From a candidate division TA06 bacterium B3_TA06 (lineage in GTDB: Bacteria > Hydrothermota > Tepidihabitantia > B3-TA06), in contig NJBO01000015.1 in assembly GCA_005223075.1 (NCBI GenBank), forward strand, positions 1 through 50,991: a DNA stretch of 50,991 bases. The letters are read 5' to 3'. The notes beneath the pieces are model-generated. The model was not told the DNA's origin and searched no databases. It saw only the letters and a list, made by a program, of their open reading frames with translations. Positions 1-50,991 of this stretch are shown here, one piece after another (within the stretch, counting starts at the first letter, position 1; every line of letters starts with the position of its first letter). A program made the position numbers and the translations under genes.

Positions 1-2
1 GT

Positions 3-425
3 CGTGGAGCAGCTGGTAAGGTTCCGGTATTTGGTATGCTGGAACGTGCAGGCAAGGTCGTGGTTGAGGTAGTGCCTGACGTTAAGGAGAAGACATTAAT
101 GGGTCTTATTACCAAGACTATAGAACCGGGCAGTTTGACCTACAGCGATGGTTTCAGCAGTCACAGTTCACTGATCGTCAACGGCTATAAGCACGTCCGT
201 ATTGACCACGATAAAGAGTTCACCAACGGTAAGGCACACATCAACAGCATAGAAAGTTTCTGGGCTTATGCCAAGGAAAGACTGGCCAAATATCATGGTA
301 TTTCGCCTCTAAAACTGTATCTTTACTTGAAGGAGTTGGAATTCAGGTTCAATAACAGGCAAGCTGTTGATTTATTTGAACTTATCAACTCGCAGCTTGT
401 CAAATTGCTCCGCTGTTATGGATAA
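3..425 (+). CDS. IS1595-family (ISXO2-like) transposase, 3' part
   Basis: The reading frame is already open at the window edge (RGAAGKVPVFG, then MLERAGKVV), so the gene starts outside the window and the internal ATG at 36 is not its start. The text matches the DDE-type ISXO2-like domain: the GAAGKVPVFG entry strand, the YSDGFSSH strand carrying a catalytic Asp, and NSIESFWAYAKERLAKYHG near the C-terminus, a hallmark of IS1595 transposases. The end of the protein (RFNNR..DLF..L) is also typical. The enzyme would cut and paste its own IS. The sequence just after the stop (ATGGATAATTCCCAAT) could be the IS terminal repeat, but the other end lies outside the window. Confidence 0.8.
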   Translation, partial: RGAAGKVPVFGMLERAGKVVVEVVPDVKEKTLMGLITKTIEPGSLTYSDGFSSHSSLIVNGYKHVRIDHDKEFTNGKAHINSIESFWAYAKERLAKYHGISPLKLYLYLKELEFRFNNRQAVDLFELINSQLVKLLRCYG

Positions 426-449
426 TTCCCAATACTTTTAGCTTTTCAT

Positions 450-1565
450 TCACAGGTCCTCCTTTAGGATAAGAATTCGATATACTGCCTCATCCAATCT
501 CTTTCGAGGAATTTCACCGCTATACGCTGCTTTCAATACACACTCATAGCATTCCTCCGCAGTGGCTAACCCTTTCAAGAATTGGCAATGGAGAATAATG
601 TCTGCACCTGCGTTTATGCTCATAACACATGCCTCTGGCAAATCATAGTGTTTAGAGATACCTCCCATTTGCATATCGTCGGTGATGATTACCCCTTGGA
701 ATCCAAGTCGTTCACGGAGAAGTCCTGTGAGAACAGTTTTTGAAAGAGTGGCAGGATTTGAGCTATCCACACTACGCACAAGTATATGAGCACTCATAAT
801 ACAAGCCACATCCTCAGCAATCACTCCCTGATAGGGACGCAGTTCTCTTTCCAAAAGCTCATCAATAGTTTTGTCGGTTCGAGGCATGTCTTTGTGAGAA
901 TCTATCGTCACATCTCCCAAACCAGGAAAGTGCTTGGCGGCCGCAATTACTCTTTCCTTTTGGAATGAACTGATAAATATTCGTGCCAGATAAGCTACCG
1001 TATCAGGATTCGAAGAGAAGGTTCTGTAGCTTAAAGGTGTATCCCCTTGCGGTTGATCTATATCTACAACTGGTGCCATAGTCATGTTAATACCCCACGA
1101 CCGTAAGTCTCTGGCGATCTCGGTTGCGAGACTTACAACATCACTTGAATCCATCCTTGCTACCTCTCGGGGTTCAGGAGGAACTCCACCAAATTTGATC
1201 TCCGTCCTACTTACTCCTAGCTCCTGATCGGTAGCTATGAGGAGAGGCAATCCCGGTTTAGAGCCTTGTGCAAGAGATTGCATTTCGGAAGTAAGACTGA
1301 TGAGTTGCTTTTCGCTATTGACATTTTTACGAAATATAATAACTCCCCCTGCATGACGATCAACAATCCATTCTCGCAGGCGAGGAGAAATATCTCGCCC
1401 GTTGAACCCTATCATAAAAAGCTGGCCGACCTTCTCTTCGACACTCATGCTTTGGACACGCCTCTGGACTTCCTTCGATGGCTTTTGTTTCCCTTCCTTG
1501 CACATAGGCAACGTTAGGGTAAGCACCGATAACACAAATAAAGCGAATAAGCGAAACCCAGTCAC
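450..1565 (-). CDS. Glycoside hydrolase family 3, NagZ-like beta-N-acetylhexosaminidase
   Basis: A 371-residue GH3 enzyme expected to remove beta-linked N-acetylglucosamine, probably from peptidoglycan. Residues 1-22 form a hydrophobic export signal ending in LPMC, a poor lipobox, so it may be a lipoprotein. The GH3 fold is clear: SVEEKVGQLFMIGF (41-54), KHFPG (211-215) followed by the DSH loop (222-224, the catalytic dyad of NagZ enzymes) and ITDDMQM (294-300), whose first Asp is the expected nucleophile. The start is GTG and overlaps the TAG of the upstream ribbon gene, implying translational coupling. It is the last gene of the envelope operon. Length is normal for single-domain NagZ. Confidence 0.88.
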   Translation of the reverse strand: MTGFRLFALFVLSVLTLTLPMCKEGKQKPSKEVQRRVQSMSVEEKVGQLFMIGFNGRDISPRLREWIVDRHAGGVIIFRKNVNSEKQLISLTSEMQSLAQGSKPGLPLLIATDQELGVSRTEIKFGGVPPEPREVARMDSSDVVSLATEIARDLRSWGINMTMAPVVDIDQPQGDTPLSYRTFSSNPDTVAYLARIFISSFQKERVIAAAKHFPGLGDVTIDSHKDMPRTDKTIDELLERELRPYQGVIAEDVACIMSAHILVRSVDSSNPATLSKTVLTGLLRERLGFQGVIITDDMQMGGISKHYDLPEACVMSINAGADIILHCQFLKGLATAEECYECVLKAAYSGEIPRKRLDEAVYRILILKEDL

Positions 1566-2218
1566 TAAAACACTTGGAATTCAGCTATCTTAACCCAGTA
1601 ATCGTTAAGTTGAGTAACTAGGAGTCTTACGCATCGGACCTTAACAGGTCCAAAAGATTCATCTATGACACGATTAGAAACCGTGCCGATTGTGGTCCAC
1701 TTCTCTCCGTCTTTTGAATATTGAAGCTTTCCGTGGCGCAGATAATCCTGTTGATCTCCATCCGGAGCCTGAATTATCTTCACCCGATTGATCTTTCGAA
1801 TCTTCCCCAGATCTACCTGAAAGTAATCCCCAACAGTGGGCCAACCCCTTTTAGTCTTATAATCCTTTTCAGGGTCGCTGTCAGGATAACGATATGCATT
1901 GCTCCAATAGTAGGTTGAAGGATCGCTGTCAACAGCATAAATCTCTTTGTGACCCTCGTATGGGGGCATTGAACTACTGAAGGTTATCTTAGCAGATTTA
2001 CCCCAAGGGTTGAAGATCAGCAAGAGTGCGATAGCCACCAAAACCAAACAGCCGAGAGAAATACCAATGATAAGTCCAAGCTTGGATTTCTTGCGCTTTG
2101 GGGGTAACTCCTCTACACTCGCCTGCATTCGCTCTTCGGGAACAAGCTTAGCACCACACTCCTCACAAAAGACACTACCCTCATCGTTCTTAGTCCCGCA
2201 CTCTTTGCAGATCGGCAT
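1565..2218 (-). CDS. Zinc-ribbon membrane protein with F5/8 type C (discoidin-like) domain
   Basis: About 217 residues. An N-terminal double-CxxC zinc ribbon (MPICKECGTKNDEGSVFCEECG) is followed by a lysine-rich linker, one membrane helix at about 49-72 and a C-terminal beta domain of about 140 residues with discoidin/F5-8C features (YWSNAYRYP, DYFQVDLGKIRKINRVKI, LQYSKDGEKWTTIG, VRCVRLLVTQ). The ribbon would be cytosolic and the discoidin domain outside, where such folds bind glycans. The ATG at 2218 is chosen because AGGAGG lies just upstream. The ribbon and linker closely match the next gene upstream, so the two N-termini are paralogous. Confidence 0.75.
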   Translation of the reverse strand: MPICKECGTKNDEGSVFCEECGAKLVPEERMQASVEELPPKRKKSKLGLIIGISLGCLVLVAIALLLIFNPWGKSAKITFSSSMPPYEGHKEIYAVDSDPSTYYWSNAYRYPDSDPEKDYKTKRGWPTVGDYFQVDLGKIRKINRVKIIQAPDGDQQDYLRHGKLQYSKDGEKWTTIGTVSNRVIDESFGPVKVRCVRLLVTQLNDYWVKIAEFQVF

Positions 2219-2275
2219 CACTCCTCCTATTCTCAATTCTTTTTAACTTAGGATACAAGCTATCTTCAGATTTCA

Positions 2276-3655
2276 TCATTCCTTATCCCCAGCAAGCGAC
2301 GCGACAAACCGTAGAGAATCAAAACTAACATCCACAATAGGAAAGCTCTGCCAATTGTAGTAATCATAGTGCCACCATTCACTGGTTATGGTTGTGAAAC
2401 CCGTTGATGTCATAATGTCGGTTAGGAGTTTTCTGTTGCGTTTCTGTTCTTTAGTGAGACCGGTATAATTTTGATGCGAACGCTCATTAAACTCATCGAA
2501 CGCAGAACCCATATCAAGTTGTTTACCGGTGGAGTCTACTAGGGTAAGGTCAACCGCCGTGCCTCGATTGTGGCGCGAGCCACGATTGGGATCGGCCACA
2601 TAGCGCCTGTCAGGAACAAGTTTCCACATCAGGAATTGAACTCGATGTGGACGATAGCCGTCGAATACCTTCAGCCGATAACCGAGGGTGTTTGCCTTCC
2701 GCTGAACTGAGACGAGGCTTTCGGCAACACAACACCTTAGGAAACAACGCGCTTCAGGGTACAGAACTTCGTGTGTAAAGTTATTCTCAGTTGCATAGCG
2801 GATATCTAGAACTATAGTGGAGTCTAACTTCACGAGTTCGACGAAAGTCGCCGGATCCAGGGAGATGGGGTGAGTAAAGAAGGGGTCTTCGGAATATCCT
2901 TCTTTCCAACTACAGAGTAAGCTTGAAACTAGTCCTAATGCGCTTAGGGTTTTTCCTACAGGCACTCCGTATATCTCAACTTCGGAGATACAAAGGTCTT
3001 GATCTTTAGCTCTCTCAGAGTAAACGTCTTCGATGACGATCTTCACAAAACTAGTCCTTACTGAAGCGACATCGAAGTATTGCATCTCCCGGGTATCTCT
3101 CAGTGATATCTTCTGCGATGACCCGTCTGAGAACTCAAGCCTGGCGCGCCTAACTCGTAGATTGAGGTAAAACCTATCACCAATATCCTTCCCATAACGA
3201 TCGTAGCCCGGTATAAGTCCAATACGCGTAACTTTAACTTCCCTTGGGAAACTAAGCTTGATCCACATTCCAATTCCGGCGTTTGCACCGCCATCGGCCC
3301 AGGAAGCGGCCCAGCAAGTCGAAGATATTCCATCCAGGACGTTAGCAGGTTCGTAATTACCGAACCTACTTGGAGAGAGTGCCGACGAAGCACTAGCTTT
3401 TGCAAGATAGGTAATGTCCTGCGGGGACTTCCTCCAGGGCTTGAAGATTATTAAGAGAACGACCCCAGCCAGAATAACCGCTCCTAGAGATATGCCAACG
3501 ATGAGTCCAACCTTGGTTTTCTTGGGGCGTTTCTCCACGCTTTCGGGTTTCGGTTGCACAGCGGGTTGCTCTTGGGGAATCAGTTTCGCGCCGCATTCCT
3601 CGCAGAAGGCGCTCCCTTCGTCGTTTTTAGCCCCGCACTTGTTGCAGATTGGCAT
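2276..3655 (-). CDS. Zinc ribbon, membrane helix, NADase-type glycan-binding domain and VanX-like D-Ala-D-Ala dipeptidase fusion
   Basis: A 459-residue multidomain protein. Order: double-CxxC zinc ribbon (4-22), lysine-rich linker, membrane helix (49-71), a beta domain (about 80-230) like the discoidin-related NADase-type glycan-binding domain (ASSALSPSRFGNYEPANVLDG, CISEVEIYG), then a peptidase M15D domain (about 265-435). The latter has DIRYATENNF, the FDGYRP arginine loop, SRHNRGTAVD (360-369) and EWWH (426-429), giving the zinc ligands His362, Asp369 and His429 and the catalytic Glu426 expected of VanX/DdpX enzymes. It should hydrolyse D-Ala-D-Ala on the outer face. Stand-alone family members have about 200 residues; the fusion is unusual. 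Confidence 0.82.
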   Translation of the reverse strand: MPICNKCGAKNDEGSAFCEECGAKLIPQEQPAVQPKPESVEKRPKKTKVGLIVGISLGAVILAGVVLLIIFKPWRKSPQDITYLAKASASSALSPSRFGNYEPANVLDGISSTCWAASWADGGANAGIGMWIKLSFPREVKVTRIGLIPGYDRYGKDIGDRFYLNLRVRRARLEFSDGSSQKISLRDTREMQYFDVASVRTSFVKIVIEDVYSERAKDQDLCISEVEIYGVPVGKTLSALGLVSSLLCSWKEGYSEDPFFTHPISLDPATFVELVKLDSTIVLDIRYATENNFTHEVLYPEARCFLRCCVAESLVSVQRKANTLGYRLKVFDGYRPHRVQFLMWKLVPDRRYVADPNRGSRHNRGTAVDLTLVDSTGKQLDMGSAFDEFNERSHQNYTGLTKEQKRNRKLLTDIMTSTGFTTITSEWWHYDYYNWQSFPIVDVSFDSLRFVASLAGDKE

Positions 3656-3663
3656 TTCTACTC

Positions 3664-5391
3664 CTACTCGTTTAAGGACTTACCGCATTGATCACAGAAC
3701 ATAGCTTTTGTCTTCAACTTGGCTCCACACTCAGGACAGTAGTTAACTTTCTCTCCCTTAGCATCTTCTTTAGCTTTTGGAGGAGGTTTCTGCTTATGAC
3801 TTTTGGGCTTGGGTTTCGTTGTTGGTTTTGATGGCGGCTTGGACTTTTTTACTTCATTTGTGCCACGAATGGATTTATGGAATTCCGGGGGTATGTCCTC
3901 TCCAGTAATCGTAGCTAATATCTCATCAGTAAGAGGAGCTATTCCAGCGATCCTGTTAGCTTGGTTTTCCATCGTTTTCTCGAAAATGTTCCTTACAAGT
4001 CTTCCATTGCCGAATGTTCTATCTCTGTTTGTATGTAAAACTTCTAAAACGGAAAGTAGTTTTTCCTTGGCTCCATCAGTGATGTTGAAGTTGCTATTTT
4101 TACAGAATTTCTCGAATATAGCAATAAGTTCCTCCGGCTCATAATCATCGAAATAGAAATACCTGTTGAACCTTGACTTTATGCCAGGATTTGCCTCCAA
4201 GAATCTTCCCATTTCATTCGGATAACCAGCCACGATTACAACCAACCTATCTCTATGATCCTCCATCCGTTTAAGAAGTATGTCTATGGCCTCTTGCCCG
4301 AAATCATTAAGCCCACCTTCCGGTTTAAGGGCGTATGCTTCATCTATGAACAACACCCCATCCAAACTCTTACTAACGATTTCGTCCACCTTTAGCGCGG
4401 TTTGTCCAACATATCCAGCCACCAATCCGGACCTGTCGGTTTCCACAAGATGTCCCTTAGTAAGGAAACCTAACGATCTATATATCTTTCCAATCAGGCG
4501 AGCGATTGTAGTTTTGCCAGTTCCAGGAGGACCACAAAAGACTGCATGAAGCGAGATGGGGGTCTTGGACATCCCGCGCTCTTGACGCATCTTCTGAACC
4601 TTGAGGAAATTGATCAAAGAATCTACTTCCTGTTTAATATTTTCCATCCCAATCAATTCATTGAGTTCAGCCAGTATTTCATCAAGCGTTTCTTGAGAAG
4701 CTACCGCTTCTTCTGTTATCTCTATGCTTTTCTCTGATTCTGAGATTTCCTCTTCGTGCAAAAGCTTCCACACCTTCTTTAGAGCTTCTTCCTCCTCTTC
4801 TGTTACAGTTCCGTCAGCTTTTGTAACAACTTGAGCTGCTCGATATAAAGCAGCAATTGCTATGTCTGCAAATGAAGTGCCTTGCGCTTTATCAATATTC
4901 TTGAGAAAGTTAGGAACTATAAGTTGTTCTATTTGGTCCCCACTTAATTTGTTTCTCTCAAAAATATCAACAAAAACATTCTCTAGATTCTTTATCACTT
5001 TCGTTGCCAATTCCTCTCTTAAGTGTGAAGGGGCAATTTGCCATTTAGAGACTATCCCTTGAGAACTGTCAACAAATTCTTGACCATTAATCACAAAAGC
5101 TAGAATCATTGATGCAACTGAGGTTTCTCTGGGGTCAAGGTGTCCGTCAGCACCACTACAAAGAATAAATATTTTCGCGAGGTCGTTAGCTAGAGATAGT
5201 TTAAAATCCTCTAGGGTTTTCCCTTGTAGTATTTTAAGGAAAGGGATGGACTCATAAAACTGACTTGCTTCTTCAACGAGATAAGGATAATCTACTACTC
5301 TCATGCTTTCCTGTTTTGTCCCGCATTTGGGGCAGAACTTAGCCCCCGCTTTTATCTCATTCCCGCAATTTGAGCATATCTTGGTTTCCAT
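3664..5391 (-). CDS. AAA+ ATPase (CbbX/SpoVK-type) with TerB-like domain and zinc ribbons at both ends
   Basis: 575 residues. An N-terminal ribbon (ICSNCG..FCPKCG, 5-23) precedes a helical domain with two TerB-like acidic turns (ADGHLDPRE at 81-89, ADGTVTEEE at 192-200). A CbbX/SpoVK-type AAA+ module follows from about 240: LNELIGMENIKQEV, Walker A GPPGTGKT (287-294), Walker B VLFIDE (346-351), and a probable arginine finger in SRFNRYF. A lysine/proline-rich linker leads to a C-terminal ribbon (YCPECG..FCDQCG). It is probably a cytosolic remodelling ATPase that meets the neighbouring membrane proteins through ribbons. Only a short gap separates it from the VanX fusion gene, so they are likely co-transcribed. 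Substrate unknown. Confidence 0.83.
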   Translation of the reverse strand: METKICSNCGNEIKAGAKFCPKCGTKQESMRVVDYPYLVEEASQFYESIPFLKILQGKTLEDFKLSLANDLAKIFILCSGADGHLDPRETSVASMILAFVINGQEFVDSSQGIVSKWQIAPSHLREELATKVIKNLENVFVDIFERNKLSGDQIEQLIVPNFLKNIDKAQGTSFADIAIAALYRAAQVVTKADGTVTEEEEEALKKVWKLLHEEEISESEKSIEITEEAVASQETLDEILAELNELIGMENIKQEVDSLINFLKVQKMRQERGMSKTPISLHAVFCGPPGTGKTTIARLIGKIYRSLGFLTKGHLVETDRSGLVAGYVGQTALKVDEIVSKSLDGVLFIDEAYALKPEGGLNDFGQEAIDILLKRMEDHRDRLVVIVAGYPNEMGRFLEANPGIKSRFNRYFYFDDYEPEELIAIFEKFCKNSNFNITDGAKEKLLSVLEVLHTNRDRTFGNGRLVRNIFEKTMENQANRIAGIAPLTDEILATITGEDIPPEFHKSIRGTNEVKKSKPPSKPTTKPKPKSHKQKPPPKAKEDAKGEKVNYCPECGAKLKTKAMFCDQCGKSLNE

Positions 5392-5403
5392 CTTATCCTT
5401 CTC

Positions 5404-6180
5404 TTAAGCCTCAATTCTTTCCCCACATTTGGGGCAGAATCTGGCTGTGGGTTTTAACGAAGTGCCGCACTCCGGACAAAACTTGGCTTCGGGTTCTTCT
5501 TTCTTTGAATCTTCTGTTTTCGGTTTTTTCTTTCCTTCTGGCTTCGGGGGGGCTTCTGTCTTGGGGAATCTAATTACCCCTTTCCAAAGCAAGAGAAGTA
5601 ATGCCACTGCGCAGAGAGCCAGGAAGGCAACACTTCCCAAGATCACCGGCCAGAACCCACTAGGCAAGCCCCTTGCTCCTCGAGGGGGCTTAAGCCTAAA
5701 GAACTTGGGGACAAGTTGTTTGCGAAACTCGTATGGATCAACCGTTCGCAAGAAAAACCATTCCGTAGCCGCTTCCCCTTCTGCAATTCGGCAATCTCTC
5801 GTCAAAACGCCCCAACCTTCCGTGGGACGAATCCAAACCTTAAGGGTATCGCTCTTCCAATTGGTTCCCCGGGTATGCCATGCTCCGATGATCAACGCCA
5901 CCATCGTGGGATCAACGAAGCTTCGTAAAGAATCCACATCCGCACGATTGGCTACCACTATATTGTAACCCGCCTCGACCTCCTCTAACTTAACATCCAC
6001 GTCATAGATTGTCTTATCAACGAGAAGTTCTCGGAGCTTTTCTTCTTCCCTCTGGATTTCTTCTTCTGTGAGTCTCACTTTAACAGTTCCAAAAAGACCT
6101 GCGACCGAAAGTAATACACCCACAAGAATTGTGCAAGGTAAAACCCTGTGTTTCACCTGCCCTGCACTATAATTTGCCAT
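5404..6180 (-). CDS. Two-helix membrane protein with C-terminal zinc ribbon
   Basis: 258 residues from the ATG at 6180 (GGAAG upstream). A membrane helix at about 14-31 is followed by an extracytoplasmic domain of about 145 residues, a second helix at about 178-200, a charged Lys/Glu/Pro linker and a C-terminal double-CxxC ribbon (FCPECGTSLKPTARFCPKCG). Both termini should be cytosolic. The outer domain is not recognised. It is the first gene of the five-gene minus-strand operon and its ribbon resembles those of the ATPase and the two other membrane proteins, which suggests they work together. Confidence 0.7.
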   Translation of the reverse strand: MANYSAGQVKHRVLPCTILVGVLLSVAGLFGTVKVRLTEEEIQREEEKLRELLVDKTIYDVDVKLEEVEAGYNIVVANRADVDSLRSFVDPTMVALIIGAWHTRGTNWKSDTLKVWIRPTEGWGVLTRDCRIAEGEAATEWFFLRTVDPYEFRKQLVPKFFRLKPPRGARGLPSGFWPVILGSVAFLALCAVALLLLLWKGVIRFPKTEAPPKPEGKKKPKTEDSKKEEPEAKFCPECGTSLKPTARFCPKCGERIEA

Positions 6181-6243
6181 CAAAACTTCCTTAGGATTGA
6201 ATTCTACCTCCTGAGGCGGTAATGTCAAGTGCTAAAAGACCCC

Positions 6244-6269
6244 TAGGGGCACGGCATGCCGTGCCCCTA
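6244..6269. repeat. 26-bp perfect palindrome with GCCCCTAC tail
   Basis: Each arm reads TAGGGGCACGGCA and the two arms are exact reverse complements with no spacer. It lies between the envelope operon and the truncated methyltransferase. Two other inverted repeats in the window (36.65 and 38.57 kb) end in the same GCCCCTAC string, so this looks like a dispersed REP-like unit. It could also act as a cruciform or terminator stem. Confidence 0.75.
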
Positions 6270-6291
6270 CATCCGATTTTGGGAATTGGAA

Positions 6292-7025
6292 TTACTGTGT
6301 AGTGTGAACTTTCAGGTTCGCATTCGATCTCAAATTCTCATCCGAAATCTGAACAAACACACTTCCGCTTTCGTGCAGTAATTCCTTTGCTAACAAGAGC
6401 CTGCCTTAGATACGTCAAATACGAATGTATGCCAAGTTCCCAGGTATCCCTAAACGCCTTTATCATCTCAGGCTCGGCTGTCAAATCTTCGTCCTTGCCG
6501 TCCTTAACGTCCCTTTTATTGACGAACGGTTGAAAGTTTGAGCCATACTTAATGCCATAAGGCGGGTCAATGTAAACCATCTGCACCTGCCCGGCCATGC
6601 CTTCCTTTTCCAAAAGGGAGTTCATAACCAAAAGCGAATCGCCCGCTATAAGCCGGTTTTTCCAGTTGTGCTTGTGCTTGTAAAATTCAATAGCTTCACG
6701 GAGCGGAGGGTTTTCTTCAGGCTCTGCAAACAACGAACCCTGAACCGGCATACCGTTCTGCTTGCGCACCGCCTCAATTATGGTTCGGGGGTCAATGCGC
6801 TCGTGAACGTGAAGCGAAACGGTAGGCACCTCAAACGACGTATGCTCAGGCTTGCCTGCCCACACAAGCTGCGGGTCAAGATGGGGATCGTAGGCATAGG
6901 TTTTCTTCCCTTCATCCTTATCGGTCTTAGCATCCACCAACCCCACAGGCGGATTGTTTACCCGCTCCTTTCCCTTGTGGTCGTATTGCTCAATGGGCTT
7001 TTTCTTTTGTCTTTCTTCTTGCCAT
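6292..7025 (-). pseudogene. Adenine-specific DNA methyltransferase (type III Mod-like), truncated and frameshifted
   Basis: Three frames must be joined to read the family sequence. The ATG at 7025 begins MARRKTKEK and stops early; dropping one A from the A-run restores KPIEQYDHKGKERVNNPPVGLV, the usual N-terminus. The main frame then carries LIAGDSLLVMNSL and the catalytic DPPYGIKYGSNFQ (motif IV). A second shift near 6405 breaks the frame; the alternative frame continues LLLAKELLHESGSVFVQISDENLR. Homology then stops, leaving roughly the first quarter of a protein usually several hundred residues longer, with no target-recognition region or restriction partner. Not functional as it stands. 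The two small shifts could be sequencing errors, but the missing C-terminus is real. Confidence 0.85.
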
Positions 7026-7167
7026 TCTGTTACCCTCTATCAATGAATTTACTCTAAAGCCGTATAATAGAAAGCCTCTTTGAAAGAGAGTCTATCTTAA
7101 ATCCAAGGCTTGTCAACCTTTACCCCGCAGTTGTGCGAGGGAATGGAGCACTAACCTACAGGCGTGA

Positions 7168-7599
7168 GGCGGGGCTGCCGCAGGGCGCGCAGTTCCGGAA
7201 GCCGCTAGCCAGCAGTCTTGCCCCTTTGTGAAGTCAGACGTATTCCCATCAAACTCAACCTTAACCATCCGAACCGTAATGACCCCTGATGAGTCTGATG
7301 CCGATGACGAACTGTCCCAGGAGATATGGACTAACGCTGTTGAAGAGGAACCAGGGGCTGATGATTTAATCTTCACCGTTAGCTCTATTAGCACTCCGCT
7401 CTGCGTTTCTTACACTCTGCCCCAGGGCGAGATCGGCACCTTGACTCTCTATAACGCCTCCGGTCAAAGAATCGCGAGAATAGAAGTTAGTGGAACCGGC
7501 AGCACCAGCTTTGGCTTTACCAACCCATCAGGTGTTTATTTTGTGCGGTTGGAAACCAAGCTCAGATCGGAAACCAAAAAAGCGATTGTGCTCAGGTGA
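7168..7599 (+). pseudogene. C-terminal fragment of a secreted protein with type A sorting-like domain
   Basis: The frame is open from a stop at 7165 and the only candidate start is a GTG at 7228 without a ribosome site. The last 70 residues form a beta-rich tail (CVSYTLPQGEIGTLTLYNA..GQRIARIEV..SGVYFVRLET..KKAIVLR) like the type A sorting or FlgD-like tails elsewhere in the window. No signal peptide or upstream domain precedes it. It is best read as the leftover 3' end of a secreted protein gene. It lies next to the truncated methyltransferase, so this is a decayed region. Confidence 0.55.
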
Positions 7600-8115
7600 A
7601 ACCTGCTTCAACAGACCTTGAATTTCATCAATACAGAATATTGAACCCATCGAACAGGCTGACCTGGGCTTGATAGATATTTCCTTTTTTATTCTGAGGT
7701 AACTTGAGATCTTCAGCATCATAATCATTATCGTGAAGGCCCCCCGATTTAGGTTGCGAACGTCGTTTATATGGTCAAGGCCCATTCGGTCCCAGAACAT
7801 ATATTTTTCGGCTAATTTGAGGGGGGGTATATTGCATGGAAATCATCTAAGTGATTGTATTTCAATATGATGGAGAGTTTGTAAGGTTTCTGAAAAACTC
7901 TTCACGGATATGTAAAAAGGGTCTGAAAAGGCCTTCAAGGGCAATTTCCGACTCAAAATCGTGCAATTTCTCATCAAAACTTGTCCGAATTGCTCCAGTT
8001 TGAGGACAAATTTTGCACATTTCACCTTTTCGGATCAAGTAGAAATTCCAGCAACTGGGGAAAATTATTCGCACAGAGGGCGTTGCTTGAACTCCCAAAA
8101 AAAGAGGACTGAGAA
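7600..8115. other. Intergenic stretch, nothing recognised
   Basis: About 515 bases without a convincing gene. Open frames on the minus strand exist but show no family signature or good ribosome site. A 13-base string GTTCGCAACCTAA (minus strand, near 7755) recurs in the leader of the gene starting at 11281. AATTCCAGCAACTGGGGAA near 8045 vaguely resembles the palindromes at 14324 and 32627. Otherwise nothing is seen. Confidence 0.4.
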
Positions 8116-8868
8116 TCAATCCTCTTGGTCATCAATAAAACCTATTGATGACTCTAGAAGATGCTCCAACGAATCGGGAAGGACAGAGAAAAAATCCAGA
8201 CCGGTTAAGACTTCAACGGAATCTATGGTCACGGCGAAGGATTCTATAGGTTTACTTGACCTCTGGTTAGGCATAACAAACCCGATGCCTTTCATGTCTG
8301 GCTCCTTGATGTCTATTACCACCTTGTAGAAGTAGTCTGGGATGCTGACTTCGTTAACACCTATCGTTGGAAGATCGTCGGTCAGGACCGGCCCGGTGAC
8401 AATCCATATCTCCTCGTTTTCATCTGCCCAGATTCTTACCTGTGCTTCCAGTCTCTTCCAGATTCCTCGATTGAAACCAGGTCTCTGGGGACTCATGTTG
8501 CTCATGTAGAACGACTCGCACATTGCCATCGAATCCCACCTCATGTCTCCGGCTGGAGCAAGATGACCTCTATCGAATCCAGAACCTCTGTAGTCCGATA
8601 GATCGGCTGAACCTGATGCAACCATGGGATCAGGACGAAACTGCTCACATCTTTCCCAGGGGCCGTCTATCATGTCAGCGGTTAATACGTAGGCTACCCA
8701 CCTTGCTTGTTCGTGTTCTTCGCTGTATTCCAGGGTGTATGCGAAGTGCCTTACGATCTGTCTTGATTCGGGGAGTCCTAATTTATCAGGTTGTGCGTTG
8801 AGCAACTGAAGACTCATGGTTAGACTCAATAACCCTACCCACTTGATTATGGATCTATTGCATAGCAT
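8116..8868 (-). CDS. Secreted DNA/RNA non-specific endonuclease (NUC1 family)
   Basis: 250 residues with a signal peptide (about 1-25, ending LLNAQ). The beta-beta-alpha-Me nuclease signature is complete: DRGHLAPAGD (99-108) with the general-base His102, the metal-ligand Asn in SNMSPQ (124-129), and GFNRGIWKRLE (131-141). Such enzymes cut DNA and RNA without sequence preference using Mg2+, outside the cytoplasm. A strong AAGGAGG precedes the ATG. Length is typical. It may serve nutrient scavenging or competition; no immunity gene is apparent next to it. Confidence 0.88.
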   Translation of the reverse strand: MLCNRSIIKWVGLLSLTMSLQLLNAQPDKLGLPESRQIVRHFAYTLEYSEEHEQARWVAYVLTADMIDGPWERCEQFRPDPMVASGSADLSDYRGSGFDRGHLAPAGDMRWDSMAMCESFYMSNMSPQRPGFNRGIWKRLEAQVRIWADENEEIWIVTGPVLTDDLPTIGVNEVSIPDYFYKVVIDIKEPDMKGIGFVMPNQRSSKPIESFAVTIDSVEVLTGLDFFSVLPDSLEHLLESSIGFIDDQED

Positions 8869-8961
8869 GGAGCCCTCCTTACTATTTATCCTGTAGCCTG
8901 TTGTTTTGGCTTATATTGACTGTAAAACGGTGCTTGTCATCGTCAAGTATTGCTCCTCTTC

Positions 8962-8989
8962 AAAAAAAGCGAACCCGGCTGGGTCCGCT
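8962..8989 (-). terminator. Rho-independent terminator after the 8998-11928 gene set
   Basis: Read on the minus strand: AGCGGACCC, loop AGCC, GGGTTCGCT, then TTTTTTT. A nine-pair stem with one G-T pair followed directly by a T-run, just past the stop at 8998. Confidence 0.85.
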
Positions 8990-8997
8990 TTCTGGAT

Positions 8998-9750
8998 TTA
9001 CATCTTCACAAGCTTAACGCTTCGGCCGTTTTCTCTCTCTAAGAAATAGCTTCCTCTGGATAGAGTCGATAGCATCACTCGGTCTCCGGAGATTACACAA
9101 TTTTTAACAGTTCGACCAGTGATGTCTCTGACTTCTATACATCCGGGAACATTGATCGACGGTCCCGAAGTTATCAAGCTTGCCTGAATCGGATCGCCTC
9201 GTTCAGGTGGTCTTTCTGCTACGTGATTCTCTACAGTATCGGACAGTATGACCAATGCCTGGATGCGGGGGTGGTGGATTAGAGAGTAGAATTTGTCACC
9301 GCTGGACCAGAGCAATCGGTCATCATGGTAGGTATACATTTTCAGCTCGAACTCGTAATTACCCGGATCCAATGCAAAGATGTAGCTGCCGCTTATTTCA
9401 GGAGAGCCTACGGAAACAGGGACTTTCTCTTCATTCTTGGTTATCCAGGAGCAGCCGTATATGGCAGGGACCTCAATGGTCACCCAATCAGCATGTTCTT
9501 GATACCTATTATCAACGTAATCATACTGAATGAAGCCGCCGGTAGCAACAGTAACAAAGGCTTCTCGATCCAATGTAAAGGATATTGAAGCCATAGTCAG
9601 AGTATCGAACTCGGAGACCTGTAGTGTTGTATCTCCTTCCTCGTAATCCTCTATCAAGAACATCTCATTGGCGCGAAGAACGGTAGCGCCAAAGAACAGT
9701 ATCAGGATTACGATTGCAATCCCAATCCACTCTGCTTTAAAGCGTTTCAT
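8998..9750 (-). CDS. Secreted protein with C-terminal sorting/FlgD-like tail
   Basis: 250 residues from the ATG at 9750 (AAGGAGGAATC upstream). A signal peptide or anchor (about 8-30) precedes a beta-rich body of unknown fold. The last 60 residues (SINVPGCIEVRDITGRTVKNCVISGDRVMLSTLSRGSYFLERENGRSVKLVKM) follow the type A sorting-domain pattern: a VRDITGR-like strand, SRGSYFL, and a basic end. Probably surface-exposed; function unknown. It is the last gene of a short minus-strand set and is followed by a strong terminator. Confidence 0.65.
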   Translation of the reverse strand: MKRFKAEWIGIAIVILILFFGATVLRANEMFLIEDYEEGDTTLQVSEFDTLTMASISFTLDREAFVTVATGGFIQYDYVDNRYQEHADWVTIEVPAIYGCSWITKNEEKVPVSVGSPEISGSYIFALDPGNYEFELKMYTYHDDRLLWSSGDKFYSLIHHPRIQALVILSDTVENHVAERPPERGDPIQASLITSGPSINVPGCIEVRDITGRTVKNCVISGDRVMLSTLSRGSYFLERENGRSVKLVKM

Positions 9751-9784
9751 GATTCCTCCTTGTGTTTGATGATCTAGTAATATC

Positions 9785-10036
9785 TTACTTACCATTCCAT
9801 CGCCAAGCACCTACCGGTAATGACCAAGTTTCTGCTCCTATGATATTTGGCTTAATTAGTTCGAGATCCATAATAGGGGCTTCTGATATGAGGTAGGTTG
9901 CCTGAGCGATTCTGATTGTAGAGCTCTCAATCTTCGTGAGACGCTTGTTGATTGAGAACATCCCTATCACTCCTATGAGCACGAGCAATGCTAATGCACC
10001 AAGCAAAGCAGTGCGGATGATGTCCAGTGTTTTCAT
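9785..10036 (-). CDS. Small single-helix membrane protein, unrecognised
   Basis: 83 residues starting at 10036 after AGGAGGAATC. One hydrophobic helix at about 9-27 (TALLGALALLVLIGVIGMF), then a short amphipathic stretch and a tail of about 35 residues. No known family. It sits 8 bp after the next upstream gene, so the two are probably co-translated. Confidence 0.55.
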   Translation of the reverse strand: MKTLDIIRTALLGALALLVLIGVIGMFSINKRLTKIESSTIRIAQATYLISEAPIMDLELIKPNIIGAETWSLPVGAWRWNGK

Positions 10037-10044
10037 GATTCCTC

Positions 10045-10311
10045 CTATTCCGACTGTATGTCGTTGAAGATTTCTTCCACTTTGTCGCATAAGCCTCGTA
10101 TGGTTGCTATTCCTTGGAGTGCATGGATTTTGTCAGATTTTCTCAGCTCGCGTAATCTGTCCAAACTTTCGCTTGCTTCGCTAGCTTTGTGTCCATGAGT
10201 AATATTGTGTAATCCTGCCTCTGAGGCACCCAAGAATATAGCATGTTCATGTCCTTCCTTGGCTATCGCTAAAAACAAATTGACAGCCTTATGGTGATAA
10301 AAGCATTCCAT
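10045..10311 (-). CDS. Small helical cytosolic protein, unrecognised
   Basis: 88 residues, helical by composition and rich in His and Ala (YHHKAVNLFLAIAKEGHEHAIFLGASEAGLHN). It looks like a small helical bundle. A ribosome site (AAAGGAG) precedes the ATG. No family is recognised. It lies between two membrane or exported proteins in the same direction. Confidence 0.5.
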   Translation of the reverse strand: MECFYHHKAVNLFLAIAKEGHEHAIFLGASEAGLHNITHGHKASEASESLDRLRELRKSDKIHALQGIATIRGLCDKVEEIFNDIQSE

Positions 10312-10330
10312 GATTTCTCCTTTGTCTGGT

Positions 10331-11281
10331 CTATAACGTATCAGGCGATAATGACATTAGCACCCAATATGACGCTACTGTAACAATAATGATCCCGGCT
10401 CCCTTTAGCACTGTCCAAGGCGTGCACCTTAGCCGATCAAATAAGCTTTGATGTGGTGGAATCAACGTATCCGGTGCGCATCCCAAAACGTGAATGTAGT
10501 CTAATCTACCTGGCGGCCAAGGAGGATATAAGTAAAAGTGCTTTTCCTTACGATGAAGCCAAATATTGCCCTGATGCTGCACCCAATGTCCGCCGATGTT
10601 TGCCTCGCGTCCGTTTATCGTTGTCCATTCTCCGCCTTCTACCGACCACCAAAAGTTTGTATCCGGCTGCATAACAACGACAGAGCTGTCCTGTTTAACA
10701 AGATTAATCTCGCCATAGACCTTGACCGGTATCTTCACGTTAATCCTACTACGAGAGTAGTCAGAATAACCTAACATTTCCCTAATCGTTGATCGTTTCC
10801 TACGACGCCATGCTCCAAGTGTATCATGCCAAAATACTATGTCCCCATTAGACACGGTATCCAAAGAATTTGCCAAGCTAAATGCGCACACATTCACATA
10901 CTTGTATACCATGCTATCGGCCAAATCAGGATTTGCAAGCCTAGAAACTCCTTGCACAAGAGGAGCAATACGGTATATCCCCTTCCCATATATATTGTGT
11001 TCACTCCCCTGATACCAACCCATCAGGTCTATGTCCCAGACTTTTCCGTATTCGTCTACTCCCTTAAAAAGCGCTGTTGAATCTGGAAAGTCAGGATATA
11101 GTGCTTTCGTAAGAGGAATAGTAGCACCCCAGGCGAGACTAGAAGAACGTGCAGTTGTCAATGCAAGATCTCCCTTATACCAGACCTGATAACGACCTGA
11201 ACCAAAACCATAAATTGGAGACGTTGTAACCACCAACGCTATCCCTATCACTACCCCGATTATTGCAAGTGTCTTTTTCAT
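10331..11281 (-). CDS. Exported protein of unknown function with C-terminal helix
   Basis: 316 residues from the ATG at 11281, favoured by AAGGAGTAAATCG upstream; a longer frame from 11344 exists but lacks a good site. It has an N-terminal signal or anchor (MKKTLAIIGVVIGIALVVTTSP), a long beta-rich Trp/Tyr-containing body (FWWSVEGGEWTTINGREANIGGHW) and a C-terminal hydrophobic segment (GAGIIIVTVASYWVLMSL). No family recognised. The topology suggests an outer domain held by the membrane at both ends. Confidence 0.55.
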   Translation of the reverse strand: MKKTLAIIGVVIGIALVVTTSPIYGFGSGRYQVWYKGDLALTTARSSSLAWGATIPLTKALYPDFPDSTALFKGVDEYGKVWDIDLMGWYQGSEHNIYGKGIYRIAPLVQGVSRLANPDLADSMVYKYVNVCAFSLANSLDTVSNGDIVFWHDTLGAWRRRKRSTIREMLGYSDYSRSRINVKIPVKVYGEINLVKQDSSVVVMQPDTNFWWSVEGGEWTTINGREANIGGHWVQHQGNIWLHRKEKHFYLYPPWPPGRLDYIHVLGCAPDTLIPPHQSLFDRLRCTPWTVLKGAGIIIVTVASYWVLMSLSPDTL

Positions 11282-11409
11282 CGATTTACTCCTTCGCCCT
11301 TGTGGGCGGGTTAGGTTGCGAACCTCATTTATGTAATCAGCCATGGTCTTCCTCCAAGCATGGGGAATTACGGCTGATTTTAGGGATTTTTCCCTTCCCT
11401 CTCCCCCAC

Positions 11410-11928
11410 TTATAGTTCCCAGGTATAGACTGGTCCATAATCGTTTCTGAAGATTATTTTCTTGAGTCCTATACTCCGATCATAGGGAAAGACACTTCCA
11501 ACATTGTCCCACCAGGAGATAGTATTTCTTCCATACTGTTCGTCTATGGTCGGATCGGAAATAACGAGGATATCCTCATCATCGCCGAGCAGGGTCACCG
11601 TAGCATCATTCCATCCTCCTTCTCTCATACTTTTCTGCAAATTTTCGGCCTTCTCACGGCGGAGTTCCTTTCGAAAAGGATTGCCTCGGACTTGAATTAA
11701 CTCGACGATTTCTCCATATCGCTTGAGTTCTTTCCCTTCGTCAGGATATTTCAGTTCACCTGTCGGGAAAGACATTAGAGAGGTTGCTTCTTTAGACAGT
11801 TCCGTTAGTTCATCTAAGGTAGAAGCCGTTGCAATCTCTTCCTCGATCCTATCAAGCTCTTTCATGACTTTGGATTTACACCCAACGAGCAACAATAGAG
11901 CTATGATTGCGATAACGAACCGTTTCAT
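11410..11928 (-). CDS. Predicted lipoprotein, unknown function
   Basis: 172 residues. The signal MKRFVIAIIALLLLVGC is a clear lipobox with the acylated Cys at residue 17. A helical, acidic segment follows (ELDRIEEEIATASTLDELTELSKEA), then a mixed domain ending in YGPVYTWEL. No family recognised. A strong AGGAGG precedes the start. It heads the minus-strand run of exported proteins. Confidence 0.6.
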   Translation of the reverse strand: MKRFVIAIIALLLLVGCKSKVMKELDRIEEEIATASTLDELTELSKEATSLMSFPTGELKYPDEGKELKRYGEIVELIQVRGNPFRKELRREKAENLQKSMREGGWNDATVTLLGDDEDILVISDPTIDEQYGRNTISWWDNVGSVFPYDRSIGLKKIIFRNDYGPVYTWEL

Positions 11929-12102
11929 GGTTCCTCCTTGTTTAGGTTTTTACTATTCTTTGGAACCTCGGGGATATGGCTCAGAAACAACCATCCTATC
12001 CTCCTCATACATGGTTCACTCTTCATATTTACAGGATTCTACTACAAATATATAGCTTGTCAAGGGTTGTTCTTCAAATATGCGGTGGACATGTTCTGTG
12101 CC

Positions 12103-12120
12103 CTGGATTTAATCATCCAG
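12103..12120. promoter_or_regulatory. Inverted repeat abutting the XRE regulator start
   Basis: CTGGAT, six-base spacer, ATCCAG: perfect six-base arms ending on the base before the ATG at 12121. XRE-family regulators often bind such dyads at their own start, so it may be an autoregulatory operator. If translation begins at 12091 instead, this segment would be coding. Confidence 0.4.
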
Positions 12121-12459
12121 ATGAAGAAAAAGAACAAGCTACTTGTAGGGGTAGGTGATGCGATCAGGGCAAGGCGCAAGGCCCGAAACATGAACCAGGA
12201 AGAACTGGCGCACGCCTCGGGCCTCAACGTTAAATACCTGGGTGGCGTAGAACGTGGGGAGATTAATCTATCGCTGTTGAGTCTCCAGAAGGTAACCGAC
12301 GCTCTGGGGTGTGGGTTAACCGATATCCTGCCGAGAAGTAAAGAAGAAGGATCGAACAAGCTACTCTCCGAGTTGATCGTGTTCCTGGAAACTCAAGACG
12401 AACGGTTCTTGAGCATTGCTCTCCCTTTGCTCCATACATTGCGAGATTCAATCAAGTAG
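12121..12459 (+). CDS. XRE-family transcriptional regulator
   Basis: 112 residues from the ATG at 12121 (an in-frame ATG at 12091 is an alternative; neither has a strong ribosome site). The helix-turn-helix is typical: AIRARRKARNMNQEELAHASGLNVKYLGGVERGEINLSLLSLQKVTDALG, then a short C-terminal region with LLSELIVFLETQD. It should bind DNA as a dimer. It is the only plus-strand gene here and ends 2 bp before the end of the opposing small-gene array, so it is a plausible local regulator of that cluster. Confidence 0.85.
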   Translation: MKKKNKLLVGVGDAIRARRKARNMNQEELAHASGLNVKYLGGVERGEINLSLLSLQKVTDALGCGLTDILPRSKEEGSNKLLSELIVFLETQDERFLSIALPLLHTLRDSIK

Positions 12460-12461
12460 CA

Positions 12462-13529
12462 TCAATCAACACCCAACCCGAGAGTCGTAGAACTGTAGGC
12501 CGTTACGAGCCGGTTGTGATGGGCGCTGTGCCAGGTATCGAGCTTCACCATACTGTGCTCCCTGTCCCGGATCGATCCTTGCACATAGTAGGTATCGCCG
12601 ATTTTAACCATCTTCTGTGTCGTGTGATGGGGCTGGTGCTTGTCTTGCTCCTCACCGTAGAGAGTATGCCAGTTCTTCCGCTGCGTGCGTAAGCTCTGAA
12701 GCGGCCATTCCTGTTCTAGCTCCAGAGCCAATGACCACCACTTCTTACCTTTTTTGCAGAATCTCTCATCCAGTTCAAGGCAAAGAGCCTCATCCTCGAC
12801 AGGAACAAAGAAGAACTCGCCCTGTCTGAGGACGTTGGTCTTACCTCGAACGGGCAGTGGCTGAAGTGACTCGAAGCCCTGACCCATTGTCTTAACCTTG
12901 TGATCAACCAACTCGGCTGTGAAGTAACCGGTATGATCGGTTCCGCCAAGGAATAGTGAAGGCATGTCAGGATTGTGCGGCTTCATGAAGACCTCTTCCT
13001 GATCCCGGCCTAAGCGGTTCCAACGCTTGTTGAAGCTGGGACCGCGCATTAAGACTCCACCTACCAGGTGCCAGTATTTGGCAGAGATTTCACCATCGTC
13101 ATCCTTGCTTGTCCAATACATTCCTCCAGGAGGTAGATTCTTCTCGAAGGTCTCGAAGTCGTCGTGGCCTCGATAAGATGACCGGTAGTCGTCAGGGGAG
13201 AAGTCAATCACTTCGACCGAATGGGGATCAAGTCCGTGTCTATCCAGGATAGCGAACGACGTTCTGGGAAAGTGCTGTCCGGGAAACAGATCACGCAGAA
13301 CGCCGATAACCAAGCTCTGATGGCCTGAGGTGGTTGAAGAGTAACGGTCAGAGTTAAGAAGTATCTCTTGCGGTGTTCCCTTGTGTTGAGGTCTTCTCAC
13401 CGCCAGCCGGAAGTGCCTGCCGAACGAACACAGAGCATTGGTCTCGTCATCGAAAAAGATGCGTGAACCGTTCCTATACCGGTCTTCATACTTAAAGAAA
13501 GCTGTCACGACTTGCTCGTGAGTAGCCAT
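12462..13529 (-). CDS. Unrecognised 355-residue protein, last gene of the small-gene array
   Basis: The largest protein of the array. It begins MATHEQVVTAFFKYEDRYRNGSRIFFDDETNALCSFGRHFRLAVR, suggesting an alpha/beta protein. No signal peptide, membrane helix or family motif is seen. Tryptophans and charged residues are scattered evenly, as in a soluble cytosolic protein. Start supported by AAGGAG. The gene ends 2 bp from the convergent XRE gene. Such proteins are commonly found on plasmids and phages, but no function can be given. Confidence 0.6.
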   Translation of the reverse strand: MATHEQVVTAFFKYEDRYRNGSRIFFDDETNALCSFGRHFRLAVRRPQHKGTPQEILLNSDRYSSTTSGHQSLVIGVLRDLFPGQHFPRTSFAILDRHGLDPHSVEVIDFSPDDYRSSYRGHDDFETFEKNLPPGGMYWTSKDDDGEISAKYWHLVGGVLMRGPSFNKRWNRLGRDQEEVFMKPHNPDMPSLFLGGTDHTGYFTAELVDHKVKTMGQGFESLQPLPVRGKTNVLRQGEFFFVPVEDEALCLELDERFCKKGKKWWSLALELEQEWPLQSLRTQRKNWHTLYGEEQDKHQPHHTTQKMVKIGDTYYVQGSIRDREHSMVKLDTWHSAHHNRLVTAYSSTTLGLGVD

Positions 13530-13587
13530 AATGTCTCCTTGTTTTGTAGGGTTTTAATGTAAAAAGAAACTCCCTGCCCTCACCCGT

Positions 13588-14190
13588 TCAGACTTCTGCT
13601 CTTATCCGAGAGTTCTCCAACTCATTAATCAGGGCTAGGATCTCCTCATCTAACATAGCCTGTATCTCAGTTAGAGGAATCGCCCTGATTAGTGCTACAC
13701 CGTAGAAGATTGTGCCATCGTGGGTTCTATAGTGACCTTTGTTAGTGTATCGGCCGGGTGCGTTGGGATTAGTGTTGTAGCCCTTGTAGACTTCCAGGGT
13801 TTCATCATCCAGGTTGATCACATAAGCCCACTCGCAGAACAAAGAATCAGCCATGAATTCGTGGGAATCTATCATGAACCTCAGTCCTTGTTTCCAGGCA
13901 TCAGGATTTCCTTGAGTCTCTCTCAAGAGGCAGTAAAAGTCACTCGTGGACTGGCTGCTGACCTTGAGGTTTGTCCATCGCTTGCATTCCTCAATCTGCT
14001 CAGGGGTAGGTTTTGAGTGTTCATCGACCAGGATGAGGTCCTGGGCTATCCTCTTCATCTCCTCGACTGAGGTTGAGCGGATGAACTCTATCAAGTTCTT
14101 TCCAAGCCAGTCTGGATATGAATCAAAGTGGTTGTATGTGAGTTTGTCCTGGCCCCCGATACGGAGGCCGTATGCTCCTCTGATTCCCAT
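13588..14190 (-). CDS. Conserved-looking protein of unknown function
   Basis: 200 residues from the ATG at 14190 (AGGAG upstream). It begins MGIRGAYGLRIGGQDKLTYNHFDSYPDWLG and contains CEWAYVINLDDETLEVYKGYNT and GRYTNKGHYR. The pattern of a Tyr/Trp-rich strand, LEVYKG and a following GRY loop resembles a hypothetical family I associate with actinobacteria and phages, from memory only. Probably soluble. About 150 bp separate it from the next gene upstream, a break in the otherwise tight array. Confidence 0.6.
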   Translation of the reverse strand: MGIRGAYGLRIGGQDKLTYNHFDSYPDWLGKNLIEFIRSTSVEEMKRIAQDLILVDEHSKPTPEQIEECKRWTNLKVSSQSTSDFYCLLRETQGNPDAWKQGLRFMIDSHEFMADSLFCEWAYVINLDDETLEVYKGYNTNPNAPGRYTNKGHYRTHDGTIFYGVALIRAIPLTEIQAMLDEEILALINELENSRIRAEV

Positions 14191-14220
14191 CGAATTTTCT
14201 CCTTTCAAAGCAAATAATGC

Positions 14221-14248
14221 CTCCAGAATAGCCCTGGAGTCGTTTTTT
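14221..14248 (+). terminator. Plus-strand terminator-like hairpin in the gap before the 14190 gene
   Basis: CTCCAG, seven-base loop, CTGGAG, then TCG and six Ts. No plus-strand gene precedes it. Its tail (CGTTTTTTAAGCCTT) recurs after the metallopeptidase gene at 32538, so it may be a relic. Confidence 0.35.
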
Positions 14249-14323
14249 AAGCCTTTTTAAGGCCCGATTGTTCTTTGTAATACGTTTCTATGGCTAGATT
14301 TTGCAGGGGGAATAGGATTCTAA

Positions 14324-14340
14324 ATTCCAGCAGCTGGAAT
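14324..14340. repeat. 17-bp palindrome ATTCCAGC-A-GCTGGAAT
   Basis: Perfect eight-base arms around one central base, immediately after the stop of the 14341-14691 gene. The same palindrome on the other strand is at 32627-32642. It could be an operator, or part of a duplicated boundary sequence. Confidence 0.6.
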
Positions 14341-14691
14341 CTATTTGCCTTTGAGTTTCAGACGGCGTCCGACCGTATCCACTGTAATGTCACAGGCTAC
14401 AAGTAGTCGATTGAGGACATCGTAGTCTTCTTTACTGATAGGTTTAATTGAGTAGACCTCGACAAGGCGAACCATCTCGGAATCCCAGTAGGCTTCCTCG
14501 TCCCACCTGGGATCATCTGGGGTGCCATGCTTAGGGTCCTCTGAGATATCGCCCCAATAGAGAGGCAGGTAATCCTTGGCTACGTCTTGGGGATCAGTCT
14601 CGGGGTCGGCTATCTCTACCGTGTAGTGATCCAGATACTCCGCTTCACCGTCCCGGACGCGGTAGGTGATAAGGAAGTGGCGTTTATTCAT
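14341..14691 (-). CDS. Small protein with DpnD/PcfM-like N-terminal module
   Basis: 116 residues. The N-terminus (MNKRHFLITYRVRDG..DHYTVEIADPETDPQDVAKDYLPLYWG) is a two-strand plus helix module like that of the DpnD/PcfM-type small proteins; the rest is acidic and ends in VGRRLKLKGK. It is clearly related to the protein encoded at 15177-15524 (FLIT.R..DG, Y.V..AD, A.DY/AY L). It overlaps the next upstream gene by 8 bp. Confidence 0.55.
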   Translation of the reverse strand: MNKRHFLITYRVRDGEAEYLDHYTVEIADPETDPQDVAKDYLPLYWGDISEDPKHGTPDDPRWDEEAYWDSEMVRLVEVYSIKPISKEDYDVLNRLLVACDITVDTVGRRLKLKGK

Positions 14692-14986
14692 TGGGCACCT
14701 CAACCAACAATCCTTTTTCGTAGGTCTCGATATTGCCCCAATTTTTCTTTGGGACCTGCCAGACCCCGTCCTTACCGACACTGCGCTGGAGCTCAGGAAT
14801 GTGAACGGTCCCCCATTCGGCAAGCGCTGGCACGTTATAGAGCCGAGCGTAGCCGAAGCAGAGACCAGGGGTATTGTCCATGTCCTTCTCGGTGATGAAC
14901 CAGAGGTTGCCGTAGAAGTCTTCCCAGACCTCTATTACTGGGTCACCCTGGCCTTTCACCTTCCAGACGGTTTCTGTTGTTTTCAT
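14684..14986 (-). CDS. Small acidic protein, unrecognised
   Basis: 100 residues from the ATG at 14986 (AGGTGG upstream). Tryptophan-rich, with WKVKGQGDPVIEVWEDFYGNLWFITEKD at the N-terminus, suggesting a small beta sheet. No family recognised. It overlaps the following gene by 8 bp. Confidence 0.55.
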   Translation of the reverse strand: MKTTETVWKVKGQGDPVIEVWEDFYGNLWFITEKDMDNTPGLCFGYARLYNVPALAEWGTVHIPELQRSVGKDGVWQVPKKNWGNIETYEKGLLVEVPNE

Positions 14987-15000
14987 ATAACCACCTGGTT

Positions 15001-15174
15001 TTAATCTGATGCTTCGTAGAGGGCTATGCGACAAGGATCATTATTGTCATCCCTATCTGGACAATCGCCTTCTTCGCAGTCATAGTCCACAACGCGGATG
15101 ATCACGTCGCATTCTGGTGGGATAACCACACCCTGAATCACACCACCTCTCACATAGATATTTACAATTGCCAT
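15001..15174 (-). CDS. 57-residue acidic Cys-containing peptide
   Basis: Begins MAIVNIYVRGGVIQGVVIPP and ends CRIALYEASD. Four Cys lie in its second half (ECDV, YDCEEGDCPD, DPCRIA), which could bind a metal or form disulfides. A good ribosome site (GGAG) precedes it and it fills the gap between two array genes exactly, so I take it as real. The central Asp/Asn-rich loop resembles a calcium-binding type turn, which is only a resemblance. Confidence 0.6.
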   Translation of the reverse strand: MAIVNIYVRGGVIQGVVIPPECDVIIRVVDYDCEEGDCPDRDDNNDPCRIALYEASD

Positions 15175-15176
15175 GG

Positions 15177-15524
15177 TTACTCCTTTGATGTTTGAACTTT
15201 GAGGGTCTCAACAGCTCTCCGTGCATCCTCGGTAGCGTCCCAGGCCATATACTCGGTCAGCACCTTCGCGTGCTCTGCGGGTATCTCCTTGACGTCAAGT
15301 ATGGAATACAGCCGGTCACCGTAGGCTTCTTTGATGGTGTGAGTCTCTTCGTTTTTAATTGTCCATTCACCTGGATCGGCTCCCTGATAGTATCCGCATT
15401 GCAGATAAGCCCAGACGAGATCTTTTGCTTGGTCTGCTGAATCCGCGTTGACAACCGAGTATTCATCGTAATCGTGTGGGCCATCATGTATCCTTATCGT
15501 GATCAAGAACGCTTTCTGTGCCAT
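15177..15524 (-). CDS. Small protein with DpnD/PcfM-like module, paralogue of the 14341 gene
   Basis: 115 residues: MAQKAFLITIRIHDGPHDYDEYSVVNADSADQAKDLVWAYL followed by an acidic helix-rich part (YSILDVKEIPAEHAKVLTEYMAWDATEDARRAVETLK). The N-terminal strand-strand-(A.S.dqA)-helix pattern recurs in at least five other proteins of this array. Strong AGGAGG before the ATG. Confidence 0.57.
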   Translation of the reverse strand: MAQKAFLITIRIHDGPHDYDEYSVVNADSADQAKDLVWAYLQCGYYQGADPGEWTIKNEETHTIKEAYGDRLYSILDVKEIPAEHAKVLTEYMAWDATEDARRAVETLKVQTSKE

Positions 15525-15525
15525 G

Positions 15526-15870
15526 TCATCCTCCTGAATAGAGCTTTGCTGTCTCTTCGTCCATTGTTTCGATGTCGGTCACTTCGGCGTGAGCTACGTC
15601 AACCGTTTCTCCTTTGTAAGCACGGGCCTGGGCTGTTGCTTCATCAGGGGCTTGCACTACGTAGACTATCTTCATCTCTACGCAGTAAATGTGATCCTCA
15701 ACGTCGCCACGGATCTTGCCGTCGCATTCGGCGCACACGAAGTCTCCCTCTGGGAACTTCACGCCGTTTGTTTTCCTCGTCTCCACGTCGTTACAGTCGT
15801 GGACACGGTTTACGAATCTACCTGAACCAGGCGCTACGCTCCGTCCGCAGTGGTTGCAGATTTGACTCAT
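15526..15870 (-). CDS. Small protein with N-terminal zinc-finger-like cysteines and DpnD/PcfM-like end
   Basis: 114 residues from the ATG at 15870. Two CxxC pairs (ICNHCG near the start and FVCAECDG at about 45) could form a treble-clef or ribbon that binds zinc. The C-terminal half (EMKIVYVVQAPDEATAQARAYKG) has the same strand/A.deA/helix pattern as its neighbours, ending in acidic ETMDEETAKLY. Together this suggests a nucleic-acid or protein-binding adaptor. Function unknown. Confidence 0.55.
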   Translation of the reverse strand: MSQICNHCGRSVAPGSGRFVNRVHDCNDVETRKTNGVKFPEGDFVCAECDGKIRGDVEDHIYCVEMKIVYVVQAPDEATAQARAYKGETVDVAHAEVTDIETMDEETAKLYSGG

Positions 15871-15881
15871 GTCGTCCTCCT

Positions 15882-16076
15882 TTACAGGGCATAGTAGATG
15901 TCGAACTTCCAAGCTATCGGCCACACCTCGCCGGTATCTTCATTCTCCTCTTCGATAGGTTCGTAATACCAGGTGTCCGATTCGTCTTCGTTTGCCGTCA
16001 GCATGGCGAGCATTGCTTTGACGACCTTTTCGTCCTCTTCAAGGGGCACATCTTTTCTTCGATGCAGAGTGAACAT
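15882..16076 (-). CDS. 64-residue acidic protein, unrecognised
   Basis: MFTLHRRKDVPLEEDEKVVKAMLAML then DESDTWYYEPIEEENEDTGEVW. Very acidic, with an aromatic WYYEP patch. GGAAG ribosome site upstream. Its acidity and size recall DNA-mimic proteins, but there is no sequence family to name. Confidence 0.5.
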   Translation of the reverse strand: MFTLHRRKDVPLEEDEKVVKAMLAMLTANEDESDTWYYEPIEEENEDTGEVWPIAWKFDIYYAL

Positions 16077-16090
16077 GCTACTTCCTTTCG

Positions 16091-16537
16091 TTAAGAATAT
16101 GCAGCTATTACCGCCGCCCTGACCCGTTCCCAGTCACGCTCGGTATAGGGTTTTTCGTTATCGTGGCCCGCAATTCCCGGCAACGGAGTTACGTAAGCAT
16201 TCTTTATTGCGCCACAGGCATCACTGGTAAAGCTGACAGCTGGTGCCAACCCATACCAGGGATTCGCCCAGGGCACACCCAAGGATCCACCGGTCCTGAC
16301 ATCCTCTGCGAATAACTCTTCATCTGCCAGAAAACGCTCAAACTCTCCCTTGGTGAGCACTGCGAGCATCTTGCGGTGCTTGCCTTTAGACCAGATACCT
16401 CCAAGATAATCGTAGTCATAGCATTCATCGCCTTCGGTCTCAGTCCAAAGTTCGTCGCGTTCGTTGACCGGCGGAAGATGCCAGTTTATGTCTTCGTCTT
16501 CTGGAACGTCCACAGAATAAACCACACCGAACTTCAT
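16091..16537 (-). CDS. Unrecognised acidic protein
   Basis: 148 residues beginning MKFGVVYSVDVPEDEDINWHLPP. Acidic and rich in Tyr, Trp and Gly (YDYDYLGGIWSKGKHRKMLAVLTKGEFERFL), ending in ERDWERVRAAVIAAYS. The start codon overlaps the stop of the upstream gene as ATGA, so translation is coupled. No family recognised. Confidence 0.55.
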   Translation of the reverse strand: MKFGVVYSVDVPEDEDINWHLPPVNERDELWTETEGDECYDYDYLGGIWSKGKHRKMLAVLTKGEFERFLADEELFAEDVRTGGSLGVPWANPWYGLAPAVSFTSDACGAIKNAYVTPLPGIAGHDNEKPYTERDWERVRAAVIAAYS

Positions 16538-16719
16538 GGTGTCTCCTTTCGGCCCTGCTCGTCGGTTAAATCCAGGGGAATGACGGACCAGCCAACCCCC
16601 TCTTCTCCCAGTTTCATCAAATCACCAGGCCCGTATCTGTTTGCATCGTCCCGGCAATCTCCGTAGAATCCTTCAGGATGGTAACACCCGCAACACCCGC
16701 ATTCCTCAAAGATACGCAT
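16534..16719 (-). CDS. 61-residue Cys-rich protein
   Basis: Starts at 16719, where AGGAGG lies eight bases upstream. MRIFEECGCCGCYHPEGFYGDCRDDANRYG places five Cys in the first 23 residues, suggesting a small metal-binding knuckle. The rest is GDLMKLGEEGVGWSVIPLDLTD. Overlaps the next gene by four bases. Confidence 0.55.
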   Translation of the reverse strand: MRIFEECGCCGCYHPEGFYGDCRDDANRYGPGDLMKLGEEGVGWSVIPLDLTDEQGRKETP

Positions 16720-16733
16720 CGAGTCAACCTCCT

Positions 16734-17003
16734 TTAGCATCGTTCGGGGTATGCAAACAATGGGTTTGCAGGATCATTGCTCTTGCTGATCATTCGAGGA
16801 CAGAAGCATATCTCGTAGACAGTCTCCCCGTCTTTGAGCGCAGCTACAAAAGAGCAGGACTCGAAACAGTGAGCTTGAACGTCCTGGGGGTTGATGCCTG
16901 CGAGCTTCATTATGGTGACTGGGCACTCTCGTTTTTCTACCAGCGTCCATAACTGGGGGGAGATCCATTCGCGAGTTACGCCATCAAGAATAACGTCGCT
17001 CAT
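16734..17003 (-). CDS. Unrecognised 89-residue protein
   Basis: MSDVILDGVTREWISPQLWTLVEKRECPVTIMKLAGINPQDVQAHCFESCSF, with four to five Cys (HCFESC, EICFCP) that might bind metal. Ribosome site AAGGAG. It ends 14 bp before the next gene start. Function unknown. Confidence 0.5.
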   Translation of the reverse strand: MSDVILDGVTREWISPQLWTLVEKRECPVTIMKLAGINPQDVQAHCFESCSFVAALKDGETVYEICFCPRMISKSNDPANPLFAYPERC

Positions 17004-17014
17004 CTTACGTCTCC

Positions 17015-17329
17015 TTATCTCTGGAACGGTGCTGCGTAGACGTGGTAGCGCTTACCTTGTATGGTTAGATACTGATAAGCGTTGACGGTTTCATCGTCCA
17101 GAAAGATTTCGCCGTCAGGATTCTCTACCGAATGGATGTCCCCGCCTTGTTCGGGCGTGAAGATAAGATGGATGCACATAGCACTATCACCAACTTGCAC
17201 CTTCAGCGCCGTATGTATGTTGCCGCTCGGCGAGATGTCGATGGGCAGCATGGTGATTGCGCCTTTGCCTTCGGTTCTTCCTCGTAAGACGAGCGGCTCA
17301 ATGCTTGCACAGAGTTGCTTTTGGCTCAT
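17015..17329 (-). CDS. Unrecognised 104-residue beta-rich protein
   Basis: MSQKQLCASIEPLVLRGRTEGKGAITMLPIDISPSGNIHTALKVQVGD, then IHLIFTPEQGGDIHSVENPDGEIFLDDETVNAYQYLTIQGKRYHVY. A run of beta strands with a final small sheet. AGGAGG upstream of the ATG; overlaps the upstream gene by four bases. No family recognised. Confidence 0.52.
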   Translation of the reverse strand: MSQKQLCASIEPLVLRGRTEGKGAITMLPIDISPSGNIHTALKVQVGDSAMCIHLIFTPEQGGDIHSVENPDGEIFLDDETVNAYQYLTIQGKRYHVYAAPFQR

Positions 17330-17637
17330 AACGTGTCCTCCTGGTTAAGCTTGGTGCGTATTTCGGCCAGGGTATTGCGGAGTCGTTCGAGTTCGGTTTC
17401 TTTCAGGGCTATCTGTCTTTGCGTTTCCGCCTCTTCCGGTTCATCGTCCAACTCCTCTTTGCGCTCTCTGAGTTTCCGTATCATTTCCATTGCGTCTTTG
17501 TGTTTTCTCAAGAGAACATATAGCACCTTGGCATCTTCTACTTCCTCTGACTCCAGATGCTGCATTTCATGTGTCAGTTTTGCAAGCATGAGATCATTCC
17601 CCAGCTCGTCCACTGCTTTTGCTAAACTTTTAAGCAT
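17326..17637 (-). CDS. 103-residue coiled-coil protein
   Basis: From the ATG at 17637, almost entirely heptad-patterned helix: MLKSLAKAVDELGNDLMLAKLTHEMQHLES, then RKLRERKEELDDEPEEAETQRQIALKETELERLRNTLAEIR. Likely a two-helix coiled coil that dimerises. Overlaps the preceding gene by 8 bp and the following one by 4 bp. No specific family. Confidence 0.55.
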   Translation of the reverse strand: MLKSLAKAVDELGNDLMLAKLTHEMQHLESEEVEDAKVLYVLLRKHKDAMEMIRKLRERKEELDDEPEEAETQRQIALKETELERLRNTLAEIRTKLNQEDTL

Positions 17638-18040
17638 GGCTGTCATCCTTCTGATCTGCCACGATACTATCGAATGTAATCTCATACCATTCTTTGCCCG
17701 TAGCCCCGCAGTCAGGACAGGTAAAGCGGTAGTAGATGTGTTCTCCTTCCATAATAGCCTTGCCGTCGTATTCCAGCCGACCAAGCCTGTTGCATACTGG
17801 GCACTTGCCAGGTTCCGGATACTTGTTTTCCTCGGGTTCGGGAAGGGGATTATCCTCATGGAACTTCTCCAAACCTATCTCTTCAGCTTCACTCTTGGAA
17901 AGCATCCTTACATCGCCATACCCTTCATCGTGAGTCCAGAGTGGGTCTTCTTGCTCTATTACTTTCAGAGCGTCTTCTTTGCTTTCTGCGGCAACGTAAT
18001 GGAATGACCGTTCTGTAATGCAAAATATCTTCTTAGCCAT
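17630..18040 (-). CDS. DpnD/PcfM-like module plus zinc ribbon
   Basis: 136 residues from the ATG at 18040. N-terminal MAKKIFCITERSFHYVAAESKEDALKVIEQ is the shared strand-strand-(AeSkedA)-helix module. The C-terminal half has KCPVCNRLG and FTCPDCGATG, a standard two-CxxC zinc ribbon with a beta hairpin between (YDGKAIMEGEHIYYR). A small nucleic-acid-binding or adaptor protein is plausible. Confidence 0.6.
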   Translation of the reverse strand: MAKKIFCITERSFHYVAAESKEDALKVIEQEDPLWTHDEGYGDVRMLSKSEAEEIGLEKFHEDNPLPEPEENKYPEPGKCPVCNRLGRLEYDGKAIMEGEHIYYRFTCPDCGATGKEWYEITFDSIVADQKDDSHA

Positions 18041-18050
18041 CTTTGGCCTC

Positions 18051-18623
18051 CTAGTCAGGAGTTCCTTCCTCGACGTGTTTCTTTCGAGAAAACTCTTCTT
18101 CCAGCTTAGCAATCTCTACAGGACTATCACATCTTCGATAGGCACGAGTCAGATCTTTAGCCGCGTTAACAGCAGCTTCAGCTTGCTTGCAGAGAGAGGT
18201 GTATACGCTCCAATAATTGGAGTCGGCTTCATGTTTCTGTGGTAGTGCGCCGCAATGTTCTTTAACCAACTGAGAGAAATCAGGATAACCATCACGTTCG
18301 TCGAGTATCAGTTCATCCATTAGTTTGTTGAATTCTGTGACTGCGGCATTCAAGCCGTGCCATGCTTTTCTTCGTTCATCACCTAACTCCTTTGCTATCG
18401 CTACCAGGTCGTCACCGTAATAGGTGTTGCCCTGATCATCCTCAGCGGTCCATGTTTCCACGTCCTGGACGTGCGAGAACTCAAGGTTCTCATCGATAAG
18501 CTCGGCATCCGGGTCAAGGACCAATCCTCTTGAGTATAGTCTCATGACTTCCTTAAGTGAGGAAGCCTCTATCTGGATAGCCCTAGTCCATACTTCGCTG
18601 ACCATTAACGTAAACTTAGGCAT
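18051..18623 (-). CDS. 190-residue protein with DpnD/PcfM-like N-terminus
   Basis: From the ATG at 18623 (AAAGGAGGG upstream). Residues 1-55 (MPKFTLMVSEVWTRAIQIEASSLKEVMRLYSRG) match the start of the next-upstream 68-residue protein, so the two arose by duplication. The remainder is helical and acidic (ERRKAWHGLNAAVTEFNKLMDELILDERDG, EAAVNAAKDLTRAYRRC). Its 5' end overlaps the upstream gene by 8 bp. Confidence 0.57.
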   Translation of the reverse strand: MPKFTLMVSEVWTRAIQIEASSLKEVMRLYSRGLVLDPDAELIDENLEFSHVQDVETWTAEDDQGNTYYGDDLVAIAKELGDERRKAWHGLNAAVTEFNKLMDELILDERDGYPDFSQLVKEHCGALPQKHEADSNYWSVYTSLCKQAEAAVNAAKDLTRAYRRCDSPVEIAKLEEEFSRKKHVEEGTPD

Positions 18624-18822
18624 CGCTAATTCCCTCCTTTGAGACAACAGCCGGGCTGCTCAGATTGCGTGAGAAATCAAACTCCTGGACCGGTTCGGGG
18701 TCTATCTTGAGCTTCCCGTTATTCCAGGCCTTGTATTTCTGCAGGGCTCCCTGTGGAGTAGCAGCCTCGATCTCAACATCCCTGACCCAAACTTCTGTCG
18801 TTCTTATTGTGAACGTGGGCAT
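18616..18822 (-). CDS. 68-residue DpnD/PcfM-like protein
   Basis: MPTFTIRTTEVWVRDVEIEAATPQGALQKYKAWNNG then KLKIDPEPVQEFDF. This is nearly a stand-alone version of the module: strand, strand, A.tpqgAl helix, then a D/E-rich strand, as in DpnD/PcfM-type proteins (PF14207 as I recall it). Role of that family is unknown; PcfM is encoded on a conjugative plasmid. Confidence 0.6.
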   Translation of the reverse strand: MPTFTIRTTEVWVRDVEIEAATPQGALQKYKAWNNGKLKIDPEPVQEFDFSRNLSSPAVVSKEGISDA

Positions 18823-19088
18823 TATTCCTCCTTCGATGTTGCATCGCCTGTTGGTTGCTCCTCGGGGTCCATGTGTATCAATAGCCAGTGGTCTCGAGAG
18901 GTAACGAGCTCGACCCAGACATCTGCTTCGCCACCAAAGTCGTAGTCATCGGGAGTGCAGTCAGCGTCTTCTATGCCTAATCTTGTGGCTTCCCCTTGTG
19001 CAGATGGGAAAAGCAGAACGACACCTGGCGCATCCAGGTATTCAAGGAGAATGGTCACGTGCTCCTCTTTGACAAACTTGATCTTCAT
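18822..19088 (-). CDS. 88-residue acidic protein, unrecognised
   Basis: MKIKFVKEEHVTILLEYLDAPGVVLLFPSAQGEATRLGIEDADCTPDDYDFGGEADVWVELVTSRDHWLLIHMD. The ATG at 19088 is preferred over 19094 because of its better distance from AAGGAG. Mixed alpha/beta and acidic. Tightly coupled to the upstream stop. Confidence 0.52.
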   Translation of the reverse strand: MKIKFVKEEHVTILLEYLDAPGVVLLFPSAQGEATRLGIEDADCTPDDYDFGGEADVWVELVTSRDHWLLIHMDPEEQPTGDATSKEE

Positions 19089-19090
19089 CG

Positions 19091-19549
19091 TCATGTCTCC
19101 TTGATGGCGATGCCGTGCTTGGCCAAAAGCTCTTTGGCCTCTCCGATGTCCGCAGCACGCTGGGATGCTTGAGCTTTTTCAAGCAGATCGTCTATGTAAG
19201 GTGTTGCAGCCTCTATCATGGCTTGGTTGATGTCTGCGTATTCGTTCCCGTTCTTGTCGGCTGCCCAGTAAGTCATTCTGTATTCAATGGAAGGTGGAAC
19301 TCCATCTATCGGGTCACTGTTGCGTGTATCAAACTGGCTGAGGAACTTTGCTATCCGATCGCCGCTCTTGAAGTAGGTGGCATAGAAACCCTCTCGACTG
19401 AAATGAGCGATAAACGAACAGTGCAGGGTTAGATGTTTGTATAGACGTTCGGTGAAGTCCCCCCAACGCAGACCGTTGACAAGAAACCGCTTCCATGCCT
19501 TAAGCACAAGCTCCTTATCCTTAGCTGTCATGAACTGGGTGTCTTTCAT
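19091..19549 (-). CDS. 152-residue helical protein, unrecognised
   Basis: Starts at 19549 behind AAGGAGGATATC. MKDTQFMTAKDKELVLKAWKRFLVNGLRWGDFTERLYKHLTLHCSFIAHFSREGFYATYF, then a helical acidic end (EAKELLAKHGIAIKET). The N-terminal half has the pattern of a small helical domain acting on or near nucleic acid, but this is not specific enough to name. Confidence 0.52.
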   Translation of the reverse strand: MKDTQFMTAKDKELVLKAWKRFLVNGLRWGDFTERLYKHLTLHCSFIAHFSREGFYATYFKSGDRIAKFLSQFDTRNSDPIDGVPPSIEYRMTYWAADKNGNEYADINQAMIEAATPYIDDLLEKAQASQRAADIGEAKELLAKHGIAIKET

Positions 19550-19560
19550 GATATCCTCCT

Positions 19561-20100
19561 TCAGATTGAGCACAATATCGGGCTGTCTGCTTCGATGGCC
19601 ATCCGCAGGAACCTGATAAACCGTTTGCGTTTCTCGACAAAGTAGTCAAGCCAATCTTTGAATTCTTCGTCCGGGGATTTACCGTTATCGCCCAACTTGA
19701 TCTTCCGGGCCTCAAGATGACGTTTGACCCTTGCTGCGGTCACCGGTATGGATTCGATCTTGTCCAGAATGATTCGAGCATGCTGAGGATGCAAAAGCCC
19801 TTTACCGTCAAGGAAGCCCCCGAGCCAATCCCAGTAACTCAAATTTAAAACCCAGAGGAGGTTGCTTGAATTGTAGCTGTCCCTGAAGTATCCGTTCTCA
19901 ACACAGAACATATTGTCGTAGATACGCATGTAGGCATCCAGCAAGGCTTTCTCTCGTCTCTCGTAGCGTTTCGTTACGTCATCTGGGGTGTCGTCGGGCA
20001 GGTTTCTCATGTTTTCACGCACCTGGTCAAGCTTCTTACCGACCACATCGATGCGCGGGTCTTGCTTGAAGACCTTATCCACGTAGAGATCAGCACCCAT
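19561..20100 (-). CDS. 179-residue MGADLY-type protein, function unknown
   Basis: Begins MGADLYVDKVFKQDPRIDVVGKKLDQVRENMRN and is helical throughout, with a Trp-rich core (NLLWVLNLSYWDWLGGFLDGKGLLHPQ). The MGADLY start is one I associate, from memory, with hypothetical proteins on phages and plasmids. No domain with a known activity is visible. Confidence 0.55.
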   Translation of the reverse strand: MGADLYVDKVFKQDPRIDVVGKKLDQVRENMRNLPDDTPDDVTKRYERREKALLDAYMRIYDNMFCVENGYFRDSYNSSNLLWVLNLSYWDWLGGFLDGKGLLHPQHARIILDKIESIPVTAARVKRHLEARKIKLGDNGKSPDEEFKDWLDYFVEKRKRFIRFLRMAIEADSPILCSI

Positions 20101-20130
20101 TGTGACCTCCTTTGTTTTTTTGAGGGGGAT

Positions 20131-20358
20131 TTACTTCGTTGTGACGAATTGATCTTTCTTCACCCTGGTCTCGAAATATAACCGAACACATGATCCAGGA
20201 TCCAGGTTGTAAAGACCTGAAGGACCGATAAATGCCAAGACGAAACCTTGGTAGAAGCCGTCGTCATTTAGCACCGGCTCGTCGCCACCGTAGATGAAAC
20301 AGTCTCCATTGATATGAGCTGCAACGTAAATGTCAGTGGATGTGATGGTTCTTTTCAC
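20131..20358 (-). CDS. 75-residue beta-rich protein with GTG start
   Basis: GTG at 20358 follows GGAGGATAAC and lies one base after the upstream stop; an in-frame ATG at 20382 would overlap the neighbour and has no site. MKRTITSTDIYVAAHINGDCFIYGG then YQGFVLAFIGPSGLYNLDPGSCVRLYFETRVKKDQF. Beta-rich, soluble, unrecognised. Confidence 0.5.
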   Translation of the reverse strand: MKRTITSTDIYVAAHINGDCFIYGGDEPVLNDDGFYQGFVLAFIGPSGLYNLDPGSCVRLYFETRVKKDQFVTTK

Positions 20359-20359
20359 G

Positions 20360-20686
20360 TTATCCTCCGGGTATATCTTCACGCTTGTGCACCCTGGTTC
20401 TGGTGATGATGGTCTCTACCTCTATCTCTTCGGGCAGGGTAAGCTCGGTTACTCCATCCGGCTTTATCACAAGGGTAAAGGAGAAGCTGCTCTGAGCCTC
20501 TATCTTAACATCCCCCGGATGTTCGGATGACGCTTCTACGTCTACGACACCTGACAGCTTCACGGTTCCGTCATCGAGCATTTCAATCTTCTCCAGGTCG
20601 AAGTGCTTGATCATACCTTCGATAAACGGCGTATCGAAGGCTGTAAAGAGCTCTCCAGCCAATTCTTGCATGTGGATCTCTATCAT
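20360..20686 (-). CDS. 108-residue protein, unrecognised
   Basis: MIEIHMQELAGELFTAFDTPFIEGMIKHFDLEKIEMLDDGTVKLSGVVDVEASS: an N-terminal helix and beta strands with a strongly acidic middle (LTLPEEIEVETIIT). AGGATG ribosome site. Overlaps the upstream gene by four bases. Confidence 0.52.
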   Translation of the reverse strand: MIEIHMQELAGELFTAFDTPFIEGMIKHFDLEKIEMLDDGTVKLSGVVDVEASSEHPGDVKIEAQSSFSFTLVIKPDGVTELTLPEEIEVETIITRTRVHKREDIPGG

Positions 20687-20946
20687 GGTTCATCCTCCAT
20701 CAAATCGGGAAATTCGACCGACTGTTCAAATGGTTCACCGTGAATGATTACGAACTCTCCTTTTCGGGGTATATGCCCGATGCATTCGGCCATGTTGAAA
20801 AACATCCGGTGGTCCCAGTTCACGTATCTTATGCTTCCATCGTCCGTCTTAACCAACATCTGGATTATGGTTCCATGATCAATGACGGATTCCACTTTTC
20901 CGGAGATGACTGACTCCTGTTCTTCTACGACGGTTTGATCATCCAT
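20683..20946 (-). CDS. 87-residue beta-barrel-like acidic protein
   Basis: First good gene of the array, 10 bases after the possible small gene ending at 20956. ISGKVESVIDHGTIIQMLVKTDDGSIRYVNWDHRMF has the strand rhythm of a small OB or SH3-like barrel, followed by IPRKGEFVIIHGEPFEQSVEF. AGGAGGATATC precedes the ATG. The OB idea is a guess from strand pattern only. Confidence 0.52.
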   Translation of the reverse strand: MDDQTVVEEQESVISGKVESVIDHGTIIQMLVKTDDGSIRYVNWDHRMFFNMAECIGHIPRKGEFVIIHGEPFEQSVEFPDLMEDEP

Positions 20947-20955
20947 GATATCCTC

Positions 20956-21129
20956 CTAAGGTCTGTCTTTGGTCAGGAGACGTTTTAGAGAGTCGAGCCC
21001 CAGTTTCACTAGCTTGCTGAGAGTAACTGCTACAATCGCCAGAATGAGCTCTATCAAAAAATCCCGCCAGAAGGCGGGTGTGTCTTTGGTTTCTTTTTCG
21101 GGGATGACGCCTCCTTGTTTATTTCTCAC
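20956..21129 (-). CDS. Possible 57-residue membrane peptide
   Basis: A frame from GTG at 21129 encodes an unremarkable start, then TPAFWRDFLIELILAIVAVTLSKLVKLGLD, a good single membrane helix with an amphipathic tail. The only strong ribosome site (AAGGAGG at about 21111-21117) sits inside this frame and points at an ATC codon four bases later, not at ATG/GTG/TTG. A terminator hairpin lies inside the frame at 21063-21078. It may be a real gene that lost its ATG, or chance. Confidence 0.3.
   Translation of the reverse strand: MRNKQGGVIPEKETKDTPAFWRDFLIELILAIVAVTLSKLVKLGLDSLKRLLTKDRP
21056..21078 (-). terminator. Terminator after the CRISPR array
   Basis: Minus strand: CCCGCC, loop TTCT, GGCGGG, then ATTTTTT. 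It lies about 90 bp past the leader-distal end of the array and ends transcription coming from cas genes, leader and array before the small-gene array. Confidence 0.75.
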
Positions 21130-21164
21130 CCTTTTATACCGCTGAAAAGAGATGTTTTTGAGTT

Positions 21165-22641
21165 AATAAAACCGTCGCCTCCGTGCGGGAGGCGACGATA
21201 TTGAGCACAAGGAACCCTACTGACTCGGTGTTTCAATCCACGCCTCCGTGCGGGAGGCGACCAGGTTGAGGAATTGAGGCCCTGGGGGTCAACAGTTTCA
21301 ATCCACGCCTCCGTGCGGGAGGCGACGAAAGAGACGGCTGTGCTGCGGCTGCCCGAAGGGTTTCAATCCACGCCTCCGTGCGGGAGGCGACGAGGGTAAG
21401 ATACAAGCGGCAATGGCACGGAGTGTTTCAATCCACGCCTCCGTGCGGGAGGCGACGACGGTGGATTCTTTGTTTCGACGGACCTCAAGGTTTCAATCCA
21501 CGCCTCCGTGCGGGAGGCGACGGCGTCAGATTCAAGTATCTATATCCTCCTTGATGTTTCAATCCACGCCTCCGTGCGGGAGGCGACGGGCATTACCCTG
21601 AGAGACGTAGAAAAATACCTTGTTTCAATCCACGCCTCCGTGCGGGAGGCGACCAGTATCTCCAGCACCGGAGCCAGACTCGTAAAGTTTCAATCCACGC
21701 CTCCGTGCGGGAGGCGACCTTGAGTTCCTGGGGCACGTAGTTATCAAGATCAGTTTCAATCCACGCCTCCAAGCAGGAGGCGACCTTATCGGCTATCAAT
21801 CCATAGAAGTTTGCAACGTTTCAATCCACGCCTCCAAACAGGAGGCGACAGGAATTTATTCAGGTTGTGCAGACCCCAATAAGTTTCAATCCACGCCTCT
21901 GCGCGGGAGGCGACTACGGTTGCTTGAATACTTATTATCGGCAACCACGTTTCAATCCACGCCTCCAAGCAGGAGGCGACGATGAAGAGATAAACGAGAT
22001 TCTCTTGAGGGATGTTTCAATCCACGCCTCCGTGCGGGAGGCGACCATGATTCCTCCTTAGTTTCGCGCGATGGTAAATGGTTTCAATCCACGCCTCCGT
22101 GCGGGAGGCGACTATATCGTATTAGCCGTGAAGCCTCATACACAAGGTTTCAATCCACGCCTCCGTGCGGGAGGCGACGATAGACGCACGCCCTGCAGAT
22201 AATACTGTCAAGTTTCAATCCACGCCTCCGTGCGGGAGGCGACATCAGAAGCAAACCTAGAAGCTCTATCCTCAAGGTTTCAATCCACGCCTCCGTGCGG
22301 GAGGCGACGCCTGTAAGGAGGCCATTATGTCAGAACCACTACGGTTTCAATCCACGCCTCCGTGCGGGAGGCGACACTCCGAAGGAAGATATACGTTCCC
22401 CACAAGCTAGTTTCAATCCACGCCTCCGTGCGGGAGGCGACCTGGGGGTATGGGAAGATTCAACTGCACAATGTCGTTTCAATCCACGCCTCCGTGCGGG
22501 AGGCGACCGCGCTTACCATCGAGTTTTACCCGCCTGAACAGGTTTCAATCCACGCCTCCGTGCGGGAGGCGACGGTTGGCTCTATGACCCTTCTGATACT
22601 GATAATACGGTTTCAATCCACGCCTCCGTGCGGGAGGCGAC
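21165..22641 (-). CRISPR. Type I-C CRISPR array: 22 repeats plus one degenerate terminal repeat
   Basis: Repeats are 32 bp; on the minus strand they begin GTCGCCTCCC and end GTGGATTGAAAC, the I-C signature, with stem GCCTCC/GGAGGC. Repeats start at 21230, 21295, 21360, 21425, 21490, 21556, 21622, 21687, 21753, 21818, 21883, 21949, 22014, 22081, 22147, 22212, 22277, 22344, 22410, 22476, 22542 and 22610. Spacers are 33-36 bp. A decayed repeat at 21165-21196 keeps only its stem half, marking the leader-distal end. Four consecutive repeats (21753-21980) have altered loops. Read on the minus strand, leader at the high-coordinate end, next to cas2. Confidence 0.97.
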
Positions 22642-22827
22642 GGCTTTCCTGTAAGTCAGGAATTGTCTTGCTCTTGTTTTACTCCTTGTGCGAGACTCAT
22701 ACTAACAAGCCTCTTTTTGAAGGTGTTTGCATCAAAAAAGGATACTAACACCCCGATATCCAGCACTTGCAGCAACGGCGAAATATCCAGGGGATTCATG
22801 GCAGCTTACCGTTCGCGTAAGGACATT
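22642..22827 (-). promoter_or_regulatory. CRISPR leader
   Basis: 186 bp between cas2 and the first repeat, no gene. It should hold the array promoter and the sequence that guides new-spacer insertion. Four bases from the first repeat lies a perfect inverted repeat TTCCTG-ACTTA-CAGGAA (22646-22662, minus-strand reading), a candidate leader-anchoring site. Confidence 0.75.
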
Positions 22828-23118
22828 TCATACAACGAGAGGTCCTTCAGGGTCATATCCGGGTTTTGCTCCAACATGTTCTACACGGCGTTTCCAGTTT
22901 TTCCCCAAAAAGTAAAACCGCAAGCTATCCTTCTCTGGGTCGATTGTATCGATCAAACACTCACGCAAATCAGCCCATTGAGCTGGATCGATCAGGCATT
23001 CGAACACGGAATTCTGAACCCTTTGCCCAAGGTTTTCACAAGCCTTGGCTACGTGACGGAGCCTCTTGCGTCCTTCAGCTTCTTCAGTGTTAACGTCATA
23101 GGTTACGAGAACCATCAT
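22828..23118 (-). CDS. cas2: CRISPR-associated endoribonuclease/integrase subunit Cas2
   Basis: 96 residues, the usual I-C length. MMVLVTYDVNTEEAEGRKRLRHVAKACENLGQRVQNSVFECLID: ferredoxin-like fold with the VTYDV strand and conserved Asp, then FECLIDPAQW. Cas2 dimers bridge two Cas1 dimers in the spacer-insertion complex. It follows cas1 after three bases and precedes the leader. Confidence 0.95.
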   Translation of the reverse strand: MMVLVTYDVNTEEAEGRKRLRHVAKACENLGQRVQNSVFECLIDPAQWADLRECLIDTIDPEKDSLRFYFLGKNWKRRVEHVGAKPGYDPEGPLVV

Positions 23119-23121
23119 AAT

Positions 23122-24153
23122 TCATCTCCAGATAAATGGCGGATAGCCGTCTAAATCCCCACGCAGGAATCGAGCCATAAGCAAAGCCTGCACATAGGGA
23201 AGTAAACCAACGGCAACTTTCTCACCAATGAAGGGGTGCTGTATCTCTTCGGTCTTTCGTTTCTGGTAAGCGACCAGAACTTCTTTACGTGTCTTGTTAT
23301 CCATGAGCACTGCTCCAGTTTCTGTTCGTTTGAATCCTTTACCTTTTACCTGCTGACGGTTAACTAGAGAGAGAGCGACCCGGTCGGCCAGAATTGGCCG
23401 GAATTCCTCCATGAGGTCAAGAGCTAGACCTGGACGTCCTGGTCTATCTCTGTGTAAAAAACCTACTGCTGGATCGAGTCCGACGGATTCAAGAGCGTAG
23501 GTTACATCGTGAGCCAAAATAGCGTAAAGAAAGGATAATAAAGCGTTCATTGGGTCGAGTGGTGGGCGTTTACTGCGGTCTCGAAAGTAAAAGTGGTCTT
23601 TTTGAGCCAGGATCAAGTGTTCGAAGACGTTGAAGTATATGCGGGCAGCTTCACCTTCTCTGCCTCTTACGACGTCCAATGCAATTGATTCCTGAAGTGT
23701 AATAAGTAATCGAGCCAGGCTCCCAGCTGCTTTCTTAAGTGCAGAGGCATTGGGATTCGAGGGATGATCCCGAAGCGTCCTTTGTAGAACAGTTCGGCAA
23801 TTGGATATCTTGGCAAGGACGACTGATCTTGCTATATCGGAAGACGATTGAGGATCATCAGCTCGGCGATACTGTTCACGTCTCAGGAGAACATTGCCGG
23901 ATACAGGCCCATGCATACGAGCTAGAAATTTGCCGTATTCACTGTGGAAGGAGATAAGAACTCCTCGTTCGCCGCAAAGACCCATCAAAGGGGGACTGCA
24001 CGAAACCCGACCGAAGCATACTATTCCACTCAGGGTGTGTATGGGGACCTGAAGCTTGGTCTCGTGGTCAGCCCGGACTACGACGGTTTCGCCTTCGCGA
24101 CAGAGATACGCGCCCTGTGTGGTTACGAAGAGAGTATTGAGAAGTCGTTTCAT
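23122..24153 (-). CDS. cas1: CRISPR-associated integrase Cas1
   Basis: 343 residues. N-terminal beta domain (MKRLLNTLFVTTQGAYLCREGETVVV) and helical catalytic domain with the metal residues Glu in GEAARIYFNVFEH, His in AVGFLHRDRPGRPGLALDLMEEFRP and Asp just after it. Inserts protospacers at the leader end. The start codon overlaps the cas4 stop as ATGA and GAGGAA precedes it. Confidence 0.96.
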   Translation of the reverse strand: MKRLLNTLFVTTQGAYLCREGETVVVRADHETKLQVPIHTLSGIVCFGRVSCSPPLMGLCGERGVLISFHSEYGKFLARMHGPVSGNVLLRREQYRRADDPQSSSDIARSVVLAKISNCRTVLQRTLRDHPSNPNASALKKAAGSLARLLITLQESIALDVVRGREGEAARIYFNVFEHLILAQKDHFYFRDRSKRPPLDPMNALLSFLYAILAHDVTYALESVGLDPAVGFLHRDRPGRPGLALDLMEEFRPILADRVALSLVNRQQVKGKGFKRTETGAVLMDNKTRKEVLVAYQKRKTEEIQHPFIGEKVAVGLLPYVQALLMARFLRGDLDGYPPFIWR

Positions 24154-24833
24154 GATTCCTCACCGGAATCTGATTCGACTATACGATTGAGGTATCTCAT
24201 GACGTTTCGTTTCACTCCTGTTGTCTTTGGCATACAGAGGTCACGCATGGAACACTTGTTACACTTCTTTTCGTAACGTGCACGGGGTGTTTCTCCTTTA
24301 CGACATAGGTCGTGCAGACTTCTTGCAGCTTCTTCGGTTTCCCTGCGTAAGTTATCATCAAAGGCTACTTTCAACCTTCTGGCGGTCTTGCCGTAATACA
24401 ATGCACCTGACGATATGTTGACGCTGAGCATCTCCTCAAGGCATAATGCCTGGGCACAGAGTTGAACCTCGTATTCTCTTTCATGTCTGAGTCTTCCGCG
24501 CTTATACTCCACTGGAAATGGTCTCCAAAAGCCAGATACTCCTTCAATCCTGGTTCCATTTTGCATATCTTCGCGTAAGCGATGGAATTCGACGACGTCG
24601 GCTTTCCCTGTAAGCCCGAGCCTGAGAGATCTTAGGTATAGTCCGCGAACAATTCTCAAAACCCCGCGAACCTCGCTATCACTAAGATGTGCACGATCAT
24701 GGAGATGGTGTCCTTCTGCCGTATATAGATTCTCGTTCCAGAGACCTTCGACGTATATGAGCGCCGCCCTGCGTTCACAGTAAAGAAGTTGTGAAAGTGC
24801 AGATATTGGTAAGAGATCTTCCTCTTCAAACAT
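24150..24833 (-). CDS. cas4: Cas4 RecB-like nuclease
   Basis: 227 residues. Iron-sulfur cysteines: one near the N-terminus (LLYCERRAALIY) and three near the end (KKCNKCSMRDLCMPK). RecB-type nuclease motifs in between: GLTGKADVVEF, FPVEYKRGRLRHEREYEVQLCAQALCLEE. Cas4 trims prespacers and secures PAM-correct insertion in I-C systems. Only a weak ribosome site; placed 12 bp after cas7. Confidence 0.95.
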   Translation of the reverse strand: MFEEEDLLPISALSQLLYCERRAALIYVEGLWNENLYTAEGHHLHDRAHLSDSEVRGVLRIVRGLYLRSLRLGLTGKADVVEFHRLREDMQNGTRIEGVSGFWRPFPVEYKRGRLRHEREYEVQLCAQALCLEEMLSVNISSGALYYGKTARRLKVAFDDNLRRETEEAARSLHDLCRKGETPRARYEKKCNKCSMRDLCMPKTTGVKRNVMRYLNRIVESDSGEES

Positions 24834-24845
24834 GGTCGCCAGCCT

Positions 24846-25874
24846 TTACTTGACCTCCAGGAATCCGGGAACCTCGTCCCACTGGATTTTCGCTTTACCG
24901 TTTTCTCCAGCCACCATGAAGCCTACCTGAACACCTTTTGGCAACTTGCTCTTATAGAACGTAATCTGGTAGTCGGCGAACGACCTGGGTGCATCAATAC
25001 CTTCACGTTTCTTCACTTCAATTAGCTCAAAGAGCTTGTGGGCCGGGGCGCAGCCGAGCCTTGCCTGCTGGGAGCGCTGCGTCTCATCGGAATCGGTGCC
25101 CACGTGTCTGAACACGAACACAGGCTCGCGGACAGACATGAGTCCCTTGCTGGCGGAGCGGTCGTGCTCATACATGTTAAAGAGCGCTTCCCAGAAGAGT
25201 TTGAGGTCTTCTTCAGTAAAGCCGGTATCATTGGCAAGATGGGCGCTGATGAAGCCCTTGCCTACGTAAAGACCGTAAGGAATCAGGGCTTTGCGGCCCA
25301 TTGTGCGCAGCTTATCCTCAGGCTTATTTGCTTCCAATTTCGCGTATTCTTGGCTCGACGGCAAGACTTTTCCCTCAGGTTCAGCAATCGCCATTCGGGT
25401 GATGGAAACATCCAAGGGTAAAATAGGATCAAGCGATCGAGCAAAGGAGAACTGAACCGGTCCTCTTACTTGACCGGCGTTGGGACCTGTGCTGAGGACT
25501 GCGCCGAATGTGCGAACATCGTAGAAGTTTTCGCACATCCAGTTCCGGGCTAACTCAACCTTGGCCTTGTTTGCTTTTTTATCAGTCTTCAGGCCGCCCT
25601 TGGTTTCTTCGTGAGCCACGGCTATTTGAGTGTTCAGATTTGTAGCATGTTGGATGAAGATGTTATACTTTTCTTCTCCTTGCTTTGCTACCTGGACGTA
25701 GTTGCGGATACGGCGTTTAAGGGCAACGTCCGACACAAGCCCGTGCATGTCCTGCGGGTCAATACGCGGAGCGTTGCCCGAGTCAGGATCGCCGTTTGGA
25801 TTGCCGTTCTCGCAATCAAACAGAACCAGGAACTCATACCGGTTCTGGATAGGTTCGGTTTTCTCTTTAGCCAT
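24846..25874 (-). CDS. cas7c: Cas7 (Csd2), type I-C Cascade backbone
   Basis: 342 residues, longer than the usual ~290. Opens [49 protein letters not shown], the Csd2 hallmark. Several copies coat the crRNA. A conserved-looking SRDLNG-type loop is replaced here by [17 protein letters not shown]. Strong GAGGAGG. Separated from cas8c by two bases. Confidence 0.95.
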
Positions 25875-25876
25875 TG

Positions 25877-27580
25877 TTAACCTCCTCTTTGTTTATCGGA
25901 TTTCTTGGTTCTCAAATCGGCCAACTGCTGGTAGTAGCCGAGGGCAAAAAGGCTCTGCTCCTCAAGGCTGAGGGTGGTGGGGAGGTTATCTTCTATCCTG
26001 CCCCAGATACCAGCTATCTTTTCTTCAAACCAGTAGGATAGACCTGGGTCGAGTTTATTCAAATGGAACTGACTGGTTCGAGTCAAACGCCCCAGCACCA
26101 GGGCCGGTGTTGCCGATGCCGCAGCGTAGTAACGCTGAACCACTCCAGCTCCAACGTCACCCAGGGCTGCATTCTGGAGCCTTGCCAATACCGCCATAAG
26201 CCTGCCGCAGTGGTAAGCGGGATTGGGATGCTCTTCGTTTAGATAGGGTTTCAAGTCTCCTCCTGAATTTCCCTTTTTTCTCAAATGATAAGCCTTCATC
26301 AAGCCCATCCGGGCGTGGTTGAAAGGCTGATCTTGGATAATGTCCACTTTGACACGAGCCAAGGTCTGCGCCAGTGCAAATTGAGGGATAGGTTCACCTC
26401 GAACGGCTACGCGCCACATCTTGGAGACGAACGGGGCAGGAAGGTCGTCAAGCTCGCGCACGGTTGCACCAAGCACGGCAAGGAACTTGGGGGATTTCGC
26501 AAGCGTTCCGCCGTAACGGTGCACAATTGACAGGTCGTCAAACCACGCGCAGACGTTTCCAACCAGTTCCTCGAACTGGCCTTCCATCCAGTCGCGAACC
26601 ATAACCCGACCACTGGCACCTGAGAGGGTGAGGGCATAGTAGTGGTTATCTGCAAGCTTGGGCCGCTTGCCGCTTTGGATGCTATCCAGCAGTTTTCTGG
26701 CTTTGTCCTGAGCGATTAGTTCTTCTGCCTCCGCTCCCTGTTCCAACCAGGTGAGGGGGTTGTCTTCTTCAGGCACTTTCTCTTTGAACCAGTGGACGAC
26801 TTTGGCTCCGGCAAGACGTTTTCCGTAGTTCTTGATGAGGTCGTTGAGCGCTGCGCGGTAAGCTGAGGCTGCTTCCTCGGATACCGCTGCGTTTGCTGAC
26901 TGCTGGAGTCCGTAGGAGCGAAAGGCATCCTTGTCGAACCCGATGAGCACGTCTCCGCTTGAGCGGCCTCCAACGTCCGAGAGTCCCTTTATTTTGGGGT
27001 GAACCTCTTTAGGTTTGACCAGGTTACCTGTTACAAAGCATCTCATCACGTTCCCATGGCTCGTTTTAGCGACTTCTCGTTTCCTGAATTCCTGCCACCA
27101 CTCGTGCCATGCTTCAGATTCGACAGGGAATGCGTCTCCTATTTTGAACGTCACCTTCTCGTTGGGTTTGACCTTGAGGTCTTGCAGTCGCGTTTGGATT
27201 TTCAACATCGCTTTCGAGTCATCCAAAAGGTTAGCCAGCTTCCTTAACTCAGGCATTACCTTGCCTGCATTTTGCAGAAGCTTCACGAAATAGTCGTGCT
27301 TGACCTTAATCTTTTCATCTGTTGCTTTACTGCCATAGAGCGCCACAATTTCAGCAGTGTCTACGAGGAAATCACTCTTTCCCCCAGCCTGCTTCACATT
27401 CTGATCAAGTTCAGGGCACGTAGAGAATGTCCGGCCAGGGTTTTTCTTAAGGCTTGCATCGCCCAATTCGAGCACTCCAAGGAATTTACTCTGTTTGTCG
27501 CAAACGATAGCCCAACGAACGTCTTTTGGTGCAAACCCTGGCTTAGTAGGCCCCGCATACTTTACCAGCTGCTCAAGCAT
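25877..27580 (-). CDS. cas8c: Cas8c (Csd1), type I-C large subunit
   Basis: 567 residues from the ATG at 27580 (GGAGG upstream). [41 protein letters not shown], the ENNPFG-like region ([48 protein letters not shown]) and a C-terminal YCCGRL-like stretch ([22 protein letters not shown]) all fit Csd1. Recognises PAM and target DNA; in I-C an internal start can also yield a Cas11-like small subunit (known for the family, not checked here). Its ATG overlaps the cas5 stop. Confidence 0.95.
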
Positions 27581-28302
27581 CAGACCTCCTTCCAATCCAT
27601 CTTGAGGACTGCGTCGCTTTCATAGTGGGGGACATCAAGGATTCCGTTTTCAACCTTTGTCCTGAAGAGGCTTATGCTGGGTTTGTCATCGTTCTTGCCT
27701 GGTCGGGACAGGTCAAAGACATCGTAGAGCATGAGGCCTAGGTCCTTGGTAAGCGAGATAGGCTCGGCAGGTGGCGCGTCAACGTCAACCAGTTCAAAAT
27801 AGGCGGGGAACTCCCGACATCCAAAGTAAGGCTGGTAGATGCATTTGCCTTTCGCGGCTCGGCGTCGGAACTGGTTTTCCATACCCTGGAGTCTTGACTC
27901 AAATCCCGACCACGGGCGTATCTCGGCGTGTAAGCGATATCGAACGTCTTTGAGAGCCATGGTTTGTCTCTGGGTTCGACCCTTGTTGGGGTCATCGGTG
28001 CAATCGGCGAGAATCGGTTGAGGATCATCTTTCCCATCCATCCATCTCAAGATTGTTCTTTCGGATGGCGCTTTATCCTTGACTTCATTCCGTCGTAGTG
28101 CTATGTAGGCTGGAGGATTGAGTATTTCGATCCTTGTAACCTGCCATCTGAACTCGGTGGGTTTGCAGTAAATGGCGTCGTATATGCCGCGCACTGCCGA
28201 AGGTGTAGGAACGGGATAACTGAACCGTTCTACTTTAAGTTCAGGCCTTGAAAAACAGGCAAAATCGCCCCACACGTCCAAGGCCTGATCCTTAGGTTTC
28301 AT
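27580..28302 (-). CDS. cas5c: Cas5 (Cas5d), type I-C crRNA-processing subunit
   Basis: 240 residues from the ATG at 28302 (GGAGG upstream). ALDVWGDFACFSRPELKVERFSYPVPTPSAVRGIYDAIYCKP is the Cas5d start. In I-C systems lacking Cas6 this subunit cuts pre-crRNA. No cas6 gene lies in the locus, in agreement. Also contains RTQRQTMALKDVRYRLHAEIRPW and FRRRAAKGKCIYQPYFGCREFPAYFELVD. Confidence 0.96.
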   Translation of the reverse strand: MKPKDQALDVWGDFACFSRPELKVERFSYPVPTPSAVRGIYDAIYCKPTEFRWQVTRIEILNPPAYIALRRNEVKDKAPSERTILRWMDGKDDPQPILADCTDDPNKGRTQRQTMALKDVRYRLHAEIRPWSGFESRLQGMENQFRRRAAKGKCIYQPYFGCREFPAYFELVDVDAPPAEPISLTKDLGLMLYDVFDLSRPGKNDDKPSISLFRTKVENGILDVPHYESDAVLKMDWKEV

Positions 28303-28328
28303 ACGTCCTCCTTTCGAGCCTATCCGAC

Positions 28329-30614
28329 TCAGCCGATCAAACACTCCATCGACTCAGGCGGGACAAGCCCTGTCTTGGGATTGTAATGTTTGTCGTTTAA
28401 ATAGATAAACCATTCCTCCTGTTCTTTGTTTTCTCCCACAGAGATAGGCTCAAGCCAATCGAACACCGGATCATCTCTCTTTGGTCGAAATAACCCGATA
28501 GTGTAAGGCCGAGCTCTCTTTATCCAACGTCGAGTAAGCCCTTCTTGTCTAACTTGTTCCTTTAATTCTTGGAAAATCTTAAGAGAATACGGCACCAACA
28601 CGTTGATGGCGTCTTTGGCGATTACCCGATAAAACTTGGCTGTCTCAACGAAGTCCTGCCGCTTGATTGCATCAATCAGTTCCTGTTTTTGGTTTTGAGG
28701 TTGAGTCAAATCGTAAAGTTCTCGGTAGTATTTATGAAAGAGCTCAGGGTCGTGGATGTCCATTTGGTCTTGAGCTTTCAGTATCCGAGCAATCCCTGCA
28801 GCTTGTCTATATGTGCCGTTAGGGTAGACATCATCTTCGGGAATAAACACGTGAACCATGCCAATATCACTTTTACCCTCACGATTGCAGCGACCTGCGG
28901 CCTGAGCAATGCTGTCGAGGGGGCCCCAGGCTCTATAGACTAAAGGAAAGTCAACGTCTACGCCTGCCTCGATACATTGTGTTGAAGTCAAACGGCAAGG
29001 CTTACTTTTTTCAAGCCGGTTACGCACCTCGCCAAGAACCTCTTTCCTGTGTTCAGGACACATGTTGGTTGAGAGATGGAATAGATCGTCTTCATTACAA
29101 CCTTGTCCCTTCAGCTTATCGAAGAGATCGAGTGCATGCCGCTTGAGGTTGACCACGCAGAGAACTCGTTCGTTGGTCTTCAGGTTTTCTGCAAGCTCTT
29201 CCCACGAGGTGCGATGGTTGAGATCAGGCCATAGAACATTCGTGCGTCTTGCTAGTTGAAAGAGATTCAGATTCGAAGGGACTATCTCTTTAGGTTCCCA
29301 TCCACCTGCACAGTATTGTTTGACCGAATAGTTCAGATGTTCAAACGCAGGCTGTGTGGCAGTTGAAAAAACCACTGAAGCATTGTAACGTTCAATCAAT
29401 CTGGAAAGCGTAGCCAAGGTAGGCACAGCAATGCCTGTAGGTAGGGTCTGAACCTCATCGAAGAGAATTACGCTCTTTGCCAAACGGTGTAGCTTTCGGC
29501 ACGCCGAAGGTCGATTGGCAAAAAGGGATTCCAGGAACTGAACGCTGGTTGTAACAACAATTGGAGCATCCCAATTCTGCGAGAGTAACCTCTGACGACT
29601 TTCTTGGTAATCTTCTATGGCGTCCTCACCCCGTGTGCCTGCCAGGCTATGATGTTCCAGGACATATTCTTCACCAAAATCTCCTTGGAATAGATTTCGA
29701 TAAACTGAAACCGTCTGCTCGATGATACTGAGATAGGGGATTACAACTACAACTCGACGAAGTTCGTGCTCTACTGCATGCTTAAGGGCGAACGCAAGCA
29801 TACTCAAGGTTTTCCCCGACCCAGTAGGGGAAGTTAGAGTAAATAGTCCTTGAGGATGCAAAGCAGAATCCAGACATGCTTCGAGTAAATCCTTCCGCAG
29901 TTGGTTCACATTTGGTGACGCTTTTGAATTAGAAGAAAGTTCATCAAGATGATTCAGCAGTATCTCTAAAGCTCTATCAGCTTCTAAAGGAGGACCTGGC
30001 TTACGGTATCCTTTGTTTTTATCATCCACTGAATTAAAATGTGCTTCAGTCTCGATGAAATCGGCGTCAACCAGGGTCGAGAAAAGCATCCGAACGTCAA
30101 GCATGGCAGAGGTGTAGAGTCCGCTGTCCCATTCGAAAAGCGAAGTTGGAATATCTGTTGGAGGAGGTAATATAAGTCCGTCTCTATTCATACGGTCAAT
30201 CAAGTTCTCATGATTAGGTTCAGATAGACGTAAATTCAACGGATGCTTGTTGTTTAAGACCTTTAGATCAAGGTTTGAAAGGGAATCCTTTGAAGCCTGC
30301 TGAAGCCCTACATGATGTCCCTGAATGGTTAAGGCCAGGGCAACGCCTTTCTCCCTGTATTCCTTTAGAGCCTGCCATGCACCAACTGACCAATGGTCTA
30401 TTCCTCTTTCTTTTCCTTCCAGGCGTTTCTGGAAAAGTGAACCGTATTTACCTAGATCGTGCAGAAGACCTGCGAGTCTAGCTTCATCCGCTGCACTAAA
30501 TGCTTTGGCATACTCTGACGCCCTTTTGGCCACACTCTGTAGATGATCCCTTACGGTATCGGTTCTACCGTTTTTACTGTGAGTGTGAGCTATGAATTTA
30601 ATAGAATTAGTCAT
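28329..30614 (-). CDS. cas3: Cas3 HD nuclease-helicase
   Basis: 761 residues. HD domain at 1-200 (FIAHTHSKNGRTDTVRDHL, GLLHDLGKYGSLFQKRL). SF2 helicase: TSPTGSGKTLSMLAFALKHA, VVVIPYLSIIEQTV, VILFDEVQTLP, SVVFSTATQP, and the C-terminal QAAGRCNREG. Recruited by Cascade to unwind and shred targeted DNA. The I-C type has this N-terminal HD. It is the first gene of the operon. Confidence 0.96.
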   Translation of the reverse strand: MTNSIKFIAHTHSKNGRTDTVRDHLQSVAKRASEYAKAFSAADEARLAGLLHDLGKYGSLFQKRLEGKERGIDHWSVGAWQALKEYREKGVALALTIQGHHVGLQQASKDSLSNLDLKVLNNKHPLNLRLSEPNHENLIDRMNRDGLILPPPTDIPTSLFEWDSGLYTSAMLDVRMLFSTLVDADFIETEAHFNSVDDKNKGYRKPGPPLEADRALEILLNHLDELSSNSKASPNVNQLRKDLLEACLDSALHPQGLFTLTSPTGSGKTLSMLAFALKHAVEHELRRVVVVIPYLSIIEQTVSVYRNLFQGDFGEEYVLEHHSLAGTRGEDAIEDYQESRQRLLSQNWDAPIVVTTSVQFLESLFANRPSACRKLHRLAKSVILFDEVQTLPTGIAVPTLATLSRLIERYNASVVFSTATQPAFEHLNYSVKQYCAGGWEPKEIVPSNLNLFQLARRTNVLWPDLNHRTSWEELAENLKTNERVLCVVNLKRHALDLFDKLKGQGCNEDDLFHLSTNMCPEHRKEVLGEVRNRLEKSKPCRLTSTQCIEAGVDVDFPLVYRAWGPLDSIAQAAGRCNREGKSDIGMVHVFIPEDDVYPNGTYRQAAGIARILKAQDQMDIHDPELFHKYYRELYDLTQPQNQKQELIDAIKRQDFVETAKFYRVIAKDAINVLVPYSLKIFQELKEQVRQEGLTRRWIKRARPYTIGLFRPKRDDPVFDWLEPISVGENKEQEEWFIYLNDKHYNPKTGLVPPESMECLIG

Positions 30615-30678
30615 CCTCGAAATTCCTTTTATTACGTTTTTACCGAACTAAGAAAGGAACTTATACTCATCTGCGTAT

Positions 30679-30706
30679 AGGGTATTCTTATTAACGTGGT
30701 TGTCAA
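30679..30706 (-). promoter_or_regulatory. Candidate promoter of the cas operon
   Basis: TTGACA, 16 bases, TACCCT on the minus strand, about 65 bp upstream of the cas3 start. The -35 is perfect and the -10 weak. The remaining 30707-30931 gap shows only a CCTGA/TCAGG hairpin. Confidence 0.4.
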
Positions 30707-30931
30707 GCCGTTCTTTCGAAAGCAGAGAATATGTTCAGAATTATTGTCACTCATTTAGGGTCTTAGGTCTAATGTGGGGAAACTTCGGGTTATCTTCTGT
30801 GTCCAACTTGTGTCTGTGAGTCTTCAATCTTTCGTTCGGCCAACAGTGTAGTCAATGGACCTGACCTTCCATCAGGTGTTTTGTTCCTTTCAGTTCCTTG
30901 TTTTCATACGGATTATTGGAAGGTGGATTTT

Positions 30932-31582
30932 TCAAGAATTCTTCTTAGATCCTTCTTTCTTCAATTTGAAAGAGACAGATGCTTTCGAACCAACAACCGA
31001 GCTTTGACCCTTCCCGAAATTTAAGTCATCAGAGACTTCAACTACAATCTCCTTACCCTTGATTCTCTTAATGCGTCCACGGATATTAAATCTTGTTCCC
31101 TTCTGCGTTTTAAGATACAACTTGTTTCGAGTAAGGGTATGAACCTCTTCGATCCTTTCCAGGAACTTCTTCTTATCAGGATCAGCTTTGCTGGAGTTCA
31201 AGTATAGTTCTAGTGGTTCAAAAAGGGCATACAGCTTATAGATAGCCGTTCTGTGAAGGTAGTCTCTTGAAAATTTCTGCCAGATCGCTCTATCTTCCAT
31301 CATACCGAGTATGACCTGAGCGGCTCTTCTTGAATCGTAAGCCTGGCTTTTCAAAACACCCATGGACTGCATAACACTCATTATCGTCTCGTAACCCAGG
31401 GGTGAATCGCTGGACTTCATTTCTTCTTTAGCCAATATCCATAATAAGCCTATCCCAAGAGCCCTTTGAAACCTACCCTTGCAATTATTCAAGATGAAAG
31501 AAGGCCCAGCTTGTTGCCAATCATCTTGCTTGACTATTCTCTTGAGACTTTTTATCACAGACGTAAGTTCATTCTCAGTCAT
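30932..31582 (-). CDS. Unrecognised 216-residue helical protein
   Basis: MTENELTSVIKSLKRIVKQDDWQQAGPSFILNNCKGRFQRALGIGLLWILAKEEMKS, mostly helical, ending in a basic beta part (NIRGRIKRIKGKEIVVEVSDDL, VSFKLKKEGSKKNS). No signal or full membrane helix. Placed upstream of the cas operon in the same direction with a gap of about 320 bp, so not part of the cas operon. It diverges from the metallopeptidase gene. Confidence 0.55.
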   Translation of the reverse strand: MTENELTSVIKSLKRIVKQDDWQQAGPSFILNNCKGRFQRALGIGLLWILAKEEMKSSDSPLGYETIMSVMQSMGVLKSQAYDSRRAAQVILGMMEDRAIWQKFSRDYLHRTAIYKLYALFEPLELYLNSSKADPDKKKFLERIEEVHTLTRNKLYLKTQKGTRFNIRGRIKRIKGKEIVVEVSDDLNFGKGQSSVVGSKASVSFKLKKEGSKKNS

Positions 31583-31684
31583 TGGGAATCCTTTGCTTTG
31601 GTTGAATTTCCAGTCAACCTGAACCTTGGAAGTAAGAGTTCATTTACCAAAAGGAACTTAGCGAAATGACAAGTCCATGCCTCC

Positions 31685-32485
31685 ATGAGGGACTATATTT
31701 ATACAAGAAGGATTGTCAATCTAAATGTTGACTCCCCGCAAGACTCCTTTAGAATTCTCTTGATGCAATCGCCAAAAGGTCCATCTTTCCAATTCCGACT
31801 TAAAGAAAGCAAACGAGCCAGGCATGTTCGTTTGAAGATGTCGGTTCAAGAAGGTCTAATAGTAGTTGTTCCTCCAGATTTTAATCAAGAACGGATACCA
31901 GATATCCTGGAGCGTAACCGACTCTGGATTGAGAAAGCCCAAAGAAAGGTAGAGGAGCAGAGAAGACTTTTCGGAAGAAAATCCCTTGAGTCCCTGCCCG
32001 AGATCATTCAACTCAGAGCTATCGATGAAGAGTGGCTTGTGGAGTATCACTTCACTGCTTCTTCCCGGGTAACTGCCATTGAGAAGCGAGAGAATACCCT
32101 GGTTATCTCAGGAGCAATCGAAGATCCTGAACCTTGCAGAATGGCATTAAGAAGATGGATTAAGCGAAAAGCACTTGAACATTTGGTTCCCTGGTTTTAT
32201 GCAGTCAGTAAAGAGAAAAAGATCAGAGTCAGTAAGGTCCTAGTAAAGAACCAACGCTCTCGCTGGGGCAGCTGCACCGATCAAAAAACCATCAGCCTTA
32301 ACCAGAAGGTTCTCTTCCTGCCTGTCCATCTGATGCGTTATGTGTTTATCCACGAATTATGCCACATAGTCCATTCCAATCATTCCAAAAGATACTGGGA
32401 CCTGGTAAAAAGACACGAACTTCGATACAAAGAATTTGACAGAGAGTTAAGATCTGCGTGGGAGTATATCCCAGCCTGGATGTAG
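31685..32485 (+). CDS. YgjP/WLM-type (DUF45) zinc metallopeptidase
   Basis: 266 residues if begun at 31685; ATG at 31763 is an alternative and neither has a good ribosome site. The family starts at FQFRLKESKRARHVRLKMSVQEGLIVVVP. Zinc site HELCH in YVFIHELCHIVHSNHSKRYWDLV (HExxH with Cys inside, third ligand His downstream), preceded by KNQRSRWGSCTDQKTISLN, the family hallmark. Substrate unknown; such proteins often sit near restriction and defence genes. Confidence 0.85.
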   Translation: MRDYIYTRRIVNLNVDSPQDSFRILLMQSPKGPSFQFRLKESKRARHVRLKMSVQEGLIVVVPPDFNQERIPDILERNRLWIEKAQRKVEEQRRLFGRKSLESLPEIIQLRAIDEEWLVEYHFTASSRVTAIEKRENTLVISGAIEDPEPCRMALRRWIKRKALEHLVPWFYAVSKEKKIRVSKVLVKNQRSRWGSCTDQKTISLNQKVLFLPVHLMRYVFIHELCHIVHSNHSKRYWDLVKRHELRYKEFDRELRSAWEYIPAWM

Positions 32486-32518
32486 AAAGAGCTTCCGTCC
32501 AGTCCCTTCACAATACCT

Positions 32519-32544
32519 CCTGAGATCGCTCAGAATTCGTTTTT
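32519..32544 (+). terminator. Weak terminator after the metallopeptidase gene
   Basis: CTGAG, four-base loop, CTCAG, then AATTCG and TTTTT. Five-pair stem only. Its tail CGTTTTTAAGCCTT recurs at 14241. Confidence 0.45.
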
Positions 32545-32626
32545 AAGCCTTCAAAATCAAATCTAGCAAGTATATACTGTGGCCGTTGATAATAATCGTA
32601 TTCAGAGAAAAAACCACAGGTCATTT

Positions 32627-32642
32627 TTCCAGCTGCTGGAAT
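32627..32642. repeat. Palindrome TTCCAGC-T-GCTGGAA, copy of the 14324 repeat
   Basis: Reverse complement of the site at 14324-14340; the two lie about 85-90 bp after the shared CGTTTTT(T)AAGCCTT string. Confidence 0.6.
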
Positions 32643-32675
32643 AATACAATACTTTTACGGTAATGATATGTTCAC

Positions 32676-32703
32676 TTGACAAGAAGATTTCAGATCCTAT
32701 AAT
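32676..32703 (+). promoter_or_regulatory. Perfect sigma-70 promoter
   Basis: TTGACA, 16 bases, TATAAT. Both hexamers match the consensus exactly. The transcript would start near 32710, about 450 nt before the first gene of the Rep-integrase element. Confidence 0.75.
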
Positions 32704-32709
32704 TGTAGA

Positions 32710-32995
32710 ATACAAAACCCTAAATTGGGTCTCAATAGCGAGCGTGACCTGCTCGCCTTGAGTATATCGGAGAACCTAGAAAAATCCTAGGGTATTTATT
32801 CGATATAGCAAGAAGAAGGGATTAAAAAAAGTTATGGGAAAAAAGGGGAGTGAGTTCATAAGTAGCGAGCTTCCTTTCAAGGAAATAAAGTGGGCGATGC
32901 GCCCTCGTGAGAAAGGTTGCTATACGCTAGTCGAGATCCTTACGGGTTTTTAAAACAGTAACACGGGAGGGATGTAGGGCCATACGTCCCTCCTG
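32710..32995 (+). ncRNA. Candidate structured non-coding RNA or replication origin
   Basis: No gene in about 450 nt after a perfect promoter, but several hairpins in order: ACCC/GGGT, GCGAGC-(7)-GCTCGC, CCTAG-(7)-CTAGG, TTCC-TTTC-AAGGAA, GGGCG-ATG-CGCCC, and a long one at 32964-32995 (GGAGGGA.GTA paired with TAC.TCCCTCC). A T-run follows 13 bases later. It may be an ncRNA, a regulatory leader, or the nick site for the HUH Rep protein. Not matched to any known family. Confidence 0.4.
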
Positions 32996-33158
32996 TTGAA
33001 TTGCTGTTTTTGTTCCAAGAAGGGAGCAAAAGGAAGTTTTAGGATAGAGAGGTGTGTCTTTCAAAGTTACTGTTATAATTACCCGTAACAATATCTTTTC
33101 TAGTGTGTAGCTAATCCTCTCTGAGGGCGCTCCTGTTTAGACCCCAGAAGGAGAAACC

Positions 33159-33620
33159 ATGAATAAATGGTTAATCCTCTGGGGCTGCAGGGTATTGCAT
33201 AGTTACTCTCTCCCCAAGAGGCGCAAAAAAAACAACAGATCGATACCGAAGAGAACCGCTCTTCGTAAATGGCACTTTGATGATTTAACTAAAGATGCCA
33301 TTCTTCTTCTTAAAGCTGGAAAATCAAACTGCCATTCCCTTTCATCGTCTACCCATGTTACGGACATAGTTATTGAAGGTCCGAGTCACATTGTATTTGA
33401 ATCTTCACGTCTATTTCTTGATTGGCAGCAGAAAAAAAGAATAATCAAGAGACCAACGGTCTCCTGTAGTTACATCACCAACATTCTTTCCGTTTACTCC
33501 CAGGAATCCTCTGAAAGAGCTCACATCAGAAGTTTATCCAGCAGATTAAGTTTACTCTACATTCCAAGTCTGTCAAGTCTTATCCCAAATCGATCATCTA
33601 CGAAATGGGGTGCAGTATGA
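33159..33620 (+). CDS. Unrecognised first gene of the Rep-integrase element
   Basis: 153 residues after GAAGGAG. Basic, with a lysine/arginine-rich N-terminal segment (LPKRRKKNNRSIPKRTALRKWHF) and unusually Ser-rich C-terminal half. No family. Its end overlaps the start of the rep-like gene. Confidence 0.5.
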   Translation: MNKWLILWGCRVLHSYSLPKRRKKNNRSIPKRTALRKWHFDDLTKDAILLLKAGKSNCHSLSSSTHVTDIVIEGPSHIVFESSRLFLDWQQKKRIIKRPTVSCSYITNILSVYSQESSERAHIRSLSSRLSLLYIPSLSSLIPNRSSTKWGAV

Positions 33621-34249
33621 ATAAGCACTCCACGCGAACAGTCCTCACACAAAAAATCAGGCTATCATGGATGCTGGGGATACTTGCATTTCGTCAATAT
33701 CTAATCACTGGTTACTTCGTAACCTATACGTTCCCTCCCTCTCGTAAGCGTAATTCATCAGATTCCGAATCTCGAATACATCCAGAAAAAGACAGGTGGC
33801 CCACACGTTCTGTCAGATTTTCCTATGCCAGCAGTTTGGGTAGAGAGATGATACGCCGTATCAACATAACTGCATTTGGGAGACGCTACAGAGAAAAGAA
33901 GCTTGGTCTACTAATGTTCTTCACACTTGAAGATCTGAAATCAAATCCACATATCCACATTCTCATTGAACCCCACGAAAAGCTGACGGAATCTGTATTA
34001 AAACAAATCTGGCGTAGTCTGGTTGGATGTCGATGGTCAGAAAAAGCGTTTGATGCAAAGAGGATTGATACCCGGAAGAAACTTTTCGGTTATGTCACCA
34101 AGAAAATAGATTGGGATAAAGTCGAAACCCTTCCGTGGCCTAACATTCCACCAAGATTAGTAGAGAGATGGAAGGAGCTTACCGGATCACTTAACATACG
34201 GACTACACAAGAAGAGCTTGGGAAATACATAGGAGGCGAGGATGACTAA
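33605..34249 (+). CDS. HUH-type Rep-like endonuclease
   Basis: 214 residues (or 210 from the ATG at 33617). Motif I-like FVTYTFPPS (38-46), HUH motif NPHIHILIEP (114-123) with His117/His119, and motif III Tyr163 in LFGYVTKKID. This set fits a rolling-circle replication initiator that nicks one strand and stays on its 5' end through Tyr163. No helicase domain. Genes overlap on both sides. The assignment rests on motifs, not an overall match. Confidence 0.6.
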   Translation: MGCSMNKHSTRTVLTQKIRLSWMLGILAFRQYLITGYFVTYTFPPSRKRNSSDSESRIHPEKDRWPTRSVRFSYASSLGREMIRRINITAFGRRYREKKLGLLMFFTLEDLKSNPHIHILIEPHEKLTESVLKQIWRSLVGCRWSEKAFDAKRIDTRKKLFGYVTKKIDWDKVETLPWPNIPPRLVERWKELTGSLNIRTTQEELGKYIGGEDD

Positions 34250-34703
34250 CAAGAGGTCCAACACTCGCCCCCTCAATGAAGGCAGACAAGGTTCTTTCGA
34301 TTTCGCTGTCAACAAGAACAAGCATATTGCGCCACGCAATGAACCAGATTGGGCAGCCCTTTCCCGGAAAGGGGCAATTAAACTAGTTCAAACACTACTG
34401 TGGAAAATACAAAACAACCATCATTTTACTAAAGCTGAACTAGATGAGATATTTGCTCGTCCTAAGAAAGGCGTATGGTCATGGGATAGAACTTTGCGCA
34501 AGCTGAACGCTATTTCTATAGAAGTCTACGGCAGCAAAGAAAATACGAACAAACTCAAGCCTCGTCGACCTGTCTATTATTACAAAAAGACTTCCCACTT
34601 CAACGGTGAATACATCTTCATGATGACACCCAGAGAGATCCTCCAGATGATACGGGAATATAAGCAGATACTCCGAACACGGAGAGGAGGGGCTCATGCG
34701 TAG
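34242..34703 (+). CDS. Unrecognised basic protein of the element
   Basis: 153 residues, basic. Contains NEPDWAALSRKGAIKLVQTLLWKIQNNHHFTKAELDEIF and RRPVYYYKKTSHFNGEYIFMMTPREILQMIREYKQ. A small DNA-binding helper (excisionase or copy control) would fit its place between rep and int, but nothing in the sequence proves it. It overlaps both neighbours by 8 bp. Confidence 0.55.
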   Translation: MTNKRSNTRPLNEGRQGSFDFAVNKNKHIAPRNEPDWAALSRKGAIKLVQTLLWKIQNNHHFTKAELDEIFARPKKGVWSWDRTLRKLNAISIEVYGSKENTNKLKPRRPVYYYKKTSHFNGEYIFMMTPREILQMIREYKQILRTRRGGAHA

Positions 34704-35934
34704 GTCTCTCCTCAAGAAATCAAAGCGTCTAAGAGTAGATGTATTTGCTGATCGAGTAGAAATTTACGACGGTAAAGAGCGGTTAATTCTCACAGGACTT
34801 GACTTGGTTAACAAAGGCATTACACTTGGCTCAGCAATGACGTTATGCCAGCGTAAAAACGGACGCTGGTATGTGAGATTCACGCTAAACGGGAAAAGAC
34901 GGATGCTCTCCACAGGAGAGACCGACAGAACCAAGGCTCTTTTGAAAATCAGCGAGATTGTCAAGGAAGCCGAGCTTGAGGATACCCTGGGCCATAAGGT
35001 AAAGACCGACGTCACTCTTTCAGAGCTTACAAAGGAATATACTCCCTACGCTGAGGCTAATAAGGCACCCTCTACCCTCTACAGAGACAAAAGCAGGATG
35101 CGTAAGCTTCTTGAGACCTTTGGCAAAAAGAAACTCTCAGAGATAACGGGCCGCGATATAGAGCGGTATATGCAGAGCCGTAGAAAAGAGGGTAAACAAC
35201 CTGCAACGGTCAACCGAGAGTTCGCTCTGCTTAGACACATGTTACGCAAGGCGGTTGAATGGGATTATCTCTCCGTAAGTCCTGCCCGAACTGTGAAGCC
35301 GTTTAAGGAATCCCCTGGACGTGTGAGGTATCTTAGCGATAGCGAACGTGAGCGGCTTCTGGATGCGTGCTCTGGGATGCTGAAGGCGGTTGTCTTGACT
35401 GCCCTGCTTACAGGGATGCGCAAGGGTGAACTTCAAGGCCTTACCTGGGATGATGTTGACTTTGAACGCAGAGAGATAACCCTTAAGCGAACCAAGAATA
35501 ACGAGGTGCGGGTTATCCCGATAAGCAAGGACTTACTGCCCGTGTTACACCGCCTGCATAACGAGAGGCTTTACTCCCATTACGTATTCTCTAAGCCGGA
35601 CGGTAGACCCTATGGGAACTGGAGAAAAGCCTTTAAGACCGCCTGTAGGCAAACAGGCATTAAGGACTTCCGGTTCCACGATCTCAGACATACCTTTGCT
35701 TCTTACTTGGCTATGGCGGGGCATAGTGCGTTCACGATCCAGAGGTTGATGGGCCACAAGACTATCGCTATGGCTCAGAGGTATACGCACCTCTCACAGG
35801 CTCACATTCGGGCCGCTGTAGACCAAATTGGTGCAAAAGTGGTGCAATCCGAAGAAGGCCTTGACGGGCAATCTCGCAAAGCTAGTAATATCAACGCGCC
35901 TGTAGCTCAGAAGGACAGAGCATCGGATTTCTAA
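34696..35934 (+). CDS. Tyrosine recombinase/integrase overlapping tRNA-Arg
   Basis: 412 residues. SAM-like core-binding domain at about 105-195 (LSELTKEYTPYAEANKAPSTLYRDKSRMRKLLE), then the catalytic domain with Arg242 (LLTGMRKGEL), His328 and Arg331 (FHDLRHTF), His354 (LMGHKTIA) and Tyr363 (QRYTHLS). Complete. The last 13 residues (NAPVAQKDRASDF) are encoded by the tRNA-Arg gene and the TAA lies in its anticodon loop. Such overlap indicates the tRNA is the attachment site. Confidence 0.93.
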   Translation: MRRSLLKKSKRLRVDVFADRVEIYDGKERLILTGLDLVNKGITLGSAMTLCQRKNGRWYVRFTLNGKRRMLSTGETDRTKALLKISEIVKEAELEDTLGHKVKTDVTLSELTKEYTPYAEANKAPSTLYRDKSRMRKLLETFGKKKLSEITGRDIERYMQSRRKEGKQPATVNREFALLRHMLRKAVEWDYLSVSPARTVKPFKESPGRVRYLSDSERERLLDACSGMLKAVVLTALLTGMRKGELQGLTWDDVDFERREITLKRTKNNEVRVIPISKDLLPVLHRLHNERLYSHYVFSKPDGRPYGNWRKAFKTACRQTGIKDFRFHDLRHTFASYLAMAGHSAFTIQRLMGHKTIAMAQRYTHLSQAHIRAAVDQIGAKVVQSEEGLDGQSRKASNINAPVAQKDRASDF

Positions 35935-35969
35935 TCCGACGGTCGTGGGTTCGAGTCCCTCCAGGCGCG
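35896..35969 (+). tRNA. tRNA-Arg (anticodon TCT)
   Basis: 74 nt. Acceptor GCGCCTG/CAGGCGC, D arm GCTC/GAGC, anticodon arm TCGGA-TTTCTAA-TCCGA with TCT, T arm GTGGG-TTCGAGT-CCCTC (one mismatch), discriminator G. CCA is not encoded. Probable attachment site of the adjacent element. Confidence 0.95.
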
Positions 35970-36045
35970 CTTTAAGTCTGTGGCTCCAAAGGTCCCAGCG
36001 TTAACCCCTAAGATGGAAGCAACGGCTCACTTCTGCAGGCGATAA

Positions 36046-36545
36046 TCAGCGCAAACCCTCACCCCGGACCGGATACAATAACAATAGTCTTCGATATCCA
36101 AAGCGCCAGCAATCCCATCTTCTTCCTCATCCCATCCTTCCCGTTGCCAGCTTTAACTGACAACGCAACGTTCATAAACGGTTACTCTCAACCGGGTCCT
36201 TCTCCCATCACCGGTTACGGGATCTGGATTCAAGGCTCACCCTACAACGGTAGTCCTGATGGAACGATAATCGGAGGCGAGGACTCGACCTTAGCTAACG
36301 TGATCAGCGCTAATCCTCAAGACGGGGTCTATGTTGCAGGGCCTGGAAGCGACGGAAAACGCCGTGATCGAAGCCTTTATTGCTGGTGTGGACCGCACTG
36401 AGGTCGAGGCTCCGACTACGGTGAAGGTAGAACCTATATCGGCTTGGGAACGGCAGGTAGCGATGGGAGATTTGCCGTCGTCACAGAACGTACGGAAATC
36501 GGAAACTACGTTACCGCCAAGCTGGTGATCGTTCAGTATGGATAG
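36046..36545 (+). pseudogene. Decayed right-handed beta-helix protein gene
   Basis: Three frames are needed. The first reads AIISANPHPGPDTITIVFDIQ..TDNATFINGYSQPGP..GTIIGGED..LANVISANPQDGVYVAG, the start of a CSLREAI-like beta-helix repeat. A second frame gives TENAVIEAFIAGVDRTE. A third gives GEGRTYIGLGTAGSDGRF..GNYVTAKLVIVQYG and stops at 36545. No start. It is next to the integration site, so it may have been cut by the element. Confidence 0.7.
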
Positions 36546-36566
36546 ATTGGCAGACTAAAAAATATA

Positions 36567-36595
36567 AAAGGCGGTCAAAAGACCGCCTTTCTTTA
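36567..36595 (+). terminator. Rho-independent terminator
   Basis: AAAGGCGGTC, AAAA loop, GACCGCCTTT, then CTTT. Ten-pair stem with T-rich tail after the beta-helix pseudogene. Confidence 0.9.
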
Positions 36596-36644
36596 ATGCC
36601 CCTTTCGCCACTTGGCCGAAGGATCGCTCGCAATGACAAATAAA

Positions 36645-36667
36645 GCTCGGCTAAAGCCGGCCCCTAC
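36645..36667. repeat. Short palindromic unit with GCCCCTAC tail
   Basis: CGGCT-AA-AGCCG followed by GCCCCTAC; related by its tail to units at 6244 and 38568. Confidence 0.5.
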
Positions 36668-36700
36668 GATCTAAAAAGACCTTAAGTCACCGCTGAAGGG

Positions 36701-38338
36701 TTACTTCACAAGAAGCATCTTGGTAGTTTGTTTGAACCCGTCGGCTGTTGTCAACTCGCAGAGGTAGATACCGTTGCCGAGTTTTCTGCCCTGCTCGTCT
36801 CTTCCATCCCAGGTTACGCTGTGGGTTCCCGGTTCGAGGGTTCCGTGAATCAGGGTAATAACCTTTTGTCCGACGGTGTTGTAGACGGAAACGTCCACCA
36901 CGCTCTTGGTGGGGATACTGAAGGCTATATCTGTCTTCGAGCTGAAGGGATTGGGGTCGTTCTGAGCCAGGTAGAAATTGGGGATGATCATGCCCTGCTG
37001 GTTGGGGCCGGGGACGACAGAAAGACTGGATACGATGTTGATGAACCGGCAAGCGTTGTCCTGCTGGTCTACCACCACCACGTGAAGGAACCAGTTGCAT
37101 GTATCGGGAAGTGGGATGGGCATCGGCTGTGGATCAGGTCCGGGTCCGCCCCCGATCAAGCTGTCGGGGCCGACGTGAGGTGTGTCTTCCTTGGGACAGA
37201 TGATTAACATGTCGGTAAGATTACCGGTAGGTCCTGCTCCGCTGAAGCCGCTTAAGCGGCCGGTGATTGGATTCAGGTCTCCCCACTCTATCTCGCCGGT
37301 CCAGGGATCCATGAAATCTACCCTGATGGTGCCGTCGAAGTTGGGGGTGTTCACCACCGAGTTAAAGGTCATCATGTGCCAGGCGTCTTCTCCAGACCAT
37401 CTGATGGAGATCAATACGTCCTGACACCTTTCCAGCTCGTTCCGTGCCGTTTCCCAGTCGAAAGGCATGCATCTTACCGTGTAATTGTCGCCGTGCTCGC
37501 GAATCCATTTTCTCAAAGCGGCCACGATGTCATCGAGCAATGTCCCCACCTGTGCGTGGTTCGTTCCTGCTTCGTCTCCCAGGGTATCTACGAGTGCGGA
37601 ATCGCTCAATCCACCGGTGATCTCGCTGTCGCCTTGACTCTCAAAGTACTTCAGGCAGGCGGCCGCCGCCGTTGGCACGCAATGGTAGTCGGAATGAGGT
37701 CGCTGGTTGATTCCCGGGATTCCCTTCTCGAATGAATCCGCCTTCGGTTCAATGTAGACGGCAACCGAGTCGATATTTTGGTAAGGGTCAGCGATCAAGA
37801 TAAACAGTGTGTCCCCCTCGACCGCTTGCCAGTCCGTGAGGAACACGGCGATGTCGTCTGGAGGGGTGGGATCGTAGATACGCTCGTTGATTACGGTGAG
37901 AATCGGTTCCTGGAAATGGTAGGCCACGGCGAGAAACTGAATGGGGGTATACACCTGGGGAATGATGCTATGGTGAAAGTAAGCCGACCATCCGTCCTCG
38001 CCCAGTGGAGCAACGCTGGTGTCGGGCAGAGGATATGGAGTAATCGTAGTGTAGGCGGGCTCGTATCCATCCTGATCGCTGCCAAACAACGTCCAGGTCT
38101 GACCCTGGTCAATGGAGTAGTGAAAATCCACCCGCCTGATCTCTTTGTCGGGATCAAGAACGCACAGCTGGACCTGGCTTACTTCGTCGGCTCCTCCGAT
38201 CCAGTTATGCCAGGGTTCGGCATACGCCCAGTCACCGACCGCGAGAACCGGCTCTCCGAACTGAGCCCACACCGGCGAGGCAACAGCGAAAAGCACCGCC
38301 AGCAAGGCAAACATGGAGATGGTACGTTTTTGAGGCAT
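36701..38338 (-). CDS. Secreted peptidase C39-like protein with FlgD/sorting-type tail
   Basis: 545 residues with a signal peptide (1-26, ending PVWAQ). A beta domain (27-200) is followed by a C39_2-like cysteine peptidase: INQRPHSDYHCVPTAAAACLKYF with the catalytic Cys, DAWHMMTFNSVV with a His, and DFMDPWTGE with an Asp. The tail (FYLAQNDPNPFSSKTDIAFSIPTKSVVDVSVYNTVGQKV..GNGIYLCEL..KMLLVK) is an FlgD-like/type A sorting domain. Probably cell-surface or secreted protease or peptide-binding protein. Confidence 0.78.
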   Translation of the reverse strand: MPQKRTISMFALLAVLFAVASPVWAQFGEPVLAVGDWAYAEPWHNWIGGADEVSQVQLCVLDPDKEIRRVDFHYSIDQGQTWTLFGSDQDGYEPAYTTITPYPLPDTSVAPLGEDGWSAYFHHSIIPQVYTPIQFLAVAYHFQEPILTVINERIYDPTPPDDIAVFLTDWQAVEGDTLFILIADPYQNIDSVAVYIEPKADSFEKGIPGINQRPHSDYHCVPTAAAACLKYFESQGDSEITGGLSDSALVDTLGDEAGTNHAQVGTLLDDIVAALRKWIREHGDNYTVRCMPFDWETARNELERCQDVLISIRWSGEDAWHMMTFNSVVNTPNFDGTIRVDFMDPWTGEIEWGDLNPITGRLSGFSGAGPTGNLTDMLIICPKEDTPHVGPDSLIGGGPGPDPQPMPIPLPDTCNWFLHVVVVDQQDNACRFINIVSSLSVVPGPNQQGMIIPNFYLAQNDPNPFSSKTDIAFSIPTKSVVDVSVYNTVGQKVITLIHGTLEPGTHSVTWDGRDEQGRKLGNGIYLCELTTADGFKQTTKMLLVK

Positions 38339-38567
38339 CTTTTCTTCCTTGTTTGGGTTTATGAAACGGGCAGGCTTCGCTTATCCAGGCAAGCGAGACC
38401 TTACCATTGAATGCCTTAAATTAAACTTATGTCCAATAATCCTGTAACTATATTAGGTTGCAATTATACCTGGAACAAAGACTTTGTCAAGTGGTTTAAG
38501 GAAGGAAGAAGGGTGGTGGAAACGAGGGGGTAAGGTCAAGGGACAAGCGAGGGTTACAGGTTAAAGA

Positions 38568-38591
38568 GCCGACCGCAAGGTCGGCCCCTAC
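38568..38591. repeat. Short palindromic unit with GCCCCTAC tail
   Basis: GCCGACC-GCAA-GGTCGGC then CCCTACC, in the roughly 290-bp gap between the C39-like gene and the cupin gene, where nothing else is recognised. Confidence 0.55.
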
Positions 38592-38632
38592 CATTTCTTT
38601 TTGTGATCTTTCGTCCTCCGACGAAAGGAGCC

Positions 38633-38965
38633 CTAAGATTTTACCATCACCAGAAGCATCTTGAAGCGCGTAAGCGCCCTCAGTGCGTGGGGTTGTGAGG
38701 CGGGCATGAGGATCATCTCGCCGGCGGATAGGGTGTAGGGTTTGCCTGAGATGGTGATCTCGGCCTGTCCGTCCAGTATATACACCATGGCGTCGGAAGG
38801 TGCGGTATGTTCACTCAGGCCTTGGTCTTTGTCGAACGCAAACAGGGTGACCGTGCCCTGCTTCTTGTCAATGATGGTGTGGCTCACCACCGCTCCATCC
38901 TGGTAGGAAAGCATCCCGGCGAGATCGAATACCTGGGGCCTCAAGTCTTTGTTCTGGGATTCCAT
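38633..38965 (-). CDS. Small cupin-domain protein
   Basis: 110 residues, a single beta-barrel cupin: GTVTLFAFDKDQGLSEHTAPSDAMVYILDGQAEITISGKPYTLSAGEMILMPASQPHALRAL. Metal ligands would be the His of SEHTAP and the His of QPHAL; the usual second His and Glu are not both present. Ribosome site GGAGAG. Last gene of the redox operon, 21 bp after the flavodiiron gene. Substrate unknown. Confidence 0.85.
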   Translation of the reverse strand: MESQNKDLRPQVFDLAGMLSYQDGAVVSHTIIDKKQGTVTLFAFDKDQGLSEHTAPSDAMVYILDGQAEITISGKPYTLSAGEMILMPASQPHALRALTRFKMLLVMVKS

Positions 38966-38986
38966 ATCTCTCCTCAGTTAAATATC

Positions 38987-40165
38987 TTACATCAAGCCTG
39001 CTTCCTTGTGCTTGGCAGCAATGGCATCAGCCATCTTATCCAGAGCGGCAAAATCCTCCTTAAGTGGAACACCCTTGGTAAGCACCGGTTCGATTACTTC
39101 CACCTCAAGGTTGGGAATCATCCCGCCAAGGGTTTCAACCGCCTTGCTTCCCCAGCCGTAGGAACCGAGGATGGAAAGGAACTTTACCTTGGGGCGCAGC
39201 AGGTTGGCCAGGTAGGTACCATACACCGCCAGGGGATGAGGACCGCCGATTACGGTGGGGGTGCCTACGATTATGGTTGCCGCATCCACCAGCGACATGG
39301 CAAGCTTTCCGATATCGGAAACCGCCAGATCGTATTGCTGAACTTCAAGACCGCGCTCGGCCAAGGCGGACACCAGGTAATCAACCATCTTCCGGGTACT
39401 ATCATGCATGGATACGTAGGGAATAACCACCAAATTCTTGGGCTCACTGAGTACCCAGTCGGAGTAGGCGTTTAAGATGAACTCCGGCTTGTCGTATATA
39501 GGCCCGTGAGAAGGGGCAATCATGGCGATGTCGTAGGGTTCGAGCTTTTCCAGGTTGCCCTTGATTATCTTGCGGAAGGGCATCATGATTTCGGCGAAGT
39601 AGCGCTTGGCCGCCTCGTACACCCGGCCCTCGTCGGTTACGTACAGATCGGTAGTGGCGATGTGGGAACCGAAGAAGTCGCAGGAGAAAAGGATCTTTTC
39701 CTCTTCCAGGTAGGTGACCATGGTCTCGGGCCAGTGCACCCAGGGGGTGTGGATGAACTTCAGCGTCTTGCCGCCGATGTTCATGGTTTCGCCGTCTGCT
39801 ACCGTCATGAACCGGTCTTCAGGGATAAGCAGCAGATCCCTAAGCATTCCCTTGGCCTTCTCGGTGCAGATAACCTTGGCACCGGGATACTTTTCCAGGA
39901 CTGCCGGTATAGCGCCGGAGTGATCCTGCTCGGCGTGATGAGAGATAACGTAGTCAATCTTTGGCACTTTCACCAGCTGGGCCATGAGTATATGGGTCAT
40001 GGGAGGATCGACCGAATCAACCAGGACGGTTTTATCCGCGCCCTCAATTAAGTATGCATTGTAGCTGGTTCCGTCAGGCAAGGGAATAAGGGAATCGAAC
40101 AACCTCCTATCCCAATCTACAGCACCCATCCACTGGATGCCTTCTTTTATTTTCCTCGGTATCAT
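38987..40165 (-). CDS. FprA-type flavodiiron protein (O2/NO reductase)
   Basis: 392 residues from the ATG at 40165 (GAGGAGGAAG). A metallo-beta-lactamase-like domain carries the diiron ligands HAEQDHSG, then WPETMVTYLEEEKILFSCDFFGSH and SHGPIYDKP; a C-terminal flavodoxin domain (VVIPYVSMHDSTRKMVDYLVSALAERG) binds FMN. Reduces O2 to water or NO to N2O in anaerobes. No C-terminal rubredoxin; electrons would come from a separate donor, perhaps via the neighbouring flavoprotein. Confidence 0.93.
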   Translation of the reverse strand: MIPRKIKEGIQWMGAVDWDRRLFDSLIPLPDGTSYNAYLIEGADKTVLVDSVDPPMTHILMAQLVKVPKIDYVISHHAEQDHSGAIPAVLEKYPGAKVICTEKAKGMLRDLLLIPEDRFMTVADGETMNIGGKTLKFIHTPWVHWPETMVTYLEEEKILFSCDFFGSHIATTDLYVTDEGRVYEAAKRYFAEIMMPFRKIIKGNLEKLEPYDIAMIAPSHGPIYDKPEFILNAYSDWVLSEPKNLVVIPYVSMHDSTRKMVDYLVSALAERGLEVQQYDLAVSDIGKLAMSLVDAATIIVGTPTVIGGPHPLAVYGTYLANLLRPKVKFLSILGSYGWGSKAVETLGGMIPNLEVEVIEPVLTKGVPLKEDFAALDKMADAIAAKHKEAGLM

Positions 40166-40208
40166 GACTTCCTCCTCAATTTTTAGGCTTCTACCTAAAA
40201 CCAGAGTG

Positions 40209-40313
40209 TTAGAGAGCCTCGAACACCCGCTTGAGTTTTTCCTCGACAGTTTCAGCGACATTGCGGAGCCGAGAGTTATCTATCATACCCATGGCCACAG
40301 TACTCGTGTTCAT
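40209..40313 (-). pseudogene. C-terminal remnant of a DUF302 gene
   Basis: ATG immediately after the TGA of the upstream gene; 34 residues MNTSTVAMGMIDNSRLRNVAETVEEKLKRVFEAL. This equals the last part of DUF302 proteins (TVAMGMIDNPELREIAE in the copy at 41412). It could be translated by coupling, but without its N-terminal domain it is best called a remnant. Confidence 0.65.
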
Positions 40314-41393
40314 TCATGATGCTTTCACCTCTCGCTTTCTGCTCAGGTTCAGGAGATACTGCCTTGCCGCCAGTGCAGCTTTTGCGCCCTCCCCTGAGGC
40401 GATAATTATCCTCTTCCCGTAGGCGTTGGTGATGTCGCCTGCAGCGAATATCCCAGGATAGGAGGTGGAGCAGTCAGGGTTTATTACTATCTCGCCTCTC
40501 TCGTTAAGCTCGACCAGATTGGAAACCAGGGAGGAGTTGGCCTCTAACCCTATGGCTATGAACACACCCTTGATTGGGATTCTGACCTCCTCCTCTTCAG
40601 CCTTCTTTCTGATTACTACACCGGACAGAGAACCATTGCCCAGGAACTCAATCACCTTATGATACTCGTGTTTATGCACGTTCGGGAAGTTGTTGATTCG
40701 CTCGATTATCTTTGCATCGGCTGTAAGCTGGATGTCGGAGACGATGTGTATGTTCCTGGCAACGGTGTGCAGATTCTCAACCATCTGCAGCGCCGAATTA
40801 CCACCTCCAATCACGGCAACATCCTCTCCCTCTACAAAGGAGAAGTCCTGGACGTTGCCGTAGAGCACCCCCTTGCGCTGGAACTCCTCCTCTCCGGGCA
40901 CGTTGAGCTTACGTCTCCGCATCCCGGTCGTAATAATCAGCGTCTTGCCCACGTAGTGGTCGAGTTCCGAAGTCGTAACCCGGAAGCCTCCTTCAACCGG
41001 TTCAATCTTTTCTACCTCGCTCATCAGGTGGTCTATGTAGTTGGAGTGAATCAACTGGTCTTTGAACTTGGCGATAAGCTCCGGGCCGGTTATAAAGTCG
41101 TAGCCCATGTAGTTCTCTATCTTGGTGCTGTCAATGGCCTGCCCACCCAGGTCTTTGGCGATGAGGAAGGAATGAACCTTCATGGTTGCCGCATACACCG
41201 CAGCGGTCAGCCCTGCAGGGCCGCCGCCGATGATTATGAGGTCATAGGTAGGACAGACAGGGGCACACTCCTTTACCTGCAGGAACTTTTCCCTGCAGCC
41301 TTCCGAACAGAAGTAGTAGGTTTTCCCCTTATGCTTGAGGGTTACTGCCTCGTCCTCTTCGACCTCCATCAGGCATATGGGGTCGCGTTTCAT
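40314..41393 (-). CDS. YHS-domain/thioredoxin-reductase-like flavoprotein lacking the CxxC motif
   Basis: 359 residues. Residues 1-40 form a YHS/TRASH metal-binding finger (DPICLMEVEEDEAVTLKHKGKTYYFCSEGC) with Cys7, Cys29 and Cys33, and further Cys at 43 and 47. The rest is a two-dinucleotide-domain flavoprotein like TrxB: IIIGGGPAG (53-61), VIGGGNSA (194-201), GIFAAGDI. At the place where TrxB has CATCD this protein reads YGNVQDF (178-184), so classical disulfide chemistry is excluded. It may pass electrons to the flavodiiron protein or a metal site. Confidence 0.88.
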   Translation of the reverse strand: MKRDPICLMEVEEDEAVTLKHKGKTYYFCSEGCREKFLQVKECAPVCPTYDLIIIGGGPAGLTAAVYAATMKVHSFLIAKDLGGQAIDSTKIENYMGYDFITGPELIAKFKDQLIHSNYIDHLMSEVEKIEPVEGGFRVTTSELDHYVGKTLIITTGMRRRKLNVPGEEEFQRKGVLYGNVQDFSFVEGEDVAVIGGGNSALQMVENLHTVARNIHIVSDIQLTADAKIIERINNFPNVHKHEYHKVIEFLGNGSLSGVVIRKKAEEEEVRIPIKGVFIAIGLEANSSLVSNLVELNERGEIVINPDCSTSYPGIFAAGDITNAYGKRIIIASGEGAKAALAARQYLLNLSRKREVKAS

Positions 41394-41411
41394 GATGCAC
41401 CACCTTTGGCC

Positions 41412-41732
41412 TCAGGCGAGATTGTGGAATACCGTGCTCAGCTTGGCTTCCACGTCTTCGGCTATCTCACGCAGCTCGGGATTGTCTATCATACCCATGG
41501 CCACAGTAGGTTTGATCACCTAGACCACGCTCTTGCCTTCCCTCTCGTAAACGATAACGTTGCAGGGAAGCATGAGACCGATGTCTTCCTCGTCCAGCTT
41601 CTTTTTAAGCGTTGCCTTCACGTCTATCTCGGTAAGAACCCCGAATCCTTCTTTTTCGAGTTCGGCTGTGACCTTCGCTAACGCGTCATCGAAGCCAAGG
41701 TCCAGCTCCTTCTTGAATCCGTAGCTAATCAT
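41412..41732 (-). pseudogene. DUF302 gene with internal deletion and in-frame amber stop
   Basis: From the ATG at 41732 (AGGAGG nearby): MISYGFKKELDLGFDDALAKVTAELEKEGFGVLTEIDVKATLKKKLD, then EEDIGLMLPCNVIVYEREGKSVV and TAG at 41520-41522. The same frame continues VIKPTVAMGMIDNPELREIAEDVEAKLSTVFHNLA to TGA at 41412. Family members read through here and also carry about 20-25 residues between KKKLD and DIGLMLPCN (the ILGACNPP region) that are missing. A GTG directly after TAG could restart translation. DUF302 proteins are small alpha/beta proteins of unknown activity. Confidence 0.75.
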
Positions 41733-41748
41733 CTCAAGCCTCCTCAAC

Positions 41749-41967
41749 TCATGCGAGGTCGCGCTTGCGTTCCTCGAACTCTTCCTTCGAGATCTCTCCT
41801 CTTGCATAGCGTTTCTTCAGGATATCGAGTGCCGACTCCTGTCTGCCTCTTCCCGAAACCGTCTTGACCAGCCATACCACCAGCAAAACGATGCCCACGA
41901 GTAACGCTACCCAGAAGATTATGCCGAGAATCCACCAGCCTTCCATTCCATGCATTCCAAACCACAT
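41749..41967 (-). CDS. SHOCT-domain small membrane protein
   Basis: 72 residues: MWFGMHGMEGWWILGIIFWVALLVGIVLLVVWLVKTV is one membrane helix; SALDILKKRYARGEISKEEFEERKRDL is a textbook SHOCT motif. Such proteins are common in envelope and metal/redox operons; the role is unknown. First gene of the redox operon. Confidence 0.9.
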   Translation of the reverse strand: MWFGMHGMEGWWILGIIFWVALLVGIVLLVVWLVKTVSGRGRQESALDILKKRYARGEISKEEFEERKRDLA

Positions 41968-42099
41968 ACTGGCCTCCTTTAGGTGTTAATTATAGGGAAA
42001 AAATCCGACATGTCAAGTAGGAATTTGCAATCGCTTTGGTGCCACGTTTCGGGCGAAATTTGCCACGAACTCGTCAGGTTTGAGTGCCACTCGTCACAA

Positions 42100-42165
42100 T
42101 TAAGTGGGACAAAAGCTGGTCAAAAGGTGGTCAGAAGTTGGTCAAAAGCTACCCAAAAGTTGGAC
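42100..42165. repeat. Six phased 11-bp tandem repeats upstream of the redox operon
   Basis: Units: TTAAGTGGGAC, AAAAGCTGGTC, AAAAGGTGGTC, AGAAGTTGGTC, AAAAGCTACCC, AAAAGTTGGAC. Consensus AAAAGnTGGnC, one per helix turn. About 135 bp before the SHOCT start, so likely regulator sites. Confidence 0.7.
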
Positions 42166-42193
42166 AATTTGGGGTATTTTGGGGGGAATCGGA

Positions 42194-42664
42194 TCATTCC
42201 TTCTCTAGCGCTCCTAATCTTTTTAGCCGAGCGCGGATAGCACCCGGTTTCCTTTGAAAGATCTTTGCCAGTTCACTTGTGGTCTTTCCTTGGGCGTAAC
42301 CTTCTTTCAAACGTAGATCCTCTTGCTCAGCCCACTTTTCATAGGCCCTTGGATACTTATGACGTATCTGCTCGATGCTGTGGGTTTTGGCATTCTCTTT
42401 CTTCAGAATGAATTTAAGTGTTTTTTCTAAACCCTCTCGGAAAGCCTCAAGGTGTTCCTCAAAAACCATAACACGAGTATGTTCGTGTGAACCTTGAGAA
42501 GTGCGTTTAGATTCGCTGATGACCAGATACCTTGTCCCCTTGGCGGTTTCTTTTACGTCGAAGAAGTATGTCCGGCTCCCTGCAAAGACCCTCTCGGAGA
42601 ACAACTCCTGTCTTTTGCCAGGCATTGAATTGTCTCTCATTTGCTTAAAACCTCTCTTTGCCAT
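42194..42664 (-). CDS. PUR-alpha-like (DUF3276) nucleic-acid-binding protein with C-terminal helical extension
   Basis: 156 residues. ELFSERVFAGSRTYFFDVKETAKGTRYLVISESKR and MVFEEHLEAFREGLEKTLKFIL match the PUR-alpha-like single-repeat family (DUF3276), which binds ssDNA or RNA as a dimer. The C-terminal 50 residues (DLRLKEGYAQGKTTSELAKIFQRKPGAIRARLKRLG) form a helix-turn-helix-like unit. The normal family lacks this tail. It starts 4 bp before the end of the following gene. Confidence 0.75.
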   Translation of the reverse strand: MAKRGFKQMRDNSMPGKRQELFSERVFAGSRTYFFDVKETAKGTRYLVISESKRTSQGSHEHTRVMVFEEHLEAFREGLEKTLKFILKKENAKTHSIEQIRHKYPRAYEKWAEQEDLRLKEGYAQGKTTSELAKIFQRKPGAIRARLKRLGALEKE

Positions 42665-42667
42665 TGC

Positions 42668-43639
42668 CTAATCTAATCCTTCGAGGTCAGGATACTTCTC
42701 TTTCATCTCCTCGAGCTGATCCTCAAGAAAGAATACCCACTCGTAGATGAAGTTGCGCTTAAAATCTTCGAATCCCTCTGTAGGAAGAATGAAGGGTGTT
42801 GGGGATGAGGCTTTGAAGAAGTACCTGCCGAGAGGCATCGTGTAGGAACGAGTGGCACGGGAAGGAAAATGAAACTCAAATCGCTGATCCAGTGATTCAT
42901 TAAGTAGAGTAAGTACAAGAGACACCGGTGCCTCATTAATTATCTTTACCGCGCAATGATCCTTGTCGAGCAGGGAGTCTTCCCGTGGGCGGAAGGGTAA
43001 CGGCTCTTTCTGTTTGAGCCTTGCTTTAGCCTCCTTAACCGCTAAGTCAAGAATAGGGTTTTCCTCCTGCCATTCATTAGCAGCTGTTAGAAGATCGAAG
43101 GCACTTGCAGAACGAAGGAGATATTCCCGGTCGGATTCCAACCCCCTCTCAGTTAGAACGAAAATTATGGGAGCCGTTCCCCCCACTGAGATCCACATCT
43201 CGGCTATCCCCCTACGTATAACACGAGAGAGATTCCGATCCGTAAGGAAGCTATGCGCCACAACACCTGCCGTAGGTTCCCCAATCGAAACCATAATCGC
43301 ACGAGATGCTTCATAGAGACTGGTGTCTCGCGCATACTCCCGAAGGGCGTATTCGACCACCTTCTCTCCGTACTTACCTGCCCCATTCTGAACAGCGCCA
43401 GTAAGAAACATGAGACATAACGGTGCAAGAGCCGGTTCTGCATTCCCTCGCTGTAGTACGTAAGGGATGTCATTGGAGTCCAACTTGCTTGCAATCGCCA
43501 TCACTGAGTCAAAAGCTTGTTGCTCGGTTAGCGTTTGGGCAATCTTGTCGAGATTATCAAAGAACTCGCCCAAATAAGGCTTCGGCCCAGCAGCCGGTGT
43601 TGCAGAAAAAACCATAATGAGCATTAAAATATTTTTCAA
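42668..43639 (-). CDS. Secreted protein of unknown function, HEAT-like helices
   Basis: 323 residues. TTG start after AGGAGG: MKNILMLIMVFSATPAAG is a signal peptide. The first 200 residues are helical and repetitive, then a beta domain (VKIINEAPVSLVLTLLNESLDQRFEFHFPSRATRSYTMPLGRYFF) that resembles a small carboxypeptidase-regulatory or Ig-like fold. No family assigned. Probably periplasmic. Confidence 0.6.
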   Translation of the reverse strand: MKNILMLIMVFSATPAAGPKPYLGEFFDNLDKIAQTLTEQQAFDSVMAIASKLDSNDIPYVLQRGNAEPALAPLCLMFLTGAVQNGAGKYGEKVVEYALREYARDTSLYEASRAIMVSIGEPTAGVVAHSFLTDRNLSRVIRRGIAEMWISVGGTAPIIFVLTERGLESDREYLLRSASAFDLLTAANEWQEENPILDLAVKEAKARLKQKEPLPFRPREDSLLDKDHCAVKIINEAPVSLVLTLLNESLDQRFEFHFPSRATRSYTMPLGRYFFKASSPTPFILPTEGFEDFKRNFIYEWVFFLEDQLEEMKEKYPDLEGLD

Positions 43640-45158
43640 GACTACCTCCTTTGTGGTTTAAGCATACAGGCGATTCAGTCTTTGTCAAGGCGTATAAGCG
43701 AGTGTGCCAAGAGACGATTTAACTCTGTCTCTCTTTTTAGAGCATTAATGTTCGGGCTAGTGGTGTTGACTAGCAGGTGTTATCTGCTTATTATTACAGG
43801 ATGTTGTGGGCGTACCGGGTGTTTCAAGTCGCGGGTGATTTATGAACGCGGTAGTGGCGCTGGTCGGGCCGTCTTCTTCATTAAACCTGATCCCCCTGTG
43901 TCCCCTTTAATAAGGGGGATATTTCGATCCCTCTTTGGTTCTCCCTTAGTAAGGGAGACTGCTTTGCCCCCCTTGTGAAGGGGGGTGCCCGCAGGGCGGG
44001 GGGATTAAAGGAAGGTGGCCGCTTCGAAGAGCGGACGGAGGGATCACCGAATCTGCGTTAATCTGCGGATTTAATGCTCCTTTTTGCTAACGCAAAAATA
44101 TCGCAGTGGCTTCGCCCCAATCACCCCTCCCTTGACGGGAGGGGGTAGGGGGAGGGTGTACCACCCCCTCCTTACGCGAAGCGGCGCTTACGCCAATCCT
44201 CCCCCATCAAGGGGGAGGTAATGCTGACGACAAGCACCCTAATCACCCCTCCGTTGATGGATCAGCGTGCCCCCTTCGGGTAGGGGGAGGTGAATCACCC
44301 CCTCCTTTGTCCTCCCCCGTCAAGGGGGAGGTGAATTAGGATCATTACTTTAAGTTACCCCTCCCTTGATGGGACAGCGTGCCTCTTGGGATACTGAGTG
44401 TCCCATAGGGTATCAGGTCGGCCCGCATGATTCTAGTATAGACCTTAACCATCTCTAATTGTCAACCTCCCTTCTTAATCAACAACTTGACCTTAAAAAA
44501 TTCCCCCTCCCCGTTGTGGAGGGGGTAGGGGGAGGGTGTATCACCCCCTCCTTTATTCTCCCCCGTCAAGGGGGAGGGAGTAATGGAAGAAGGGGCTAGC
44601 GCCCCTTCTTAATCCGCGTAATCTGCGTACTCCGAAGGAGAGAACGACTCTCAGAAGTTCTCATCTGTGGTTTCTTCCTATTTGTTATCTATCTGAGCCC
44701 TTTGCAGCTTGCCTTCATGCTCCTTTTGACCGCTAGCTCAAAAAGATCGCAGAGGGCTTCGCCTCAATCACCCCTCCGTTGAGAGATAGGGGGAGGGTGT
44801 ATCACCCCCTCCTTACGCGAAGCGGCGCTTACGCCAATCCTCCCCCATCAAGGGGGAGGTGAATTAGGATCATCACCTTAAGTTACCCCTCCCTTGATGG
44901 GAGGGGGTAGGGGGAGGGTGTATCACCCCCTCCTTTATCCTCCCCCGTCAAGGGGGAGGTAATGCTGACGACAAGCACCCTAATCACCCCTCCCTTGATG
45001 GGAGGGGGTAGGGGGAGGGTGAAAGGCAGGTGTTGACTAATATCCGATACGTGGTTATCATTACGGAATGGGTAAGGCATACTTGATTTCAGGACTTATG
45101 GGGCGTTATCCGAAGCGACTTGAGATGTTAACTGTAAGATTAAGGAACTGCTGAAGTT
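43640..45158. repeat. Gene-free, palindrome-rich intergenic region
   Basis: No coding gene. From 43910 to 45025 it is built of two inverted-repeat units: TCACCCCTCCCTTGATGGG/AGGGGGTAGGGGG (near 44122, 44243, 44357, 44502, 44768, 44883, 44985) and CCTCCCCC(A/G)TCAAGGGGGAGG (near 44196, 44309, 44558, 44838, 44938). A longer block of about 145 bp occurs twice, at about 44080-44222 and 44717-44861. AAGGGGC-TAGC-GCCCCTT at 44589 is another hairpin. It may attract rearrangement and confuse assembly. Confidence 0.85.
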
Positions 45159-46457
45159 ATGAACGCGGTCGTAGCCCTGGTCGGGCGGCCAAATGTTGGG
45201 AAGTCCACGCTGTTCAATCGTCTGGTGGGGCACAGGGAGGCGATCACGCTGAAGACCCCTGGGATAACAAGGGACAGGCTCTACGGAACCGTGCACTGGC
45301 TCTCCAAGAGCTTTACGTTGATTGACACCGGCGGGTTTATCCCCCAGCCTGAGCAGCCGCTCGAAGAGCAGATGCGGCACCAGGTCCAGCTGGCTATCAA
45401 GGAGGCGGAACTGGTTCTTTTGGCGGTGGACGGCAAGGAAGGTCTGCACCCCGCAGATAAGGCCCTGGCCGAAACGCTCAGGAAGGAAGAAAAACCCTAC
45501 ATCGTGGTGGTCAACAAATCGGACGTGCGCACCGCGGAATGGGAGCACCATAGCTTTCACGTGCTGGGCGGGGCAGAGCTTTTCCTCGTATCGGCAGAGC
45601 ATGGTGTGGGATTCGGGGACCTGCTTGAGGAGATCTGCGCCAGACTGACCTTTGGGGAGGAGGGCGAGCCCAGGCCTGAGGTTAAGCTTCTCATCGCGGG
45701 CAGGCCCAACTGTGGGAAATCAACACTCTTAAACGCTATCGTAGGCGAGGAGCGTGCGGTGGTGGATGAGGTGCCTGGAACTACCCGCGACCCTGTTGAT
45801 ACCTACCTGGAGGTCTCCGGCAGGATATGGAGGTTAGTGGATACAGCAGGTCTGCGCCGACGCACTCGCATCAAGGAGAACGTGGAGTACTACGCATCAA
45901 CCAGGCTGCGCAGGGCCCTCGCCAAGGCCCAGATCATACTTCTCTTGATCGATCTTACAGAAGGTGTCACAAGACAGGATAAGAGATTGGCCGCCGAGAT
46001 CATCGGCCGCCGAAAGGGATTGATCTTCGTTTTGAACAAGATAGATCTCTTCGATTCCCAGGCGCTGCGCAACAAACTGGATGAAGCCTCCTATCAGCTG
46101 CGCGGGATCCAGCAGTTCTTCCGTGTGCTTGTCTCAGGCAAGGAAAAGAAAGGGTTGGATGAACTTATCGGAACGGTCACAGCGCTTGTGGAGAAACGCA
46201 GCCAGCGCATCCCAAAGGAGCTTCTGGGTGAATTTGTCCAAAAGATTACCCGCGAACGCCCGCCAGGACGAAGGACAAAGATATACCGATTTATACAGAA
46301 GGAAGGCGCACCGCCGCTGTTCCTGGCAGAAACTAACAAACCTGACGAGCTTGAAGAGACATATCTGCGTTTCCTGACCAACCGGCTGCGCGATGCCTTC
46401 GACTTCACAGGCACCAACCTCAAACTCCAACCCACGCAACGACCGAGGCGCAGATGA
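45159..46457 (+). CDS. der: GTPase Der (EngA), 50S ribosome assembly
   Basis: 432 residues. Two tandem G domains: GRPNVGKST, DTGGF and NKSD; then GRPNCGKST, VPGTTRD, DTAG and NKID. C-terminal KH-like domain (KITRERPPGRRTKIYRFIQKEGAPPLFLAE). Both Walker A loops are intact. Length is normal. The ATG is internally consistent with family starts (MNAVVALVGRPNVGKS). First gene of a core operon with plsY overlapping its end by four bases. Confidence 0.97.
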   Translation: MNAVVALVGRPNVGKSTLFNRLVGHREAITLKTPGITRDRLYGTVHWLSKSFTLIDTGGFIPQPEQPLEEQMRHQVQLAIKEAELVLLAVDGKEGLHPADKALAETLRKEEKPYIVVVNKSDVRTAEWEHHSFHVLGGAELFLVSAEHGVGFGDLLEEICARLTFGEEGEPRPEVKLLIAGRPNCGKSTLLNAIVGEERAVVDEVPGTTRDPVDTYLEVSGRIWRLVDTAGLRRRTRIKENVEYYASTRLRRALAKAQIILLLIDLTEGVTRQDKRLAAEIIGRRKGLIFVLNKIDLFDSQALRNKLDEASYQLRGIQQFFRVLVSGKEKKGLDELIGTVTALVEKRSQRIPKELLGEFVQKITRERPPGRRTKIYRFIQKEGAPPLFLAETNKPDELEETYLRFLTNRLRDAFDFTGTNLKLQPTQRPRRR

Positions 46458-47071
46458 TCTCGCCTCTCTGGGATACGGTAATACTGGCAGTAGTCGGATT
46501 CCTGTCCGGCTCCATCCCCTTCGGTTATCTCGCTGCCTCTGCCAAGGGTGTGGACATCCGCAAGGTGGGCTCGGGCAACATAGGCGCGACCAATGCAATA
46601 AGGGCGCTGGGAACGGGCTGGGGTATAGGGGTAGGGCTGCTGGACGCGATCAAGGGAGCGGTGCCTGCCTACCTTGCTTTGCAGTTCTCACCCTTGCCTG
46701 GTATAGTAGGTGCGGCCGCTGTGCTGGGTCACATCTTCTCACCCTGGCTGCGGTTCAAGGGCGGCAAGGGTGTCGTAACCACTTTTGCCGTATTCCTTGT
46801 ACTTACCCCTTTCCCTGCGCTTACGGCAGTAGGGGTCTGGATACTTCTTTTTCTTACCACCGGCTACGTTTCGGTTGCTTCCGTACTCTCGCTCACCGCT
46901 TTACCTGCTCTTATCTTCCTCTTGGGAAGACTGAACCCTGAGATATCGGTGATCGCCGCTGCAGCCGGCTGCGCTCTTCTGGTGGCGTGGGCGCACCGTG
47001 GCAATATGTTCCGGATTGCCGCAGGCAAAGAACCTAAAGCAAGATTGTGGAAAAAGCTGTGGAAAAGATGA
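46454..47071 (+). CDS. plsY: Acyl-phosphate:glycerol-3-phosphate acyltransferase PlsY
   Basis: 205 residues, five or more membrane helices. FLSGSIPFGYL, KVGSGNIGATNAIRALG, GHIFSPWLRFKGGKGVVT and RGNMFRIAAGKEPKARL are the three conserved motifs. Transfers acyl from acyl-phosphate to glycerol-3-phosphate, using product chemistry linked to gpsA just downstream. ATGA overlap with der. Confidence 0.97.
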   Translation: MISPLWDTVILAVVGFLSGSIPFGYLAASAKGVDIRKVGSGNIGATNAIRALGTGWGIGVGLLDAIKGAVPAYLALQFSPLPGIVGAAAVLGHIFSPWLRFKGGKGVVTTFAVFLVLTPFPALTAVGVWILLFLTTGYVSVASVLSLTALPALIFLLGRLNPEISVIAAAAGCALLVAWAHRGNMFRIAAGKEPKARLWKKLWKR

Positions 47072-48060
47072 GGATAAGTTTCCTTGGTGCAGGTGCCTGG
47101 GGCTCGACGATGGGGATCATGCTCTCACGTGAGGGCCACGATGTGAGGTTGTGGGAGATTGATGCCGCCCGGGTAAAGAAGCTGAAACACAAGCGCAGGC
47201 TTGCCGGTATTCTGCCTGGTGTAAGGATACCCAGCCAACTACACTACACCTCTGATATAGAAGAGGCAATTGCTGGAGCCGATCTTCTGGCCCTTGCGGT
47301 GCCCTGTCAGGCGCTGAGGGCCACCCTGCGCAGGCTGCCCAGAGGATATGAACCGCCGAGGATGGTGGTGAGTCTCATAAAGGGACTGGAGCGCAGGACT
47401 GGCTTTCGTCCCAGCCAGGTCTGGGCCGGGTTTTTCCCTCGCCGTCCGGCGACTGTGCTTTCCGGTCCCTCGATCGCCATCGAGGTGCTTAATGGGCACC
47501 CAACCGCGTTGGTTGCAGCGGGGGACGACGTGGAGGGGGTGAAGAGCGTGCAGAAGGTTTTCTCCATAAACAACCTGCGTGTGTACCGCTCGGGCGATGC
47601 TGTGGGCGTTGAGTTGGGCGGAGCCTTAAAGAACGTTATCGCCATCGCCTGCGGTATCGCCGAAGGGCTGGGGGCCGGAACCAATACCCGCGCGGCGCTT
47701 CTTTCAAGAGGGTTGGCTGAGATCACAAGATTGGGTGAGAGGTTAGGTGCCAACCCAAGGACGTTCGCTGGTCTTGCAGGCTGGGGTGATCTTATCACAA
47801 CCGTTTGGAACCCTGCCTCGCGCAACCACCGCGTAGGTCTGGGGCTTGCCAGAGGCAAGAAGCTTGAGGCGATACTTGCCGAGATCGGTATGGTCGCCGA
47901 AGGGGTTGAAACCTGCCGGATTGCCCATAAACTAGGCAGGATGCACGAAGTCCAGATGCCGATAACCGAGGCCACCTACCGCTTGCTATTCAGGAACGCG
48001 GACCCGCGCAAGGAGATTACGCGTCTTCTTTCACGGTCTTTAAAGGAGGAGGTATGGTAG
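47068..48060 (+). CDS. gpsA: Glycerol-3-phosphate dehydrogenase [NAD(P)+]
   Basis: 330 residues from the ATG at 47068, four bases inside plsY. FLGAGAWGSTMG (NAD-binding), LVSLIKGLE, VLSGPSIAIEV, GGALKNVIAIACGI (catalytic Lys) and GWGDLITT. Makes sn-glycerol-3-phosphate for PlsY. Co-location of plsY and gpsA is common. Confidence 0.97.
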   Translation: MRISFLGAGAWGSTMGIMLSREGHDVRLWEIDAARVKKLKHKRRLAGILPGVRIPSQLHYTSDIEEAIAGADLLALAVPCQALRATLRRLPRGYEPPRMVVSLIKGLERRTGFRPSQVWAGFFPRRPATVLSGPSIAIEVLNGHPTALVAAGDDVEGVKSVQKVFSINNLRVYRSGDAVGVELGGALKNVIAIACGIAEGLGAGTNTRAALLSRGLAEITRLGERLGANPRTFAGLAGWGDLITTVWNPASRNHRVGLGLARGKKLEAILAEIGMVAEGVETCRIAHKLGRMHEVQMPITEATYRLLFRNADPRKEITRLLSRSLKEEVW

Positions 48061-48395
48061 AAGAGCGTTTCTACACAATTACTCAGGTCTCGCGCATGAC
48101 AGTGATCAAGCCGCACGTGCTGCGATACTGGGAGAAGGAGTTTCGCTGGCTGCGGCCACGAAAGAACTCGGCAGGACGCCGCATCTACTCCGAGCATGAC
48201 ATCGAACTCATAAGGCTAATTGAGAGGCTCCTGTACAAGGAAGGCTACTCTATAGCGGGCGCGCGCAGGCGGGTAGGGAAGCTTCTTGCGCTTTCTAACC
48301 AACTTCAACTGCCGCTCTCCGAGGTTCAAACCGATCCCTTGGAAAGGTTCAAGCAGGAACTTAAAGAGGTCCTTAAGATGCTGGGGCGCAAGTGA
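48054..48395 (+). CDS. MerR-family regulator
   Basis: 113 residues. FYTITQVSRMTVIKPHVLRYWEKEFRWLRPRKNSAGRRIYSEHDIELIRLIERLLYKEGYSIAGARR: full MerR HTH and wing, with a short C-terminal helix (a ligand-binding domain is absent). Stop overlaps the next start. Possibly a stress or envelope regulator; such solo MerR genes often accompany core operons of this lineage. Confidence 0.9.
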   Translation: MVEERFYTITQVSRMTVIKPHVLRYWEKEFRWLRPRKNSAGRRIYSEHDIELIRLIERLLYKEGYSIAGARRRVGKLLALSNQLQLPLSEVQTDPLERFKQELKEVLKMLGRK

Positions 48396-48913
48396 CGCCT
48401 GCGGAAACCTCGTGGGGACCTCTGCTGCCCTGGGTTATAGACGGCATCGCAGCGCTCTTGATCCTCGGCTCGGCTGTCTCAGGTCTCATCAAGGGGGCGA
48501 TACGCATCCTTGGAGCGATTGCAGGGGTTGTGGCCGCCATAATCCTGGGCTGGCGCTTCACACCCGCGCTTGCTGAACTCCTGATCCCCAGGATAGGATC
48601 AGTCTTCTTCGGCAAGGTGCTAGCCTTTCTTGCAATCTTTATCGCGGTGATGATAGTTGCCGCGCTCGTTGTCTTCCTCTTGAACAAGCTCTTTGATGCC
48701 ATCCTTCTGGGCTGGGTCAACAAGCTTCTGGGTTTCGTGATAGGACTCGTTATCGGCACGTTCATCGTTTGCGTTATCATCTGGGTCTCGCTTCAGCTGT
48801 ACCCTGAGCTTGCAGACCTCTACACCCATACCCGGCTGGTCAGGCTGTTAGCCGCTATCCTCCTTGTGTTCGCCCCGGGCGCAAGGAGCCCCCCTGTTCC
48901 TCCACCTGCCTGA
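48392..48913 (+). CDS. CvpA-family membrane protein
   Basis: 173 residues, GTG start overlapping the upstream TGA. Four hydrophobic helices; VIDGIAALLILGSAVSGLIKGAIRILGAIAGVVAAIILG and VNKLLGFVIGLVIGTFIVCVIIW fit CvpA (colicin V production). The last 20 residues (APGARSPPVPPPA) look unlike the family and the gene may have been cut or frameshifted at its end. Confidence 0.8.
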   Translation: MTPAETSWGPLLPWVIDGIAALLILGSAVSGLIKGAIRILGAIAGVVAAIILGWRFTPALAELLIPRIGSVFFGKVLAFLAIFIAVMIVAALVVFLLNKLFDAILLGWVNKLLGFVIGLVIGTFIVCVIIWVSLQLYPELADLYTHTRLVRLLAAILLVFAPGARSPPVPPPA

Positions 48914-49105
48914 TCCCTGCTTCGATTATCTCTATCTCGGTAGTCTGCCCCACAAAGGTCTCTATGCTGTCAGTAACTTGTTCGGTATCAACCGGTGCAA
49001 AGGTAGTCTGCGCTCCGCCCGACAGCGTAACCGTTATTGTATCAGAGTCAAAAACCTCTGCACTAAATCCCCTATGATAAGTTGCCGTAACACACCCCGC
49101 TTTTT
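48862..49105 (-). pseudogene. Unidentified protein fragment without start
   Basis: An open minus-strand frame of about 80 codons with no start: VTATYHRGFSAEVFDSDTITVTLSGGAQTTFAPVDTEQVTDSIETFVG. Coding-like beta-rich composition, bounded by a stop at 49106 and TAG at 48859. It overlaps the odd end of the cvpA-like gene on the other strand. Possibly a remnant. Confidence 0.35.
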
Positions 49106-49108
49106 AGT

Positions 49109-49666
49109 TTACCATTCTTCCTCTCGAACAGTAGTTACGTAATCCCTAAAATCTTGAATGAGAGGTTGTATGTCTATCTTAGCCTCCTCAAATAGTTCTA
49201 CGGTTTCTATAGAAGATTCTTCTCCTAAACCGCCCCAACCTTTCATGGCCATTCTCAATTGATCCACAGTAATACGTGCACGATTGTCTTTAGCTTCGAT
49301 AGTAATGGTGAGTCTTATGTAGGGAGTAGCCCGTGCTTCTGCGAGAACATTGTAAGCAAAAGCAGCAATCTTAAAGGACTTTCCTGTGGCTTTTACGTAT
49401 CCTTTACCAGCAATCGTGCCTGCTTCTTTGTCTTCGTATTCGATTACCGCTTTAGACTCCGTGAAAGTTCGCACCATCCATATCCTTGCGTCTCGGTAGA
49501 TTTCGTCTTTTGATTTGCCTTCAACTTCTATCGTTTCCTGTATGATTCGCTCTTCTGGGGGGAGAATGTTAGCCGTAGTAGCACAAGCAGACATCATGAT
49601 AATCACTCCGATAGCTCCCGCTATACCTAGCAAGGGAGCTATACAGTAGGCTATCCATCGTTTCAT
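49109..49666 (-). CDS. Exported protein, DUF4468-like
   Basis: 185 residues from the ATG at 49666. MKRWIAYCIAPLLGIAGAIGVIIMMSAC is a lipoprotein-type signal with acylated Cys. The mature part (ETIEVEGKSKDEIYRDARIWMVRTFTESKAVIEYEDKEAGTIAGKGYVK) fits the DUF4468 TBP-like fold known from FCB bacteria. AGGAGG upstream. Function of the family is unknown. Confidence 0.75.
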   Translation of the reverse strand: MKRWIAYCIAPLLGIAGAIGVIIMMSACATTANILPPEERIIQETIEVEGKSKDEIYRDARIWMVRTFTESKAVIEYEDKEAGTIAGKGYVKATGKSFKIAAFAYNVLAEARATPYIRLTITIEAKDNRARITVDQLRMAMKGWGGLGEESSIETVELFEEAKIDIQPLIQDFRDYVTTVREEEW

Positions 49667-49676
49667 GTCATCCTCC

Positions 49677-50488
49677 TTAGTTTGCTTTCTTCTTTCTACG
49701 TCTAAGGTCTTCGACAAAACCTCCGCCTAAGATACCGGCAGGGAGAGCAAAAAGCCCGACACCTAAAATCGCTATTATAGCTCCGAAAATCTTACCTAAA
49801 AACGTGATGGGATAAATATCTCCGTAACCTACCGTAGTAAGCGTCGCCACACTCCACCACAGGGCATGAGGGATAGAGCGAAACACATCAGGCTGGACGG
49901 CGTTCTCGACATAATACATCAGCGAAGCAGAAATCACAAGAAGAATTATCGTTACAGTCAAAGTCATAACCAGCTCAGCCAACTTCGCCTTCAGAACTCG
50001 CCCCAAGGTTTTTAGTGCCTCTGAATACCTTCCAGCCTTTAAGACCCTGAACATACGAATTACCCGAAGAAATCTAATCATGCGCAAGTCAATAGGAATG
50101 ACGAATGGTAAATAGAAAGGAAGAATGGCAAACAAATCTACAAGCCCCATAAAGGAAACAATAAATCTGAGACGACCAAGCACGGGTCCCAACTTACCAT
50201 AACGTCTGTCTACCGTGCATGACCAAACTCTAAAAACATACTCAACTGTAAAAATCATCACGGAGATAACTTCAAACCACCTGAAGAAAACCGCCCAATG
50301 GGATAGCTCAGGCAAGCTCTGAAGGATTATCGCTAATACATTAGCAAAGCAATAATTAGACTGACAATAAAGATGTCGAAGGTTCTACTGAGCTTATTTC
50401 CTTTAGCAGCAGGTTCCAGAATCTCATGAAGTCGTCTCCGGAAATTTTCGACAGAACCTAGTTTACCCTTCCCTTTTTGTTTCTCCAT
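49677..50488 (-). pseudogene. Voltage-gated K+ channel, broken by a 5-bp duplication
   Basis: The intact frame from 50315 gives S2-S6: FFRWFEVISVMIFTVEYVFRVW, the charged S4 RMIRFLRVIRMFRVL, pore VATLTTVGYGDIYP and S6. The upstream start at 50488 reads MEKQKGKGKLGSVENFRRRLHEILEPAAKGNKLSRTFDIFIVSLIIA and then leaves frame. Removing one of two TTGCT copies (plus strand AGCAAAGCAA, 50343-50352) joins it to NVLAIILQSLPELSHWA, the expected S1. Without repair the channel loses S1 and its start. Confidence 0.85.
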
Positions 50489-50500
50489 TAGCACTTCCGT

Positions 50501-50701
50501 TTAAGGTTTAGGCATAGCCCTCTCTGGGCTTAAGTCTTTAGAGTTGCAAAGCGGACACCGCTTAGCTCCGAATAACAAAACCCAGAGGTAAACGAAAAGA
50601 AACCAAAATCCGCCCGTAATGATAGATAGAAAGATGTGAAGCCCGTGCCGAATGTTTCGCTTAGGCTCTACGAGTTGCTTGCAGTTAGGACAATACTTCA
50701 T
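50501..50701 (-). CDS. Zinc ribbon with membrane helix, small
   Basis: 66 residues: MKYCPNCKQLVEPKRNIRHGLHIFLSIITGGFWFLFVYLWVLLFGAKRCPLCNSKDL. Two CxxC pairs flank a membrane helix; the ribbon faces the cytosol. Ribosome site GGAG. Unknown role, like the envelope operon ribbon proteins. Confidence 0.65.
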   Translation of the reverse strand: MKYCPNCKQLVEPKRNIRHGLHIFLSIITGGFWFLFVYLWVLLFGAKRCPLCNSKDLSPERAMPKP

Positions 50702-50741
50702 GCTGTTCTCCTTTGTCAGCCCTCTTAATTTCGTTTCCCCT

Positions 50742-50991
50742 TTAGCGCACGCGGATGAGCTTTCTTGTAGCCGTATGGTTCCCTGCCTCCATCCTGATGA
50801 AGTAGACGCCAGTGGCCACAGCTCGGCCAAGATCATCTCGACCATCCCAGGTTATAGCATAATAACCCGAGGCCTTGATACCAGAGCTCAGGGTCTTCAC
50901 TGGCCTGCCCGAGACATCGTAGACCTTCAGGTTGACCAGGCCTGAATGGGCAAGCGAATAGTAAATATCGGTGGAAAGCTTGAAGGGGTTG
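50742..50991 (-). CDS. C-terminal part of a secreted protein with FlgD/sorting tail (runs off window)
   Basis: Frame open to the window edge: NPFKLSTDIYYSLAHSG, VNLKVYDVSGRPVKTLSS, YYAITWDGRDDLGRAVATGVYFIRMEAG, TRKLIRVR. A classical FlgD-like/type A sorting tail found on surface proteins of these lineages. The rest of the gene lies beyond 50991. Confidence 0.85.
   Translation of the reverse strand, partial: NPFKLSTDIYYSLAHSGLVNLKVYDVSGRPVKTLSSGIKASGYYAITWDGRDDLGRAVATGVYFIRMEAGNHTATRKLIRVR

Follow-up and report, generated by a model that had tools for sequence, protein, structure and literature searches.

A probable early or accessory gene array of tailed-phage type beside a type I-C CRISPR-Cas locus in candidate division TA06 bacterium B3_TA06

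Organisation of the gene array

Twenty-three minus-strand open reading frames of 57-355 amino acids (g01 to g23) occupy positions 12462-21129 of the window, the whole stretch of 50,991 nucleotides that was analysed. They form a compact run on a single strand, with a median size near 100 amino acids, a coding fraction of 96.3% and all 23 frames open. Twenty-two of them lie within 12462-20946, the interval for which a preliminary description had counted about 22 genes, and a frame of 57 amino acids lies just beyond it. Gaps do not exceed 30 nt at 20 of the 22 junctions, with eight overlaps. A Shine-Dalgarno-like site is found upstream of 20 of the 23 starts, against 26 of 154 other minus-strand ATGs and 9 of 133 plus-strand ATGs in the same DNA, which argues that the array is real coding sequence. 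The products are acidic, with 17.8% D+E and 11.3% K+R residues and a pI below 5.5 in 19 of 23 proteins, the exceptions being g01, g18, g19 and g23. At one end, a plus-strand XRE/HTH_3 regulator (11938-12459; HTH_3 match, E 8.5e-12) is convergent with g01. The preliminary description was accurate as to gene sizes, strand, ribosome sites, overlapping or touching neighbours, acidity and the convergent regulator, and its two zinc-ribbon genes were recovered as g07 and g14 through their paired cysteine motifs.

The largest product, g01 (12462-13529, 355 amino acids), belongs to the phage family phrog_7247/phrog_29643 (PHROGs, E 3e-8), and is followed by g02 (13588-14190, 200 amino acids), a member of the viral family phrog_30528 (PHROGs, E 1e-32). 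The paralogues g03 (14341-14691, 116 amino acids) and g06 (15177-15524, 115 amino acids) share 33% identity (E 5e-8); between them lie g04 (14684-14986, 100 amino acids), a divergent DUF2958 protein (PF11171), and g05 (15001-15174, 57 amino acids), a very acidic ORFan matching no family. The zinc ribbon of g07 (15526-15870, 114 amino acids) reads CNHCGRS...CAEC. Next come the ORFans g08 (15882-16076, 64 amino acids) and g09 (16091-16537, 148 amino acids), the cysteine-rich g10 (16534-16740, 68 amino acids; weak match to phrog_16888, 0.012), the ORFans g11 (16734-17003, 89 amino acids) and g12 (17015-17329, 104 amino acids), and the coiled-coil-like g13 (17326-17637, 103 amino acids). In g14 (17630-18040, 136 amino acids) the ribbon is C-terminal, with weak matches to Lar restriction-alleviation ribbons (0.043) and phrog_599 (0.023).

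The N-terminus of g15 (18051-18623, 190 amino acids) is paralogous to g16 (18616-18822, 68 amino acids; 35% identity, E 6e-6), which is itself weakly similar to DpnD/PcfM-like proteins (PF14207, E 0.0034, below the Pfam cutoff in a single-sequence scan). The ORFans g17 (18822-19088, 88 amino acids), g18 (19091-19549, 152 amino acids) and g19 (19561-20100, 179 amino acids) follow, the last starting with MGADLYV and containing GYFRDSYNSS. By eye, g19 looks like positions 9246-10001 of contig L122, which adjoin a g01 relative; phmmer gave no match. Towards the 5' end of the block lie g20 (20131-20358, 75 amino acids; weak match to phrog_9339, 8.5e-4 over 24 residues), the ORFan g21 (20360-20686, 108 amino acids), g22 (20683-20946, 87 amino acids; weak matches to the phage L5 gene 47 family, 0.007, and phrog_690, 0.008) and g23 (20956-21129, 57 amino acids), a hydrophobic, basic product of uncertain start, within which a terminator-like hairpin is located (21078-21063). 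About 16 of the 23 genes have no convincing relative in anything searched, and no enzymatic or sensor domain was recognised among the array proteins.

CRISPR-Cas neighbour and genomic island

Outside the block lie a minus-strand type I-C CRISPR array (21226-22641, 32-nt repeat, 22 spacers) and a complete I-C locus, also on the minus strand, comprising cas2, cas1, cas4, cas7c, cas8c, cas5c and cas3 (22828-30614). The boundary is marked by a degenerate terminal repeat on the minus strand (21171-21199), forming a terminator-like hairpin with a T-run about 40 bp ahead of the first small frame. The block had been described as ending flush against the I-C array; the adjacency holds, but the contact is between the upstream (5') side of this operon-like block and the old, trailer end of the CRISPR array, and the hairpin stands in between. 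No convincing spacer match was found to the window, self-targeting included, or to the fetched relatives, and no CRISPR was evident beside the relatives' loci, where four weak repeat matches were noted. The CRISPR-Cas neighbour does not look like part of the block's system, and the adjacency appears incidental.

The block lies within a 3-36 kb segment whose composition differs from that of the core contigs, and at the end of which a tyrosine integrase overlaps a tRNA-Arg (35896-35970). A left or second att site was not found within the window, and the assembly is fragmented; contig C27 carries tRNA-5'-like fragments and an integrase-end remnant. The block also borders on DNA that carries a truncated type III methyltransferase, and the island is variable. 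A flanking gene was found in related genomes, on contigs too short to reveal an empty site. Among the 147 genomes of the phylum that were searched, g01 and g02 are absent from the 146 others, which points to lateral acquisition of the block. When the genome was searched for a further copy of the array, only the g07 ribbon turned up, as part of a methyltransferase fragment on contig C1. The frames read in the window included no virion genes (terminase, capsid, tail) next to the array. Elsewhere in the genome, no array-linked prophage was found using one terminase family; contig C4 does carry a single terminase-like frame, amid ordinary chromosomal genes and without array relatives.

Relatives in phages and other mobile elements

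Relatives of g01, g02, g03/g06, g04, g07 and possibly g14 reside in phage or mobile-element contigs. Those of g01 occur in Gordonia and Microbacterium phages and on 18 IMG/VR contigs, and those of g02 are encoded in 172 IMG/VR stretches and 67 genome contigs, in phages and also on plasmids and chromosomal element contigs. The viral-contig relatives of g01 and g02 were detected with alignments; scans of viral contigs with single sequences of g01, g02 and g19 returned nothing, and tblastn of g06, g09, g18 and g19 against phages gave no match. Methyltransferase-linked frames on host contig C1 and in G005 contain a domain that the g07 ribbon matches at about 70%. For g04, hhalign against five proteins, all DUF2958 by Pfam, aligned the core of the domain over 44 columns (probability 92%, E 6e-7), although a single-sequence scan placed g04 below the Pfam cutoff.

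Two or more array families were found together in nine fetched loci, always on the same strand and within a few kb. The clearest case is IMGVR_UViG_3300028026_000005 (L209), a tailed-phage contig of 98 kb that encodes terminase, major head (capsid) and baseplate proteins, on which relatives of g03 (E 1e-15), g01 and g07 (58%) lie within 2.5 kb on one strand, adjoined by MazG and ThyX. This contig was ranked top by the g07 scan and, separately, by the g03/g06 alignment scan; it differs from the array in that no g02 was found on it and its remaining gene set is unlike that of the array. Relatives of g01 and g02 occur together on a second contig (L049), read as phage, and in L121 a g01 relative has a weak g14 relative (E 0.001) immediately downstream. 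DUF2958 proteins are encoded close to g02 relatives in Flavobacteriales and Chryseobacterium contigs, co-occurrences drawn from loci fetched for holding g02. As to whether the gene order exists elsewhere, a point on which the preliminary description would have its reading judged, the full 23-gene order was found nowhere, whereas sub-sets of two to three families recur.

According to annotation, g02 or g01 relatives are flanked by small same-strand hypothetical genes in Mx1, Tankvirus, Smoothievirus, RHph_I4 and Pumpernickel. The early or accessory arrays of Tankvirus, Smoothievirus and Myxococcus phage Mx1 share with the present array overlapping same-strand genes of 50-350 amino acids, mostly hypothetical; in contrast, the block described here is without virion genes, lies in a bacterial island and has most of its families unshared.

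The AF2 model of g02 is confident (pLDDT 95.8), and a structure search with it found no matching fold in the PDB and matches among phage and giant-virus proteins. The g01 model is weak (pLDDT 68.7). Searches of solved structures by sequence with the g01, g02 and g03 profiles returned none, and two zinc-finger structure matches for g07, covering 16 residues, were taken as chance.

Discussion

Homology demonstrates both the lateral presence of the block and its phage-type gene content. We consider it likely that the block is a laterally acquired early or accessory array of tailed-phage type that came from a phage or phage-like mobile element and now sits in a genomic island between the XRE gene and the type I-C CRISPR-Cas locus. 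A phage or plasmid early region had been among the earlier proposals, and the homologues and their neighbourhoods in phage gene arrays speak for it. Given the tight packing, the array would be transcribed into a single polycistronic RNA or a few of them. By analogy with phage early regions, its small acidic products may act on the replication, transcription, restriction or recombination machinery of the host or of competing elements soon after DNA entry, a takeover or counter-defence role that we infer. In the present genome all 23 frames are open, so the block may be recently arrived cargo or may be kept for some benefit. Some 16 genes are without convincing relatives and the nearest match to g02 has about 55% identity, so that no source phage emerged.

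An origin as establishment or leading-type cargo carried in by an integrated plasmid or ICE, which might also be what brought the I-C CRISPR-Cas locus, is possible because plasmid and chromosomal element contigs likewise carry relatives of g02 and g04, DUF2958 lying near g02 in the Flavobacteriales and Chryseobacterium examples, but we regard it as unlikely. The integrase at tRNA-Arg would suit it, as would the tetranucleotide profile of the array, which is closest to the cas region (0.87, against 0.80, 0.79 and 0.49-0.67 for other stretches of the same genome), although this likeness may only reflect long shared residence in the island. Anti-defence gene clusters are a known feature of plasmid leading regions (PMC11541004), and the array resembles these in its clustered small genes on a mobile element; it differs in that neither a recognised anti-defence family nor a relaxase was found in it. 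Moreover, the window contains no recognised relaxase, T4SS or partition gene, and those multi-family matches that have a structural or replication context lie in phages (L209 and, by reading, L049).

The related proposal of an anti-CRISPR or counter-defence island, in which the small acidic proteins would act as inhibitors, the I-C effector next door perhaps being among their targets, overlaps with the preferred phage-array reading, as phage early genes may include such inhibitors. The array genes are small, acidic, phage-type and in tandem, g14 has its weakly Lar-like ribbon, and the g07 ribbon recurs in methyltransferase-linked proteins. Against this, no known acr family or aca regulator was found among the genes scanned (PHROG, Pfam, NCBIfam), the XRE gene is convergent rather than downstream and aca-like, a CRISPR array is not evident at the relatives' loci, the spacers have no convincing match to the window or fetched relatives, and the terminator-like hairpin sets the block apart from the CRISPR array. 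As a specific account it is quite improbable; for small early genes of phages in general one may reasonably suspect an anti-defence set, but no gene here matches a known inhibitor.

The preliminary description had also raised a new defence island, and the position of the block between CRISPR-Cas and the truncated type III methyltransferase stretch, in a variable island, might suggest a host immune system. PADLOC, with which twelve array proteins were scanned, returned nothing beyond a weak RT_VI score for g18 (0.0024), no enzymatic or sensor domain was recognised, and the relatives are carried by phages, in arrays. The block is unlikely to be a new defence system, and a reading of it as a host immune system is very hard to credit.

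A different emphasis would place g02 at the centre, as founder of a virus-wide family of undescribed fold spanning tailed phages and giant viruses of eukaryotes (Orpheovirus, Edafosvirus, Tupanvirus, Medusavirus), acting at a common step of takeover or counter-defence, with the array as one bacterial carrier. This we hold to be a rather speculative, though tenable, extension.

Conclusions

On the reading of the block as a tailed-phage type array, a gene array that catches the eye next to a CRISPR locus would be mobile-element cargo and not a defence partner. With a confident, PDB-unmatched fold common to phages and giant viruses, g02 is a good target for structural work. In poorly sampled bacterial phyla, the co-travelling g01, g02, g03/g06, g04/DUF2958 and g07 families may in turn serve to mark the accessory regions of phages.

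Architecture and gene content of the array

The draft genome comprises 2.41 Mb in 42 contigs, of which the window is contig C15. Between positions 12462 and 21129, the minus strand carries 23 open frames of 57-355 codons each (g01 to g23, numbered from the 3' end), with a coding fraction of 96.3%. Two intergenic gaps, close to the 3' end, measure 58 and 150 nt, and all others lie between -8 and +30 nt. A ribosome site precedes 20 of the 23 starts, compared with 17% of the other minus-strand ATGs and 7% of the plus-strand ATGs in the same DNA, and acidic residues (17.8%) exceed basic ones (11.3%). These ORFs are demonstrably real genes. The preliminary description of the array was accurate, apart from missing g23 (20956-21129, minus strand), which is its least certain gene since the start codon is uncertain and a terminator-like hairpin lies inside the ORF.

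Among the array genes scanned, nothing scored above cutoff in Pfam and NCBIfam; in PHROGs, g02 matched strongly (phrog_30528, 1e-32) and g01 well. Two duplicate pairs are present, g03/g06 and g15/g16. Judging from sequence comparison, g04 is a divergent DUF2958 protein, because its two weak phmmer matches (0.003 and 0.008) are both the gene immediately upstream of a g02 relative, five of five related proteins are DUF2958, and profile comparison with these gave E 6e-7. A zinc ribbon is encoded by g07, a weakly Lar-like ribbon by g14 and a weakly DpnD/PcfM-like protein by g16; the other genes are ORFans. The closest bacterial relatives of g07 lie C-terminal to, and continuous with, methyltransferase-like sequence followed by putative restriction genes, in a same-family genome (L217 6882-7514, G005:C51) and in the own genome (L208 10683-11207, contig C1), where the copy appears decayed. 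These ribbons connect the source of the array either with the lineage of the host or with restriction loci that are shared.

Relatives in phages and other elements

Relatives of g02 occur in tailed phages of Myxococcus, Arthrobacter, Microbacterium, Rhizobium and others, within runs of small hypothetical genes on one strand in each case where annotation was read, and also on a few plasmids; those of g01 occur in similar runs in Gordonia and Microbacterium phages. Alignment-based scans recovered 172 g02 stretches and 18 g01 loci in IMG/VR. In genomes of bacteria and archaea, 67 g02 loci were recovered, with the best match in Zixibacteria. The IMG/VR contig IMGVR_UViG_3300028026_000005 (98.6 kb) ranked first in the g07 scan and in the g03/g06 scan, whose alignment already contained its protein. 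It holds g03, g01 and g07 relatives inside 2.5 kb, adjoined by MazG and ThyX, with the g03 relative two genes upstream of the g01 relative as in the window; terminase, major head and baseplate proteins are encoded elsewhere on the contig. At least two array families co-occur in nine loci, always on one strand, five of these being g04 with g02 in loci fetched for g02.

The phage-type families of the array cluster in phages. That the array is instead the accessory region of a plasmid or ICE seems unlikely; this reading is retained because such elements also carry g02 and DUF2958, and because the array and cas region share a common composition.

Origin of the island and its CRISPR neighbour

The presence of the array is lateral. 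The tetranucleotide profile of the 3-36 kb stretch differs from that of the core genome, the array and cas region being most alike, and a search of 146 other genomes of the phylum found neither g01 nor g02. At the right edge, the frame of a tyrosine integrase (34696-35970) runs into tRNA-Arg(TCT); no second att site was found in the window. On contig C27 (L032 9086-9223), a remnant of this integrase's end lies beside two tRNA-5'-like fragments, which suggests several insertions at this tRNA-Arg; large ORFs of defence-related look are nearby. Just before the window's integrase, an ORF (33605-34249) with PHIHILI and GYVTKK motifs looks, on visual inspection, like an HUH rolling-circle replication initiator, with no match in Pfam, PHROG or PDB. 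Separately, a lone 490-aa terminase-like frame (contig C4, 29.2-30.7 kb; L234 14228-15697; phrog_675, E 1.4e-5) sits among ordinary chromosomal genes.

A convergent XRE-type gene lies downstream of the small-gene array, and the upstream side of the small-gene array faces the trailer end of a type I-C array with 22 spacers and a complete cas set. The degenerate terminal repeat and the following T-run form a terminator-like hairpin (21171-21199), and the CRISPR transcript is therefore predicted to end before g23, at this natural stop. The adjacency is best read as incidental, because the spacers have no convincing match in the window or fetched relatives and 174 other loci, almost all of them retrieved for their g01/g02 relatives, showed no clear CRISPR array in a simple repeat scan. 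Neither a CRISPR partner role nor the defence island initially considered is supported. The I-C locus itself may have been recently exchanged, as suggested by a type I-C Cas1 that is 77% identical to the window's in a genome from another family of the same class (L034, G033:C96) but is lacking in genomes of the same genus. A truncated type III DNA methyltransferase (6338-6946; PADLOC MTase_III, E 7e-46) is apparently a broken restriction-modification locus.

Possible function and the fold of g02

As a phage-type region, the array would be co-transcribed and expressed early, and its products may act on the machinery of the host or of a competitor. The g02 model (pLDDT 95.8, 66-sequence alignment) matched no solved structure by fold or profile. 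Among viral models, it matched proteins of Orpheovirus (E 1e-12), Edafosvirus, a siphovirus, Bacillus phage G, Tupanvirus and Medusavirus, none with known function. This fold is the aspect of the block most deserving of pursuit.
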